Origin: Phlyctochytrium arcticum
Taxonomy: Eukaryota; Chytridiomycota; Chytridiomycetes; Chytridiales; Chytridiaceae
Reading direction: 5' to 3'
Length of the DNA stretch: 64,000 nt
Assembly (NCBI GenBank): GCA_025602905.1
Contig: JAHLKI010000047.1
Span: forward strand, 62,001 to 126,000
Positions 1-64,000 of this stretch are shown here, piece after piece. The number at the start of each line of letters is the position of its first letter. The first letter of the stretch is position 1. Made by a program: the position numbers and the translations under genes. The notes under the pieces are model-generated. The model was not told the origin of the DNA and made no database searches. It saw only the letters and a list, made by a program, of their open reading frames with translations.

Positions 1-784
1 CAACAAAATTCTCAATCTCATGAGCCAAATCAATTGGAAAAGTCAGGGGCAACTCGAAACCGGGAGCAAGGGGCGCATCTGGTTTTTCAGCAAAATGGGT
101 ATGTACCCGCTGCAGCAAAACAATGGCGAGGCGAGCCACCGTGACAGCATCATCAAGACCATTGTGTAAGCGTCCCTCGTGCTGGAGTCCCATCATCTTG
201 CACAAGCTTAACAAAGACGCTCTGTTGGTGGGTCGTGTGAATCCTGCTGATAGAGACATCATCCGTTGGACTTCTTTCGTGATGTCGAAAAAGGATGTGA
301 ATAGTGAAGGCAGTGGGATACCCTTTTCCTGGCACTCGCGGGGAAGCTGGTACCGGAAATCCCATTCTCCGTGGGCCATGAAACAAAATGTACTCTGGGG
401 GTTCGTTTGAACAAATGAGAGCAAGTCGTCCACTGCTTCCCGCAGCGTTCCCGCATTGGCCACCGTCTCGGGTGTGATGCCGGTCAATTGAGTGCAAAAC
501 GGGGTGACAACCGTTTCTTCAGGCCGAACGAAATTTTGCCGTTGGTGGACGATTCGTCGCTCCGGAACAGACACGACCGCATAAGAGAGTTCGATAATCT
601 CGCCCTTGTCGCGAGGAACCTGGATAGCAGATGGATCGGCATGGTTTTCGTCACAGGTTGCCTCCAAATCCATCGCAATGATAAAATCGTACGGGCAATG
701 TGGGATCAGTCCATCAGCGTCTCCTTGCAGCGATAATGACGATAAAAGTGATCCAACCAAGTCGGTGGACATGGTGCCGTTCAT
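1..784 (-). CDS. ERI1-like DEDDh 3'-5' exonuclease (partial, runs off left edge)
   Basis: The minus-strand frame is open from position 784 to the window edge without a stop. It shows the DEDDh exonuclease motifs in order: ExoI MDLEATCDEN, ExoII HGEWDFRYQL and ExoIII HNGLDDA (His, four residues, Asp). The block between them, with LTGITPETVANAGT, fits the ERI-1/3'hExo subgroup, whose members trim structured RNA 3' ends such as histone mRNA, 5.8S rRNA or small RNAs. Two in-frame Met codons are possible starts: 784 (MNGTMSTDL) and 772 (MSTDL). The frame is also open upstream to about 1000 with no further Met, so an upstream exon cannot be excluded. The catalytic core is complete; the C-terminus lies outside the window. 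Motifs are seen; the family is established knowledge; the substrate is not determined. Confidence 0.85.
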   Translation of the reverse strand, partial: MNGTMSTDLVGSLLSSLSLQGDADGLIPHCPYDFIIAMDLEATCDENHADPSAIQVPRDKGEIIELSYAVVSVPERRIVHQRQNFVRPEETVVTPFCTQLTGITPETVANAGTLREAVDDLLSFVQTNPQSTFCFMAHGEWDFRYQLPRECQEKGIPLPSLFTSFFDITKEVQRMMSLSAGFTRPTNRASLLSLCKMMGLQHEGRLHNGLDDAVTVARLAIVLLQRVHTHFAEKPDAPLAPGFELPLTFPIDLAHEIENFV

Positions 785-1489
785 CTTTGAATAGTCCAGA
801 CGCCCGTCAACTATAGTAGTGGCGCTGAACGTATGTCCCTTTGAGTAAAACTGATCCCTCTTGCAATCTCGTTTCCAGTGACTTGAACCTTCCGGCCTGC
901 GAAGTTGCTTGCTTCTCCTTACGGTCCCCGTCGCTACCCCGCGTCCCTGGCCAGTCCTAGATTCAGTCTCTCGCCCAATGCTTTCGTGACGGCAATCTTT
1001 TCATGGGCGTGTTGTCCCCAGGAGAGAGCATTGTCAGGGTGATTCCTGGGGGGCCCAGTCATGTTCAAACTTCCACAATGCCAATGATGCCAATCCCATT
1101 CTAAATCCCATTCATAAATCAAGAGCAGAACATCAGAGCAAAACATTGATATACCGGAATGATAGGGCAATTTTAAACTCAACTTACGCTATAACAACGT
1201 TTGAGAAATGAATTCCATCTCCAGCTGGTAAATGAAATCTGACAAAGTTAAGCTTAGCGGTAACTTGTTGTTTTACTTCTATCAATACAGTGAGATGAGA
1301 TCAAACACACCTTGAGGATCATGGGGTCTATCCAATTTGTCTGATCGCTGCAACTATAGACTTGCTCCCAAATGCCCAACTTTATTCATTCGTTTGTTGC
1401 ATGATGGAACCAAGTGTAGCACCAAAGTGTGATCACACATCTACAGAATTGTTTGTTTATATTGTCTGCCAAGCAACGGAAAATATCGA
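785..1489. other. Intergenic, no supported gene
   Basis: This is the upstream region of the exonuclease. The frame of that gene stays open to about 1000. The rest has only short ORFs without recognisable content. The last 45 bp before the tRNA (about 1446-1489) are conserved with the flank of the second tRNA-Ser copy. Confidence 0.5.
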
Positions 1490-1571
1490 GACGCGATGGC
1501 CGAGTGGTTAAGGCGATAGACTAGAAATCTATTGGGCTCTGCCCGCGCAGGTTCAAATCCTGCTCGCGTCG
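1490..1571 (+). tRNA. tRNA-Ser (anticodon AGA)
   Basis: An 82-nt cloverleaf. The acceptor stem pairs GACGCGA with TCGCGTC, followed by discriminator G. The D-arm is GGCCGAGTGGTTAAGGC. The anticodon loop is CTAGAAA (AGA), there is a long variable arm as expected for serine, and the T-arm is GGTTCAAATCC. No intron is seen, and a T-rich Pol III terminator region follows. It is base-for-base identical to the minus-strand copy at 61238-61319. Confidence 0.95.
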
Positions 1572-1911
1572 CTGCAACATTCTTTTTGCCTTTTTCGTGT
1601 CGGTTCATTCTCTCGCTCACTGCAGACTTTGCAGCAGCTCTTCTACTTTTGTCTGGCAGCAAAGGGGGTCTGCAAGCGTGGTAATCTTTAATTTTTAGCA
1701 TTTCAATTGTGGAACTTGGTCAGCCCAAGCTCCTGATTGACAGTGATTGTATGTATCATGCTGAGTGTGTGGGTAAAAGAACGACAAGAGACAAAAACGC
1801 CCAGTAGCTATATTTATAGAGAATAATGTAATTGTATGGTATTGTGTATCAAAAAGAAAGAGTGTTATCATAATGAACAAGAGAAGAAAACATATGCACA
1901 ATAAAGAGTCC
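1572..1911. other. Intergenic between tRNA and RhoGEF 3' end
   Basis: It contains the T-rich tRNA terminator just after 1580 and the presumed 3' UTR of the minus-strand RhoGEF. No gene is supported. Confidence 0.5.
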
Positions 1912-4900
1912 TTATGACCCTTGCTGCCCACCATCCATGCCAAGCGCAGCCAAGAGCCCCGCCATCTGTGTCGCATCCGGCAACTTGAACGCATACAAAT
2001 CCTGTTGCTGCGACTGTTGCTCTTTGCCCAGTGATAGAGAACTGGACGGCGAGTCAGTGAAACTCGTCGACATAAGGGACACGTCAAAATTGGGGTCGTC
2101 GGTGCTCTGGCGGCCAAAATAGGCGGATGCGGCCGAGTGGGATGAGCTCCGACGGTGCGGGGCCATACCTGTTGTCGGAGTCGGTGTGGAATGGGTCGAG
2201 TCGACGCTGGGGCGGCGGGATAGCGGGTTGCTACTGCCGCCGTTGGGGGAGGACGGAGATGTCGGTGTCAGATTGTGGGATGCATTGGAGGGATGTCGTG
2301 GGAGAGGTTTATCCATGGAGCTCCGGCTCGAGAAGGAGGTAGAGGATCGAGCCGTCGCGGATGCATCCCTTAGAACCAGTACCCGACTGGTCGTATCGTT
2401 CGTGTCCAGTCCACAAGGCTGCGAGAGCATCAATTCACTCAAATGGGGAAACTCGGTCAGCCCCTCTTCAATCGTCCCCACACTCTGCACTTCAATATTG
2501 GCCAACTCCACCCGAGCCACAAACACAAATCCTTTCCGGTCAGGTGCATCCTCTTTTTCTTTCCGTTTCGCCCGGTCCCGGTCCTTTTTGTGGCTGCGCC
2601 AAGAGGAGGAGCCGGCGGTCGAGCTCTGGTACGTGAGTGGTTGGGGTTTGGTCGAGCAGAGAAGGAACGAGTCGCTAAAGACGTGCATGACCAATTTACG
2701 CGCCGAATACAATTCTTCGACGTTGCAGGAAATAATGAGACGACGGCGGGACGCGGAAATAATGTCGGGCGGACACCCTTCCATTTTTTGAAATAAATCA
2801 AACACTTTTCGCAACTCTTCTTCCTGCTTTTGTACACTCTCCAGTACATCTCCAATCTGCTTCATGTACTGTTCGGCTGTTTGAATCATTTGGTGGAGCG
2901 GATCTTCCGGGTCCGTAATCGTCTTGAGCCGGCCCAGGAGTAAATGGTACCGCCCGATCCGTTGAACGGGTAAAATCATGTAATGGTCAAACGTATACCG
3001 GTTGCATTCTTTGGCACTTTCGCATTTCTAAAAAAAAATGTAATGAGTATCACGGAGAGAGATGGAATTGCGAGAGAGAGTGGTTGCGTACCGCCAAAAA
3101 GTCAACAAACGCCTCGCGATTCTTCAATTTGCCCAATGTCTGCTTGGCCGAAAGGTATCCTTCCATATACCTCACATAAGTCCCCCACTCTTCAAACTCG
3201 ACATTCACCAAAAACACATCCACAACCGCCGCAACCGCTCCCCCGCCAGTCAATGCCCCACTGACAGACCCAGCCGCCCCCGTGCCCGCATCCGTTTCCT
3301 CTCGCGTCATGGCAGCCTTCAACAACCCGCAGATTTTACGGGAGAGTTTCCGCAACCCAGGAATATTGCGAAACAAGATGGAATGCTCGACTTTGGTAAT
3401 GACAAAGGTGCCGTCTGAACTGGACGAGGCGTGGGCCATTGGGTACATGAACTGGTTAATGAGGACTTCCATGCCGTCCATGAAATTCTTTTCGGTTTCG
3501 TAGAGTTCTTCAATAACGGCGCGGGCAAATTTACGTTTTTGGAGGACTTGGGCTGAGAGTGGGCGGGGTGAGACGAGGGGAGGGGGTAGCGGGCGGAGAT
3601 GGAGGGGGTGATGGGTTTGTTGGGCGTGGGGAGGGACAAAACTGTGTGGGTGGGGTGGTATCATGGGCCGCGGGTGTGGGGGATATTGCGGGTGGGGATG
3701 GGGTGATGCATACAATTGGGGAACTGGAAAAGGTATGGATCCTGGACCAGGAGGACCACCCATGTATCCCAAAGGCTGTCCTATTGCATGCTGTTGTTGC
3801 TCCATATGATTTAATGGGGAACCCGGAGCACCCGGGGTCAGATGATGCATCCGACCCTGATTCATGCGCTGCAAATGGTGTTCTTGGACCGACCCCAATT
3901 GCGTCAATTCCTCCCGCCGGGAAGCCGTTGTCCCGTCCGGGCGATACAAATCTTCAGGGGTAACGGGATGTTCATACAAGGCTTCCAGGCGCTGCCTCAG
4001 TGCATCGATGCGTCCTGTACTGCCATTCTCGCGAACGGGCGGTGAGGGTGGCGGGGCAGAGTTTTGTGTTCCAGGCTCGGAATCGCGGGATGAATGCGAG
4101 CCATTACGGGACGGAGCGTGTGGTACTGCGCTACTATCAGAGGTGCTAGTTCGTTCATGCGAATACGAATCTTGAGAAGGCGTTTCGCCTGCTGAGGTTG
4201 TCGTACTACCGGTACTGGTAGAAGGAGCAACTGGGTTGGGTCGTTCTTGTTGAGGAGGCAAGACCAAATTAGGTGCCGACAAGTGAGGGGGTAAATGAGC
4301 ATCAGCATATCCGCGAAACACGGGCGTGACGGGATGTGGTACCGCCACTTCCGCGCCCGTAAACGCCCTCGAATCCCTCCGATCCGGCCAATCTGCTGCC
4401 GCACCTCTGGGAGGTCCGCGAACAGGTACACTATCTGTGACAGGAGGAGGCCGTGATTCAACAATGGCTTTGCGTACACATCTCAAAGGAAATGATCCCA
4501 TGGCACCCGTGTTGAGATTGACTCCAATCCCCGTCTGCCCGTCTTCCATGCGAATATCAATGCGGACGCGATCCCCGATACGCAAATTGATGGCCATATC
4601 GTCAGCGGGGTCCGCCAAAACTTCCTCAAAACAGACCAGGTCGTCATTGGTGCTGGATGAGCCAGCTGTTCCCACGTCAGGGACCGCATTCCTAGGATCC
4701 AGAGTTGTGTAAGCGGTCACATCAAATGCGGGTGTGGTGTCAGGCGCTGGTTGTTCATGTCGATCCGTTCCAGACCCACTGGGTGTTCGAGGCGGAAGTC
4801 GAGGCGAAGTACTACCCTCAAGTCCATTCCGTGATGCACCGAAGCCAACATGATCCGTGCTTTCTGGAGGCGGAGCCAACGCTCTTCGGACCGCTCCTTC

Positions 4901-5706
4901 TACTTCGCGGGTATACCGCCTGACGGCCTCAATAGCTCGTAACGCTCCGGGAGTATCATGAAATCGCAAAGACGTAGCCTGGATGGCTTCAATTTTGTAA
5001 CGGCGGAGATCGTCGGCCAGCGACATGAGTAGCTGAAGGCACGCGAGAGGTGACTATGAGCGCGTAAGTATCGTTGTTGTATATCGATGTTGGGGAAATG
5101 GGAGATTCGAATAGATGTACAATTGATGTATAAGCGATGAGAATAAACAAAAGAGAATGAGACGATTCCGATGAGTAATTTGCGAAATGACAGATATAGA
5201 TCATCACTTACCCGTTCGTCATCCACAGCAGCTGCAGTAGCAACACCGCCCCCTCCATTGACAGCATTCAATGCTGCTGCTCCAGGAGTAGCCGCTCTCG
5301 TAAGATTCAGGCCGAGCCCAGCCGCACTGGAAGCAGCAGGACTAATAGGTACGGGTGGTGGATCCCGCGGCCGACCCGAGGAAACCGCATAAATATTGAG
5401 CGGGCCACCCTCATGCTCACTCTCGTCCGAATGGTGGCCGTTGGATGCATACGGCGGCGACAAAAGAGGTCGCGGTGGAGGTGGTGGAGACCCTACTACA
5501 AGCTCACTTTCGGCCGACTGACCACTACCACCGCCCTGCGGCACTCGGTACGCCAAGGGTTTTGGCGGTCGGGGAGGGGGTGGTGGGGATGCTAGGAGTC
5601 CTCCTCCTCCTCCTCCTCCAATGTTTGAATCTCGGCCGTCATCACCATGAACCATGGGATCGTCCCCGGCGCCGCCCGCTCGACTCAATCCAGACATTAG
5701 CACCAC
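1912..5706 (-). CDS. SH3-containing Rho guanine nucleotide exchange factor (DH-PH)
   Basis: Three exons: 5706-5212, 5032-3092 and 3027-1912, joined in phase 0 through clear GT-AG introns (5033-5211 and 3028-3091), giving about 1183 residues. The N-terminus is a long proline/serine-rich disordered segment. A compact SH3-like segment follows (GDRVRIDIRMEDGQTGIG, then GSFPLRCV). Next comes a DH domain beginning at VIEELYETEKNFMDGMEVL, with the signature MILPVQRIGRYHLLL split across the second intron. A PH-type region follows (RRLIISCNVEELYSARKL, then MHVFSDSFLLC), and the tail is Ser/Thr-rich. DH-PH proteins load GTP on Rho/Cdc42-type GTPases at the cell cortex to control actin and polarity. An alternative start is Met at 5697. 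The exact GTPase partner cannot be told from the sequence. Confidence 0.9.
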
Positions 5707-6463
5707 CCCGCCAGACTCTTTTTTCGCTCTCTCTAGATCCCTGATCGGTATTGATGGCAGAAAGGGGTGTTGCTGTGGGCCCGTGTGTCGTAGGTGTTGT
5801 CTTTAGGTCTTGGCACTCCTTCCCCAACCAAAGCTCTTGGCACAACTTTTCTAACTATAATTCGAGCACGGTGTAAAAGGATGGTACCCGAGTACCCACA
5901 GTGGCCTGGACCTTGGCAGCCAATGCTTTTTTTAATACGGATGCCTTGTTCAAAATCCGGTCGCTCTCAAAGTGACAACAAACGTCACCAGTATCAACAC
6001 TAGGGAATATCCAAGATTGCTCGACGCTTCCCGTCCCAAAACTCCAGTAAACGTCCGTCCTGATACTCCAGTTGCTGTTCTTTCCGTTGCTTATAAAAAG
6101 TCGCAAGTGTATTCAAGATGTTCCTCTGGGGTTCAGCCGCTGAAGGGTCGTTTGCTCTGGCGTTTGTCCTTCAACCGAACGTTTCGGCCTCAAGCAAGGG
6201 CGGGTCGAGCCACACATTCCAGGGCGGCTGGGAAACATCTTGAAACTCTGAGAATCGTGCATGAAGGACATATTCCAACAACGACCAAAACATAACCATA
6301 GAATCTCAGGGTTTAGATGGACGGACAATGATTGAATCTATACAAGGTCTCTCTTTTATAGGAATTTTCTATGATGGGATGGGATGTACAAAGGACTATA
6401 TAAGAAAGGAACAAACATTATCTACAACGAAAAAAGGTAAAAATCTATGTATACAAAAGGATT
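5707..6463. other. Intergenic, no supported gene
   Basis: This is the 5' region of the RhoGEF and the 3' region of the next minus-strand gene. Open frames here are short and uninformative. Confidence 0.5.
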
Positions 6464-7117
6464 CTAAGCATCAGTAACGGTGATGCGAATGCAGTCGTCC
6501 TGGGCACCCCGCTGGGCGACGGGCATGACGGGAGGCTGATGGGCATTGGTGCCGGCCATGGCACAGATGCGGTGGGGGCCATTGACTTTAAAGCTGCCGG
6601 CGGGAACCGTAACGCTCAGAGTACGGCCATCAGCACTCTGTTCGTTCAATCCCTTGAAAAAGACAAACTTTGTAGCGTCGAGGGCGCGAGTGGTCGAGTC
6701 GAGGGTCTGGATGGTAATGTGGGAATGGCCCTGGACGACACCTGCCCCGTTGAGGGTTTGAGGCTGAAGGTAGTATTTGGCCTGGGGGTCGGCAAAGAAG
6801 CCCGTGTCGAGGTTGCGGAGGTCGACCGAGACGGTCAAGTTGTCCTTGGCCGAGACGGAAGCAGCGTTCTGCGGGGCAATGATGAGGGCACTAATCATTC
6901 GGTCGACTGAGGGGATGGCGCCCTGCGGGGTGGATGAGCAGGAGCCAGAGCGGATCTGGCTGCCATCGGACGGTGGGGTGCCGGGGGCGAGAGAAGCGCA
7001 GAAACCAGCAGCTGGAAACTGGTTGACGGGAAAGTTGTTTTCGCGGGGGGTTTGAGCGACTACCGTTGTCGTCGTCAAGCTCAGGAGCCCGAGTAGGAGG
7101 GTTGTCGATGCCAGCAT
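6464..7117 (-). CDS. Small secreted fungal protein (RMISA...GHSHITIQ family)
   Basis: A single-exon protein of 217 residues with a signal peptide (MLASTTLLLGLLSLTTTTVVA, cleavage near AQT). The body carries the pattern RMISALIIAPQN, a GHSHITIQ block, a KFVFFKGLN block, HRICAM and HQPPVMPVAQRGAQDDCI. I recognise this from a widespread family of secreted fungal proteins that often carry a misleading 'ribosomal protein s17' label. Cysteines near both ends suggest disulphides. There is no TM or GPI tail, so it is probably released or wall-associated. The function is unknown. It is transcribed divergently from the NADPH oxidase gene, with about 540 bp between the start codons. Confidence 0.8.
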   Translation of the reverse strand: MLASTTLLLGLLSLTTTTVVAQTPRENNFPVNQFPAAGFCASLAPGTPPSDGSQIRSGSCSSTPQGAIPSVDRMISALIIAPQNAASVSAKDNLTVSVDLRNLDTGFFADPQAKYYLQPQTLNGAGVVQGHSHITIQTLDSTTRALDATKFVFFKGLNEQSADGRTLSVTVPAGSFKVNGPHRICAMAGTNAHQPPVMPVAQRGAQDDCIRITVTDA

Positions 7118-7657
7118 CTTGGACTTCGCTGATGATTTTGTGGTCGTTTGAGTTCGAGTATTGATTGATGGTGATCGGCGAGCGAGAGAGATGTCCTGCG
7201 GAATGCAATAAGGTCTATCGGTTACGGGCCCCCCAACTCCGGGTGGTCCTTATAATTTCAACCCAAGAGCCGCCGCCGTGACAAAGCGGCCGCTGAACGG
7301 AAACCGGCCGCTGCCCAGTTATCGCGCCCGGTGATAAATGGCCATAGTCGGCGGCGGTTGGTTGACCGTTGCGGGACGCGTTTGGCGCTAAGAACCCGTC
7401 TTCCGCGCGTTATTTCCAAAGAAAAGAAAGACTGTTGAAACTTGAGGCCAGCGGCCATCCTTCGGAAACTTTATCACTATTCCCGTTGCCCTCTTCCCGC
7501 TAGCTGCTTGCTGCTTTAATACCAACCTCCTACTCCCGCCGACAAAACTATCAAACAGGAGAAACATAGAGCTGGACCTTTTGGAATCTCCGCCCTTCTA
7601 ATAGACTATTACAACAACCCGCCGGTCTCTCCCCCCCATAGAGACCAAAAGAAAAAC
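7118..7657. promoter_or_regulatory. Divergent promoter region between secreted protein and NoxA
   Basis: The 540-bp gap separates two outward-reading genes, so both promoters must lie here. It is GC-rich in the middle (about 7260-7390) and pyrimidine-rich before the NoxA start. I see no confident TATA box or defined operator. Confidence 0.45.
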
Positions 7658-9255
7658 ATGGGGCTGACCAGCATGTCTGCCAAACGGTTCATCTTTTATG
7701 TCTTGTTTTTCGGCATCCATATCGCCGTCTGGACATTTGGGTTCTTGTAAGTTTACTCGCTGCAATCGTTCGGAAAGACTCCCAGAAAAGCTAACTCGAA
7801 ATGGTTCACAGCAAACAAAAGAATGATCCCGAACTGGCGCTGCTCAACTCGGTCGGATACTCGGTCTACACATCGCGGGGCGCTGGTCTCGTTCTCGCCA
7901 TGGACGCCGGTCTCCTCGTTCTTCCCATGTGCCGAAATTTGATTCGCATCATCCGCGGCACCCGCATCAACTCCATCATTCCCTTTGATGAAAACATCTT
8001 TTTCCACAAATGGACCGCCTACAGTCTGCTCTTCTTTACTCTGGTTCACGTCAATGCCCACTACTGGAACTTTTTTGTCGTCGAACAAGACTTGTTTAAA
8101 GTCTTGCCCTTCAGGGCCTGGCAACTCCACTACACCATCTACGGCGGGGCCACAGGACACTTGATGCTCGTCATCATGTTTCTCATGTACACCTCGGCCA
8201 AAATCCAGGTCCGCAAAAAGAAATTCGAGGCCTTCTGGTACACCCATCACCTCTTTATCCCATTCTACGTCCTCTTGTTCCTCCACTACGCCGGATGCTT
8301 TGTCAAGACGGCCCAGGGTAAATGCAAACCTTACGCCAGTAACGTCTTTACCGTTCCCTGTTTCCTGCTCTACATGATTGAACGCGTCGTTCGTGAAGTC
8401 CGCGCCCGCCGCGAAACCACGCTGACCAAAGTCGTGCTTCACCCGGGAGATACCCTCGAGCTCCGCTTTGAGAAACCATCCTTCAGCTACAAACCCGGCC
8501 AGTACCTGTTCCTCAACATCCCCAGCGTATCCTACCTGCAGTGGCACCCGTTTACCATCTCGTCGTGCCCCGAGGAAGGCTTTGTCTCAGTTCACATTCG
8601 TCTCGTGGGTGACTGGACCCGCCGGGCCGCTCAAGTCCTGGGCTGCTACAATACCCTCGGCGACGGACAAACCAAGGGCATCAAACTCCCCACTATCCGC
8701 GTCGACGGACCGTTTGGCGCCCCCGCCGAAGACTTTTACAACTACGAATGTGCCTGTCTCGTCTCGGCCGGTATTGGTGTCACCCCCGCTGCATCTCTCC
8801 TCAAATCCGTCTGGTACCGCTACTACCGCCGCGCACCCATGAAGCTCCGCAAAGTCTACTTTTTCTGGGCCTCCCGCGACAAGGAAGCCTTTTCCTGGTT
8901 CCAGTCCCTCCTCTCCACCCTCGAGCAATCCGTCCCAGACTCGTTTCTCGAAATCCACGTCTACCTCACCGGAAAACTGTCAGTGGACGATATCCAAAAC
9001 ATTTGCCTGAACGACGCCGAAACCGATTTCGATCCGCTCACCGAACTCCGCAACAAGACACATTTTGGCCGGCCAGAATGGGTCCGGATCTTGGGTGGAG
9101 TGCGGGCTGCCGTTACGCGTGAATTGCCCGGCACAGCCAACACCGTCGGAGTCTTTTACTGTGGACCCACCTCTCTTGGCAATGTCGTCAAGAAATCCTG
9201 TGAGCAGGCCAGTGGGGGCGGACTCAAATTTGACTTTATGAAGGAACATTTCTAG
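7658..9255 (+). CDS. noxA: NADPH oxidase catalytic subunit, NoxA-type (gp91phox family)
   Basis: Exon 1 is 7658-7746 and exon 2 is 7812-9255. The intron 7747-7811 splits a Phe codon in FGFFKQKND, giving about 510 residues. It has the six-TM ferric-reductase-type heme domain with paired heme-ligand histidines in two helices (FFHKWTAYSLLFFTLVHVNAH and WYTHHLFIPFYVLLFLH). The FAD-binding motif is HPFTISSCPEEG. The NADPH-binding loop is SAGIGVTPAASLLKSVWY. The C-terminal Cys-Gly-Pro motif is FYCGPTSLGN, and the end is KFDFMKEHF. No EF-hands are present, matching fungal NoxA rather than NoxC. The enzyme transfers electrons from cytosolic NADPH to O2 across the membrane to give superoxide for signalling and differentiation. 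Its regulators (NoxR, Rac) are not in this window. Confidence 0.96.
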
Positions 9256-10934
9256 AATTGGTTGTGATTTTTGCATATAGTGTCTTTTGTTGTGTCTAGA
9301 CTGTCCGTTTTTTCATTTCTACTGTACTTTTCCCCTTTGCTGATATGTAAATAGTTGTGTATTGTTCTGTTGTAAATAGAGAAAAAATATCCACCCATCT
9401 TCTGTCACCAGTTGCTCGCACACAGCCCTGGAATCTGGATCGGAGTGACAGCTCTCTGAGACTCTGAGGGCGCTGGTGAATCGGTGATGTGCCACTGATG
9501 GCAAGCATGTCACTTGAGCCATATAGGGCAAGATTATGTGACTTCGGACGACTCCGGGACGAGCGGACGACTGAACGCGTTCCAGAACGCGTTCCCCCCC
9601 GTTCCCACTGGTCCGTTCATGTCATATCCCAATGATAGACCATTGAGTTTAATGCTCTAAATTCTGCAGGGGACTCTCCCTGTGAACGACTTTCAATTCA
9701 AACGTTGGCTATATCCAAAATGGAAAGAATGTAGACCAAAGTATATCCGCTTGTCCCAGGCTAGTCCTTCAAATTTCTCCAAATTCTTCACTCGAGTACT
9801 TGGGACTCTTCCTTCAAAGACGTGGCTTTATACATGGAACGAACCTCTTGGGGTGCCTCCCTTTCATTCCATACAGCGTATGTAGTCATTTGTAGGGCCC
9901 CTAATGTTGTAGCGACTCGGGAGTGGCAAATTAATACTCGAATTTTTTGTATCATTAAGAGATCCCCTTCTTCCAGGACTGTCCTGGCGCCTGTCCCAAC
10001 AATTTTTTTCCATAGACTCGACATCACATACTACATGGGGGCTCTCCCGATGCCAAGTTTGCCAACAAACGTGGGGGATGCAAAAAGTCAGGACTATATA
10101 CGTTCCCGAATTCTGGTAACTTTCTGAAACAGGGAAAAGATATAGCAGCTGGAGAAAGCATTGTTCTGATAGAAAGGAAAAGACTTCATATTTTGCATGC
10201 AACCAACCAGACCTGCACGTCCTATCTCTTGCGCTGCCGATCCTCCCCCGATGCGAAACAAGGTTGGGGCCACTGCGAGTAGGCGGAGCAGCTGTTGGGG
10301 ATGGTGATGAATTCAAAAAGATTCTATATCGCCAACGGGGTTGCAGCAGTGACATTGAGGGGGGTTTTATATCGCCTAGTTCATTTATTTAGAGGTGGTT
10401 AATGGATGCCGCGCTTCATTTGGCTGGCTTTGCCCCAGGCACGCCGCAGCAAGACAAACGGCAGCCGCAAGTCTGTACACTCTACCGCACGGCGAGCCGG
10501 ATACTCGGGTCGGGCCTTGTGCGGCTCGGTGCAACCAGGAGTCACGTGCCATCCGGCGCAGCAGTTATCACCGCAGTTTATCACCGGTTTTTGGCGCGTC
10601 GCGGCAGGAAGAGGCCGAAAGTCGAGGTTTTACGTGATATGCGTCAGGATTCAGGCGGCGAGTTTCCGTCTTTCCTCCGCCCTAAAACAAAATTAAAGGC
10701 CAGCTTTCCTCTCCCATTTGCTTTTTCTTCATTCCGCCTTCTTCATCGTTGATCGGTGACGGGTATTATAGACTTGAAGACGACGACGACGACTACAACA
10801 TACAATTGACGTTGGGTCTGGCACTCAACATCACAACATCATCATCATCTCCAACATACCCAGGATTGGCGCGTAGAAAAGGAAGAAGGACTTTGAACGA
10901 CGACGAACAGTAACAACTCAGAATCGTAGCAAAA
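9256..10934. other. Long intergenic region upstream of the 4-TM gene
   Basis: About 1.7 kb with only short overlapping frames on both strands and no recognisable protein. A direct duplication of GAACGCGTTCC lies near 9573-9595. A pyrimidine-rich stretch with repeated GACGACGAC and CATCATCAT triplets (about 10780-10850) marks the probable leader of the following gene. Confidence 0.5.
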
Positions 10935-11405
10935 ATGGGCCGTGATCCCAACCACAAGCCATCAAGGTCGTCCAACAAACCATCGGCAGCCGTCTGGGCA
11001 TCTTCTCAGGCCATTGGAGCCGCCTGCCTCATGTTCAATGGCGGTCTCTACGGCTTCATCCGCCCCTACGCTACCATTGCCTATCTCATCGACCGCCCCA
11101 TCCCCGCGGCCTTCTTCTTCCCATTCTCCTACCCATCGCTCATCGCCTTTCTCTTTTTCCCAATCATCTTCTTTGTTGAGACCGAGTGCACCGCGTCCGC
11201 GAAATCCATCAATGCATCCTTGGGGTATGCTCCCAAAGTCCTCATCTACACGATATTGGGTTTTGCCACCTTGGGCCAGCTCACACTTGTTCCCGCCGCT
11301 ACATTTCTCTTTTTGACGGCCTTTACCAACCTCGTGGCCGCATTCAGTTCAAATAGCGATCCTTCACTGACGGGATTCCCATCATCAGCACCCATCAAAT
11401 CTTGA
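10935..11405 (+). CDS. Small four-helix membrane protein, unknown function
   Basis: A single-exon frame of 156 residues. A basic N-terminus (MGRDPNHKPSRSSNKPS) is followed by four hydrophobic segments: about 22-48, 62-80, 100-120 and 121-137. An acidic/Cys pair lies between helices 2 and 3 (FFVETECTASAKS). The tail is Ser/Pro-rich and polar. The clean hydrophobic periodicity, untranslated flanks and fungal codon use support a real gene. I do not recognise the family. The arrangement resembles small tetraspan Golgi or plasma-membrane proteins, but no specific role can be assigned. Confidence 0.7.
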   Translation: MGRDPNHKPSRSSNKPSAAVWASSQAIGAACLMFNGGLYGFIRPYATIAYLIDRPIPAAFFFPFSYPSLIAFLFFPIIFFVETECTASAKSINASLGYAPKVLIYTILGFATLGQLTLVPAATFLFLTAFTNLVAAFSSNSDPSLTGFPSSAPIKS

Positions 11406-12099
11406 ACATACTCTCTCTCCTTGGTCTGTTATGTTTTTTTTTGCCCGCCCTCCAACAACCTAGACTGTCTTTTGTTTTCCACTTTGCTTGTTTTGTTAGA
11501 TTGTTACCCCACCCTTTCCCCCCCCCCCCCCCCCAAAAAAAACACATCATAGACTTGTATCTTTTTATAAATCCTGCACATGTTTGTATATACGTTTCTC
11601 TCTTGTTCATAACCGCAATTACACATATGTAAATTCTCATCGTTTGCATTTTTATTTTCCATTATGGCTTTTTTTCCCGCTCTTTACTTTCGAAAAACCT
11701 TTTTACTTTCAAAACCGGGAAATGACTAGCACACAAGATGAAAGTCAAGAGTTTTCCGCGCGGGAACTTTTTGTTGGGCGTCAACATCTCCTTGGCTGAA
11801 GACATGGCTGACATGTGTACGGTACTCGAGTATTAATGCGCAACGCATCGTATCAGAAAAGTTATACAAAATCTCCAGAATCTGGCACAGATATTAACTG
11901 GGCGTCCAAGTCCAAGGGTCCTGAGAGGTGGAACAAAACCTGGAACAAAACTCCGACAAATGACAGGCTGTCACGGTCGCGATGGCAACAGTAAATGAAC
12001 TTGACATCTTGATCGGGCAATTCTGATGATGTTTCCAAAGTTTGGAATTTTGGAGCAGCATTTTGACGGCAAACGACTAGGAACGACTCTTCTCACATT
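11406..12099. other. Intergenic with C17-A8 homopolymer run
   Basis: The 3' UTR of the 4-TM gene and the promoter side of ADE2. It contains 17 C (11518-11534) followed by 8 A (11535-11542), then AT-rich DNA. No gene is supported. Confidence 0.6.
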
Positions 12100-14004
12100 A
12101 TGGATAAGAAGGTGGTAGGAATATTAGGAGGTGGACAGCTTGGTCGGTGAGTAAAGACGCTGCCTAATGCATGAAGAGTGTAAGAGAAATGCTGATTGTT
12201 TATGTATGGCGAATATAGCATGACCATTGAGGCTGCCAACCGTCTCAATGTCACTGTCGCCGTCCTCGATGCACCCAACAATCCTGCGTCTGAACTCGCA
12301 GCTTCAGCACCGCACGTCCATGGCACTTTTCGCTCCGAAGCCAACATTCTAGCCTTGGCAGCCCAATGCCAAATCCTGACGGTCGAAATCGAACATGTAG
12401 ATTGTGACGCGCTGGATAAAGCTGCATCGGTCCATGGGGTGCAAGTATATCCCACGCCGCAAGCTGTGCGGATCATTCAGGACAAGTATTTGCAGAAGGA
12501 GGTGTTGAGCAAGGCGGGTGTGCCGTGTGCCGAGTACCGGGATTTGGAGGTTGGGAAGGAGGTCGAGGGGATCAAGTCGGCTGCTGCGTCTGTTGCTGCG
12601 GCAGGGTTTGGGTACCCCATCATGTTGAAATCAAAGACGATGGCGTACGATGGTCGAGGAAACCGAGTCATTCAAGCCGAGAAGGATGTTGCCTCTGCCG
12701 TTGATTCCTTGGGTGGTGGACCATCACGAGGTGGACCACCACTGTATGTGGAAAAGATGGTTTCATTCAAAAAGGAGTTGGCCGTCATGGTTGCCCAATC
12801 GGTCAATGGAGACGTGGCAGGTTATCCATGCGTGGAGACGGTACAGAGTGACAACATTTGCTCGTTGGTGATTGCACCTGCGCAAATTGATGGACTGGTG
12901 AGAAAGAAGGCCCAAAAAGTTGCGGAACAGGCCGTGGCGGCCTTGAAAAGTCCCGGTGTATTTGGGGTTGAAATGTTTTGGTTACCAACCGGTAAGTCCA
13001 TGACGCTCTCACCTCCTTTCGTTTGTTTATTCATCCCCCCAACAGGTGAGATTCTCTTGAATGAGATTGCACCCCGTCCCCACAATTCTGGCCATTACAC
13101 AACCGAAGCATGTCACACCTCCCAATTCGAGCAACACATGCGTTGCATCCTGGGTCTTCCTCTTGGCAGCACGTCTCTAAAAGTCCCCGCAGCCTCCATG
13201 GTGAATATTCTCGGCCTTGGCGATGGCGATGCCGGTCTGGCGGAAACCTTGAAACCTTGTACGATTGCCCTGAGTACACCGGGGGCCACTGTTCACTTGT
13301 ATGGTAAAAAGGAGTGTAGGAAGGGTCGTAAGATGGGACATGTGACGATTGTCGGGGACTCCATGCAGCAAGTCTCGGAACGCACAGCAGCGATTCAAGC
13401 TGCCGCTAACCCAACATCAGTCATTGAGTTTGATCCAAAGCAATCCCCCCTTGTTGGAATCATCATGGGCTCAGACTCGGATCTTCCCACCCTTAAGCCT
13501 GCCGCCGATCTGTTGTGTCAGTTCAAGATCCCCTTTGAGATCACCATCGTATCTGCCCACCGCACTCCCCTCCGAATGGTCGAGTACGCCCAGACGGCCC
13601 GGGAAAGGGGGCTAAAGGTCATTATTGCGGCTGCAGGGGGAGCTGCCCACCTGCCGGGCATGGTCGCTGCCCTGACGAGTTTACCCGTGATTGGGGTACC
13701 TGTCGCACTCAAGGTCCTCGATGGCCAAGATTCGTTATTATCCATTGTCCAAATGCCCGTATGTGTCAGTTCTCTCTTCTCCATTGAACACCTGAACTGA
13801 CTTTCTCTCTAGCGTGGGGTCCCAGTAGCGACCGTAGCCATTAACAACTCGACCAATGCTGCACTCTTGGCTGCTCGCATTCTGGGATCATCCATCCCGC
13901 ACATCTTGGATCAATTGGAAGAGTTTAGGGCCAAGCAGGAAGAAATTGTGATGAAAAAGGTGGATGAGTTGGCGCGAGTGGGTTATGAGGACTATCGGAT
14001 TTAG
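12100..14004 (+). CDS. ADE2: Phosphoribosylaminoimidazole carboxylase (PurK-PurE fusion)
   Basis: Four exons: 12100-12146, 12219-12991, 13046-13758 and 13813-14004, giving 574 residues, close to yeast Ade2. The N-terminus [13 protein letters not shown] is split by intron 1 inside the Arg codon. The ATP-grasp PurK domain follows ([25 protein letters not shown]). The PurE mutase-like domain starts at about residue 410 with [15 protein letters not shown], then [18 protein letters not shown] and [20 protein letters not shown]. It converts aminoimidazole ribotide to its carboxylated form in de novo purine synthesis in the cytosol. Intron 2 (54 bp) has no in-frame stop, so naive ORF calling would keep it. 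All motifs look intact. Confidence 0.97.
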
Positions 14005-14812
14005 ACGTTTGCATACTATTATTATTATTTGCATTTTCTCACTCTTGTTTTTTTGGCTGGATAAATTTTATTGTCTGATGGTATAGGTATGTCCATTCTG
14101 GATGAATCGGTCTGCTTCAAGCTGCTCGTCTCGAAATGAACATGATCTACACACACCCACAGATTCACCACCTCTCCTTCCAATCCTACTAAATTCCGCC
14201 CGTCTCCATCGTATGTACTCGCCGTATTTGGAGTTTGGGCTGCGTGGATACGCGCTTAAATTTAGCTGCGAACGTTCCTACACAGGACAAGGAAAGTTCT
14301 TTTTGCTGCCCAGGGTTTTGGTATAAAAGGAAGTGCAAGGCTGGACAATACCCTCGTCCTCCTCCTTTGTAAAATAATTCTGTTCAAAGACAGAGTTGCG
14401 GCAAATACGAAGAAAGTTGCTTTTAAAGTTTATCTGCCATTGCGGCCCAAGTAAGCGGCTCAGAATCAACAAACGGGAAAAGTTTTGGGACCCACTGCCA
14501 CAATTGCCACGGCGGCGGCGACGACAAGGAAGACAAAGACGACGAGGACCCCAGGCCATCTCTCTCGGTCTTTCCGTTGCTGATTCCTCAAAGGACCTCT
14601 TATATCTCCCCATTCTTCCTGGCGGACACACCAATTGCAAGGAATCTCCGACAGACCTCGACGAGAAGCATCCAAGGCTCTATAGAAAGGGCGACGACGA
14701 CGACCCTTGACAATTTGTGAAGAGTGCCCTTACGGAACTCGGAACTCTACTGCGCAAGGGTACTGGGCATAAAAAAACGTCGGTTTTATATTGGCGGTTA
14801 ACCAATTTTCGA
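14005..14812. other. Intergenic ADE2 to acyltransferase
   Basis: No supported gene. Triplet-rich (CGG/CGA/GAC) sequence at about 14500-14555 and a TATA-like TTTTATATTGG near 14784 lie before the acyltransferase. The short distance from that box to the chosen ATG (about 25 bp) leaves the exact start uncertain. Confidence 0.45.
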
Positions 14813-17105
14813 ATGGGGGCGCAGCATCACAATATACCGGCGACTTCGACTGAGGAGGTTGCCGCCGACCTTGCCGCCAGGGACAACGAGGCCAACTCCG
14901 ACAATTCCAACAGGGAGGAATCTATTATAAAGGGCAGCTCTTCTATTACCACCACCGCAAATAGCGCAAAGAGCAGCGACAACAACGGTACGCCAGCACC
15001 CGCGGCCGCCGACAATCCCTCGAGTCCACCCACCCACAACGAGATCGCAATGGGCCGGTTCAACTCCAAAGCCTCGTCGTCGACAGACGGCAGCGACTCA
15101 GAGCCCCGCGACCATGCCCGGCTATTGCCCACCGGCTCCCACCTCACCCACCATCAGCTCCACCGGGATCTTGCCGACGAAATGCCGCCCTTTACAGACG
15201 ATGACCATAGTTGGAGTGACGGCGGCGACGACCACACCCTGGGCGACCCCGACAGCGGCGAACACAGCCCAGCTCATGTCCGACACCGCTCTCGACTTCA
15301 TATCGAGACAAGTCCCTTCCATCCCCGTGGTGGTCCATACCCCGCCAACCAACTCGAATTGAATCCCATTAAACCCGTCGACGATTCCCACATGACGGTC
15401 TTGAACATTGGACTGGATGAGCCGTCACCAAAGGAAACGCATCCTCTTCGAGTGTCGCCGACTAGCCGGAATGGGGATACGGGTGGTGGTCCTACAGCTG
15501 CACTACAGGCAAAATCCCGCGGGCCGGGAAAGCTCGAATACTTGGAGGGCATTCGGGGTGTCGCTGCTTTACTCGTCGTTCATGCTCATTACCTGTCGTA
15601 TCCAATGGGATACAGTTTTTGGATCGAGACCCTCTCAAAAAGCTGGAGGTGGATTCCAGAGGTATGCCTTATTCGTATTCGCGCCTTCCCAAAATTTTGG
15701 TTTTGTTGATTTCTGTACATTTCTAGCTTCTGATCCAAGGCAAATTAGCCGTGGCAATCTTTTTCGTTCTCTCAGGCCGCGTCATTATCCTTGGATTCAC
15801 AAAAAAACCTGACCTCGGTCGCCTCGCTAGCGTCTTTCTCCGCCGTTCCTTTCGTATGATTATTCCCGTCTTGGGATCGCTACTCATTCAATGGGCCGTC
15901 TTTGGAATGGGATGGTACAACTGGGTGCAAGGCGCCCCGGAATTGTTTGAATACTGGAAGTACGCCAGAGATTCCATCAATGGATTGGAACGGCCCTCGT
16001 TATCCGACAGTATCATCCGGACAATCACTCTGGTTAGTTACTCTTGGCCTTCTCATTCTTCTCAAATCTAGCAAAATGAAACTCATCCTTTCTCCATTAG
16101 TTTATTCCTGGAGGCAAACCACCATCATACCCCAATCGCCCACAATGGACCATCCCCGTCGAACTCGGCGGCTCATTCTTTGTCTACGTCGTTGCCCTCC
16201 TCTTTGCCGTCTACCCCAGACGTCGCTACCTGGGTTTTGCCCTGCTCACCTTTTACTTTTTCTGGATCGAAAACTTTTTGGCGGATTTCATGGTTGGTTT
16301 GTGGATTGCAGACTTGGCTAATGCGGGTGCTTTGGCCAGACTCATGAAAAGTCGATGGATCTGGCCCACCCGGATTCTGGTCACGCTCATTACCATCCTG
16401 TCGGTGATACCTAGCCCGGCCTTTGAAAAGTTTATCATGTGTAAGTCCACTTTGTCTGTTTGGAATCACCAATTGGAGTCTAATTTATGACTCTGAACAG
16501 CTTGGGCGTTCGATACCTATAATGGAGTCATTGGTCGCGTCAATCGACCAAACTTTTGGGAATTCGAAATCAGCTACTTTTTCGCCGCTTCCGCATTCAT
16601 CTTTCTCGTTGAAATCTCGCCCGGCGTTCAACGCTTCTTTGAACTCTCCCCCATCCGCGCCCTCGGCCGGCTCAGTTTTGGCATGTACCTCCTCCACCCC
16701 GTCGTCTTCCTCACTTTTGGCTCCTCCATGATCCATTTCGCCTTTGGAATCCTTGGATCATGGCCGCATTTCCTCAAACTCCTGATAGCTTACCTGGGAA
16801 CCATCATTATTACACTGATGGCCGCCTGGTGTTTCTCGAAAACGTTTGATCAGTGGAGTATTGATTTTGGCCGGTGGCTGGAACTCCGCGCCAAGGAAGA
16901 TGAGCCCTGGTCCCTTCTTCGGACGTGGAACTGGGCCAGACGCACATTTGCACCCAGAGCCATCGCAGCCTGGCTCTTTGCTGCTGTTCTTGCCATCGTC
17001 ATGTTGCCCGTCCGATTTTGGCGCTATTGTGTCGAGACGGTTCAGCATATTCCTGGACTTGGTCGTGCGGGTCAAACACGACGAAACAAGGATATGGAGG
17101 CCTAA
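14813..17105 (+). CDS. Membrane acyltransferase family 3 (OafA-like)
   Basis: Exons 14813-15661, 15727-16032, 16101-16440 and 16501-17105 give 699 residues in an unbroken frame. About 240 N-terminal residues are polar, Ser/Thr/Asp-rich and low complexity, probably a cytosolic extension. The acyltransferase-3 domain begins at LEYLEGIRGVAALLVVHAHY, containing the Arg-x5-9-His signature, followed by QGKLAVAIFFVLSGRVI. About ten TM helices follow, with a late LGRLSFGMYLLHPVVF motif typical of the family. Such proteins move acetyl or other acyl groups onto extracytoplasmic polysaccharides, lipids or sterols; the substrate here is unknown. The start at 14813 is the first ATG of the long frame. Met at 15051 is an alternative. 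Confidence 0.9.
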
Positions 17106-17474
17106 ACGTGTTCCCAAATTCCTTTAATATTCCCACGGACTTCTGGTAGACAATGCTCTTCTCTATGATGTGGTTTGGAGCACCACCTTTTTTAATTATC
17201 TATTGTATATGTTTCTCAAGCAATGTGATGTTTGGACACTATGATACAAGCTTTTTCGAATGATACATTTGACAGTCACAAATGCTGGAAAAAGGCTGGC
17301 GGCTGCGCAGTCGCCACATTTTCGTCACGTGTATCGATTTCTCGCGGGCCGGAAAACTTTTTGAAACGCAAACCCATTATACACACACTGCATTGAATCA
17401 CTTGCTTCAACCATACACTCTCAGTCAGCTACTATCCCACTACTCACCGTATCCACCCACATCTACCACACATC
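17106..17474. other. Intergenic, 3' UTR and promoter
   Basis: A 369-bp gap with AT-rich termination sequence after the acyltransferase and a CA/CT-rich leader before the next start. No gene is supported. Confidence 0.5.
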
Positions 17475-18113
17475 ATGGTCAACCAAATGAACAAGGTTCG
17501 CAAGAACCTCACCCGGGACCTTCGCGCCAAAAAGTCGAGCTTCAAAACATGCCTCAAACGGACGAGCAAGGACCGTATCCACAAGACCACCCAAAACCTC
17601 CTGCACAATGTCGAAGCCCTCAACGCAGAAATGGACCAGCAAGTCGAGGACGTGTGTAATGGATCAGGGGATGATGAGGAGGTGGCCCGGGCAGTGGAAA
17701 AGATTGAGCGAAAGGAAATCATCGTGCGACCGGGCAAGATGGGCAAGAATAGTTCGGTTGTCCGACCGATTCTGTTGAGCAAGAAGAAGGTCAAGTTGGT
17801 GCAGCGGCGGGAGAAGTTTGTAAGTGTTGTAACGCTTTTTTGTTTTGTTTATGTTGAGTTTGACATAAATTTCGCTTTTTTGCAGGCCCGGCAGCGAGAA
17901 CAGGCAGAAAGTGGAGCGGGTGGTATGGAGGTCGATATGCAAGGTGAGCATCTCTTGAGTTTCTTGGCATGCGGCCTATTTGCAAAAGACAGCCTTGTTG
18001 AATTTCGTTTCTGTTGTGCAGACGCGACACCATCCGAACCATCAAGGCCAGTAAAGATGGCGGCCGAGGTCCGAACAGCAGGCACCACCCTGGGTGGTCC
18101 ACCTCCATCTTAG
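17475..18113 (+). CDS. Small highly basic protein, possible ribosome-biogenesis factor
   Basis: Exons 17475-17819, 17886-17943 and 18022-18113 give 164 residues; both introns have good GT-AG borders. The frame also reads through both introns (212 residues), so an unspliced call would be misleading. The protein is Lys/Arg-rich: MNKVRKNLTRDLRAKKSSF near the start, a central acidic patch (GSGDDEEVARAVEK), then VRPGKMGKNSSVVRP and KKKVKLVQRREKFARQREQA. No known domain is recognised with confidence. The charge pattern and length resemble small nucleolar 60S/40S assembly factors; this is inference only. Confidence 0.65.
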   Translation: MVNQMNKVRKNLTRDLRAKKSSFKTCLKRTSKDRIHKTTQNLLHNVEALNAEMDQQVEDVCNGSGDDEEVARAVEKIERKEIIVRPGKMGKNSSVVRPILLSKKKVKLVQRREKFVSVVTLFCFVYVEFDINFAFLQARQREQAESGAGGMEVDMQGEHLLSFLACGLFAKDSLVEFRFCCADATPSEPSRPVKMAAEVRTAGTTLGGPPPS

Positions 18114-18300
18114 AGTAGCGGTTGTGCATATATATGAGGGTCAAATATTTAATTTATTCATTTGTAATTGGATTGGACAAGCATTTGGTTTGAGAATTGC
18201 TGGTTGTCTGTATATGTGGTCCCTTCATCATCGAAAAAGAGACGAGGATGAGCAAGGCGGGAGCAACCCTTTATGCAGAATGCTCGTTACTGCATACTTG

Positions 18301-18963
18301 TTACGTGCCGTCCTCGGCAAGACCAGCTCTCCGAAAGACTCGCACTTGCTCCCACTCTTTCAAACCAAACACGCCCCTTCCACCGCCCCGCCCTTCTTTC
18401 CACCCTCCCACCTCCAATCGCGTCCTGACATCAACTTCCCTCATCGGATCCTCCATAACAGGACCCATCACAATCAAGACTCGCGCATCAGGACACGCAC
18501 CAAGATACGTGATGAGCAGCTCTGGTCGCCGCAGATATGAGACCATGAGCACGGCCATGTCGGCCAGTTCTTGACAATCAGGTTGCTCCGATGGTAAGAA
18601 AATAAATTGGGAGGGGGGTAGAAAGATGTTTGTGCGAGAGATATCGATACCGTAGACTAGTGGGGCCGGGGATGCCGTTTTGACAAGGATTGATTGAAGG
18701 AGATACTCCAATAGTCCTGATGCGGAACCAATGCTCAACACATTGATGCACGCATTTCTCGATGATGCTTCTGCAGAGTCGGAAATCTGTTGGGCTAGAA
18801 AAGTGAGTAAGGCTCGAGTAGGGACCAGGCAGTAGAGGGTGGTTTCAGTCTCGGGGAGATCGAGTAAATCCAAGATTTGTTCGGGATCGGAATGGGCAAA
18901 CAAATCTCTGATCCGTTGATTTGACGCAGCAATATCGGCGGGCGATCCAGTGGAAGTCACCAT
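18301..18963 (-). CDS. Rossmann/methyltransferase-like protein, unknown substrate
   Basis: A single-exon frame of 220 residues. The middle shows a SAM-methyltransferase-like order: INVLSIGSASGLLEYLL (motif I-like with GSASG), VYGIDISRTN (acidic end of strand 2), ADMAVLMVSYLRRP (motif IV position) and CPDARVLIVMGPVMEDP (strand 5 region). The C-terminal part is Gly/Arg-rich and basic. The glycine loop is less canonical than GxGxG, so catalytic activity is uncertain. It is divergently transcribed from RAV1 across a 384-bp gap. The fold assignment comes from motif spacing only. Confidence 0.65.
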   Translation of the reverse strand: MVTSTGSPADIAASNQRIRDLFAHSDPEQILDLLDLPETETTLYCLVPTRALLTFLAQQISDSAEASSRNACINVLSIGSASGLLEYLLQSILVKTASPAPLVYGIDISRTNIFLPPSQFIFLPSEQPDCQELADMAVLMVSYLRRPELLITYLGACPDARVLIVMGPVMEDPMREVDVRTRLEVGGWKEGRGGGRGVFGLKEWEQVRVFRRAGLAEDGT

Positions 18964-19347
18964 TCTTCTCGTTTACAATGTTGAAAAGAGTCGAGTGAAA
19001 CTCTCTTTCAAGGATTTCGGTTCAAATTTCAGATACACGTGAACGCAACCGCGATGACAAGTTGGAACGAAATGTCTTCAAAATGACTGGCATGACTTGA
19101 ACTTGTGAACAGTACTTGGTAAAACCTCTCAATAACCCGCCGTAAATACAGACTACTTGCTGGCCAAGGTTCAACAGCACTCAGCACGCCGAGTGACGCG
19201 TTAACTCTTGTCATTCACGGCCTTCAACGAGGTATTACTCGACGACGATTAGAGGAACTGTCTATCAGCCAATTAATTTATGAATCAAAGCAGGGATACC
19301 ATCCACTATAAATCTGTAGACTCGCGGGTTGGAAGCCATCGACCCCG
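18964..19347. promoter_or_regulatory. Divergent promoter region (methyltransferase-like / RAV1)
   Basis: The 384-bp intergenic gap between two outward-reading genes contains both 5' regions. There is an AT-rich TTAATTTATGAATC stretch near 19270. No specific factor site is recognised. Confidence 0.4.
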
Positions 19348-22300
19348 ATGCAACGCCTTCAGCAAGTTGTTGCTGGGAAATCAAATCCTACCAGCAATGC
19401 CGTCTCTAGCGGTTCGTTCCGTGGGAGTCGTTATATCGTGAGTTTCGCCGCGATGCATATGACAACCGACGTCCGGCATAGAATCTAAGGACTTCTCTTG
19501 AAAGGTCTATGCTTCTAAAGCAGTTTGCCATGTGTATCGCGCGGATTTCACCATTGTACAAACCTTGACATTGGCCGTGCATGATGCTAATGGGGACGTG
19601 GGGGCCGTTCATATGGAAGATGGGGGAGGACGCGTAAGTGGACGGAGCATGGTTTACCAGATGAGTGATTGATGGAAGAGGCGTAGATTGCAATCGTGTG
19701 CGGATCCGACGTGTCGCTATTTGTGCCAAGTGGGGATGACATGCAGGTATGTGGACCTCAATGCTGACATAGACGGCAGGACACATTGTAACGCAATGGG
19801 AATTATAGGTTCAGTGGTCTCTGGAAACAACATTACACCAGGAGGATGTTGTTCGTTCCCTCGCTTGGAGTCCTCGTGGTTCGTATTGGATCTGACAAAC
19901 AGTGAGGAATGAGCTGACCCTCGATTGATCTTGTAGGGGAACTACTGACAGCAGCTGAGAAACTGAGCATGTGGCGCCAAAGTGCAGCATCTTCTGAAGG
20001 AGATGAGCATAAAGAATGGGCTTTGGCGTGGGACGTGAAGTACGTAGTATGGTAGGCGATAGCACACTCACTTGCTTGGAGCTAAAGGAGAACCCATTAG
20101 ACTGTCTGCGCCTGCAACTCGGATAGAAATATCTTCAGATGGAAGCTTCTTTGCGTCATACGGGGAGGTGCGTTCTGGGTAGCCAGCTCGATCAGGATTG
20201 GCATCTATTGACATGTAGCATTTTGCGGGTGCAGGATGATCGGTTGGTCAAAGTGTGGTATCGGCGAAGTGCAGGAGAGCGGGTTGAAGGCCCCACCAAG
20301 TTACCAGCCTACGATTTTGCGTATCTTCCACATCCACAAAAAGTGATGAGTGCCCAATGGAGAAAGGTTGCCAAAAAGCGAACGTGGGTGTCTCTGATAA
20401 CGGCAATAGCTGAGGAATGCACTAAATTGTGGGCTGTAATAGAAATACTGAGGATAATGTCCTCATGACCTTATGCCAGGATAACATTTGCCGCCTGTGG
20501 AGTCCCATCTCTAGCACCCAGCCATTCCAATTTCATCTCGTGGCAGTTATTGACCCTATCGACTTTCCTCTAACGGAAGATCACACCAAGCATTCCTCAT
20601 CTCACATCTGTACAGTTCATTGGCTTGACAGCGAGCAAATTTATCGAGCAATCCATTTTCGCGATCTGGAGGAGGATCGTTTCAGTCGCAAGAACAACCG
20701 ACGGAAACCGGGTGCAACACTCATGAAAAGCCGGAAGCTCAAAGAGGCACTCAAGGAGTATCCAGATATGCTGTTCCATGTACAGTCAGATGGATCGATG
20801 GTTGTTTGGGGCATTCAGCATCTGACTGGGCGGCCACGGCGAGTTGCCAAAGTAATTGTAGTGATGAAGATGGAAGCGACGGTCGTGCCGCAAGATCACG
20901 AGTACTTTGGCGGAAAGGTGATTTGTTATCACAATGGCTACAGTGCAAAGCGTTCATGTGAGTATTCCGATGCTTACCGAGACTTTTCCTTTATCGCTGA
21001 CTGAACTTTACAGCAATATTTTTCCCTGCCGAACTCCAACTGCTGGCTCAGCGAGGAGATGGCGCCCTTCAGATGTATACAATGAATTTGGACGACTTTT
21101 TCGCAACATCCTGGACAATACCCCATCTGGCCGTTCGACATTCCTGGACTGGCCCGCGTGATACGCCAGCCAAATTTTACCGCCATCCCAACGAAAATTT
21201 GATTGCCCTTGTTGCCGAACAGGGGGAGATTCTCATCTACCGCACGTATGTCCCGCAAGTCGGTCTCCGTATCAAAGACGGTTTAACGGCCGTGACATCT
21301 TTTCCGGCGTACACAGGATCGTCCGGCTCCCGACTGGTAGCATGGCTGCCGTGTGGTGCCCACATGGTTCTGCAAGAAGAGCAGGGACTGGCCCTGCATC
21401 GGATAAAGGCTCCACATAGTCGTATGGTGACTCTTTTGGATGGCTACGATCCGTCAGATCCATTACTACTACTGCATGCGTTTCACGACCCAGATGATGC
21501 GACCCGGAATAAAATATTTCTCATTGGGATTACTAAAGCTCAAAGGGTCTATCTATGGGGCTTCGAATTCCAAGGTATGGATGGAGGATGAGTATTCAAG
21601 GAAATTAGTATTGATTTTTTTCTTTGAAGATCAAACATTGCGGCTCTGCTCGCTCATATCCAACAGTACACTGTCACATTCCATAACTCACGCTCTTCCA
21701 AGTGATGATCTTTGCGCGGTTCACTACCCAGAAGCACCTCTCGGTGCACATGTATTTATGACGTTGTCAAACGAAGATCGAGTTGCTCGGTTTTGGCACG
21801 CGAAAAATGGCCGTTTGGCATCGATAGGTGAAGCGTCAGGCAGCCTGTGGGAAATTGTGGCGGAATTTGGGATTGGGGATGACGTGGTGGAGAAGGTTGA
21901 AGCGGATGCTTTCGGGAAGCTCGCGGTTGGTAAGTGAAGGTTTTTCCTGCACGTAAGAGAATATACCCCGTGTGGGATGGCCTAAAGGTGCTTTCCGCAG
22001 TGAGCGTGACCAACGGTTCACGGCAGCTTGCTGTATGGAGTAATGAGGCGACCGGGTTAGAAATGCGGCAAGAGTGGAGTATGCCGATTAGGTGCGTAGT
22101 TGCCCCGATTGAGAGACTTGTTGAGTTCGCTAAGATTTGCACAGCGATGAAGTTGTGGCGTTGGATTGGTACATATCTTCGGACGGTCAGCACCTCTTGG
22201 CAGTCGCGTTCGCCCGTCGCGCATACGTATACTCGCAGCAGCGTCTCCGCACGGTGGAGGATGTCCCACTTTGGACTGTAGTCAGCGAATTTGAAGTCTC

Positions 22301-25300
22301 CTGGTATAGTTATAAATGCTGGTTTCTAGTTTCGGATAACCGCCTGACCAGCTATATAGGACGGAAAGCATTAGTGCCATCTCGTGGTTAACGAATGGAT
22401 CACTTGCGATTGCAACAGGCCAAAAAATTCTTGTTCACGAGAAATGGCTATCTCAGGACAAGCTACTCAATTCATCTATCCTTCCCGCAAATAGTTCAAC
22501 CACACAAAGAGACCCCAGTCATATTTTTTCGCTCGTCGATCAGAAGAACGGTCGCATGCCAGATCACCACCCACAGCTCTTGGTCCAGCATTTACTGTGG
22601 GGGAAATTTGAGTTTGTCAAGTACAGCTTGTCACTATTATACCACTTTGTCAAGCGAATGGTTGATGCGGGCCGAACTATCAAAGCGACTCCCATGCCAC
22701 TATGGCGGATATTCTCCGAGGATCAGGTACTACTTGCTTAGAGCATGCCTGGCGGATATTTCACTGAACAGATTATGTAGGTAATACCGCAGGGTGCACA
22801 ACAATACGAAGGGTTGTTTGATTTCGGCGACGAGCTAGTAGAGTAAGTCATTCCTTTCTTCGCATTTCTGAAAGCCTAATAATGTGATGTCTTGTCAGAA
22901 AGGAAGTCAAAATGGGCGAGTTTGGCGAAGCACAAGCGACCTGGTTGTCGGAACAGCTTACGCGAATCTCATTACCGGACATAACTAATATTGAGCAGAT
23001 GGCACTATTAGCTGTGATTGATACTTTGATTCAGGTACAGTTTCCATCACGCAGAGTGCTACCGGCCACATTCTGACAATGTGCGTTCAGATCGAGTCAC
23101 AGAAAAGATCCTTGGACGAAAATGGTATCCGCTACGTGCTGTTCACCCGTCTCTTCCTCTTTGCCCGAAAGACATTTCCCGCCCAAGACAAACCGGAGTC
23201 GTTGACATCTCGCGATAGTGCTTGGGCTTTCTTCAGCGAATCCCAAGACAATCTTCTTGACTTTGTCACTCAGGCGCACGATAACAAACTCACCTGGTCT
23301 GATGCAAAAGCTTTGGGGATTGGATACTGGCTTCGATCCCCCGACACGTTTCGTCGCACAATGGAAACGATTGCACGAAATCAGTACATGGGTCTAAACG
23401 ATACCCGCAATCCTGTCGATTGCTCTTTGTTGTACATGGCACTCAAAAAGAAGAATGTGGTCCTTGGTTTGTGGAAACTGGCGGGTTCACATCCGGAGCA
23501 AGCCGCCATGTTACGATTTCTAGCCAACAACTTTGAGGAAGATCGATGGAAAAGCGCTGCGTTAAAAAACGCGTTTGCTTTGCTGGGCAAGCAGCGCTAT
23601 GGTATGGACAGAAGCTACCAAACCTTGAGAATTTAGTAATTTACATATCTACCACTTGCAGAATACGCGACGGCATTTTTCTTGCTGGCCGACAAGTTGA
23701 AAGACGCAATGAATGTGTGTCTGAAGCAGTTACGAGATCCTCAGTTGGCGATTGTCATTTGCCGTTTGTACGAAGGTATGTTCCAACGGCTCGTGTGCTT
23801 CCGTGGGGCGATGTGCTGAATGAGGTCGTTAGGCGAAAACGGACCAGTACAGCTGGATACAATCACGAACGTTATTCTACCGCAAGCTTTAGAAAATGGC
23901 GATAGGTGGTTAGCGAGTATGCTGTTCACAATGATGAAGCAACGCGACAACGCTTTACTCGCAACCCTAGTAAGCTCCTGCATTTTCAATTACAGTCATG
24001 CCGTTTGCTTCCACTTATCACCCCTTTTCAGAGTGCATTGGAGGGCTTGATTCCTGAGGCCAACCCTGAAGATACTGCAAGTGTAACCAAAATCAAATGC
24101 CGTCTGTACTCCGATCCAGCCCTTCTAGTCTTGTACCATCACCTCCGACGCTCGTATCGTGCCATGCGTGTTCCGCAGTGCAGGGTCTCTCCTGACCTTG
24201 AATGCGAATTTGTCTACGGCAGCGCACAAGCTTATGAGCGGTTAGGTTGCCCTGGGTTGGCACTTGACATTCTGCAAAAGGCAGAGACAATGATTGGCCT
24301 TTACGTGGATGATGAAGCACCTGCTCAACCCAACGTCAAACCGCCATCAGATGATATTGCTGCGGGTGTGCTCGACATGGATTCATTTGGAAAAACATCA
24401 TCTTCTATATCAAAGTCAAGCGCACCGCAAGCCAGTGGCGCTTTTGACTGGGGAGAACCTGCATCAGTCGTTACAAAGAAGGAAGAGGAAAGCAGTGGTG
24501 GTATGGATTGGGGTGAACCCGTCTCGACCCAGAAACCTGCCACCAGTAATTCCGCTATAATGGATTGGGGCGAGCCCGTTTCTCAGCAGCCCCCACCGCA
24601 GCCAGGCAGTGGTGGTATGGATTGGGGCGAGCCGGTTTCTCAGCAGCCTCCGCCTCAGCCAGCCAGTGGTGGTATGGATTGGGGAGAGCCAGTTTCGCAA
24701 CAAAAGCCCAAAGCGGAAACGATGGATTGGGGAGAACCAGTTTCTAAAACATCTGCTGGCGAGTCTAGCGGGGGCATTGATTGGGGAGAGCCCATTAGTG
24801 GCGGTGGAGCAAAGAAGGACGTACTTGATGATGAGTTTGAGGCTTTCAAAAAGAGCATGGGGGGTTACGCTGCTGAAGATGAGGAGGATTTGGACATGAG
24901 TGAAGATGATGAAGAAGATGCCAAAGCCACAACCCAGACAGGGTTGTCCGATTCGAACGGAGTTCTGTCGACCCCAATAAAAAGTGGAGCAGCCCCAATA
25001 CTGGATGAACGGACCCGCTTTCGCTGCGAATTGGAAAAGCGGAATATCCGTTTGTACAAGTGGATTTTGGCTATGCGCATCGTTCAAGCCGTGTACAAAT
25101 CTATCACCGCAGTTGCTCAAAATCAGGACATCCTAAAGTCTGAAATCACTTTCCTCGATTACTTCACCTTGATTCGAGAAGGAATTCACTCATTATGTGA
25201 CATTGTTGGCATGCCTTTACAGGTGATGGATCGAATTCTGGACAGTCGGTGCCGAGAAATGGAAGCACTCGTTCCGCAAGTAGAGCTATTGCCGTTGCAT

Positions 25301-28241
25301 GGAACACTGTCTGAAAGTAGAAAGGCGGTGGAAGAGTTTGTGGTTGAGGAATGCAACACATTGACCAGGCTTGGATTGCAAGAAGGACTATCAACCGATG
25401 ATTTTCCGTATGTGGAGACATTGGCGAGAGACATATTATGGTTTTTGGCTAGATGGCATTTGCGAGTTGGTACGGAGGGCCAGAGTGGTGCTGAGTTAGA
25501 CCCGTCAATAGTGGGGCAGGCAGCAGCTACTGCCTTTGTAACCTGGACCTTATGCGCCGTCCGCATGCGAAAATTTCAAACCTTGTACTGGCTCATTGGA
25601 AATGCGGATCAACTGTTTTCTGCCTTACTCGAAAACAAAATGGACACTTTGAAAGATATACTGCTAGATCTTCTGAGTGATCGTCCAGTTGAAGGACGCC
25701 CGGGTGCGGACCCAGATGCGGAATTTGATGATCGTGCTGGACACGATAGCGAGCCGGAGGAAGAGGATTTCGTTACCCCCGATCCAATGTGGTCATTGGG
25801 CGATTCCATGCTCATGGCGGATTCTCTGACCTTAACAATATCTCTGCAACATGTTGGCATGGCGCTAGATAACTATATCGCGCAGCTGCGGGATGGGTCA
25901 AGCGGACCAGTCTGTTCTGCTGATGACATGCATGGCTTTTTGACGGACGCAGTTTTACGGAAAGTCAGTACTATGCTCTATACCATGCAGCTGGATGTTG
26001 CCAAACAGTGGAAGAAGGGACCTGTCAAAATTGGTGGGTACTTGTTTCATGTACATTATTCAAGGTTGCTGACCCAGATGTTTTAGAGAAACTGCGAAAG
26101 TTCATCTCTGACTTGGATGAAAAGTTGGTGTGGGATTTGCTACGCCGCACAGTGAGCGTCTCCAAAATGCTTGACTTTATCTTGCAAAGCAGGGACGAAG
26201 ATACCAAAGTAGCGAAATCTTCACGAACGGACTTAGGTACTGGAGAGGGAGAGGTTTGTTCATGGAGAGCGTCACCACCCACAATACTCATACTGACGAT
26301 ATCTGTAGGAACCTGCTGAGCCAAAGGCGAAACCTCAGCCCGAACTGGTCTACAAAACGAAGGATATCATTCATACCATGGCCATCAACGCTGTAAGTTT
26401 CAAGGAAGACACATTTGAGGGCTATTATTGATTGGTCTACAATAGCTTGATCACAACAATATGGCCGTTGGCCTACATCGCGGTATTCAGGAACTTGACC
26501 TTGAACATAGTCTCTGCTTTTATCAGCGTAACGGAAACAGTGAATCAGCGGAAGCGTCCAGGGCCCGCAAGTCCATCGACACGCTCCAGTCACCAATCTC
26601 TCCATCCGAAAACCGTTCGCTGCTTTTTGAAGCATTGGTAGGGAAATCTGCCTCAGTCAAGAAGCAGGACACTATGGCACGAAACCTCAGCTTTGATTCA
26701 ATGCAAAAGGCGTTGCAACAAAACATGCAGAGGCTGAGAAGGGAATGTATGTTGACGCGCTCAGAAACGTCATTTGACAATGGGTAACAAAACTTTTCAC
26801 TAGCTGTATCGCACCTCGAGCTCGATTCCGGACAGGTACTGAACGCATTACATTTTTGAAGTTTTGGCTTGAGCTAACGCGTAGGAATCTCGTAGCGGAT
26901 TTCTCATGATGTTCCAGGAGTGTCATCTTTAGCATCACATCCAACGCTAAATTACTGTGAGTTTGATAGCATCAACATTCAGAAGCCTCAGTCAGCATGC
27001 TAACGATCCCTCCAATAGATCTTGCTGGAATCAACGAAGGATCAGCCCAAAACTCAACTGTGAATTTATACCAATTCGGACAACCAAAGGATCTCGTCAC
27101 TTACACCTCTAATACCACCTCTCGCTTCACCCGTGTTCGATTTGATCCTTTCGGCGCCCGGTTCGGTGCATCGGATACCAAAGGTGACTTGCATTTGTGG
27201 CGGTTCGATGCGAGCGCACAGGCATTGGCACCGGCCCTGCGTTGGGAATGTCACAGTGTGACGAACGACTTTTTGTTTTGGGATTCTAGTAGCTTGATTG
27301 CGACGGCTGGTACGTCGACTAATCACACGTAAGTTTACATTTCGCCTTTTTGTCACAGTCAATCCTATCTAAACGACCAAACAAAGCAATGTGCGACTCT
27401 GGGATGCCTTACTACCAACTCACAAGGCCCGCATTAAATGTATGCTCGCAAAGCAAGGACCTTTGATCCATCACAGAGACTGACTTTGGCGATTTCTACT
27501 TCATAGCGTTTTCCATCGCGGAGGGCGGAGCATATTCACTCATTTACTCTGCGCGGCATCAGCGGTTGTTTGCTGGAGGAAAGAAGGGAGATATCTGTAG
27601 GTGGCCCTTTCATCTGACTTGAAGATGTTTTGCTGAAGCAGGACATGGTTTAGATGTGATTGACACAAGGCAGCGGGTAGTAGTGGATAACTTCCATGCT
27701 CATGAACAAACTGTCAAGTCTTTGGCCATTGACGACGAGAACGACTGCTTGATTTCGGGATCGACAGGAGGCGATGTCAAGGTAATTAACGAATGCAGGC
27801 AAAAAATTTGCGCTGGATTGTTAACCTTGTCTATCTTTGTAGGTTTGGAGCTTGGACACCTTCAAGGAGATGGAATCATGGACTTCGGCCCACAACTTGC
27901 CAGATCGCCATCGTCACGGAAAATCGCACCATGCTGCATCGCCGTCGGGAAGCCACATCCCGCCCCTTCCCTCATCCTCCCCAAGCATGTCGGAGGGCCG
28001 TCAGACCAGCCTACCGCATTCTGCGAGTACTGGGGGCTACACGGGGGGCGGTCTTGCTGGTGTATTATCCGGAGCCAGCGGACTTGGTGGCTCCGGTCAT
28101 GGCAGTGGCCCTCATGGTGATCGCGTGGGATTGAGCTATGGGGTTATGCAAGTTGAGGTTGTTGATGGGCGAGCGTTTACTTGTGGGGCCGACGGATGTG
28201 TCCGGCAATATCCTAGCATAGGCACTTTGGAGCTGAGTTGA
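19348..28241 (+). CDS. RAV1: RAVE-complex scaffold Rav1, Rabconnectin-3/DMXL type
   Basis: A many-exon gene. The resolved 5' exons are 19348-19437, 19505-19633, 19687-19746, 19809-19878, 19937-20039, 20101-20166, 20235-20383, 20443-20957, 21014-21574 and 21630-21929; the last exon is 27843-28241. Some junctions between 21930 and 27300 are not settled. The N-terminus is WD40-like (SLAWSPRG, RIEISSDGSFFASYGE). The Rav1 C-domain follows: GIGYWLRSPDTFRRTMETIA, YMALKKKNVVLGLWKLAGSH and NAFALLGKQRY. A linker with seven DWGEP motifs (about 24439-24800) comes next. A C-terminal WD40 propeller follows (RVRFDPFGARFGASDTKGDL, CLISGSTGGDVKVWS, TCGADGCVRQYPS). RAVE helps assemble the V1 and Vo sectors of the V-ATPase. 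The C-terminal propeller is characteristic of metazoan DMXL rather than the shorter yeast Rav1. Confidence 0.9.
24439..24800 (+). repeat. DWGEP tandem motif array inside RAV1
   Basis: Seven copies of a unit centred on DWGEP[VAI]S, separated by Gln/Pro or Ser/Gly spacers, followed by an acidic stretch (EDEEDLDMSEDDEEDA). At DNA level the copies share GATTGGGGNGAGCC and some neighbours are near-identical, indicating recent tandem expansion in an otherwise non-repetitive gene. Confidence 0.85.
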
Positions 28242-30052
28242 TCAATACAGTATGATAGACCAGATGATAGACCATGCATCTTGAGCTTGCCGTACACTCC
28301 AATTCATATGAACGATTCTGATTCTGTTCAGCACGCGACCAGTATATAGTTTTTAGGTTTGTCTGCTCGTTGAAACACCGGAAACACTCCAATGATGCAT
28401 ATCGATATTTCCAAAGGTTTGCCGGAACAGGTCGTCGTCGAGACGACGGGTTTGACAGGATCTCGCGTCTTGACGCGTGGCGGAACCGTGGATGTCCATG
28501 AAGGAAACGTAAGCGCGAATCGCGAGTCGCGCGTTGCGCCGCGCGACACATGGCGAATCGCGATCAAGGCGCTGGGCGTTGTATTGATTCAGCGAGTAGG
28601 GGCAGAAATCCCTCACTATAAAAGCAGTGGCCGTGAGCGGGTTTCCCCTTGCAATGCATTCGGCTTCAAGCAAAGACATCTGCCTGATCTTCCATTATTT
28701 GCTGAAGTAACCAGTGCTTCTGGATCGATATTAGCGGATGCCATCAAGCTGGCATCAACTGTCCCATCAGGCATCAGATGAGCGGGCTATATACGTCCCT
28801 GATTCTTGATTGAGATTCTGTCGTAACGACATTCCCATCTGCTTATCGAAGCGAAGAATCGCTGGGTCTGGGTATGATACCGAGAAATATGATACTTTGA
28901 TGATATTCGAGTAGCGACGACGGGGTTTACTCACGATTTCGAGGCCGGGGGAGGTCTGACTGGCGAATTTGGCAAATGTCGTGATTCACAGGGTGGTTGC
29001 CTTTGTTTTGTTCATGCCCAAGCTGCATGCAGAGCTTGAGAGCTGTTTTGATGCCGATCATCAACTCAATGCCAATGCCACTGGAAGTGTTCCTAGCAGG
29101 CTAGCACTGCTAGCAGCCGCTACATACAACAAATTTTAAGTTTTGCTGCAATTCGTACTAGCCCCATGCAATGCTGCAAAGCAGGAAAGTTTTATCGGCG
29201 TTGGTGACCAGACTGACCAGCTCCATATGCGACCAATGCCGACCATTCCATTCATAAAGAGATCTGGATGAGATGTTTTTTATCGCTGAGCCACAAAGCT
29301 GGTGTTGTTGTTGAAGTTGTCCCGAAAAATAAAAACGCGAGATGAAGTCTTTCCTTTGGTTACATGCAGACTTATGCGTATTACTCGAGTATATACACTT
29401 TCTGTCGTCGCTTCGAACGAGTCGAGTATCGATATGATATTTAGAGTTGTTGTTGCTGGTGGATAAACGAATGTCCCCAGTCCTCAGCGCCATGACTAAA
29501 AAGTTTTGTTGAGTTTGCCCATATCATAAATGTCGACGGATGGCGAGACGGGGAAACTCACCACAGGCAGTGCTGGATGGAATCAATTTCTGCCGGACGA
29601 CAGCTATCCAATCCACGTCCCTGGCGGCCATCGGGCCGGACTGTCAGGGAAGGTCAAAGGAGTCTGTTGGTTCCCAAGCCAGGGTCCTTGATCGGTGGTG
29701 GAGTTTTTGTTCATGGCGACAGAATCGCCAGATCACAGATTTTCCCAGTTTTCTCATGTCCATCACAGACTGCCTATCTTATGGCAGCAAAACACATCTC
29801 GCAAAATGTCATCGCCGAGTATAAAATTCTGCTGCAGTCGGCCCTTCCCTTGGTTGGTTTTTCCATAAACTCCTCGGTCGTTGCCTCCTCTTCCATCTGC
29901 AGTCCGCAGCCTTTGTCGTCGTCTTCCTCTACTATATATTAGTAGAACGGCTCGCAGCACTCTCATCTCAACAAACCCAAGTTTTGGATCTCAACGACCA
30001 CGGATTTTCCCCCTCATTTTCAACCCCATTCAAAGTTATCATCAACCTCATC
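28242..30052. other. Long intergenic region, no supported gene
   Basis: About 1.8 kb. Frames are short on both strands and have no recognisable motif. A CG-rich patch with repeated CGCGA/TCGCG words lies near 28510-28565. A TATA-like CTATATATTAG (about 29932-29942) precedes the LVIVD gene. Confidence 0.5.
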
Positions 30053-31561
30053 ATGAAGGCCGCTTTCCTCAGCACGCTTCTTATGGCTACTCTGGCATTT
30101 GCCGCACCCCCAACTCCGCCTACCAGCGATCTCCATTGCACTGGGCCCTGCCAGCAAGGAGGTGTGTATACAAAAGCCATTTATTCGATTATCTCAAAGG
30201 ACAAATGAACTCATTATTCCCAATTACTTTGTTTAGATGACAACTCCTTGATGAAGAACGTTCGCTTGCACAAGGAGGCTGCTTGGGAAGATTGCACCGG
30301 TGATTCCTTGGTTTGCCAGTACCATGGTCCCCTGAGCATGTCGGGAACTGGATCCAACCTCGCTGCCGCCAAAGTATTCCCTCGCTCTGGACCCGCCAAA
30401 TGTGTCAACGGAAAGGCTGGTGAATACCCTTGCAAAGATGTCGACCTCCTGTCCTTTACCCCCAACGCCGAGCTCGGATCCAAGGGTAACGGCAACGATA
30501 TTTGGGGCTGGGTTGATCCCGAAAGCCAGAAGGAGATCGCTATTGTCGGCAACACGGACGGATCTACCTTTGTCGACGTGACTGACCCCGCCAACCCCCT
30601 CATCTACGGACGTCTTCCATCCAACGTCAACCAACAAGTGTCATGGCGTGACATGAAGGTCTACAAGGACCATGTCTACATCTCTGCTGACGACAACCAG
30701 AACAAGCACGGCATCCAGGTCTTTGACCTTCGAACCCTCCGCACTCTCACCCCAGTCAAACCCGGCCAAACCCCTCCCACTCTCACCGCCTTGAAGACGT
30801 ACCGCGAAGTCGGCAGCACTCACAACGTGGTTATCAACGAAGACAGTGGTTTCGCCTACTTTGTCGGTTCCAAGACTTGCCGCGGTGGTCTTCACATGAC
30901 CGACATTCGTGACCCCGCCAACCCCAAGTTTGTAGGATGTGCCGACACTGACGGATACACTCACGATGCCCAAGTTGTCAACTACAAGGGACCCGACAGT
31001 CGCTACAAGGGTGCTGAGATTGCCATGGCCAGTAACGAGGACACCCTCACCGTCTGGGATGTCTCCAACAAGTCCAATGTCACTCAAGTGTCCCGCACCA
31101 CCTACAAGGGCGCTGCCTACACTCACCAGGGTTGGTTTACCGAGGACCAAGCCTACTTCCTGGTCGACGATGAGTTGGACGAGAAGAATGCCAAGGCTGG
31201 ATCCAAGCAGACCAAGACTTACATCTGGGATGTCCGTGACTTGAAGAAGCCCGTCCACATTGGTACCTACTCCGCTGCCGTCGAATCCATTGATCACAAC
31301 TTGTACGTCAAGGGCAACTACGCCTACCTTGCCAACTACGGCTCCGGTCTCCGCATCCTCGACATTACCAATGTTGCCAAGGCTGAGTTGAAGGAGCACG
31401 CCTTCTTTGATGTCACCCCCGAGCGCAACGTTGCCGAATTCGAAGGATCATGGAGTAACTACCCTTACTTCCCCTCCGGAAACGTTATCGTTCAATCCAT
31501 CGAGCGTGGTTTCTTTGTCGTCCGCCCCACCACCATCCCCGCCGCCGTTAAGAAGTGCTAA
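30053..31561 (+). CDS. Secreted LVIVD/choice-of-anchor-B beta-propeller protein, copy 1
   Basis: Exon 1 is 30053-30161 and exon 2 is 30237-31561; the intron splits an Asp codon (QQGDDNSL). The product is 477 residues. A signal peptide (MKAAFLSTLLMATLAFA) is followed by a Cys-containing segment LHCTGPCQQG. The body has the marks of the choice-of-anchor B/LVIVD repeat family: NDIWGWVDPESQKEIAIVGN, STFVDVTDPANPLIYGRLPS, SWRDMKVYKDHVYISAD, HGIQVFDLRTLR, THNVVINEDSGFAYFVGSK and NLYVKGNYAYLANYGSGLRI. These are secreted six- to seven-bladed propellers of unknown role, common in bacteria and found in fungi. It is in tandem with copy 2 at 32645, suggesting local duplication. The enzymatic role, if any, is unknown. 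Confidence 0.92.
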
Positions 31562-32644
31562 ACATCCGTTGATCGGTCTGTTCAGTGGTTTATCTGCTAT
31601 CCTTGTAAATACCTTCTTGGTGATATAGACTGGCCTTGATGGCTGCCCTCCCCCCCTGACTTATTTTTTGTATCTCTCCTCTTTGTCCCCATTTCTATGA
31701 ACACTGCTTCCTATATCTCTGTATCTTGTTGCATGGATAAACACTTGATATCTTCAATATACCAACCCATCGCAACACCAACTTCTCTTACCATTAATTG
31801 CCGACTATATAACTGCAAGTTCCGCTCTTTGCTCTCACTCAACTTCAGAATCGGCGCTGTTTTATTTATTCACCGCTAAGAGTACAACGACATTGCTTTT
31901 AATTTAGCAGGAAGGTTTATAACTACAACATTCCGTTCGCCATTCGACGTGGATAATTGTGCGAACTCCCAGATCTTGGAAAAGAACAGAACAAACCACG
32001 ACATTTTCTGAGCGGGACAATTCGTGAAATCGAATCTCGGCCTTGGAGCAGTGGAACAGGTACGATCTGGCGTTCAGGCAGTTGAAAGCTGAAAGCACCA
32101 CTCATGTTGCACCCGGATGCACCGCATCACAGATCCTAGCACCGATCATCGCGACAAATCTTCAATTATAAATTCGAAAATAATGGAGAAAAATGTCGGA
32201 CTTTCGTGAAATCGTGAGATGCCCTGGCGGAATCACAATCGCATTAAAAAATAAAATCTGAGTGCAGTATTTGTTAGTAACTTCTGCATCCCTTCAATCT
32301 GTGGACAATGGAAGGGCGGCTAAGCTTGCGGAATTGTTCATGGCGAGAGCTTGTGCACCCGGCGAACTGCCAAGTGCACTCCGCGTACGGTTACTGAGAT
32401 CAAGGCTTTCCATCGAGTCAATCGGATATAAAAATGGCAGACATGCCAGATTTCCTTCCACATCCTGCAACTTGGCCGTCGATTTCATTCTCCTTGTTCA
32501 CCGGAAAAACCTCATATTCGAAATCGGTCGAGCCCCTTGCATCACACAAGTTCTTCCATCCGACCCGGTTCAAATTCCAGTCAAGAGATCGACTTTATAT
32601 TCAAATTCATTGATTCTTTTTCAAAAACCAGCTTGTTTTCCATC
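31562..32644. other. Intergenic between LVIVD copies
   Basis: About 1.1 kb containing the 3' UTR of copy 1 and the promoter of copy 2, including TTTATATTCAAATTC near 32593. No other gene is supported. Confidence 0.5.
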
Positions 32645-34122
32645 ATGAAGGCGGCAGTCCTCAGTACGCTTCTTATGGCCACCCTGGCCTTGGCCGCCCC
32701 TCCATCCCCACCCGTTAAAGAGCTTCATTGCACCGGATCTTGCCGACAAGGAGGTAATTATTCTTTCATTTTGGTTCTAATTTGGAGCATTCTCGAAATC
32801 TAACTGGATGTTGTTATGTAGATGAAAATTCTTTGATGGAGACGGTTCGCAATCTAAAGATTGCGGCATGGGAAGAATGCACGTCGGATTCGCTCGTCTG
32901 CAGATACCCCAACCCACTCAGCGCTGGTGCCAATCTTGTCGGCAATGACGAGCCCAAGATTGTCCGGGCTGGACCCGCCAAGTGTGTCGATGGAAAAGCT
33001 GGCGAATACCCCTGCAAGGATGTAGACCTCTTGTACTTTATTCCCAACTGGGAGATGGGCTCAGAGGGCAGAGGAAACGATATCTGGGGTTGGGTAGATC
33101 CCGAGAGCAAAAAGGAGATTGCCATTGTCGGCACAACGGACGGATCCGCCTTTATTGACATCACCGAACCTACCAACCCCCTCATCTACGGACGTCTTCC
33201 CTCTAATGTCAAGGAAAAGGTCATTTGGCGTGACATGAAGGTCTACAAGGACCACGTTTTCATTTCGGCGGATGACAAGACTGACCAGCACGGCATCCAA
33301 ATCTTCGACCTCCGGGCCCTTCGCACTCTGACACCCGTCACCCCCGGCGAGACTGTTCCCCTCCTCACCGCCTTGAAGACCTACCGCGAAGTCGGCAAAA
33401 CTCACAATGTAGTCATCAATGAAGACAGTGGTTTCGCCTACTTTGTCGGTTCCAAGACTTGCCAAGGCGGACTCCACATGACTGACATTAGCGACCCCGC
33501 CAACCCCAAGTTTGCCGGCTGCGCCGACACTGACGGATACACGCACGATGCCCAAGCGGTTACTTACAAAGGTCCCGACAGCCGCTTCCAAGGAAAAGAA
33601 ATCGTCGCCGCCAGCAACGAGGATACGCTCACCATCTGGGATGTCTCCGACAAGGCCAACGTCACCATGTTATCCCGCACGACATACCAGGGCGCTGCCT
33701 ACACTCACCAAGGATGGTTTACCGAAGACCACGCCTACTTCCTGAGCGATGACGAGCTCGATGAGAACAAGGCTGCCGCAGGATCCAAGCAGACCAAGAC
33801 TTACATCTGGGACATGAAGGATTTGACCAAGCCAGTAAACACTGGCGTGTACGTTGCTGCCATGGAATCGATCGACCACAACTTGTACGTCAAGGGCAAC
33901 TACGCCTACCTTGCCAACTACGGCTCCGGTCTACGCATTCTCGACCTTCACAACATATCCACGGCTGAGCTGAAGGAGCACGCTTTCTTCGATGTCTCCC
34001 CCGAGCGCGACGCTGCCCAATTCGAGGGATCATGGAGTAACTACCCTTACTTCCCATCTGGAAACGTCGTCATTCAGTCCATTGAGCGAGGTTTCTTCGT
34101 CGTACGACCCACAACCGTTTAA
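32645..34122 (+). CDS. Secreted LVIVD/choice-of-anchor-B beta-propeller protein, copy 2
   Basis: Exon 1 is 32645-32753 and exon 2 is 32822-34122, giving 469 residues. The intron position and phase are the same as in copy 1. The signal peptide is MKAAVLSTLLMATLALA, then LHCTGSCRQG. Long blocks match copy 1, for example WRDMKVYKDHVF, NEDSGFAYFVGSKTC and NLYVKGNYAYLANYGSGLRI. The region after the signal peptide (residues about 45-75) diverges most. It lacks the final few residues seen in copy 1 and ends at VRPTTV. Its 3' half is the closest relative of the decayed fragments at 39886-40372 and 44240-44744. The function is unknown. Confidence 0.92.
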
Positions 34123-35821
34123 GCCCTTGCTTTTTTTATGGTCTCTTCCCGCCTTTTGGTTATAGATTTGAGCTTTTGTCCGTAGAGCAGTACCTCGTAT
34201 ACCAAAACTAGAATACCTGTAGTTAGACCCGTAGTGGTCCCCTCATCTTGTACGTATAACCATAGTAACATACCCGTGGTTATTGTTTGGATTCCATTTA
34301 ATTTCGCCAATCATGCCTGAGCTGTGAAGCTTTACTATGCTTGCTGAAACAAGTTTCCATCCCGAACCGAACGTACACTGTAAACAGGTGTGCCTCGATG
34401 AGACGCATCAGTCGCGCTGCCAGTTCGAGTTTCTTCCTCCAAAACGGTGGCGAAACGGGGTTCTGTTCTCTCCAGCTTTTGTAAATGTAATGAGAACCGA
34501 GCCTTTTCATCGAAACTCTACCCCCCTTTCCATTGCAAACAAAGTATTTCGAACACAGAAAACTACTAGTTCACAAAAGTTGTCCAATTGATGCGACATT
34601 CTCTACGACAAGGCCTCCGTGCTTACTATCCCTGACATTGAGCTCCAAGAAATAGGCGGAACCGTCCGATCCAACACAACGGCCTTCTTCAAGCATCAAC
34701 CTCCCTAGTCGTTCAGGTACATGTGTATAATCGACTGAGGATCAATAGATACCACGAAAATACATCCCAAGAAAGTACCATACAAAGAAGTTCCTGTTGA
34801 AACTAGGTTTCGTAGCACAACAGTCTTCAATAATCGCAGAGTGATCAGTCGGTATCTTCGCTAAGATCGGTAAAAGTCTATTCTTCAAAAGTCGGAGATC
34901 CAAAATCTAGGCAACAAATCACGTGAACATAATCTTCCTATTGCTATGCTAACTATTGCTATGTTGACCCAGATTCCCACGTCCTATAGTACCACTTCTA
35001 GCAGGTTCCCAGTTCCACGCACTGCAAACGAAAAAATAATGAAGAGAATAATTATGCTTTTCAGATGGGATCACGGAATTGACATTTTAACAGTGCTCGA
35101 TGCTCGATGGACTAGATGATTCGCACCAAGTAGCATTGCGCAGCAGTGCGCAGTATGTAAGAATGAACGAGGTTTTTACTTGGGGTATTCCCCAAGCAGC
35201 TATATATCAAAGAACCGACATCCACTGTCACGGAAAAGAAATAGTTGTTTTGGAGTACGTCGGATACGGATATATAAACTAGTGTACCTTGTTCACTGAT
35301 TCTTAGTTGCCTTAGTTGACTTGACCGGGACAACTCGACACGGTTGACGCGTCTAGAAGTTGATACTTAACCAGAAGAATCGAGGACTATACAAATGGAA
35401 CCGCGCTACCATCCATGTCGAAGGAAATCAATCAGCTCGCGGCCACAAAGTTCATCTGACAGTCTTACTCGAATAAGGATCCACCAAAATGGTACACATA
35501 GCATACCAATGCTGGCTGATGTCGATTGTGTCAAGGCCACTGGAGTACTCGAAAATCCTAGATGGATTTACGCAGCGTTAACTATTATCATTCAAGTTTC
35601 ATATGTAAAAGCGACTGATAACCTAAAAAGGAACCGAAAAAAATCCCAATAAATTACGAGTTAGTAATGAACCGAAAACAGAAGTCAGGTACAGGACAGG
35701 GTGAGGGAGTAACTGTGTAGCGATGTCTATTGCAAAGTGGTGGTTGAGGCAAGATCTAATGAGGCGGGTTGTATTCGGGGAGAGGTATCGTGTACAGGGA
35801 ATAATATGTCGTTCCAACATC
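34123..35821. other. Intergenic segment carrying duplicated non-coding blocks
   Basis: About 1.7 kb with no supported gene. Block 35135-35170 (ATTGCGCAGCAGTGCGCAGT...) recurs at 39807 and 44153. Block about 35300-35660 is similar to 40435-40800. Block about 34720-34790 is similar to 45290-45370. These are pieces of the segmental duplication that multiplied the Kelch genes. Confidence 0.65.
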
Positions 35822-37860
35822 CTAAACGCTTCGGACGCAGCTATACGGGAAAGAGCCAGAGGCGTTGGTAGTAGAGTTCCAGCCTTGTGCCCACCCGTCA
35901 GCGTACATTTCCCTGTAAAATAAGTGTCAGCTTTGATTCATGATTGGACTGAAAGATTCAGAGAAGGGAAGACTTACTTGACATAAACGACATCGTCTGG
36001 AGAAATCATGATCTCGTTGCCGGAGACGGGTTCTTGGCGGCCGCCCGGTCGGAAAAAGACTTGTCCCACGTGTGGCATACCAGTATGGGCGGATTTGTCG
36101 TCGGACGGGACGGCGGCCCTGACTTTATTCTCCATGCCGAAATCAGCGTTGCGCAGATCCATTTTGTCATTCAGAGGTAGCGGAACTACGCGGGAGAGGC
36201 CGGAAAGACCAAAGTCCACAGCCTTTTGCTTGCCCTCTGCACGTTCTCGGTTTCGGCGTCGTCGAAGGAAAAACAAGAAAATACCGGTTGCAAACAAAAC
36301 CACAGCAGCCACAACCCCACCGATGACCCCCCATAACAAGCCCCCGCTAAGACCGGGCGAGTCTTTTGGCTCTGTAGTGATATTCTGTAACTGAGCGGCA
36401 CTAGTAGCCCACTTCCCAGTCTGAGTATTGAAAAAGTACAAGCCGGCATCTGACGCAGCGGAATCGCCGTCTAGGTCTCCTCCGTTGATGACCAAGTACA
36501 CTCCAACTCCAATCATCTTTGCAACATATCGAGTTGTTGGCTGGCCATCGTCCGGGCTGGTCTTGCTATCATACTCTTTCTTCCAGGTGTTTGTTTTTGG
36601 GTCGAATGACCAAATATCATTCTCGAGAGCCCGATCGTTACCTCCACCAAACATCCACACTTTACCGCGCAGGAATGTGCAGGAAGGGCCAGCACGCCCA
36701 GAAGGGAAAGCGTTCACCCGCGGCACATCCGTCCAGCCGGATCCCACGTTGTAAATCCACGAATCTGCCAAAAGGTCGCCACGATCGTCTTGCGTAAATT
36801 CATTCATGCCCCCATAGAGAAAGAATGATGCACTATCCAGAGATACCATACAAAATCGGCTGCGTCCGGATGGTGACGCCTGGTTTTCGGAGACTGTAAG
36901 TAACTTTGCTGTCAAGGGGGCACTGTTCAGGGTCCACTGCTGTAGCGTTTTCGGTTAAGAGTTGGTATGGACGGTAATGCACCTTCCCAGGGTGCGAGAG
37001 TCGGGGTAGTGTTATTAGCTTTAGCGCAGAGGAAGAGAAAAAGCGTGAAGAGTAAAATGTACAGTGCAAGGGAATGATATACAGAAGAAAACAAGAAATA
37101 TACACGTGACGATGCGCCTTAGCGCAGTCGTGCGGTCAATGCTCATCAAACCACGAGCCCGCCGCAACTGCATATAGATCTCCCGATGTTACCAAGGGGG
37201 TAAATCTCTGCGTCATGACGAAGCCTCCGAATAGGTAGTACGTGCTGCCAAGGATAACAGCGGCATGATTCCAGCGGTTTCGATTGGAGATATTTCCACC
37301 GATTATTCCTGCATTTACGTCTCCAGTGTCTGCAAATGCTTGGAATCCGCCAAGCGAAAACGTGGAGACCTCAAGAGCCTTTGGGTAATCTTGCCCTCTT
37401 CTTAAGCCTCCAGTGCAGATAACCTTCTCTGCCTCCCAACGCGCGCAGGCAGCGACATATGCCGTCAGCGACTGCCCAGAAACGATTGTGGTGTCCTTAG
37501 AAGCCCAATTGTCATAGATAACAATGGTGGCGGTCTGGAGGTAATTCCTGTCTCGCTCAATAGTTGCAGGGTTATCTTGGAAATGGAAATGATGTTAGAG
37601 ACTTGGTTGCAGATCGAAAGGGATGCTAAAAGCGTACCAAATTCCACGGGGTCAACGTCTTTAGAGCCGCCCATCACAACCAGCTTGTTATTCAGCGCAA
37701 ACATCTCATGGCCGTAGCGAGCAAGACGCATCTGAACATCGAGTGCTTGAACGGAAACTGGACCTAAAGCGCTCATTGCCGCCAGCAGAGCGCTTGCGAC
37801 AGAGATGAGACGCCATTGCTTAGATCGTGTCGAGGATCGGTCTAAATGTGCCCGGCACAT
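35822..37860 (-). CDS. Kelch-TM-SH3 receptor-like protein, copy A
   Basis: The proposed exons are 37860-37638, 37575-37169, 36936-35978 and 35912-35822 (559 residues). The start is aligned with copies B and C. There is a signal sequence, then Kelch blades (MFALNNKLVVMGGSK, VILGSTYYLFGG, VWMFGG). One TM helix follows (LLWGVIGGVVAAVVLFATGI), then a basic stop-transfer RRRRNRERAEGK. The cytoplasmic tail is short, about 170 residues shorter than in copies B and C. A C-terminal SH3 domain is split by the last intron (SGNEIMISPDDVVYVK joined to EMYADGWAQGW and GSFPYSCV). The 232-bp segment 36937-37168, absent from B and C, must be spliced (weak donor GTTGCG) for the frame to continue; otherwise this copy is broken. 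Confidence 0.75.
36937..37168 (-). other. 232-bp insertion or unusual intron in Kelch copy A
   Basis: Relative to copies B and C, 232 bp interrupt the reading frame between LYA and LNSAPL. Removal using GTTGCG as donor and ...CTACAGCAG as acceptor restores the frame exactly. The unspliced frame stops at once (TGA shortly after the insertion point). Confidence 0.6.
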
Positions 37861-38121
37861 GTTCGCTCTCGAATAGCCCTGACGAGTGTGCAGAGCGGTC
37901 CAAGATCCAGCCTGATCCTTTGCTGCCAACTGAGGGTGATTTCACTGGAGAACTTTTGCATTTTTGCCAGCGGCTCGACTCCGAAATAGGCTCCGGAATT
38001 CTTCCGTGGCGCAACTACAAGGTTTCGATTCTTCGAAGCTAAAAACCAAAAATTAAAACCTGCGGGAAATTCGAAATTAATTTTGGCAGAGAAGCCTCAG
38101 AGCCTGGGAAAATCTATACTT

Positions 38122-38164
38122 GTGCCCAGGGATCTGGTGGCTACGCCACCAGATCCCTGGGCAC
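38122..38164. repeat. Perfect inverted repeat, 20-bp arms, 3-nt loop
   Basis: The left arm is 38122-38141 and the right arm is 38145-38164. The arms are perfect reverse complements with loop TAC between them, starting GTGCCCAGGG. It lies about 260 bp upstream of the Kelch copy A start codon. Confidence 0.95.
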
Positions 38165-39885
38165 GATTACGGTGCAGAAATAAATTCGAAAAAAAATTTA
38201 GATATAAAATGTGGAAAAGCAAATATTGCGATAAATCTGTTATGAATTCGGTCAATGAGATGACCATTCGAGATCCTTATGCATTACGTAAACACATGTA
38301 TTAGTAACTCCGCTAGGGAGGATAGACCTGGTTGAGTGTTGAAGAACTTTACTCGATAACTGAATAGACAACGAGATCGAGAACCAAAGCATACGCACAC
38401 ATAAGTTGGCTGTCAAACAGTGATCTCCATAAACAACATTACAACAAAATCAAGGTTCAAACCACTGTTTTCCCGGAAAAATATGTAATTGCGTTGCAAT
38501 CATGTCCAAGCTTGTTTTTCCTCACAATCATCTCGCAGCATACCAAGCATTCAGTTACATTTGTTTCTTCTTTTGCTTCATTATCTTGGTGCTTTTCGTT
38601 CGTCTCGTTTGTCTTCTCAAATATATCAACTCTACCCATCAGTGAAAGACTCAAATCCCAATTATTATCGCAGAATGAACAGATGCAGCATTAATTTATG
38701 GAAGCTGTTGATGAGGCACTTCTGACCATCATAAACCAAGAGTTTAAGAAGTATGTTCCAGGGAATATATGTGCCTGTTGGTAAACTTTAGTAGGTGCAG
38801 TGGGCCATCGTTTGCGCGATCATCCTTAAAAATACCAGGTAAATGAGACACATTTAATAATGACCTTGGTTATAGTATATGACAATGCATTTTCTGTATA
38901 CACAATACATGTAATATTTGCACCGAGACTGTTTCTCCCACGGTTTCTTTTCCGGGGAGAGCTAAAAACCTTCCACTGGCAGGCCACACTAACTCGAGAA
39001 TGATCAAATAAAGGCACACCAATGCCAGAATCGTTCTAGGAATCCGTTTGTGGTCACGTCAGGGCGTAACTGCATGTCTCTGGCTGCCTATATCGTCACT
39101 ATACCTGCGTGGAACATTGTGCTTTTCGGTCGTGTCCTTGGCTCTATGAGGTACCCCACTGCGGGTCTGCGTGTTCCGGTTGAATAGATTCGGGGATAGA
39201 TGACTTTGTCTGGCGCGATGAGTCTCGATGAGCGCTTGTCTGGCCCATCAAATTCCCATAGTGAGCAGAAATTGGAAAGTATCGGAGGAACCCAGTGTAT
39301 AGGTGTCTGGCAAGGCTCACCCGCATTTTTTTAGTATTGGAAGTGCCATTTTTTACAACTTGGTGTTTCCGATTGTAGCTCGCCAAGGACCAGATGATCT
39401 ATCGCAGCTGACGTTAATGATCGTTTAGAGAGGTGTTCTTTCGCATTGTATGCAACGTGTCGGGAAATTATTCAACCAACCTATCAAAGCTCCCGCAAGT
39501 TACTTACTTCCCGAACCTCAGCACGTCCGAGTCGAAACTTGACGCAGAAGAACTATAAAAGAGGGGTCAGATAAATGGGGTGAGCCCTCAGGTCGTTTCT
39601 CATCAGACCGACGGGCTAAGTGTATAATCATGGGGGATTTAATATTGTCCATGGGGGAAAGCGTGGGATGTTGAGGAACTCCGATGTGAACAGGGTCCTG
39701 GTTAATGAGAAAGTCGGACATTGAAAAAAGAACATAGATGCTTTCGGATGGGATTATGGCCAGTTCCCTACGTAACTCTGTAACAAAATGAATTACCCCA
39801 ATTGGTATTGCGCAGCAGTGCACAGTATGTACGATGAACGATGTGTGTTTTTGGGGTGTCACCCAAGCGGTGATCTGAGCGGTGA

Positions 39886-40372
39886 TATACAAAGTTCCCG
39901 ACAGCCGCGCTAAAAAAGTCGGCGCCAGCAACGAAGATATCCCGGAAGATATCCTGACCGTCTGTGATGTCTCCGACAAGGCAAACGTTGCTATACTATT
40001 GCGGCGAGGGTGCTTCAAAAACTGACCTAACATAAAATGAAAACTCAAGCTAGCTATACTACTGAGGCTAAGAGTTAAGCCATAGACCTCGAAATTGACA
40101 ACTCCTGGTGGAACAAAGGGTCAAAGACCAGTGTAAGATCATCGCTCATTTCGAACGCTTTTCATTAGCATAACACATGCTGGTAGATAGAAGATAGAAG
40201 TTTTCTTTGCAGAAAGGTGAGTATGGGGTCAACCTACCCTTGAATTGACCCAGTGGGTTGACAAGGGAGGCTCACCCTGAGGATTAGGTAGATGTCAAAG
40301 TCATGCCAATGATCCTTCCTACACTCACCAAGGAGGGTTCATCGAAGACTGAGGCCATTTCCTGAGCGCTGA
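39886..40372 (+). pseudogene. Decayed LVIVD gene fragment 1
   Basis: Two short stretches (39886-40004 and 40314-40372) match the LVIVD copy 2 coding sequence. The first corresponds to 33565-33680 (GATGTCTCCGACAAGGC is shared). The second corresponds to the AYTHQGWFTEDHAYFLSDDE region (CTACACTCACCAAGGA is shared). Insertions, frameshifts and missing 5' and 3' parts make it non-functional. It sits directly beside Kelch copy B, as intact copy 2 sits beside Kelch copy A. Confidence 0.8.
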
Positions 40373-40873
40373 CAATCTCACAGGTTGTGTTGCAATACCT
40401 TGTATACCTAAAGTAGAATACCCTCAGTTATTGTTTTGATTCTCAGTTGACTTAACCGGGACATCTCGACGCGGTTGACGCGGTTGATGCGTCTGCGTCG
40501 GGAAGTAGGTACTTAAACATAACAAATGGAAGCGTGCTGCCACAGTGCTACCATTGTCAAAGCAACTCATCAGCTCGGTCTGAAAGTCTTTCTCGAACAA
40601 CAATCCACCAAAATGGTACACAGAGCGTACCAATGATGGCTAACGTCGACTTTGTCAAGGCCGTTGGAGTACTCGAGTATGCTAGATGAATTTATGCAGC
40701 GCTAAATTCAGCTATTATCATCCAAAGTACATATGAAAAATCGACTGATGACCTAAGAAAAACTCAGAAAAAATCCCAAGAAAAAAAGAGTAAGTAATGA
40801 ACCGCAAAAAAGGGAAAGGATTAGCCTTCAAAAAACAAATAATCTGGAGTGTCGACGAAAGAACAGTACGATA

Positions 40874-43165
40874 CTAAGCGCTCCGGAGACAACTGTATGG
40901 GAAAAATCCAGAGACGTTGGTGGTAGAGTTCCAGCCTTGTGCCCACCCATCAGCGTACTTTCCCCTATGATAATGTGAGCTTCAATTCGTGGATGGGGTT
41001 GGAAAGGTTTAAAGAAAGGACTTACTTGACATATACAATATCGCCTGGAGAAATCATGATTTCGTCGCCTGAGACGGGTTCTTGGCAGCCACCCGGTCGA
41101 AACAGGACGTGTCCCACATATGGCATACCCGCAAGAACGGACTTGTCGTCGGACGCGACGGCAGCCTTGGGTTCGTTCTCCTTTGCGGAATCAGTTTTGC
41201 GCAGACCCATTTTCTCATTCAGTGGTAACGGAATTACGCGGGCTGAACTCGCAAGACTAGAGTCCACAGATTGTGCCCCAGTAGGCGAGGAGAATGACGA
41301 GCCGGCTGATATGAGCGCAGAAGCGGCATGTGCGACACTAGATGAGCTGGACGCAGATGCAAGAGCGTCATAGGAGGGAGGGAGGTCGGTCAGGTTGGCA
41401 TGTTCAAAGCGGTTGACCACAACGCTCTGCTCCGTTCGGGTAGGGGGAACGGTCATGACTTCGATTGACAGAGGAGACCCAGAGACCTTTTGCGAGTGAT
41501 GGCCCTGATGAGCGGCGTGTGCTGCACCTATAGCGCCAGCGGCCACAGCAGATCCAGAGGTAACATGCGAAAGAACAGAAATTTCATTATGTAGATTACC
41601 AAAATCGGTGCCGCTCACTTCGGGTCGTTGGGCCAGACCGAGTGTGGTCGAGCTCTGGGGACGACCTTGCTGCCCACTCTCAAGTGTGGTAGACATTGTT
41701 GGCTTGTTGTTTGATTGAGTGACAAGAGTCTGGCCATCATTTTGCTTGTCTTCAGCACGTCGTCGGTTTCGGCCCCGTCGAAGGAAAAACAGGAGAATAC
41801 CGACCGCGAACAGGACCACCGCAGCCACGATTCCACCAATGATACCCCCTGACAGGCCCCCGCTCTTCGCGAGAACGGGCGGATCTGGAGGCTCTGTAGG
41901 ATCTGTAGTGATGTTCTGTAACTGAGCGGCACTAGTTGCCCATTTCCCAGTCTTGGTATTGAAAAAGTACAAGCCGGCATCTGACGCAGGGGAACCCCCG
42001 TTGTTGGATCCTCCGTTGATAATCAAGTGCACTCCAACTCCGATAATCTTTGCACCATATCGGTTTGTTGGCTGGCCGTCATCCGGATTAGGCTTGCTGT
42101 CGTACTCTTCCGTCCACGTACTTGTCTTTGGATCGAATGACCAGATATCGTTGCGACTATCCAAGGTGTTACCACCGCCAAACATCCACACTTTACCGCG
42201 CAGGAATGTGCAGGCGGGGCCAACGCGCGCAGAAGGAATAGCGTTCTTCTCCGACACAGCCGCCCAGCCGGATCCTACGTTGTAAATCCACGAATCTGCC
42301 AGATTGGGAGTACTATCTGTCTGAGTACCACCGCCAAAAAGGAAGATTGAAGTACTGTCCAGCGATACCATACAAACTCTGGCGCGTGGGGATGGTGACG
42401 TCTGGGTTCCAGAGGCCGCAAGTAATTTTGCCCTCGAGGGGGGGCTGTTCAGGTCCACAGCATATAATTCTCCCGATGCTACCGCTTTGACTGCACTCCC
42501 AACAAGTGTCTCGACGAACCCTCCGAACAGGTAGTACGTGCTGCCAAGGATAACAGCGGCATGATCAAAACGGGCGGGAATAGAGATATTTCCACCGATT
42601 ATTATTCCTGCATTTACAACTCCAGTCCCTGCAAACGTTTGGAATTCGCCAAGCGAAAACGAGGAGACCCCAAGAGTATCGTTCGGCACAATAGCTTGTC
42701 CTCGCCTTAAGCCTCCAGTGCAGACAACCTTTTCTGCGTCCCAACGTGCGCATGCAGCAACAAATGCATTCAGCGACAATCCCGAAACGATTGTGGTGTC
42801 CTTGGAAGTCCAATCGTCATAGGAAACAAAGCTGGCGGTCTGGAGGTAATTCCTGTCACTCTCAATATTTGCAGGGTAGACTTGGAAATGGAAATGATGT
42901 TAGAAATTGGGTTGCAGATCGAAAGGAATGTTTGGGGCGTACTAGGTTTTAGGGGGTTGGGGTCTTTAGAGCCACCAATCACTACCATCTTGTTGTTTAG
43001 CGCAAACATCTCATGACCATAGCGAGCAAAACGCATCTGAACATCGAGTGCTTGAACGGAAACTGGACCCAAAGCGCTCATTGCCAGTAGCAGGGCGCTG
43101 GCGACAGAGGTGAGATGCCATCCCTCAGATCGTTTCGACGATCGGTATGAATGTGCCCGGCACAT
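40874..43165 (-). CDS. Kelch-TM-SH3 receptor-like protein, copy B
   Basis: Exons 43165-42943, 42880-41026 and 40964-40874 give 722 residues; phases agree throughout. The N-terminal signal sequence ends near SVQA. The extracellular Kelch blades include HEMFALNNKMVVIGGSK, VILGSTYYLFGG, STSIFLFGGG and VWMFGGGN. One TM helix follows (GGIIGGIVAAVVLFAVGILL), with RRGRNRRRAEDK. A cytoplasmic Ser/Thr/Gln-rich linker of about 220 residues includes EQSVVVNRFEHANLTDLPPSYDAL. The C-terminal SH3 domain (SGDEIMISPGDIVYVK joined across the last intron to YADGWAQGWNSTTNVSGFF) ends PYSCLRSA. The PPSY motif may bind WW or ESCRT/arrestin-type partners. The likely role is a surface sensor or adhesion receptor signalling through SH3 ligands; this is inferred from architecture only. 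Confidence 0.88.
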
Positions 43166-45516
43166 GCTTACTATCGAGTAGCTGACGAGTGTGTGGAGCG
43201 GCCCAAGATCCAGCCTGTTCTTTGCTGTCAAATGGGTGTGATTGTCACTGATTTTTAGCGATTCTTCGCGAAACGATCTTCTCAGCGGCTCGCTCCGAAA
43301 GGCTCCGGAATTCTTTTGTGGCTGGTTGGCGAAGTTTCGAAGCTAAAAAGTTGCAAAAGTTGCTACAACATGGCAGAAATGAAGATTCTTGAGACTTGAG
43401 CTGGTATTTGCTGTCTCGCGAAAGATAGTTCTATATAGTAAGATGTGGAAAATCAGGTATGGTAAATCAGATTCGAAGCACTTTTTCCTGAGAGAGATGG
43501 TATGGCAATTACGTTCAAAGTCCGCCTTGCAACCACCTCGCACGATATATTTCGCATCTAGTTATCTTTTTTCTTCCTTTGCTTCCTTGCTCCGGTTTGC
43601 TCCTTCATCTCGTTTGTCTTTTCACATGTACTAATTTTGAGCAACCTCAAACGTCTAAAAGCGCGAGATCCATGATATTCGACCAATTTGTTCTTTATTG
43701 TACTCTGAACGGGCTCAAGCAAAAATTGTTTTTGTTCTCAACGCAGGAAATAGGATCAACTTTGGAAGAGTGGGCGCTGTTGGTTCTGTTGAATCCTATT
43801 GAAATTCAATTTTACAATCAAGAGGTATAGTATTAGCTAATGGAAACCCTCAATGAGGCACTTCTGACCATCATGAACCAGATGGATACGGTGGATGTTC
43901 TGGGTAATGTATTACAGATATGTGTGCTCAATACCACCCGTATTACTGCGGCTGCTGGCACAGGTTTGGCCGGGATCGGGATTCGGGAAGTCAGTTGAAC
44001 TGATTCTATCAATTGGCCGGGGGGACGCAACGGACCCCTGTCTTGAGCTGTGTCAAGCTTTCGCTCATTGCCTGTGGCGAACCTGGGTGTAAGAGGTGAG
44101 CTATCGTTCACGCGATCATCCATAAAGGCCCAGATCAATAGCATAAAACGGTATTGCGCAGCGGTGCGCAGTAGGGAGAATGAACAATGTGTGTACCTGG
44201 CGTGTGATACAAAGCGGTTATCCGGAATTTTTTTTACCCCCGACAGCCGGTTACTTTCAGAAAGATCGCCAGCAAGGAGGATACGCCCACCGTCTGGGAT
44301 GTCTCCGTAAAGGCAAACGTCCCCTTGTGATCCCGCACAACATACAAGGGCGTCTCCTACACTCACCAAGGACCGAAGACCACGCCTAATTCCTGAGCAA
44401 TGACGAGCTCGATAAGTAGAAGGCTGTCGTGGAATTTAAGCAGACCAAGACGTATATCTGGGACATGAAGGACATGACCAAGCCGGCGTATTTTGGTGTG
44501 CACGTTGCTGCCGTCGAAGTGAACGACCACAACCTGTACAATAAGAGCAACTTTGTTTACCTTGCCTATTGCGGCTCTGGTCGACAATTTCTCGATCTTC
44601 ACAATATATCCACGGCTAAGCTAAAGGAGCACGCTTTCTCCCATGTCTCCCATAAGCGCAACGTTGCCCGGCGTTGCTGATAGTAAAGTCGTCATACAAT
44701 CCATTAGCCGAGGTTTTTTCATAGTATGATCTCCAACCGTTTAGAGTGCGGCGTGTTCTGAATGTAGTAGTTGACTTGTCGACAAGTGGGATGTCAGCTA
44801 GTCCGCCTGTGAGCAGAGAGGAACTTACCGGAAAGGAAGATCGCAGTGCAACCCAAAAGTAAGAGGCGTGCCGAGGATCGAAAGGGTAAGCAGGAGAAAA
44901 AAACCCTCAGCGCTGCAGAAAATGAATCCCTTCTAAAAGGCTGACCATGTCACACGCGTACTCGGTTAGCGGAGATCTAATGCCTGCAGTATATTGCATT
45001 CTTGTAATCTAGATTTCGCTTGGCATATTTCTTCCTGGGCCATCCGTTCCCATTACGGTACTAGCATATAATTATCAGCCTTTTGTTCTCCACATACTTT
45101 GCGTGTCTGGTTGTTTGTCAATGTTCACTGCAGTCTGCGCAGGAAGAGTGGTGGGGTGCTTGTTATAACCTGGGTTGACGATCTCTACCTACGTTTGCTG
45201 TCCCTGACGAATGACATCGAGTCCCAACGCACAGACGGTACCGTCTGATATAACATCACCGTCCATCTCAGCATCAAACTCCATGGTTGGTCACTCAGGT
45301 ACATATGTAAAAATCGGCTGATGATCTATAGATACCACAAAAAATACATCCCAAGAAAGTAACATACAAAAAAAAGTCCCACGCATTAAAAAGGGATAAC
45401 TAATGATCCAGATAATTCAAAAAAGGAGATAACCGATGATCCAGATGATTCAAAAAAGGGAGAGGACTAGCCCTAAAAACAAAAAAGGAGTGTCGACGCG
45501 TGAATATGGCACGACT
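43166..45516. other. Intergenic duplication zone between Kelch B and C
   Basis: About 2.35 kb with no intact gene. It contains duplication blocks shared with 38700-38830 and with 34720-34790, the ATTGCGCAGC element at 44153-44187, and the LVIVD relic at 44240-44744. Confidence 0.6.
44240..44744 (+). pseudogene. Decayed LVIVD gene fragment 2 (3' half)
   Basis: The sequence aligns with roughly the last 45% of LVIVD copy 2 up to its stop region. A residual open frame (44429-44680) still reads QTKTYIWDMKDMTKP, NLYNKSNFVYLAYCGSG and LDLHNISTAKLKEHAF. Internal stops, deletions and frameshifts disrupt it on both sides, and no 5' half or signal peptide remains. Confidence 0.9.
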
Positions 45517-47849
45517 CTAAGCGCTTCGGACACAGTTGTATGGGAAAAAGCCAGAGACGTTGGTGGTAGAGTTCCAGCCTTGTGCCCATCCGTCAGCGTA
45601 CATTTCCCTGTAAAAGAATTGTCAGTTTTGATTGATGATGAGATTGGGAAGACTGAAAGAAGATACTTACTTGACATAGACGACATCGCCTGGAGAAATC
45701 ATGATTTCGTCGCCCGAGACGGGTTCTTGGCGGCCGCCCGGTCGGAAAAGGACGTGTCCCACATGTGGCATGCCAGTATGGCCGGACTTTTCGTCAGACG
45801 CGACGGCGGCCTTGAGTTCGTTCTCCTTGGCGGAATCAGTGTTGTGCAGACCCATCTTCTCATTTAGTGGTCGCGGAACTACGCGAGCTGGACCGGTAAG
45901 ACCAGAGTCCACAGCTTGGGCCGCAGTAGGTGAGGAGGATGAGCCGGACGAAGATGGAAGCGCATCATAGGAGGGTGGAAGGTCGGTCAGGGTGTCATGT
46001 TCAAAGCGGTTGACCACGATACTTTGTTCCGTTCGGGTAGGGGGAACAGCCATGACTTCGTTCGACAGGGGAGAGCCAGATGCATGTTGGGATTGACGAG
46101 CGGCGTGTGCTGCACCGATAGCGCCAGCACCAGCGGCAACAGCAGATCCGGAGCTACCATGAGGGAGAACGGAAATTTCGTCGTGCATTTGTTGGTGGGA
46201 TGTGTTGGCCGCTGAGGGTACAGATGAAGCAACGCTGTACCGATAATCGCTGCCTGCAGGGGTGATGGAAGATAGATTACCAAAATCGGTGCCGCTCACT
46301 TCGGGTCGTTGGGCCAAACCAAGTGTGGCTGAACTTTCCGGACGAATTTGCTGTCCACTCTCGAGTGCAGACATTGATGTTGGCTTGTTGGTTGCCTGTG
46401 TAACAAGAGTCTGGCCACCATCTTGCTTACCCTCAGTACGTCCTTGGTTCCGGCGTCGTCGAAGGAAAAACAAGAGGATACCGACCGCAAACAGAACAAC
46501 TGCAGCGACGATCCCACCGATGATTCCCCCTGACAAGCCCGACTTTTTAGTACCCCCAATTCCGCTACCATCAGGACTGTCCGGAACTGCAGCGATGTTC
46601 TGTAACTGAGCCGCACTAGTAGCCCATTTTGCAGAGTTGGTATTGAAAAAGTACAAGCCGGCATCTGACGCGGCTGAACTGCCGTCCAAGGTTCCTCCGT
46701 TGATGATCAAGTGCACACCGACTCCAACCATCTTTGCGCTATACCGGTTTGTTGGCTGACCGTCATCCGGATTGGTCTTGCTTTCAAACTCTTTCTTCCA
46801 GGTGTTTGTGTTTGGGTCGAATGACCAAATATCGTTGCTGGTAGCCAGAGCGGTACCTCCACCAAACATCCATACTTTACCGCGTAGGAATGTGCAGGTG
46901 GGGCCAACGCGGGCAGAAGGGTCAGACTCCGTCTGCGGCACAGCCGTCCAGCCGGATCCCACCTTGTAAATCCATGAATCGCGAAGATACGACTCAGTGT
47001 TGCCGACATCGCTCGACCCGCCAAATACAAAGAAGGAACTGCTGTCCAGTGGTACCATACAAAAGTTGGCGCGGGCGGATGGTGACGCCTGGTTTCCGGA
47101 GGCCGTAAGTGACTTTGGTGTCAAAGGAAATGTGTTGAGATCCACAGCATAGAACTCTCCTGGTCCTGCTTTCATGCCAGACACGCGATTTGTTCCATTC
47201 ATTGACACGATGGTACCCCCAAACAGGTAGTACGTGCTTCCAAGGATAACAGCGGCATGATCCCAACGAGCGGGAATGGAGATATTTCCACTGTTTATTC
47301 CTGCATTTACGACCCCAATGCCGGCAAAGGCTTGAAAACCGCTGAGCGAAAATGCGGAAACCTCCAGATTGTCCGGAGCAACATGTCCTGGTCTCAATCC
47401 TCCCGTGCAAATAACCCCCTCTGTGTCCCAGCGTGCGCAGGCAGCGGCATACGTAGTCAGTGACTGCCCAGACACGATGGTGGTGTCTTTGGAAGCCCAA
47501 TCGTCGTAGGTAACGATGCTGGCCGTCTGAAGGTAATTTTTGTCTGCCGCAGCAGTTACATTGTCTAGTTATAATGAATGTGATGTTAGAAATTGGATCG
47601 CAGATCGAACTAATGGTTGGGCGTACCAAAAGCCGGGGGATTAGCGTATTTCGAGCCGCCCATCACAACCATCTTGTTGTTTAGCGCAAACATTTCATGG
47701 CTGAGGCGGGCAAGACCCATTTTAACATCGAGCGCTTCAACGGGAAATGGGCCCAGAGCGGTCATTGCCAAGAGCAGAGAGCTGACGACGGAGGTGAGAC
47801 GACACGGCTCAGATCGCCTCGAAGATCGGAATGAAGAAGTCCAGTACAT
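45517..47849 (-). CDS. Kelch-TM-SH3 receptor-like protein, copy C
   Basis: Exons 47849-47627, 47564-45671 and 45607-45517 give 735 residues. The signal sequence is SLLLAMTALGPFPVEA. The Kelch propeller includes HEMFALNNKMVVMGGSK, VILGSTYYLFGG, SSSFFVFGGS, RGKVWMFGGGTAL and GLYFFNTNS. TM helix SGGIIGGIVAAVVLFAVGIL is followed by RRRRNQGRTEGK. The cytoplasmic linker has NRFEHDTLTDLPPSYDALPS. The C-terminal SH3 is SGDEIMISPGDVVYVK joined to EMYADGWAQGWNSTT and GFFPYNCVRSA. The SH3 is split at the same codon position in all three copies (AA|G). This is the longest copy; compared with B it has an extra insertion in the linker. It is probably a plasma-membrane protein with the propeller outside; the ligand is unknown. 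Confidence 0.9.
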
Positions 47850-48431
47850 GCTGACTATCGACTCGCTGAAGAGTGTTCCCAGAGGTCCAAGGTCCGGCCT
47901 TTACGTTCTGCTTCCAATGTGTATGATTTTCAGAGCGCTTTTGCGTCTCTCTGATAAGAACGACCTCGGCCGGCGGCTTCGATTCTTCGCGGAAAGTGGC
48001 TGGCGGCGCAGCTGGCTGTGCAAAGAACGAGAATGGGTAAATGAATTGCGCCAAGTGGTACTGCGCAGCGGGCAAATGTGCATGCGATCATTGCGATGCC
48101 CTGCTATAGATGCCCTGGGGATGCTGGTTGTAGACGCTGGGAAACGCTGGGGTGTATTAGAGAAATTATTTCATAGAGTAAGTCAGTAAGAGGTATGGGA
48201 ATAATAGAGAGTGTTCAAAGGTCGCGATTGGTATTAGAAAAAAACTAGAGTAAGCTGCCACGAGTCGAGAGACTCAATGTCAGGCTACGAGAAAAGAAAG
48301 CTGTCTACAGCTAAGGTAAAGTCTAACAATTAAATAATCAAAAAGGGAAGGAGAACGCCCAGCGTACCGAAACCAAAAAAGGGGGGGAATAAAGTAAAGC
48401 GACGGGGTTGGGGAATATGCCATATTCTATC
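47850..48431. other. Intergenic, Kelch C promoter side
   Basis: A 580-bp gap. A partial copy of the TGCGCAGC element occurs near 48060. No gene is supported. Confidence 0.5.
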
Positions 48432-49331
48432 TTACAGGGTCAGGGCAGACACACCACCGAAAGCCGCGGCAAAGAAGATGGACCACAGCGATGTAAAAGG
48501 GGCAGAACCGGCAGCTGAGAATGGTGGCAGACCAGTCTCGGTTGGGGTAGAGCCGGCAGCGCCTCCCTTGGTGGATGAAGAGTTATCGGTGGGTTGCGCA
48601 GAAGAGGGGGTGGTGGGGGTAGCGGGGGGTGCTGCAGCTCCAGAGACTTGCAGCTCCAAAGCGCCGTTGGGGAGTGTGTTCTTGTAGATTGGGCGGTTTC
48701 CTTTGGCAGGGTATCCTGGAAGTGCCCAGAGGTGCTTGTCAAGGGGCTCACCCTTGGAGATGGTACCGTTGGTTTGAGAGACGATCTTGCAGTTGAAGCA
48801 GTTCATGTACATTTCAGCTCCAGCGGCTTGAGGAATCCAAGTCCATGCACAGACACAGTCGTCGCAGGCGGGGAGGTTGTTGGGAACATTGAAGGTGATG
48901 GTTTCAAACTTTTTGGTGGGGCAGGCTCCGTTGGCGGTAAAGATGGTAAAGTCCTTTTCATTGAATCCATCCTTCTTGTATGTGATGGAGAGAGCACAAC
49001 CACCACCGTCATGGACAGCAGATGGATCGGCAGCGCAAATGTTGGCGGCATCGCTGGGCTTGCCGGCAGCCTCTCCACAGACGACGGGCATCTTGGTCTG
49101 TCCACCAGCGTTGATGGTGGTTACACCTTCCGAGTTTTCACGCTTGCGACCAGAGCAGAGAAAGTTTTTGGATCCTTCCGTGAGAGGTTGTTCGAGAGAC
49201 GCTTCGTTCTTGCCCCAGACACCGGGAGTAACGATTCGCATGTGGGCAGAGACGGCGGGTGCGAGCGCCAGCGCTGCAAGAAGCAGGCCGAACCGTGACA
49301 GATTGGAGGTGGATGAAGTAGATGAAGACAT
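48432..49331 (-). CDS. LPMO-like, GPI-anchored protein with N-terminal histidine
   Basis: A single-exon protein of 299 residues. A signal peptide ends at PAVSA, so the mature chain would begin HMRIVTPG, the N-terminal His needed for a copper histidine brace. A second candidate His lies in AVHDGGGCALSITY. The block CVCAWTWIPQAAGAEMYMNC resembles the W-x-W...GxxEMYMNC signature of AA11/AA16-like lytic polysaccharide monooxygenases, which oxidatively cleave chitin or cellulose. Several paired cysteines suit a secreted fold. The C-terminus has a Ser/Thr/Pro-rich linker and a hydrophobic GPI signal (SLWSIFFAAAFGGVSALTL), placing it at the cell surface. A TATA-like TATAAATA lies about 65 bp upstream on the minus strand. 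Activity and exact AA family are uncertain. Confidence 0.8.
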   Translation of the reverse strand: MSSSTSSTSNLSRFGLLLAALALAPAVSAHMRIVTPGVWGKNEASLEQPLTEGSKNFLCSGRKRENSEGVTTINAGGQTKMPVVCGEAAGKPSDAANICAADPSAVHDGGGCALSITYKKDGFNEKDFTIFTANGACPTKKFETITFNVPNNLPACDDCVCAWTWIPQAAGAEMYMNCFNCKIVSQTNGTISKGEPLDKHLWALPGYPAKGNRPIYKNTLPNGALELQVSGAAAPPATPTTPSSAQPTDNSSSTKGGAAGSTPTETGLPPFSAAGSAPFTSLWSIFFAAAFGGVSALTL

Positions 49332-51793
49332 GATGGTTGTTGCGGTCGGCGAGACGATGGAGGTTGCAGAAGGGAGGAAGACGGTCGTCCCGAGTATTTA
49401 TACGTGAGCCGGGGGGGATCGGAGGGTAGCGCAAGATGGGAAGCAGAAAATGGAAGAAAAGTGTTCATCCCCGACCGAGCCGGCCGATTCAGGCTTACAT
49501 CTATTGCCGGCCTTGTCCTTGTGCGCTGCTGTTGTCGCCTTGTCCGCGACTTCGCGGCGGCGATGCAAGCGTTGGGCCGCCTGGCCCGGCTGGCCGCCCA
49601 AGGATTTTGACGCGTCTCGCGTTTTTGCACCGCGTTGTCGCCCAGCACACGTGACTTGAAGCCACGGAAGGGGCGGAAGGTCCGAAGGGAACAAAAGGAC
49701 CACGGAGCCGGCCGCCGGCAACGTCGGAAAACTCCGACGAAAAGTTTCTTGTCTGGAAAGAATTTTTTCTTTCGGTTCCCAACGCTGGCTTCTAATCAGT
49801 TTGAGGAAAAAGTCAACTTTTCCCGGTATGCACGGATATGTGGAAGTCTCTTGGCATTGGTATGTGAATACATGCCTTCTCCCACATACATCACAATGCT
49901 TCGGGGCCATGTCCCATTGTCCCCGGATCAAATGCCAATGATGAGGATTGCGCCAAATCTGCCAATGTCATGACTATGTACGGTGATGCCAAGGCGGTGA
50001 ATAGGGCAGCAGGGCCGTCGATAGGAAGCTGCCACTGCCTGCCAGCTATTGTAATGTGTGCCAAATGTCGAATGTGCTATGAAAGTAGGGCGCTAGGGGC
50101 GCTATGCTCAGATGCTCAGATCAACGGCGTAGCGTTCCGGTCCAAGCGAGTGGCTCATCTTCCTCCCCAGTCATCTGCTTTCATTCAGCCCAGATCTTTC
50201 GAGTATGAACGCCTTGACAATTCATATGCACAGCTGCCGTGGTCAACGAACGCGTATTTTTTCCATTGTTTTCATTCATATCTGATGGCAAACAATTCAT
50301 TTCTCCCAGTTATACTACGAAACACGACCGATCAAATATGCCATGCAAATCCTCGTTCAAGCGAATGTTCGAAATGCGAAACATCAGGCTGAATGCATTT
50401 CTTGTTCGAGAGAGAAGCATGACTCGTTATAGATACCTGAAAAGCGCAAAATGCGCGGATGTCAGGGCAGAAAGGAGCACTCTCCAAAATATCATAGCTG
50501 GATCCCGTTGGGAGTCTTTGATTTGTGATGCGACTATTGTGAAGGGCTATGAAGGGTGCTGAGGACTTCTGGATTTGGACAACCCAGCTGACTAAAAAAC
50601 TTTAATGGAGTTATCCTGGTCTCCACTCACAAGGTACCACGGCCCAATCCTGGTCCACATATTTGCTTCATAGCAAGAGGGCGCTTCTTTCTCGATTGTT
50701 GCCAACTATTAAACGTCTTCTTCCGATGGAATGCACCTGTCATTCCTTTGCAAGACCACTGTTTCGTATCGAGACTATAGCCTGGAATGACATGAAGCAC
50801 CACAGCTTATGTTTCTCAATTGAACGATATGTAGCTAATCACGCAGGTGAGCAGAGTGAGTTGCATTCCAACTCATACGGCTATCCCAGCAAAACCGAGG
50901 CAGTTACAGTACAGGCACTCAATGTTCAGTATACGAAAGCCAATCATGCCAGCTGGGGTCGGTGGCTACATCCCGTTGGGACGAGCATTGACTGACTACC
51001 GAGGCGAGTAAGAGAAGAAGCGAGAGCCACGCAGGAACGAAGGCATCCTTGGCATGTTTGTACTTGTGCTTGCTTGCCGGGAAATTGTATCGACGACAAG
51101 AGCGTCATTTTGGGGCAGTATTTTCCCATACGTTCTTGGCCGCTCAACGATGATCAATGACATTGGTGAATCTGGAATTAATAGCATGGGAGCAGTGCGT
51201 TTTGTTGGGGAGAAATCCCGGGCCTTTATAGGTCGAGGGGCTTGGCGCAACACCCCGCAAGAGCTACTGGGGAGAAACATACTCCAACTACTTGTTGCTT
51301 AATACATTTCGTTTGGCCGCAGGAAAGAATGAACGCAAAGTCAATGAGCAATTGATACTCTCTGCATGAATTTGATTTAGATGATTCTCCCACGAGATTT
51401 CAGGCCGTACCTTACAGGACTGTGTACAGCGTAGGATTGGAGTAGTCTACGGCCATTTTCCACTGCATCTGAGGAGAGACTTCTGGGATCTGGTGCAATT
51501 TCTTCGTATGTGAGCGAGGAATCGGATCTTCACTTCTTCGGGTATTCTCGGGACCTGCAAATTATGCACCGTTACATTCCGATACGCGTCGCGCGGGAAT
51601 TTCCCAGTTCCAGATTTTGGCAAGCACATAAAGGATGAATTGGCCAGTGGAAAATGTTACAAACAGGCTGAAATAGCGACTATGCATATCACATATATTA
51701 CAGACGGGACTTAAATTACAAGTATAGTACAATCATTATCTACACAAGGACTACAAGGCTTGGTTTTGAGAATGGCACGCGGGGCTCATGAGC
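49332..51793. other. Long intergenic region, no supported gene
   Basis: About 2.5 kb. A GC-rich part (49500-49740) with overlapping open frames on both strands is probably promoter or leader of the LPMO-like gene. The remainder has only short frames without motifs. No tRNA or transposon protein was recognised. Confidence 0.5.
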
Positions 51794-52297
51794 TTAGACG
51801 ACAGGCAAGGGCAGGCGGGGTTCACGAGATTCGACGACTGGCCAGGGCAGGCGGGGTTCACGAGCTTCGACGACTCGCCAGGGCAGGCGGGGTTCACGCG
51901 CTTCGACGACTGGCCAGGGCAGGCGGGGTTCACGAGCTTCGACGACAGGCAGGGGCAGGCGGGGTTCTCCAGCTTCGACGACTGGCAATGGGAGGCGGGG
52001 CTCACGAGCTTCGACGACTGGGAAGGGCAGGCGGGGCTCACGAGATTCGACGACTGGAAAGGGCAGGCGAGGTTCACGCGCTTCGACGACCGGTAATGGG
52101 GGACGGGGCTCTCGAGCTTCAACAACCGGCAAGGGCAGGCGGGGTTCACGAGCTTGTATGACTGGCCAGGGCAGGCGGGGCTCACGAGCTTCGACGATCG
52201 GCAAGGGGAGGCGGGGCTCACGAGCTTCCAGAATAGGAATGGCCGATGCAGATGAAATGGCCAATACGGCAATCAGGAGGGTACCGGTGATCTTCAT
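51794..52297 (-). CDS. Secreted 12-residue-repeat protein P1
   Basis: Single exon, 167 residues. The signal peptide MKITGTLLIAVLAISSASA and IPIL are followed by exactly twelve 12-residue repeats with consensus EAREPRLPxPVV, x = L, W or F. Single changes occur, such as EAGEPR, EPRPPL, LPWRVV and ESREPR. The DNA unit is 36 bp. No Kex2 dibasic site is present; each repeat carries two single arginines and a Glu-Ala dipeptide. The stop TAA takes the place of the next repeat's GAA codon. The start is fixed by the signal peptide shared with three paralogs. It may be a tandem peptide precursor (EA being a Ste13-type spacer, as in alpha-factor) or a proline-rich wall protein. Neither is proven. Confidence 0.85.
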   Translation of the reverse strand: MKITGTLLIAVLAISSASAIPILEAREPRLPLPIVEAREPRLPWPVIQAREPRLPLPVVEAREPRPPLPVVEAREPRLPFPVVESREPRLPFPVVEAREPRLPLPVVEAGEPRLPLPVVEAREPRLPWPVVEAREPRLPWRVVEAREPRLPWPVVESREPRLPLPVV

Positions 52298-52850
52298 GAT
52301 GGCGATGGGTTTGATGAGAAGCAGAGTGAAGTTAGAGTGAACAGATGGAAGAAGATGTTGGTTGGGATGAGAAGAGGGAGGGGAGCTGCCTTTTATATCC
52401 ATCATTTGATCCTCCTGAAGTAACTTGTAAGCGGCCAAAATGCCAACGAGTATGCCATCAACGCCATCGCAAAGGGGTCATGTCAAATTGCCATACGGCC
52501 ATGGCTAAACTTGGGAAGGAAGCCGCACGCTTGAGGTAGTTAGACTCAACTTTATTGCAAACTAGCTCTGGGTTATTTTTAATTGTGTAGAGTGCACCGC
52601 CTCGGCATCAAAGCAGAATGGGGAGCAGAAGGGAGCTATCGAGGCGGAAAAGAACAAATGCGGTGAACCGCAAGCTCAATGGTACGGAGCCATGCGGCCA
52701 TCCTTTTGTGAATGGCAACTGATTTTCTCTTCTATTCCCCGATTATCCAGGGCCAACCACCAACCAATCTTATAGGAACGACACATTGGTCGTTTGGGAT
52801 GCTGAGTATTAGATGCAGACGAGTGGTTAGTGAATGTGTAAATAGTCAGC
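52298..52850 (-). promoter_or_regulatory. Promoter module of P1 with TATA box
   Basis: The minus strand reads GGATATAAAA (52391-52400), about 94 bp before the ATG, followed by a pyrimidine-rich leader. The module up to about 52850 is an inverted copy of the P3 upstream region (about 55900-56407), sharing the stretches around CTCAAGCGTGCGGCTT and ACATGGCCGTATGGC-type words. Confidence 0.75.
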
Positions 52851-53961
52851 GTGTCGTCTGTGAGCTCAGATATTCTCTGCCCCCTTCTTTGGTTGGATGG
52901 AAATTGTCAAAACGTGCGGTCTGTCCTGATATCAGGACGCTCGTATCGTGTACCCAACTCAGAACGTACTTCAGTCCGTTTTGGGGTGAAGCACATTCTA
53001 AACAGGAAGTTGTGGTGCTCGATTAGGATTAAGTTGTTAAAAATGGATGGGGGTTCATTGAAATTGTAAAAATCGTTAAAATTAAAATGACCTGTTGCAC
53101 AGAACTGACTGACTGACTTTACAGGTGGGAGTATATTCACAGATATACATACACATATGCTTGGAGTTGGGAAATGCGACGCATAGCTTGGAATTGAGGT
53201 GAGAGTTTACGAGCTTCGACGACTATAAAGATGGTGCTGGTAAATCTACATGATATGATGGTTCGTGTGGGATGAGGCGATAGATCTGAGATTTATACAG
53301 GAATCCGAACCGTAGTTCATACTGAAGAGACGAAACGAGCTTTTTTGTATCCATATTGTCAGGAGTACAAAATAGCCCGAGATGTATTCACCATCAAATT
53401 CCATTGATAGAGAAAAAATGAACGGTAGAAGCACCAGATTCAAGTGTATTGCTGATTGGGCTCAGGGTTATCCATTCAACATATGTTGGAGTTGCTGAAC
53501 GGCGGGTGCATACGGTCACATACCGCTACCAGAGAAATGTTTAATATCGACCCACAAACGCCGCGACATAAAATAACCTCTGCCAATGTTCGACACACCC
53601 CGTAGTCATGTCAACTGAATGTCATTCATCCTCAGACCCGCTTTGCGTACTCGTCGTCTTACGCTGCCGAGGCTCCATGTGGTGACAAGTAGGAGTTTTT
53701 GCAACTTCCATGCATCAACCTGTGATTCAACTTGACGTATTTTGCCCCAGCAAACGAGATCGAACGCGTCGCGTCCTGCGAATTTCAAGATTGACCAGTG
53801 TGAGACTTTATAAAAGACAAAGATCTTTTTGCAAGTACATATATTTCAAAAGGAGACTATAGACATCACATAAATTACAGGTGACAGTTAAATTACAAGT
53901 ACTAGCACTACATAGACAACTACTATAGTACAACAGGCTTGGGTTTGGGAATGGGAGGAGC
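52851..53961. other. Intergenic, contains dispersed palindrome
   Basis: About 1.1 kb between P1's promoter and P2's 3' end. It holds the perfect palindrome GTCCTGATATCAGGAC at 52923-52938 and the flanking ACGCTCGTATCGTGTACCC block that recurs at 62570. No gene is supported. Confidence 0.55.
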
Positions 53962-54393
53962 TTAGACGACCGGCAAGGGCAGGCGGGGTTCTCGAGCTTC
54001 GACGACCGGCAAAGGGAGGCGGGATTCACGAGCTTCGACCACCGGCAATGGGAGGCGGGGCTCACGAGCTTCGACAACAGGCCAGGGCAGGCGGGGCTCA
54101 CGAGATTCGACAACAGGCCAGGGCAGGCGGGGCTCACGAGATTCGACAACTGGCCAGGGCAGGCGGGGCTCACGAGCTTCGACGACTGGCCAGGGGAGGC
54201 GGGGTTCACGAGCTTCGACGACTGGCCAGGGCAGGCGGGGTTCACGAGCTTCGACGACTGGCCAGGGGAGGCGGGGTTCACGAGCTTCGACGACCGGCAA
54301 GGGGAGGCGGGGCTCACGAGCTTCCAGAATAGGAATGGCTGATGCAGATGAGATGGCTAATACGGCAAACAGAAGGGTGCCGGTGATCTTCAT
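53962..54393 (-). CDS. Secreted 12-residue-repeat protein P2
   Basis: Single exon, 143 residues. The signal peptide MKITGTLLFAVLAISSASA and IPIL are followed by ten repeats of EAREPRLPxPVV. Repeats 2-7 all have Trp at the variable position; the first and last three have Leu. Minor variants are ESREPR and EARESR. The stop is again TAA in the position of the Glu codon. The leader is pyrimidine-rich. TATA (GGATATAAAA) lies on the minus strand at 54495-54504, about 100 bp upstream of the ATG. The function is unknown; it is a paralog of P1, P3 and P4. Confidence 0.85.
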   Translation of the reverse strand: MKITGTLLFAVLAISSASAIPILEAREPRLPLPVVEAREPRLPWPVVEAREPRLPWPVVEAREPRLPWPVVEAREPRLPWPVVESREPRLPWPVVESREPRLPWPVVEAREPRLPLPVVEARESRLPLPVVEAREPRLPLPVV

Positions 54394-56407
54394 GATGGCG
54401 ATAGGTGTGAGGAGAAGAAGAGAGATGCTACTGTGAACAGAAGGGGGGATGTTGGTTGGGATGAGAAAGGGGGAGATGGGACGGGGGAGGTGCCTTTTAT
54501 ATCCATTCCCTCTTTGATGCAATTCTCGAAACCAATCTCCAAGGCAGATCATTCTCACGATGCACCGCCATAGGGTCATGTCAAACCGTAGACGGCCAGT
54601 TCTAAATTTAGTAGCAGTGCAAGGGAAAGCCGCAAGCTTGAATGTGCACTAAAGCAGATAAACTTAGGCTTAAAACTGACTTTCCTGAGTGCACCGCCAG
54701 TTGTTTAGCACTGCACCGAGTGAGCCTTTGGTGGCGGAAGAGAAATATCGGAAGCGACCAGGCGCTTGGCCGCGGAAAGCCGAAAGACGTTCAATATGAA
54801 CAATGCGGCAACAGCCGCAACTTCATTGTACAGAGGCTGAGAGGCAATGTCTACGGCGAGCGGTGTGAAAAGGGTCTGGACTCGAGAGATGTGTTGCATA
54901 GGGCTTCGGTTCCACTAGTCGCGATGCATGCTTTCCGGAACCGTACCAAGAGTTTTATCGACATTTGCGTCTGCAATCATACCAGAAATTCCGAATGAAA
55001 CGGGACAATGATAACTTTTGCTTGAAAGTCCATCTGAGTTTCCCAAATGTTAGTGTTGCCGTTCGCATTGGCAAATGCATCCAGCTTCAATGCCTAAGAG
55101 AGACATGCGACAGGAAATGATACGATCTCATTCCCAAATTTTTCTATTAATTCGCTGTGACACTATACTAAGCCCATGTACGCCCTCCAAAATGGCAAAC
55201 GGCAGTTTCTAGAGTGACCTAGGAGGTCTTGATGGGCATGTGGAATGCAAGGTGAGAGTATCCGCTTGCGGTGCTTATTTCTCCCACGGCTGCGCATTTC
55301 GAACGCGTCGTGCAAACCATCAAAGCGTATTCCGCATCAAGACCAGAGGTAACAATCGCGGAGTAATAAGATACGTAGAAACAACATTCTACGTAGACGC
55401 TCTCTTCATTATCACCATTATCACAGGCAGATGTTATAGAATGGGACATTGGCCGCCCACGTCGTTTTGATGGGGTTGATCCAAGGCCAAAATCCCAAAA
55501 AAACGCGGTGTCTGGTCTGACCATAAATTCCAGAAATCTTCAAGAAAACATTGTACCCACTTTCTCGTCCGAATCTGGCTGATAAAACACTCTTTTGGGT
55601 CATTTGCCATCCCGAAACGGCCAAAAGTACATTCTGAGGAGGGACGGCAAAATCGTGCTTTGAGATTTGGGGGTTCCCTGACCCCCACCAAAATTGCCCC
55701 CTGCTCGTCCGAAATTGGCTCGCGAAACACTTATTTGGGTTATTTTGGCACCCCCAAACGGCCTAAAGTACGTCTTCGGGAGGGTATGGCGATTAAGGCG
55801 TCCCGGTATCGGGACAGGATTGCGTTTTGACAATCTTGGACAAAAGTTGGATCAACCAGAAAAGATTCGAGACGCTGAACATTTAGATAGACACGAACCA
55901 ATCGTCTGCATCTACCGCTCAGCATCCTAAACGACCCATCTGTCGTTCCTACGAAATTGTTTGATGGTTGGCCATGGATTATCGAGGAGTAGGAGGAAAA
56001 ATCAGTTCCCATTCACAAAAGGATGGCCGCATGGCTCCGAAGCATTGAGCTTACGGTTCACCGCATTTGTTCTTTTCCGCCCCGGTATGTTGTTGGTTCC
56101 GAGGCGGTGCACCTCCACGTTAAAAATAACCCAGAGCTAGTTTGCAATAAAGTTGAGTCTAACTACCTCAAGCGTGCGGCTTTCTTCCCAAGTTTAGACA
56201 TGGCCGTATGGCGATTTGACATGATCCCATTCCCATGGCGGCAGTGGAATACTCGTTGGCAATTTGACCGTTCAAGTTATTTTAGGAGATGATGGATATA
56301 AAAGGCAGCTCCCCCCAACCCATCTCCCTCTTCTCATCGCAACCAGCATCCCCACTCCTTTTGTACACACTAGCTTCTCTCTTCTTCTCATCACACCAAT
56401 CGCCATC
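54394..56407. other. Shared 5' region of P2 and P3 with duplicated repeat element
   Basis: About 2 kb between the divergent starts of P2 (-) and P3 (+). It contains TATA boxes at 54495-54504 (-) and 56294-56303 (+). It also has a two-copy tandem repeat with 140-bp period (55564 and 55704) and an imperfect palindrome GTCCCGGTATCGGGAC at 55800-55815. No gene is supported. Confidence 0.6.
56294..56303 (+). promoter_or_regulatory. TATA box of P3
   Basis: GGATATAAAA lies about 105 bp upstream of the P3 start. The same decamer lies at 94-104 bp upstream in P1, P2 and P4 (57775-57784), followed in each case by a CT-rich leader ending in CCCATCGCCATCATGAAG or a close variant. Confidence 0.8.
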
Positions 56408-56851
56408 ATGAAGATCACCGGTACCCTCCTGTTTGCCGTATTGGCCATCTCATCTGCATCGGCCATCCCTATTGGCTTTGTAGGCCTGGACGCTCGTGAA
56501 CCCCGCCTGCCCCTGCCGGTCGTCGAAGCTCGTGAACCCCGCCTGCCCTGGCCAGTAGTCGAAGCGCGTGAACCTCGCCTGCCCTTTCCAGTCGTCGAAG
56601 CTCGCGAGCCCCGCCTGCCCTTCCCAGTCATCGAAGCTCGTGAGCCCCGCCTGCCCTGGCCGGTCGTCGAAGCGCGTGAACCTCGCCTGCCCTTTCCAGT
56701 CGTCGAAGCGCGTGAGCCCCGCCTGCCCCTACCAGTAGTCGAAGCTCGAGAGCCCCGCCTGCCCTGGCCTGTCGTCGAAGCTCGTGAACCCCGCCTTCCA
56801 CTGCCTGTCCTCGAAGCTCGTGAACCCCGCCTTCCTTTGCCTGTCGTCTAA
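56408..56851 (+). CDS. Secreted 12-residue-repeat protein P3
   Basis: Single exon, 147 residues. The signal peptide is MKITGTLLFAVLAISSASA, then IPIGFVGLD, then ten repeats AREPRLPxPVVE. The variable residue order is L, W, F, F, W, F, L, W, L, L. The frame stops at TAA in place of GAA. The DNA after the stop still encodes one more degenerate repeat (AREPRLPFP) and a short NSGRVV tail, so the gene was once longer at the 3' end. Its promoter is an inverted copy of that of P1. The likely secreted product has no Cys, no Lys after the signal peptide, and is very rich in Pro, Arg, Glu and Val. Confidence 0.85.
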   Translation: MKITGTLLFAVLAISSASAIPIGFVGLDAREPRLPLPVVEAREPRLPWPVVEAREPRLPFPVVEAREPRLPFPVIEAREPRLPWPVVEAREPRLPFPVVEAREPRLPLPVVEAREPRLPWPVVEAREPRLPLPVLEAREPRLPLPVV

Positions 56852-57320
56852 GCTCGTGAGCCCCGCCTCCCCTTCCCCAACTCCGGACGAGTTGTATAAA
56901 CTGGCGAGCCTTTGATTGCCTTTGGTTGCTGTGTATATAATACTTAATCCTTGTAATTTACCTCCTGTATTCAATGTGATGTTTATTATCGCTGTACAAA
57001 AATACTTTCAACTTGTCATTCCCAATCGCAAACACTCGTTTGACGCGTTCAACCTTGAAATTCGCGGATGCACCGCGTACCGTATACTGACGCGATTATG
57101 AGCTTGAAAACATGATGCCAATTTACGGTCGACAACAAGACATACTCTTTCTTTTTTTACCCATTGGTCGAGTCGTGGTTGGCCTCTTTGGCAAGGAGTG
57201 AAAAGTTGTTGGTGGTTTCCGTGTGTTGATGCAGATTCCCACGCCCCGAATGGGACCAGTTATGGGGACGAGAAGTCCTGATATCAGGACAGAAAATGTA
57301 TTTTTTTCCCGGTAAATCGA
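56852..57320. other. Intergenic downstream of P3
   Basis: It contains the degenerate last repeat of P3, AT-rich 3' UTR sequence and, at 57275-57290, a perfect GTCCTGATATCAGGAC palindrome. No gene is supported. Confidence 0.55.
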
Positions 57321-57490
57321 GGAAAAGGCGGTGATTTGCAGATTAAGCAAGTTCGGTCAAGGGAGAATATAGCGGACATCTTTACCAAGAGCCTTCCCCC
57401 AACGATTCACCAAGAACTCAGCAACCTTCTCGGACTTCGTCGTCTTTCAAGTCTACTTAGGCAATAGGACGAGGGGGGAGTGTTGAGAAC
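57321..57490 (+). mobile_element. Ty1/copia retrotransposon 3' remnant (RNase H end, PPT, LTR start)
   Basis: The frame 57321-57467 reads GGDLQIKQVRSRENIADIFT and continues KSLPPTIHQELSNLLGLRR before a TAG stop. This matches the classic C-terminus of copia-type polyproteins (yvrs.eniADifTK...lGL). It is followed by a purine tract GAGGGGGGAG (57471-57480) and TGTTG, the usual polypurine tract and LTR start. Nothing upstream remains of protease, integrase or reverse transcriptase, so it is dead. Confidence 0.85.
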
Positions 57491-57880
57491 CAACGGATCA
57501 CGTGTACGAAGTGACGTGAAATGCCAACGAGCTTTGTAGCATTTGTTCTGTTCCGCCCGAGTTACCCTTGATTCCCGAGGCGGTGCACATCCAAGTTAAG
57601 AATAACCCAGAGTTGGTTTGCAATAAGAATGAATCTAACTACTTCACCGCTCCGGTGTTCTACCCCAATTTTAGACATGGCCGTAGGGCGATTTGACATG
57701 ACCCCTTTGCCAATGGCGGTGATGGCATACTCGTTGACATTTTGACCGTTCAAGTTATTATCAAATGCCGAAGTGGATATAAAACGCGAGCCGTCTCGCT
57801 CTTCTCATCCCAACCAATATCCCCCTCCTTCAGTTGACACCAAGTTTCTACCTCTTCTTCTCATCACACCCATCGATATC

Positions 57881-58102
57881 ATGAAGATCACCGGTACCCT
57901 CCTGTTTGCCGTATTGGCCATCTCATCCGCATCGGCCTTCTCTATTGGCTCCTTATACATGGAAGCTCGTGAGCCCCGCCTCCCATTGCCAGTTGTCGAA
58001 GCTCGCGAGCCCCGCCTGCCCTTGCCGGTCATCGAAGCTCGTGAGCCCAGCCTGCCCTTGCCGGTCGTCTACGCTCGCCTTCTCGTCAACCCTGTTGTAT
58101 AA
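57881..58102 (+). CDS. Secreted 12-residue-repeat protein P4 (short)
   Basis: Single exon, 73 residues. The signal peptide MKITGTLLFAVLAISSASA is followed by FSIGSLYM and only three repeats, all with Leu at the variable position (EAREPRLPLPVV, then a PVI variant, then EAREPSLPLPVV). A tail YARLLVNPVV follows. Here the Glu codon position that is TAA in the paralogs is TAC (Tyr), and the frame ends 10 residues later. This suggests the ancestral C-terminus was a short NPVV-like tail. TATA is at 57775-57784. The upstream module is homologous to that of P1 and P3 up to about 57540, where the copia LTR begins. Confidence 0.8.
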   Translation: MKITGTLLFAVLAISSASAFSIGSLYMEAREPRLPLPVVEAREPRLPLPVIEAREPSLPLPVVYARLLVNPVV

Positions 58103-59831
58103 GCTTGCAATACTTATCCTCCTAGTGAGACTTCTACCTATCTGTAATTCATCTAATAATCATCTGTCGTTGTGTACTCACCACTTTTTTACTTGTCATT
58201 CCCTTTGCGTCTCGCTTTGACGCGTCAAATTTGAATTTTGCCCTGACGCAAAAGCAGGCTATGTCTGAGTGACGAAAGATGGACTCTTTACTCCCAAACC
58301 ACCGAGATAGGATAGCACATTGCTCTTCCATCAAAAAGACGTGGCAGTCGGTACGTTCAGTTCACTGAATTCCGGCACACTCGACCGTTGGTTGGAGACT
58401 GTTGGAGTCATCCTGAAATCCCAGGCGATCCATTTATCTATCACCCCGTCCAAAAAACCCCCTATTCTGCGAAGCCATCACGGAAACCCGCTGTCGGAGC
58501 CCAATTCATCTAAAACGTGTCCCAAAATGGGTGTTATGTATCCCAAAATGGTCCAAAGCAGCATGACGGAAGGGTATCTATGGGAAATTCAACCCCGGTT
58601 TGCAAGCCCGTATCGTACCGCGTGGTGATGGTGGTGGTGTGTTGGTGGTGTGACTGGATCAGCGGGTTGCACCGAGTCCATAAATTTGCAAAGACATATC
58701 GCCCAACCCTTTTCCAAAATTCCATAGGGCACACCCGTCTGTCGTACTTTTGCGATAGAATCGGAAGGTCCGCGGTGTCAGTCAGTCCAGCGGGGTCCAC
58801 CATTCGGCGGCGAGCTGGAATGGGTTCATTCAATTCAGGACAGTGGGGAATGTCCACTGTCCCAAAGTCCCAAGGCGTGTGCTTTTATCAGTGAGCACTG
58901 AGCAGTGAGCACTCGGGGTCAGTGGCTGCCAGTTGGATGTACCAGTACATCAGACATATTATGGAACAACGGCGGGTGGGAAGGGAGGCGCTGTCGTCGC
59001 GCCGTTCCATTCCATATGCGCTGTGTCTCTATTCCTTGCATTCCTTCCATGATACGAAGAAGTACCTCGTGTATGTATGATACTCGACTCTGGCGAATCA
59101 GCCTTCCTTTGCATGCAGCTTATATAGCGCTTATGCCCGAGCCTCTCGCAGCCTAAATCATTCATTTTTTTTCATAGAGCCGGCGGCCGTCGTCCCCAGG
59201 CAATGTATGTAAGCATAGCCCCGGTCATGCTTTATTGGGCCCTTGTCCTGGGCAAAAAAGCCAAAGGGAATGCTGCGAGGAAATGCTGCGAATGCTCGCG
59301 ACCTGTCAGATAGCTGGCTTCACAATAGCGCGTACGGCGCGTCCGGGCAGCCGTCGCATCCGCCCGCAACAGAACGAATACAACAGAGAATATTCCATAA
59401 AGCGGCGGCTGTGTTCCATTTTTGCGCAGCTTGATTTTTCCAGGAGGCTTTCTTTGTCAAATCTTTGAGATGTTGGATTTTCATACAGGGGCATCAAGCG
59501 TATGATATGCAAGGTAAAAGGTTTGGGTAGATCCTTACACAACAAAAGGCAAGAATAGCAACCTGAAAATCCTTCAAGAATCCGCGTGATGCGTTTATGT
59601 CCCGCGTGAGTCATGTTATGGCCTATTTATAGCCTCACTCTTCCGCAAACGGCAGCCTTTGTGCGCTGCCTGCATTTGCGCCGCTATTTCCAGATCTGGC
59701 GGCCGGACGTATAAAAGCCGTGCTCGTTTTTCCTTCCGCCCTCAACCTTGACCAAGACAAGAACGACGACGACGAACGGAACAAAAGACAAATCTCATCA
59801 ACCTTTTATCCAACGTATTAACCCATCAAAC
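58103..59831. other. Long intergenic region
   Basis: About 1.7 kb with no supported gene. Direct repeats of GAGCACT/CAGTGAGCAC lie near 58885-58912. A TATA-like CGTATAAAAG (59708-59717) precedes the GPI protein start by about 115 bp. Confidence 0.5.
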
Positions 59832-60719
59832 ATGTTTGTCTCGACCAAGAATGTTGCGTCCGTCCTCATGGCCATGACCGCGTTGACTGCACAGGCCAGT
59901 GCCCAGGCTACCCTCTGCACCGACCTCGTCGACGACTTTTCCGCCGTCCGCCCCGGCGTCCTCCCCGGCGACACCATCGAGCGCAACTTTAACCTCCTCG
60001 GCGGTGACTACGGCACCTCTGGCCCCTCCTCCCTCACCTACTCCATCAACCCCGCCAACAAGACTGCCGTCATTCACGCCGAAGCCGCCACCAATTTCTG
60101 GTTTGCCAAATTCGATGCCGGTGCCTGTTTTGACCTCACAAACTACGTCTCCCTCTCCTTTGACGTTGTCCTCCCCGCCGGCGCCTCCTTCCTCCAAACC
60201 CTCACCCAGAAACTCCCCGACTGCTCTGACCGTACCCCCGGCCAGTCCGACTCTGTCTATGTCAACTCCAACAAGTACATTACAGCCAACGGCCAAAAGC
60301 AAACCGTTACCGTCCCCTTCTCCGACTTTGCCCAAAACATTGCTGGTCAGCCCTACGATATGAAGCATCTCAAGGATTGGACTCTCGTCAACTTGGCACC
60401 CGCTGGCACCACCATTGAAATCTCAAACTTCCAGCTCCAGCGCAACTGCAAGGCCGGTGAGACTCCCAATGCCACTGGTGCCGTCCCATCCGCTATTGCC
60501 ACAGCAACCACAACAGCATCAGGCACCGCTACCACTGTCCCATCCACCTCGGGCGCCCCAGGCTCAACCACTACCCCATCATCCGCCAACCCCCCTGCAT
60601 CATCAACAACCGCCCCTGCTACACCCTCGGGAACCGTCGACTCAGGCGCTGAATCCTTTGCCCGTCCCGCTGCCGTCTTGGCCGGCGCTGCTGCCGCTGC
60701 TGCCGCCATCCTCCTCTAA
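59832..60719 (+). CDS. GPI-anchored secreted protein with jelly-roll-like domain
   Basis: Single exon, 295 residues. The signal peptide MFVSTKNVASVLMAMTALTAQASA is followed by a roughly 190-residue globular domain with beta-rich segments (CTDLVDDFSA, NFWFAKFDAGACFDLTNY, SLSFDVVLPAGASF, VTVPFSDFAQ, WTLVNLAPAGTTIEISNFQL) and conserved cysteines. A Ser/Thr/Pro/Ala linker and a GPI signal (RPAAVLAGAAAAAAAILL) follow. The order resembles carbohydrate-binding jelly-roll modules attached to fungal wall-modifying enzymes, but no catalytic domain is present. It is a likely cell-wall surface protein; ligand unknown. The Met at 59832 is chosen because it begins the signal peptide. Confidence 0.8.
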   Translation: MFVSTKNVASVLMAMTALTAQASAQATLCTDLVDDFSAVRPGVLPGDTIERNFNLLGGDYGTSGPSSLTYSINPANKTAVIHAEAATNFWFAKFDAGACFDLTNYVSLSFDVVLPAGASFLQTLTQKLPDCSDRTPGQSDSVYVNSNKYITANGQKQTVTVPFSDFAQNIAGQPYDMKHLKDWTLVNLAPAGTTIEISNFQLQRNCKAGETPNATGAVPSAIATATTTASGTATTVPSTSGAPGSTTTPSSANPPASSTTAPATPSGTVDSGAESFARPAAVLAGAAAAAAAILL

Positions 60720-61237
60720 GCTATCTACATCCCATAACACATACCCCTTCCCCCACTACATCTCTAGACAATACTCTATTTTGACTCTATACTCTCTAAA
60801 CGTTTTCCATTTTACACTATCTCTTTCTATGACCACCACACTCAAATACACACACACACACACAAATTCATTTTTGATGTTCAATTCATTTCATTTCTTC
60901 AGAACTGCGCTGTTGATGACGTTGGTGGTGGCTATAAATTGTTTGAGGTCGTTGCTTAGACTCTCTTTCCGGCGTCAAAGATCGTATCGCGCAGCCCTGC
61001 CAGCCCATCCGGGCGCGCGTCAAAGAAGGATCTGAAACACTTTTATCGTCTTCTTCATCTTGAGCCTTCATGAATTTATTTCCCAACGCCCAAAAGAGAG
61101 GCTCACCTTCATCCAATTGATAGTGCCACGCCCATCCAAATCCAATATACATCCCCTGATTGCCTGCTAACATCCCCATCCAATGCCAAAAAAATAAAAT
61201 CCTCAGCCCGACACAAACGAAAAAAATAATGTTGTAG
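60720..61237. other. Intergenic before tRNA
   Basis: 3' UTR with a short (CA)n run near 60848-60862. No gene is supported. The T/A-rich stretch next to the tRNA (61221-61237) is its Pol III terminator on the minus strand. Confidence 0.5.
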
Positions 61238-61319
61238 CGACGCGAGCAGGATTTGAACCTGCGCGGGCAGAGCCCAATAGATTTCTAGTCTATCGCCTTA
61301 ACCACTCGGCCATCGCGTC
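61238..61319 (-). tRNA. tRNA-Ser (anticodon AGA), second copy
   Basis: 82 nt on the minus strand, identical in every base to 1490-1571, with the same acceptor, anticodon and long variable arm. The upstream flank (GTTTGTTTATATTGTCTGCC...) is also nearly the same as that of copy 1. Confidence 0.95.
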
Positions 61320-61841
61320 TTGATATTTTTCGTTGCGGGGCAGACAATATAAACAAACGACTCATTGTCAGATGGGTGGGAATGTACTTGGGGAATGTGT
61401 ACTGGGGTTTTACGATGGAATTATGCCCGTTGCCTTTTTTCCGACTTTGACTGCCGGATGCAGGCGGATTGAATCAAGCAACCGACTTGATGGTGGTTGT
61501 GGAAGATAGGAAAAAGGAGGCAATTAATAATGGGTTGAGAGGCAGGAGTTTTGGAGTTTGGGTTTGGTGTGAAAGGCAGCCAAAAAAGCTGCCGTACCAC
61601 AAATGCTCTCGGGATTGGAATCCCCAAGTGAAGATTGGTCAAATGGTTAAAATGCCCAGTTGCAGTGGCAAGCTCTGCCCAGATCGTTGGTGTTTGCAAA
61701 ATAATTCAATGATTTTCGGTGTAGTGTTTTCGGTAACTTCTGAACTCGTTTCTTTGAGGAAAGGAGGTTGACGATTCTACTGTATCATGGAGGAGTGTTG
61801 GGTCGTGATTTCAGGCTCTTATTATTGATACACAGACTTAC
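61320..61841. other. Intergenic
   Basis: The first 45 bp are the conserved tRNA 5' flank. The remainder has no supported gene. Confidence 0.5.
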
Positions 61842-62432
61842 CAGTGCAAGGGGGCTGTCCGGTATTTCTCCAAACGTGTAGTTGATTCTTGCAAATTCCC
61901 ACAGACTTCGCTCCAGCACTGGGTGAACATACGAATTCAGATGTTCACACTCCAGTGTTTCGCAAAGTAGAAGTGGGTGGTGGGCATTCAGAGCAAAATG
62001 CCTTCAGAAAGGTGGTAGGGATGCACGAATGATCCTACATGCCTTCCGGACTTGTTCCGTGCTGTTTGTTGGAACAGTAAAAAAATCATGAACATCTTCC
62101 TTTTTTCCAAAAGTCCTCTCCGTACAGAAGGTCTCAGCGGGAAATCCGTGGGTTTCAACCTGGATGAGCGGCTCATAGATGGCATCCATATACCTTGCAT
62201 AGTCATCCTGGAGTATAGCAGGCAAGTCATAAAACGACAACGAGTTGGGGCGCAAATCAATGACATTCGACTTAGTAGCCGACGTCAGCTCTTGGAATAT
62301 CTCGGGAACTGGCCGTTCCACAATTTTCCAGGTGCGGATAAGGGAGGACGTAAGGCTGAGCTCGTGTCGGCCGCCGTCACTTCCAATGGATAGATCGCCA
62401 AATCTTTCCGGGCAGAACGGAAGCTTCGGCAT
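61842..62432 (-). pseudogene. Unrecognised ORF interrupted by TGA
   Basis: A minus-strand frame begins at Met 62432 and reads protein-like sequence (SNVIDLRPNSLSFYDLPAIL, MDAIYEPLIQVETHGFP, FGKKEDVHDFF). It meets TGA at 62006-62004, then continues in the same frame with equally protein-like sequence (NAHHPLLLCETLECEHLNSY, ERSLWEFARINYTFGEIPDS) up to a good donor GTAAGT at 61841. Either one nonsense mutation broke a gene, or splicing avoids the stop. I do not recognise the family. Confidence 0.4.
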
Positions 62433-62809
62433 CGACTACGTCCTCAACTGCGGTTTGGCTGGTGGGCTTTGCTCGCTTGTTGGTGGTTCTCAGCTCGATG
62501 GTAGTTGTTGCCTGCTAGGCACCTTATCTGGTTGAAAATTTTCCAAACGCGCCGTCTGTCCCGATATCAGGACGCTCAATCCTGTACCCTACTCAAAACG
62601 TACTTTAGTCCGGTTTTGGGTGAGAAATATTCTAAATAGGACTCGATTGGGATGAAATTGGTAAAAATGGATATTAGGGAAATGTAATTGTTCAATTTGT
62701 TAAAATGCCCACCTCATTCATGGTTGTCGACATTTTGGAGACTGTACCAAACATTTGGTTCATTCATATAAGGTGTCCGGAAGCATGTACAATACGTGGG
62801 TATATCTAT

Positions 62810-62871
62810 CTGTGATAGTGCATGTAAAATCCCATAGTATATACTATGGGATTTTACATGCACTATCACAG
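62810..62871. repeat. 62-bp perfect palindrome
   Basis: Arms 62810-62840 and 62841-62871 are exact reverse complements with no spacer. The centre reads CCCATAGTATATACTATGGG. Confidence 0.97.
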
Positions 62872-62881
62872 GGGAGATTCC

Positions 62882-62966
62882 CACTATGCCCAACTATGAA
62901 TCCAACTATGCCCCAACTATGAATCCAACTATGCCCCAACTATGCGGCACTATGATTCCAACTATG
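62882..62966 (+). repeat. ACTATG short tandem repeat
   Basis: Eight occurrences of ACTATG, mostly as CCAACTATG, alternate with AAT or CCC spacers at roughly 11-12-bp period. The array begins 10 bp after the 62-bp palindrome, whose centre contains the same word. Confidence 0.9.
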
Positions 62967-63108
62967 TGACCTTATTATAAGGTCGCCTCCATCAAACATC
63001 GTGCCATCTTACACATCATGAATCATCCCTCTCCATATTTCATCGAGTGGTGCCGCATTTGTCACGGGAAGGGACTTCCACATTACACCGGACTTTACAC
63101 CGTGTAAT

Positions 63109-63147
63109 CAACGATTTGTTACAACGATTTATTACAACGATTTATTA
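63109..63147 (+). repeat. 13-bp tandem repeat, three copies
   Basis: CAACGATTT[G/A]TTA occurs three times in a row. It follows an inverted pair ATTACAC...GTGTAAT (63082-63108). Confidence 0.9.
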
Positions 63148-63154
63148 CAAGCCT

Positions 63155-64000
63155 TTACTCCAATCTCGTCCTTTTTGGCAGTGGTTCTTCGGCTTCCTCC
63201 AATTCCTCCACTGAAACATTCCTCATCCATACATCTGTTGCCTTCATATGGGCGTCTCGTATATCCATTGGTAAAGACCGCACATCCACTCGGTTCATTT
63301 TTCGACTGTTGACGAATAATGTCTTCATTTCATTCCCATCCTTTATTGACACCTTGGTTATTTCGAACTTCTTCATCTCTTCCTTGATAAAATCCAGAGC
63401 CGCTGTATGCTTCTTCGCTGGTGGCGAGCGGCTTGGTTCGGGCGATCCGGAAGGGTACGAGTAGGATGAGGAGGGCGAGGAGAACGTGGCGGAGCTATCC
63501 AGTGCTGTTGCAGAGTCACAACCGGCAGAACGATGTTTCCTCACAGGGCTGTCAGCTGCTGATTGCGGCTTGCGCCCCCAGACTTGGGCACGGGAGGTGC
63601 TAGCGGCACTAGTGATGGTAGGGAGTCTAGCGGTAGCACCGGTCAAGTAGAAGTTGGAAACCTCTACCTCGTCCAGGGAGAGCAGTTCACCCACGACTTC
63701 CAAGACAGCACCTTTGACGAGAACGGAACGCCGGGTTTTCCATCCACCTGGACGGGTGATGGTAACTGAACGATGGGCTTCCACGCCGTCCCGATAAACA
63801 CGGTAGCCCAATTTGGCGGAGTCTTCTTGAACAGTGGAAATGATGCCTGTTAGGGAGACTTGGGCAGGGCAGGGTTCAGTCCAGTCTGGGAGAGGTTGAA
63901 AGGTGTAAACTTGAAGGTCACTCGACTTAGCATCCATAATAGCAGCAACGCAGAAGTACCCCCCGTCCTCCTCAGGTTCGACAATCCGGTTAGGCTTCAC
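63155..64000 (-). CDS. Unknown protein, partial at right edge
   Basis: The frame is open from the window edge to a stop at 63155 (281 residues seen; the true start lies beyond 64000). The first part has a beta-rich pattern (AQVSLTGIISTVQ, LGYRVYRDGVE, RRSVLVKGAVLEVVGELLSL, VEVSNFYLTG) that could be an OB-like barrel. A Ser/Pro-rich linker follows, then a charged helical C-terminus (IKEEMKKFEITKVSIKDGNE, VEELEEAEEPLPKRTRLE) ending in a basic patch. No family is recognised. Possible nucleic-acid binding is a weak inference from these patterns. Confidence 0.6.
   Translation of the reverse strand: MKPNRIVEPEEDGGYFCVAAIMDAKSSDLQVYTFQPLPDWTEPCPAQVSLTGIISTVQEDSAKLGYRVYRDGVEAHRSVTITRPGGWKTRRSVLVKGAVLEVVGELLSLDEVEVSNFYLTGATARLPTITSAASTSRAQVWGRKPQSAADSPVRKHRSAGCDSATALDSSATFSSPSSSYSYPSGSPEPSRSPPAKKHTAALDFIKEEMKKFEITKVSIKDGNEMKTLFVNSRKMNRVDVRSLPMDIRDAHMKATDVWMRNVSVEELEEAEEPLPKRTRLE

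Follow-up and report, generated by a model that had tools for sequence, protein, structure and literature searches.

We found that a chytrid, Phlyctochytrium arcticum, encodes a family of small proteins of secreted type made up almost wholly of one 12-residue motif, present in up to about 19 copies, and judging from their sequences the most likely role of these proteins is that of peptide precursors. The favoured reading draws on the strong conservation of the repeat unit, on the arginine residues that regularly precede each core, and on the predicted lack of fold.

Members of the family and their upstream regions

Four of the genes, P1 to P4, lie in the window, that is, in the whole stretch of 64,000 nucleotides that was analysed, and are arranged as follows, the array coordinates being derived from the reading frame.

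51794..52297, minus strand: P1, 167 aa before the stop; leader MKITGTLLIAVLAISSASA followed by 12 units
51797..52228, minus strand: array of P1, 12 repeats of 36 bp
53962..54393, minus strand: P2, 143 aa before the stop; leader followed by 10 units
53965..54324, minus strand: array of P2, 10 repeats of 36 bp
56408..56851, plus strand: P3, 147 aa before the stop; leader followed by 10 units
56489..56848, plus strand: array of P3, 10 repeats of 36 bp
57881..58102, plus strand: P4, 73 aa before the stop; leader followed by 3 units and then a divergent tail, YARLLVNPVV
57962..58069, plus strand: array of P4, 3 repeats of 36 bp

Each of these open frames contains a single stop, the unit numbers (12, 10, 10 and 3) are those given by an earlier, sequence-only reading of this DNA, and TRF independently recovered four 36-bp arrays. 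That reading had counted a family of four genes, which is too few, since the family also includes P5 and P6 on contig C39, with 18 and 8 counted units, and, in other parts of the genome, three relatives with short units (S1, S2 and S3). Moreover, two lysine/alanine-rich proteins of secreted type, K1 and K2, have the same leader as the P genes. Our count of 61 units is the sum over P1–P6 (12 + 10 + 10 + 3 + 18 + 8); it includes EAREPRLPYPAP, the start of a 16-residue unit of P6, which lies outside the 60 units used for pN/pS, and outside the count itself are, in P6, the second 16-residue unit and the tail, in P5, the unit of 9 residues, and further the P4 tail, S1–S3 and a remnant on C4. Further weak genome matches were seen on contigs C24 (E 0.11) and C7 (E 2.5). 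A subtelomeric placement of the family is not supported: neither TTAGGGTTAGGG nor CCCTAACCCTAA occurred in the nine pieces checked, with one telomere motif tried.

The leader was indeed nearly identical among P1–P4, as had been claimed, with 87–95% DNA identity over the first 63 coding bases, and a crude hydropathy/AxA scan selected P1–P6 together with S1 and S2 as leader-bearing. An almost identical promoter had been claimed as well. A TATA box is found in all four genes, 100–111 bp before the start codon, and a genome search with the region upstream of P3 matched the four genes of this contig only.

52390..52397, minus strand: TATA box TATAAAAG of P1, starting 100 bp upstream of its ATG
54494..54501, minus strand: TATA box TATAAAAG of P2, starting 108 bp upstream of its ATG
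56297..56304, plus strand: TATA box TATAAAAG of P3, starting 111 bp upstream of its ATG
57778..57785, plus strand: TATA box TATAAAAC of P4, starting 103 bp upstream of its ATG
56080..56407, plus strand: P3 upstream region used in the genome search

This 328-bp stretch matched P1 at 83% and P4 at 78% over about 300 bp, and P2 over 113 bp only. When 400 bp of upstream sequence were aligned, identity was 87% between P1 and P3, 72% between P4 and either of these, and 54–58% between P2 and the other three, the P2 region being closer to that of P5 (72%). The claim of an almost identical promoter therefore holds in part only.

Purifying selection on the repeat unit

The reading frame of the repeat is under strong purifying selection. 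In the sense frame pN/pS was 0.142 over 60 units, or 0.099 without position 9, and the changes from the consensus comprised 44 nonsynonymous versus 166 synonymous ones, a nonsynonymous share of 21% as compared with a neutral expectation of 68% on average and 57% at minimum in 1000 simulations. Since synonymous substitutions are frequent and those that alter the amino acid are few, the pattern is more than chance. Units are as alike between genes (0.84–0.88 identity) as within them (0.84–0.89), so their sameness is not mainly due to recent homogenisation. R3, E4, P5, R6 and L7 are each retained in 60 of the 61 units and P8 in all of them, and although the unit filter required R or G at position 3, dropping that condition returned the same 61 units. 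We propose that selection acts on the peptide of each unit, leaving the number and length of units free to vary; such conservation would, however, be expected of a structural protein as well, which counts against inferring a precursor from it.

These values also bear on whether the arrays could be a functionless, satellite-like repeat that spreads in a transposon-rich region and is open by chance, an explanation we consider very improbable. Between P3 and P4 there is a copia-like fragment, a Helitron-like frame is present on the same contig, S1–S3 lie within a dispersed duplication, and one antisense frame is also open, with a pN/pS of 0.187; the sense frame nevertheless combines the leader and the TATA box with a pN/pS lower than in any other of the six frames, four of the remaining five giving 1.6–3.3. 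The antisense frame was itself rejected as a gene because it is the sense strand that has the leader and the TATA box, and its pN/pS comes close to that of the sense frame because the third positions of the two coincide.

Position 9 had been described as alternating among L, W and F, which is the case in P1–P3 but not in P4, where all units carry L, as do the P5 units and the seven 12-residue units of P6. Rather than as a diversifying site, it behaves as a relaxed hydrophobic one, with a pN/pS of about 0.5 in P1–P4, and since pN (0.30) is lower than pS (0.60) in the 35 units of this contig, positive selection was rejected.

Candidate processing sites and the uncut alternative

With moderate confidence we read these proteins as secreted multi-copy precursors that would be cut at single arginines, with the layout [leader]-(x)AR-core-EAR-core...core-stop. 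The multi-core precursor suggested by the sequence-only reading is thereby retained as the putative role that best fits the AR before the cores, the mature parts poor in Ser/Thr/Asn and free of Cys, the lack of fold and the presence of processing-type genes; the lack of a dibasic site in P1–P6 counts against it. A sequence count confirmed that P1–P4 lack Kex2 KR sites; the mature parts of P1–P6 contain no dibasic site of any kind, so no textbook kexin site is available in them, and S1 and S2 have one (RK) each. An (x)AR or (x)SR tripeptide precedes the core in 59 of the 61 units, the first unit of each array included, and EP follows directly after position 3, where the cut would probably fall, again in 59 of 61. 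Units vary in length from 9 (P5, where EPR is missing) and 10 (S1 and S2) to 12 and 16 residues (P6), and AR is retained in all of these forms. It also occurs in K1 and K2, as LQAR or MQAR shortly after the leader. Among the plausible leaders in the sequence examined, AR soon after the leader is found in the leader-sharing group only; the three others judged plausible by eye in a 29-row crude scan (49331, minus strand; 59832, plus strand; L015:8943, minus strand) have no AR in the stretch examined.

According to the mechanism that we envisage, the leader, known as a sequence feature only, would direct the protein to the secretory pathway, and a short pro-piece with L(Q/E/D)AR or MEAR at its end would be followed by cores of the form EPRLP[L/W/F]PVV with EAR between them; most arrays finish on a core. 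An Arg-directed protease, which might be a kexin acting at a single Arg or in an R-x-P-R context, or else a yapsin-like aspartyl protease, would cut after AR and perhaps after PR, an S10 carboxypeptidase would remove the C-terminal Arg, and a Ste13/DPP-type dipeptidase may take off the N-terminal EP, the EP/EA dipeptides being suited to a Ste13-type enzyme. The predicted output is tens of proline-rich peptides, about 7–12 residues long, that are almost identical and close to neutral in charge. For seven candidate products the computed charge at pH 7 was −1.16 to −0.16, and the computed [M+H]+ is 1375.81 for the candidate unit peptide EPRLPLPVVEAR or its isomer LPLPVVEAREPR, 1448.80 for the W form and 1409.79 for the F form, with 1219.71 for EPRLPLPVVEA, 1019.63 for EPRLPLPVV and 993.61 for RLPLPVVEA. 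The common array end, PVV-stop, may reflect inheritance, which counts against the precursor inference.

The genome encodes enzymes of the types required: two P-domain matches exceed the cut-off, one in a frame on C1 that also holds the end of a Peptidase_S8 domain and one in a frame on C3 with the P domain only, and there are a 784-aa frame with DPPIV_N and Peptidase_S9 domains (DPP-type), an S10 frame without stops on C38, and aspartyl proteases. It counts against the reading, however, that such enzymes belong to the common repertoire of fungi and that their genes are unlinked to the P genes.

Within the precursor reading, and as part of its probability rather than in addition to it, a cut after R6 in the R-x-P-R context, resembling the R-x-x-R of furin and kexin, is possible though doubtful; it would yield LP[L/W/F]PVVEAREP(R), with AREP kept in the product. 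R3 and R6 are jointly kept in 59 of the 61 units, R-x-P-R is frequent (11 times in P1, 9 in P2, 10 in P3, 2 in P4, 18 in P5 and 10 in P6), and the residue that follows R3 can be E, D, K, V, G or S with both arginines remaining, as in RKPR, RVPR, RELR and RGPR of S1, RDPR of P5 and RSPR of K1. On the other hand, AR survives where PR is lost in the final segment of P6 and in parts of S1 and P4, and cutting at AR splits P6 and S1 more evenly by eye; S1 has 6 AR and 4 PRL and S2 has 5 AR and 4 PRL, some segments being without one or the other. Furthermore, the R6 cut would place proline at P2' (R-L-P), a poor context for most proteases.

The main rival to a precursor is a secreted, disordered, proline-rich repeat polymer that stays uncut and serves in the wall or matrix, or else as a surface coat or spacer, its PRLP[L/W/F]P segments adopting an extended proline-helix form; we rate it as unlikely, if still a serious contender. 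Conserved repeats, 19–25% proline and no predicted fold are usual in such proteins, and array length differs between the gene copies. The AlphaFold model of P3 had a mean pLDDT of 52, with a helix at residues 3–17 in the leader and otherwise no structure, and on this basis a structured solenoid is not supported, the shallow alignment of 8 sequences making this a weak test. What speaks against the polymer is that no obvious means of attachment was seen: the mature parts of P1–P6 have no Cys, no N-glycosylation motif and 0–4 Ser/Thr/Asn, and no C-terminal hydrophobic anchor was visible by eye at the six C-terminal ends. In addition, unit length is not constant, and no Pfam family reached the cut-off for P1–P6 and S1 (best, E 0.34 to the P2 leader). 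Wall proteins of the PIR and GPI types have a Ser/Thr-rich body, Cys or a C-terminal anchor, so P1–P6, with hardly any Ser/Thr, share with PIR proteins, GPI mannoproteins and Rep1 repellents being secreted and internally repeated but differ in these features. Rep1 is itself cut by Kex2, according to PMC7329392. Returning to the precursor reading, we lean towards a peptide that would act as an extracellular signal or against competitors rather than towards a wall polymer.

Relation to known precursors and occurrence of the family

We compared the family with known multi-copy precursors. Dikaritins (ustiloxin, phomopsin, asperipin) likewise derive from multi-core secreted precursors, but these have dibasic sites, a Tyr-bearing core and a normally linked UstYa (DUF3328) enzyme. 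The 12-residue units of P1–P5 contain no Tyr, P6 having it in its two 16-residue units, and the linked UstY-like enzyme that had been named as something to look for was not seen: a genome search run without a positive control gave no UstYa match, a weak negative. Nor was any UstYa, P450 or methyltransferase domain present in 20 scanned frames, which were stop-to-stop frames, not gene models, and covered part of those in the window; the ten from the window gave kelch, LPMO AA14, LVIVD, Rav1p_C and purine-synthesis domains, with two frames giving nothing, and of the ten at the family loci and flanks, two gave HMGL/LeuA and Helitron domains and the other eight none.

With the KEPs, or Kex2-processed repeat proteins, the family shares a leader (an ER signal peptide is a KEP criterion), at least 3 tandem repeats of at least 8 residues, a short unit and several paralogues, as well as a genome that encodes enzymes of the kexin, DPP and S10 types. 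However, KEPs are defined by KR, KK, RK or RR between units in PMC7329392, and by KR, RR or KK in PMC6339444, so that P1–P6 are not KEPs as defined and screens using these rules would miss them. Single-Arg cleavage of KEPs has been suggested on the basis of peptides produced in P. pastoris (PMC9769878).

Ascomycete alpha-type pheromone precursors (MF alpha, ppg1) resemble the family in carrying multiple copies of short peptides and acidic X-A/X-P dipeptides, which in those precursors adjoin the cut site (PMC6339444) and here would adjoin the predicted one. Their core types include WCxxGxxCW (PMC3068285) and PYGxPxG (PMC6339444), but P1–P6 have neither core and no KR, there being no Cys in them and no Gly in the unit consensus. 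A search of the genome for STE2 gave no match, a weak negative since prokaryote controls also remained without one, and a STE3 search, run without a positive control, gave none either. Apidaecins are proline-rich and cationic, whereas the candidate peptides here are non-cationic. The apidaecin precursors of insects and hymenoptaecin precursors of ants, as described in PMC3415428, carry near-identical peptides with Arg and EA/EP dipeptides between them, in the form of RR (or KR, RxxR) with EAEP; the P family shares the many near-identical units and the Arg plus EA/EP spacers, but it comes from a different kingdom and a sequence relation is not evident.

We tentatively put forward, as somewhat short of an even chance, a chytrid precursor class in which single-Arg spacers (AR or R-x-P-R) with EP/EA would replace dibasic sites, with a proline-rich signal or weapon as product, at least six paralogues, and a place in an early-diverging lineage of fungi. 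To our knowledge, no peptide signal has been described in the chytrid lineage. If the units are released, multi-copy peptide precursors would extend to a form without dibasic sites, and there would be a concrete peptide to test in this lineage.

That no described family has this repeat, as had been stated, agrees with our protein-database, Pfam, prokaryote and viral searches. The 188 pattern stretches in prokaryote genomes and the 6 in viral contigs yielded none that was confirmed, and no homologue beyond its own genome was found in the protein database, prokaryote or viral sequences, other chytrid genomes lying outside the search. In the protein database (about 5.8 billion), scored on 8000 candidates sharing most words or on 21 candidates, P4 was the only P member, and its record has a longer predicted N-terminus. 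As P4 alone of the family turned up there, surveys that rely on KR/RR/KK sites and on annotated proteins would, if the units are released, undercount such genes.

Repeat genes under selection

Within the window (bases 62001-126000 of contig C47), ORF finding recovered all four open frames that the sequence-only reading had assigned to a family of secreted repeat proteins, with the structure described there:

Repeat genes of the window
52297-51794, minus strand: P1, 12 units of 12 residues
54393-53962, minus strand: P2, 10 units of 12 residues
56408-56851, plus strand: P3, 10 units of 12 residues
57881-58102, plus strand: P4, 3 units of 12 residues

The unit consensus in these genes is EAREPRLPLPVV, their 36-bp arrays were also detected by TRF, and each protein begins with MKITGTLL(F/I)AVLAISSASA. 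ORF finding lists longer frames for P1 and P2; since these begin ahead of the TATA box, MKITG is the likelier start of both. TATAAAAG (TATAAAAC for P4) begins 100-111 bp upstream of the ATG in P1-P4, and it also lies upstream of relatives on other contigs, at 132 bp (P5), 85 bp (P6 and S1) and 217 bp (K1). Identity over 400 bp upstream was 87% for P1/P3, 72% for P1/P4, P3/P4 and P2/P5, and 35-58% for the remaining pairs. A genome search with the P3 upstream stretch matched the other three C47 genes only, P2 over just 113 bp.

The P family is a real gene family under selection. Over 60 units from P1-P6, with one flanking unit excluded, pN/pS was 0.142, and 0.099 when unit position 9 was omitted, while the other frames gave 2.03 (+1), 3.33 (+2) and, in antisense, 1.61, 2.89 and 0.187, the last in the frame that has its third positions in common with the sense frame. 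Changes from the consensus comprised 44 nonsynonymous and 166 synonymous substitutions (21% nonsynonymous, against a neutral mean of 68% and minimum of 57% in 1000 simulations), counts that are not independent because the units share descent. The 60 units comprise 50 distinct DNA sequences, and mean unit identity within genes (0.842-0.886) barely exceeds that between genes (0.841-0.875), indicating that recent homogenisation is not the main cause of their sameness.

The alternation of L, W and F at a single position, previously attributed to the whole set, holds in P1 (LWLLFFLLWWWL), P2 (LWWWWWWLLL) and P3 (LWFFWFLWLL) but not in P4, where position 9 is L throughout, as it is in 18 P5 units and the seven 12-residue P6 units. 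In the C47 genes pN/pS at this position is ~0.5, pointing to relaxation towards large hydrophobic residues and not to diversifying selection.

Relatives in the genome and in databases

Searching the genome with the family gave 17 matches with E up to 10, including several pieces of single genes. The P5, P6 and S genes and the C4 remnant below emerged from these matches; the list also gives the duplication around the S genes and two leader-sharing proteins:

Family and associated loci outside the window
C39: P5, 252 aa; 18 units and one 9-residue unit
C39: P6, 168 aa; EPRLPYPAPKP(V/I)V lies close to either end, and 8 units were counted
C1 and C48: S1 and S2, 108 aa; ~10-residue units, e.g. VPRLPIVEAR
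C27: S3, without leader
C4: family remnant
L012 669-6517, L013 1-6431, L014 164-4630: copies of a dispersed duplication with S1, S2 and S3, 99.0-99.7% identical
L010 3717-5003 and L011 13-810, plus strand (C39): K1 and K2, secreted Ala/Lys-rich proteins, 429 and 266 aa

All three S genes lie inside this duplication, whose C1 and C48 copies are 99.6-99.7% identical over 3217 and 2639 bp; the C27 copy is 99.0% identical over 4496 bp, its match breaking off within the gene; S3 is truncated. A Pfam scan of three L012 frames within or at the edge of the duplication found no domain. K1 and K2 carry unlike, alanine/lysine-rich bodies behind a P-family-like leader followed by (L/M)QAR, and K1 has a single TARSPRLPIKVLLESR stretch (ARSPRLP). 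Against the hypothesis that (L/M)QAR serves generally as a processing site, it was absent, in the stretch inspected, from three other leaders plausible by eye, among 29 rows covering family loci and the window. Identical in the portion compared, two 915-aa frames in opposite orientation flank the P6-K1 stretch (L009 5832-8576, minus; L010 6289-9036, plus), and a Pfam scan of the L009 frame matched no family. Adjoining the C4 remnant, frames at L015 ~4179-5159 (minus) contain CEHGK(x)KxxCK(x)CGG-like repeated motifs.

The family has so far been found only in Phlyctochytrium arcticum (Chytridiomycota, Chytridiales; NCBI taxonomy), the sole chytrid genome searched. P4 lies inside NCBI protein DFS34DRAFT_654471 from this species and was the only member found in protein database searches; a further search gave 21 candidates, none with E up to 1. 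As near-identical proteins ought to have surfaced, the remaining members presumably lack annotation there. Judged by titles, the literature naming the species does not take these genes as its subject, and in the literature searched EAREPRLP and REPRLP were absent, just the letters EAREPR occurring, apparently as ordinary words joined.

Architecture and candidate processing of a probable precursor

The P proteins most probably represent a novel form of secreted precursor that holds many copies of a peptide. Behind a leader-like N-terminus, the first core, EPRLP(L/W/F)PVV, is preceded by (x)AR, and cores are separated by EAR or its variants ESR, QAR, DAR and KAR. In P1, P2, P3, P5 and S1-S3 the last element of the array is a core, giving PVV-stop, and this shared ending may reflect inheritance; P4 and P6 have diverged C-terminal tails. 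Arginine is kept at unit position 3 in 60 of 61 units, at position 6 in 60 and at both in 59; AR or SR occurs in 59 of 61. AR is retained at unit lengths of 9 (P5, where EPR is missing), 10 (S genes), 12 and 16 (P6), with six AR in S1, five in S2 and one segment without it in each. Such retention despite varying length fits a precursor, for which spacing is irrelevant, better than a regular structure. The proteins might instead act uncut, as matrix proteins, which too can have conserved disordered repeats. P1-P6 lack Cys, contain just 0-4 Ser/Thr/Asn and show no evident anchor, a composition that argues against usual wall proteins, yet not against every structural role.

If the proteins are precursors, cleavage would follow AR, the Arg would then be trimmed off, and a dipeptidase would take off EP. 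AR is slightly favoured over PR (R-x-P-R) as the candidate cut site, since it is kept where PR is lost, in the last P6 segment, the P4 tail and parts of S1. Protease genes of the genome would fit this scheme: two kexin-type P-domain matches, one of them joined with the final part of a subtilase domain; two DPP-type matches, one a 784-aa frame combining DPPIV_N and S9, the other split into two pieces; S10 carboxypeptidase matches, the best with internal stops and one on C38 without; and aspartyl proteases. Peptides produced in P. pastoris suggest single-Arg cleavage by kexin (a passage of PMC9769878), and a reference title in PMC2515848 names a monobasic-specific yeast yapsin.

P1-P6 contain no dibasic sites, whereas screens for Kex2-processed repeat proteins (KEPs) demand them, as KR, KK, RK or RR in a passage of PMC7329392 and KR/RR/KK in one of PMC6339444; P1-P6 are therefore not classed as KEPs. 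They may still work in a KEP-like manner. The authors of PMC6339444 could not exclude unusual sites in fungi where no KEPs were found. Their cores are unlike those of alpha-pheromones and dikaritins; genome searches for STE2, STE3 and UstYa, run without a positive control, gave no matches. The apidaecin/hymenoptaecin precursors, as described in part of PMC3415428, resemble the P family in having Arg and EP/EA dipeptides around near-identical peptides but differ in charge, seven candidate P-family products ranging from -1.16 to -0.16 at pH 7.

Other features of the window and contig

Inspection by eye placed the last part of a copia-type retrotransposon frame (ENIADIFTKSLPPTIHQEL...), with a purine run behind it, between P3 and P4 at 57320-57500 (plus). 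Three related kelch-repeat frames occupy 35977-47568 (minus), those at 41025 and 45670 with a membrane-spanning stretch by eye. A secreted-looking protein at 48435-49397 (minus) partially matches LPMO family AA14, and TRF reported a TCCAACTATGCCCC-like short tandem array (unit 11-12 bp or 23 bp) at 62879-62966. Outside the window, C47 also carries a long Helitron-like frame (Helitron_like_N, PIF1; L018 467-6199, plus).
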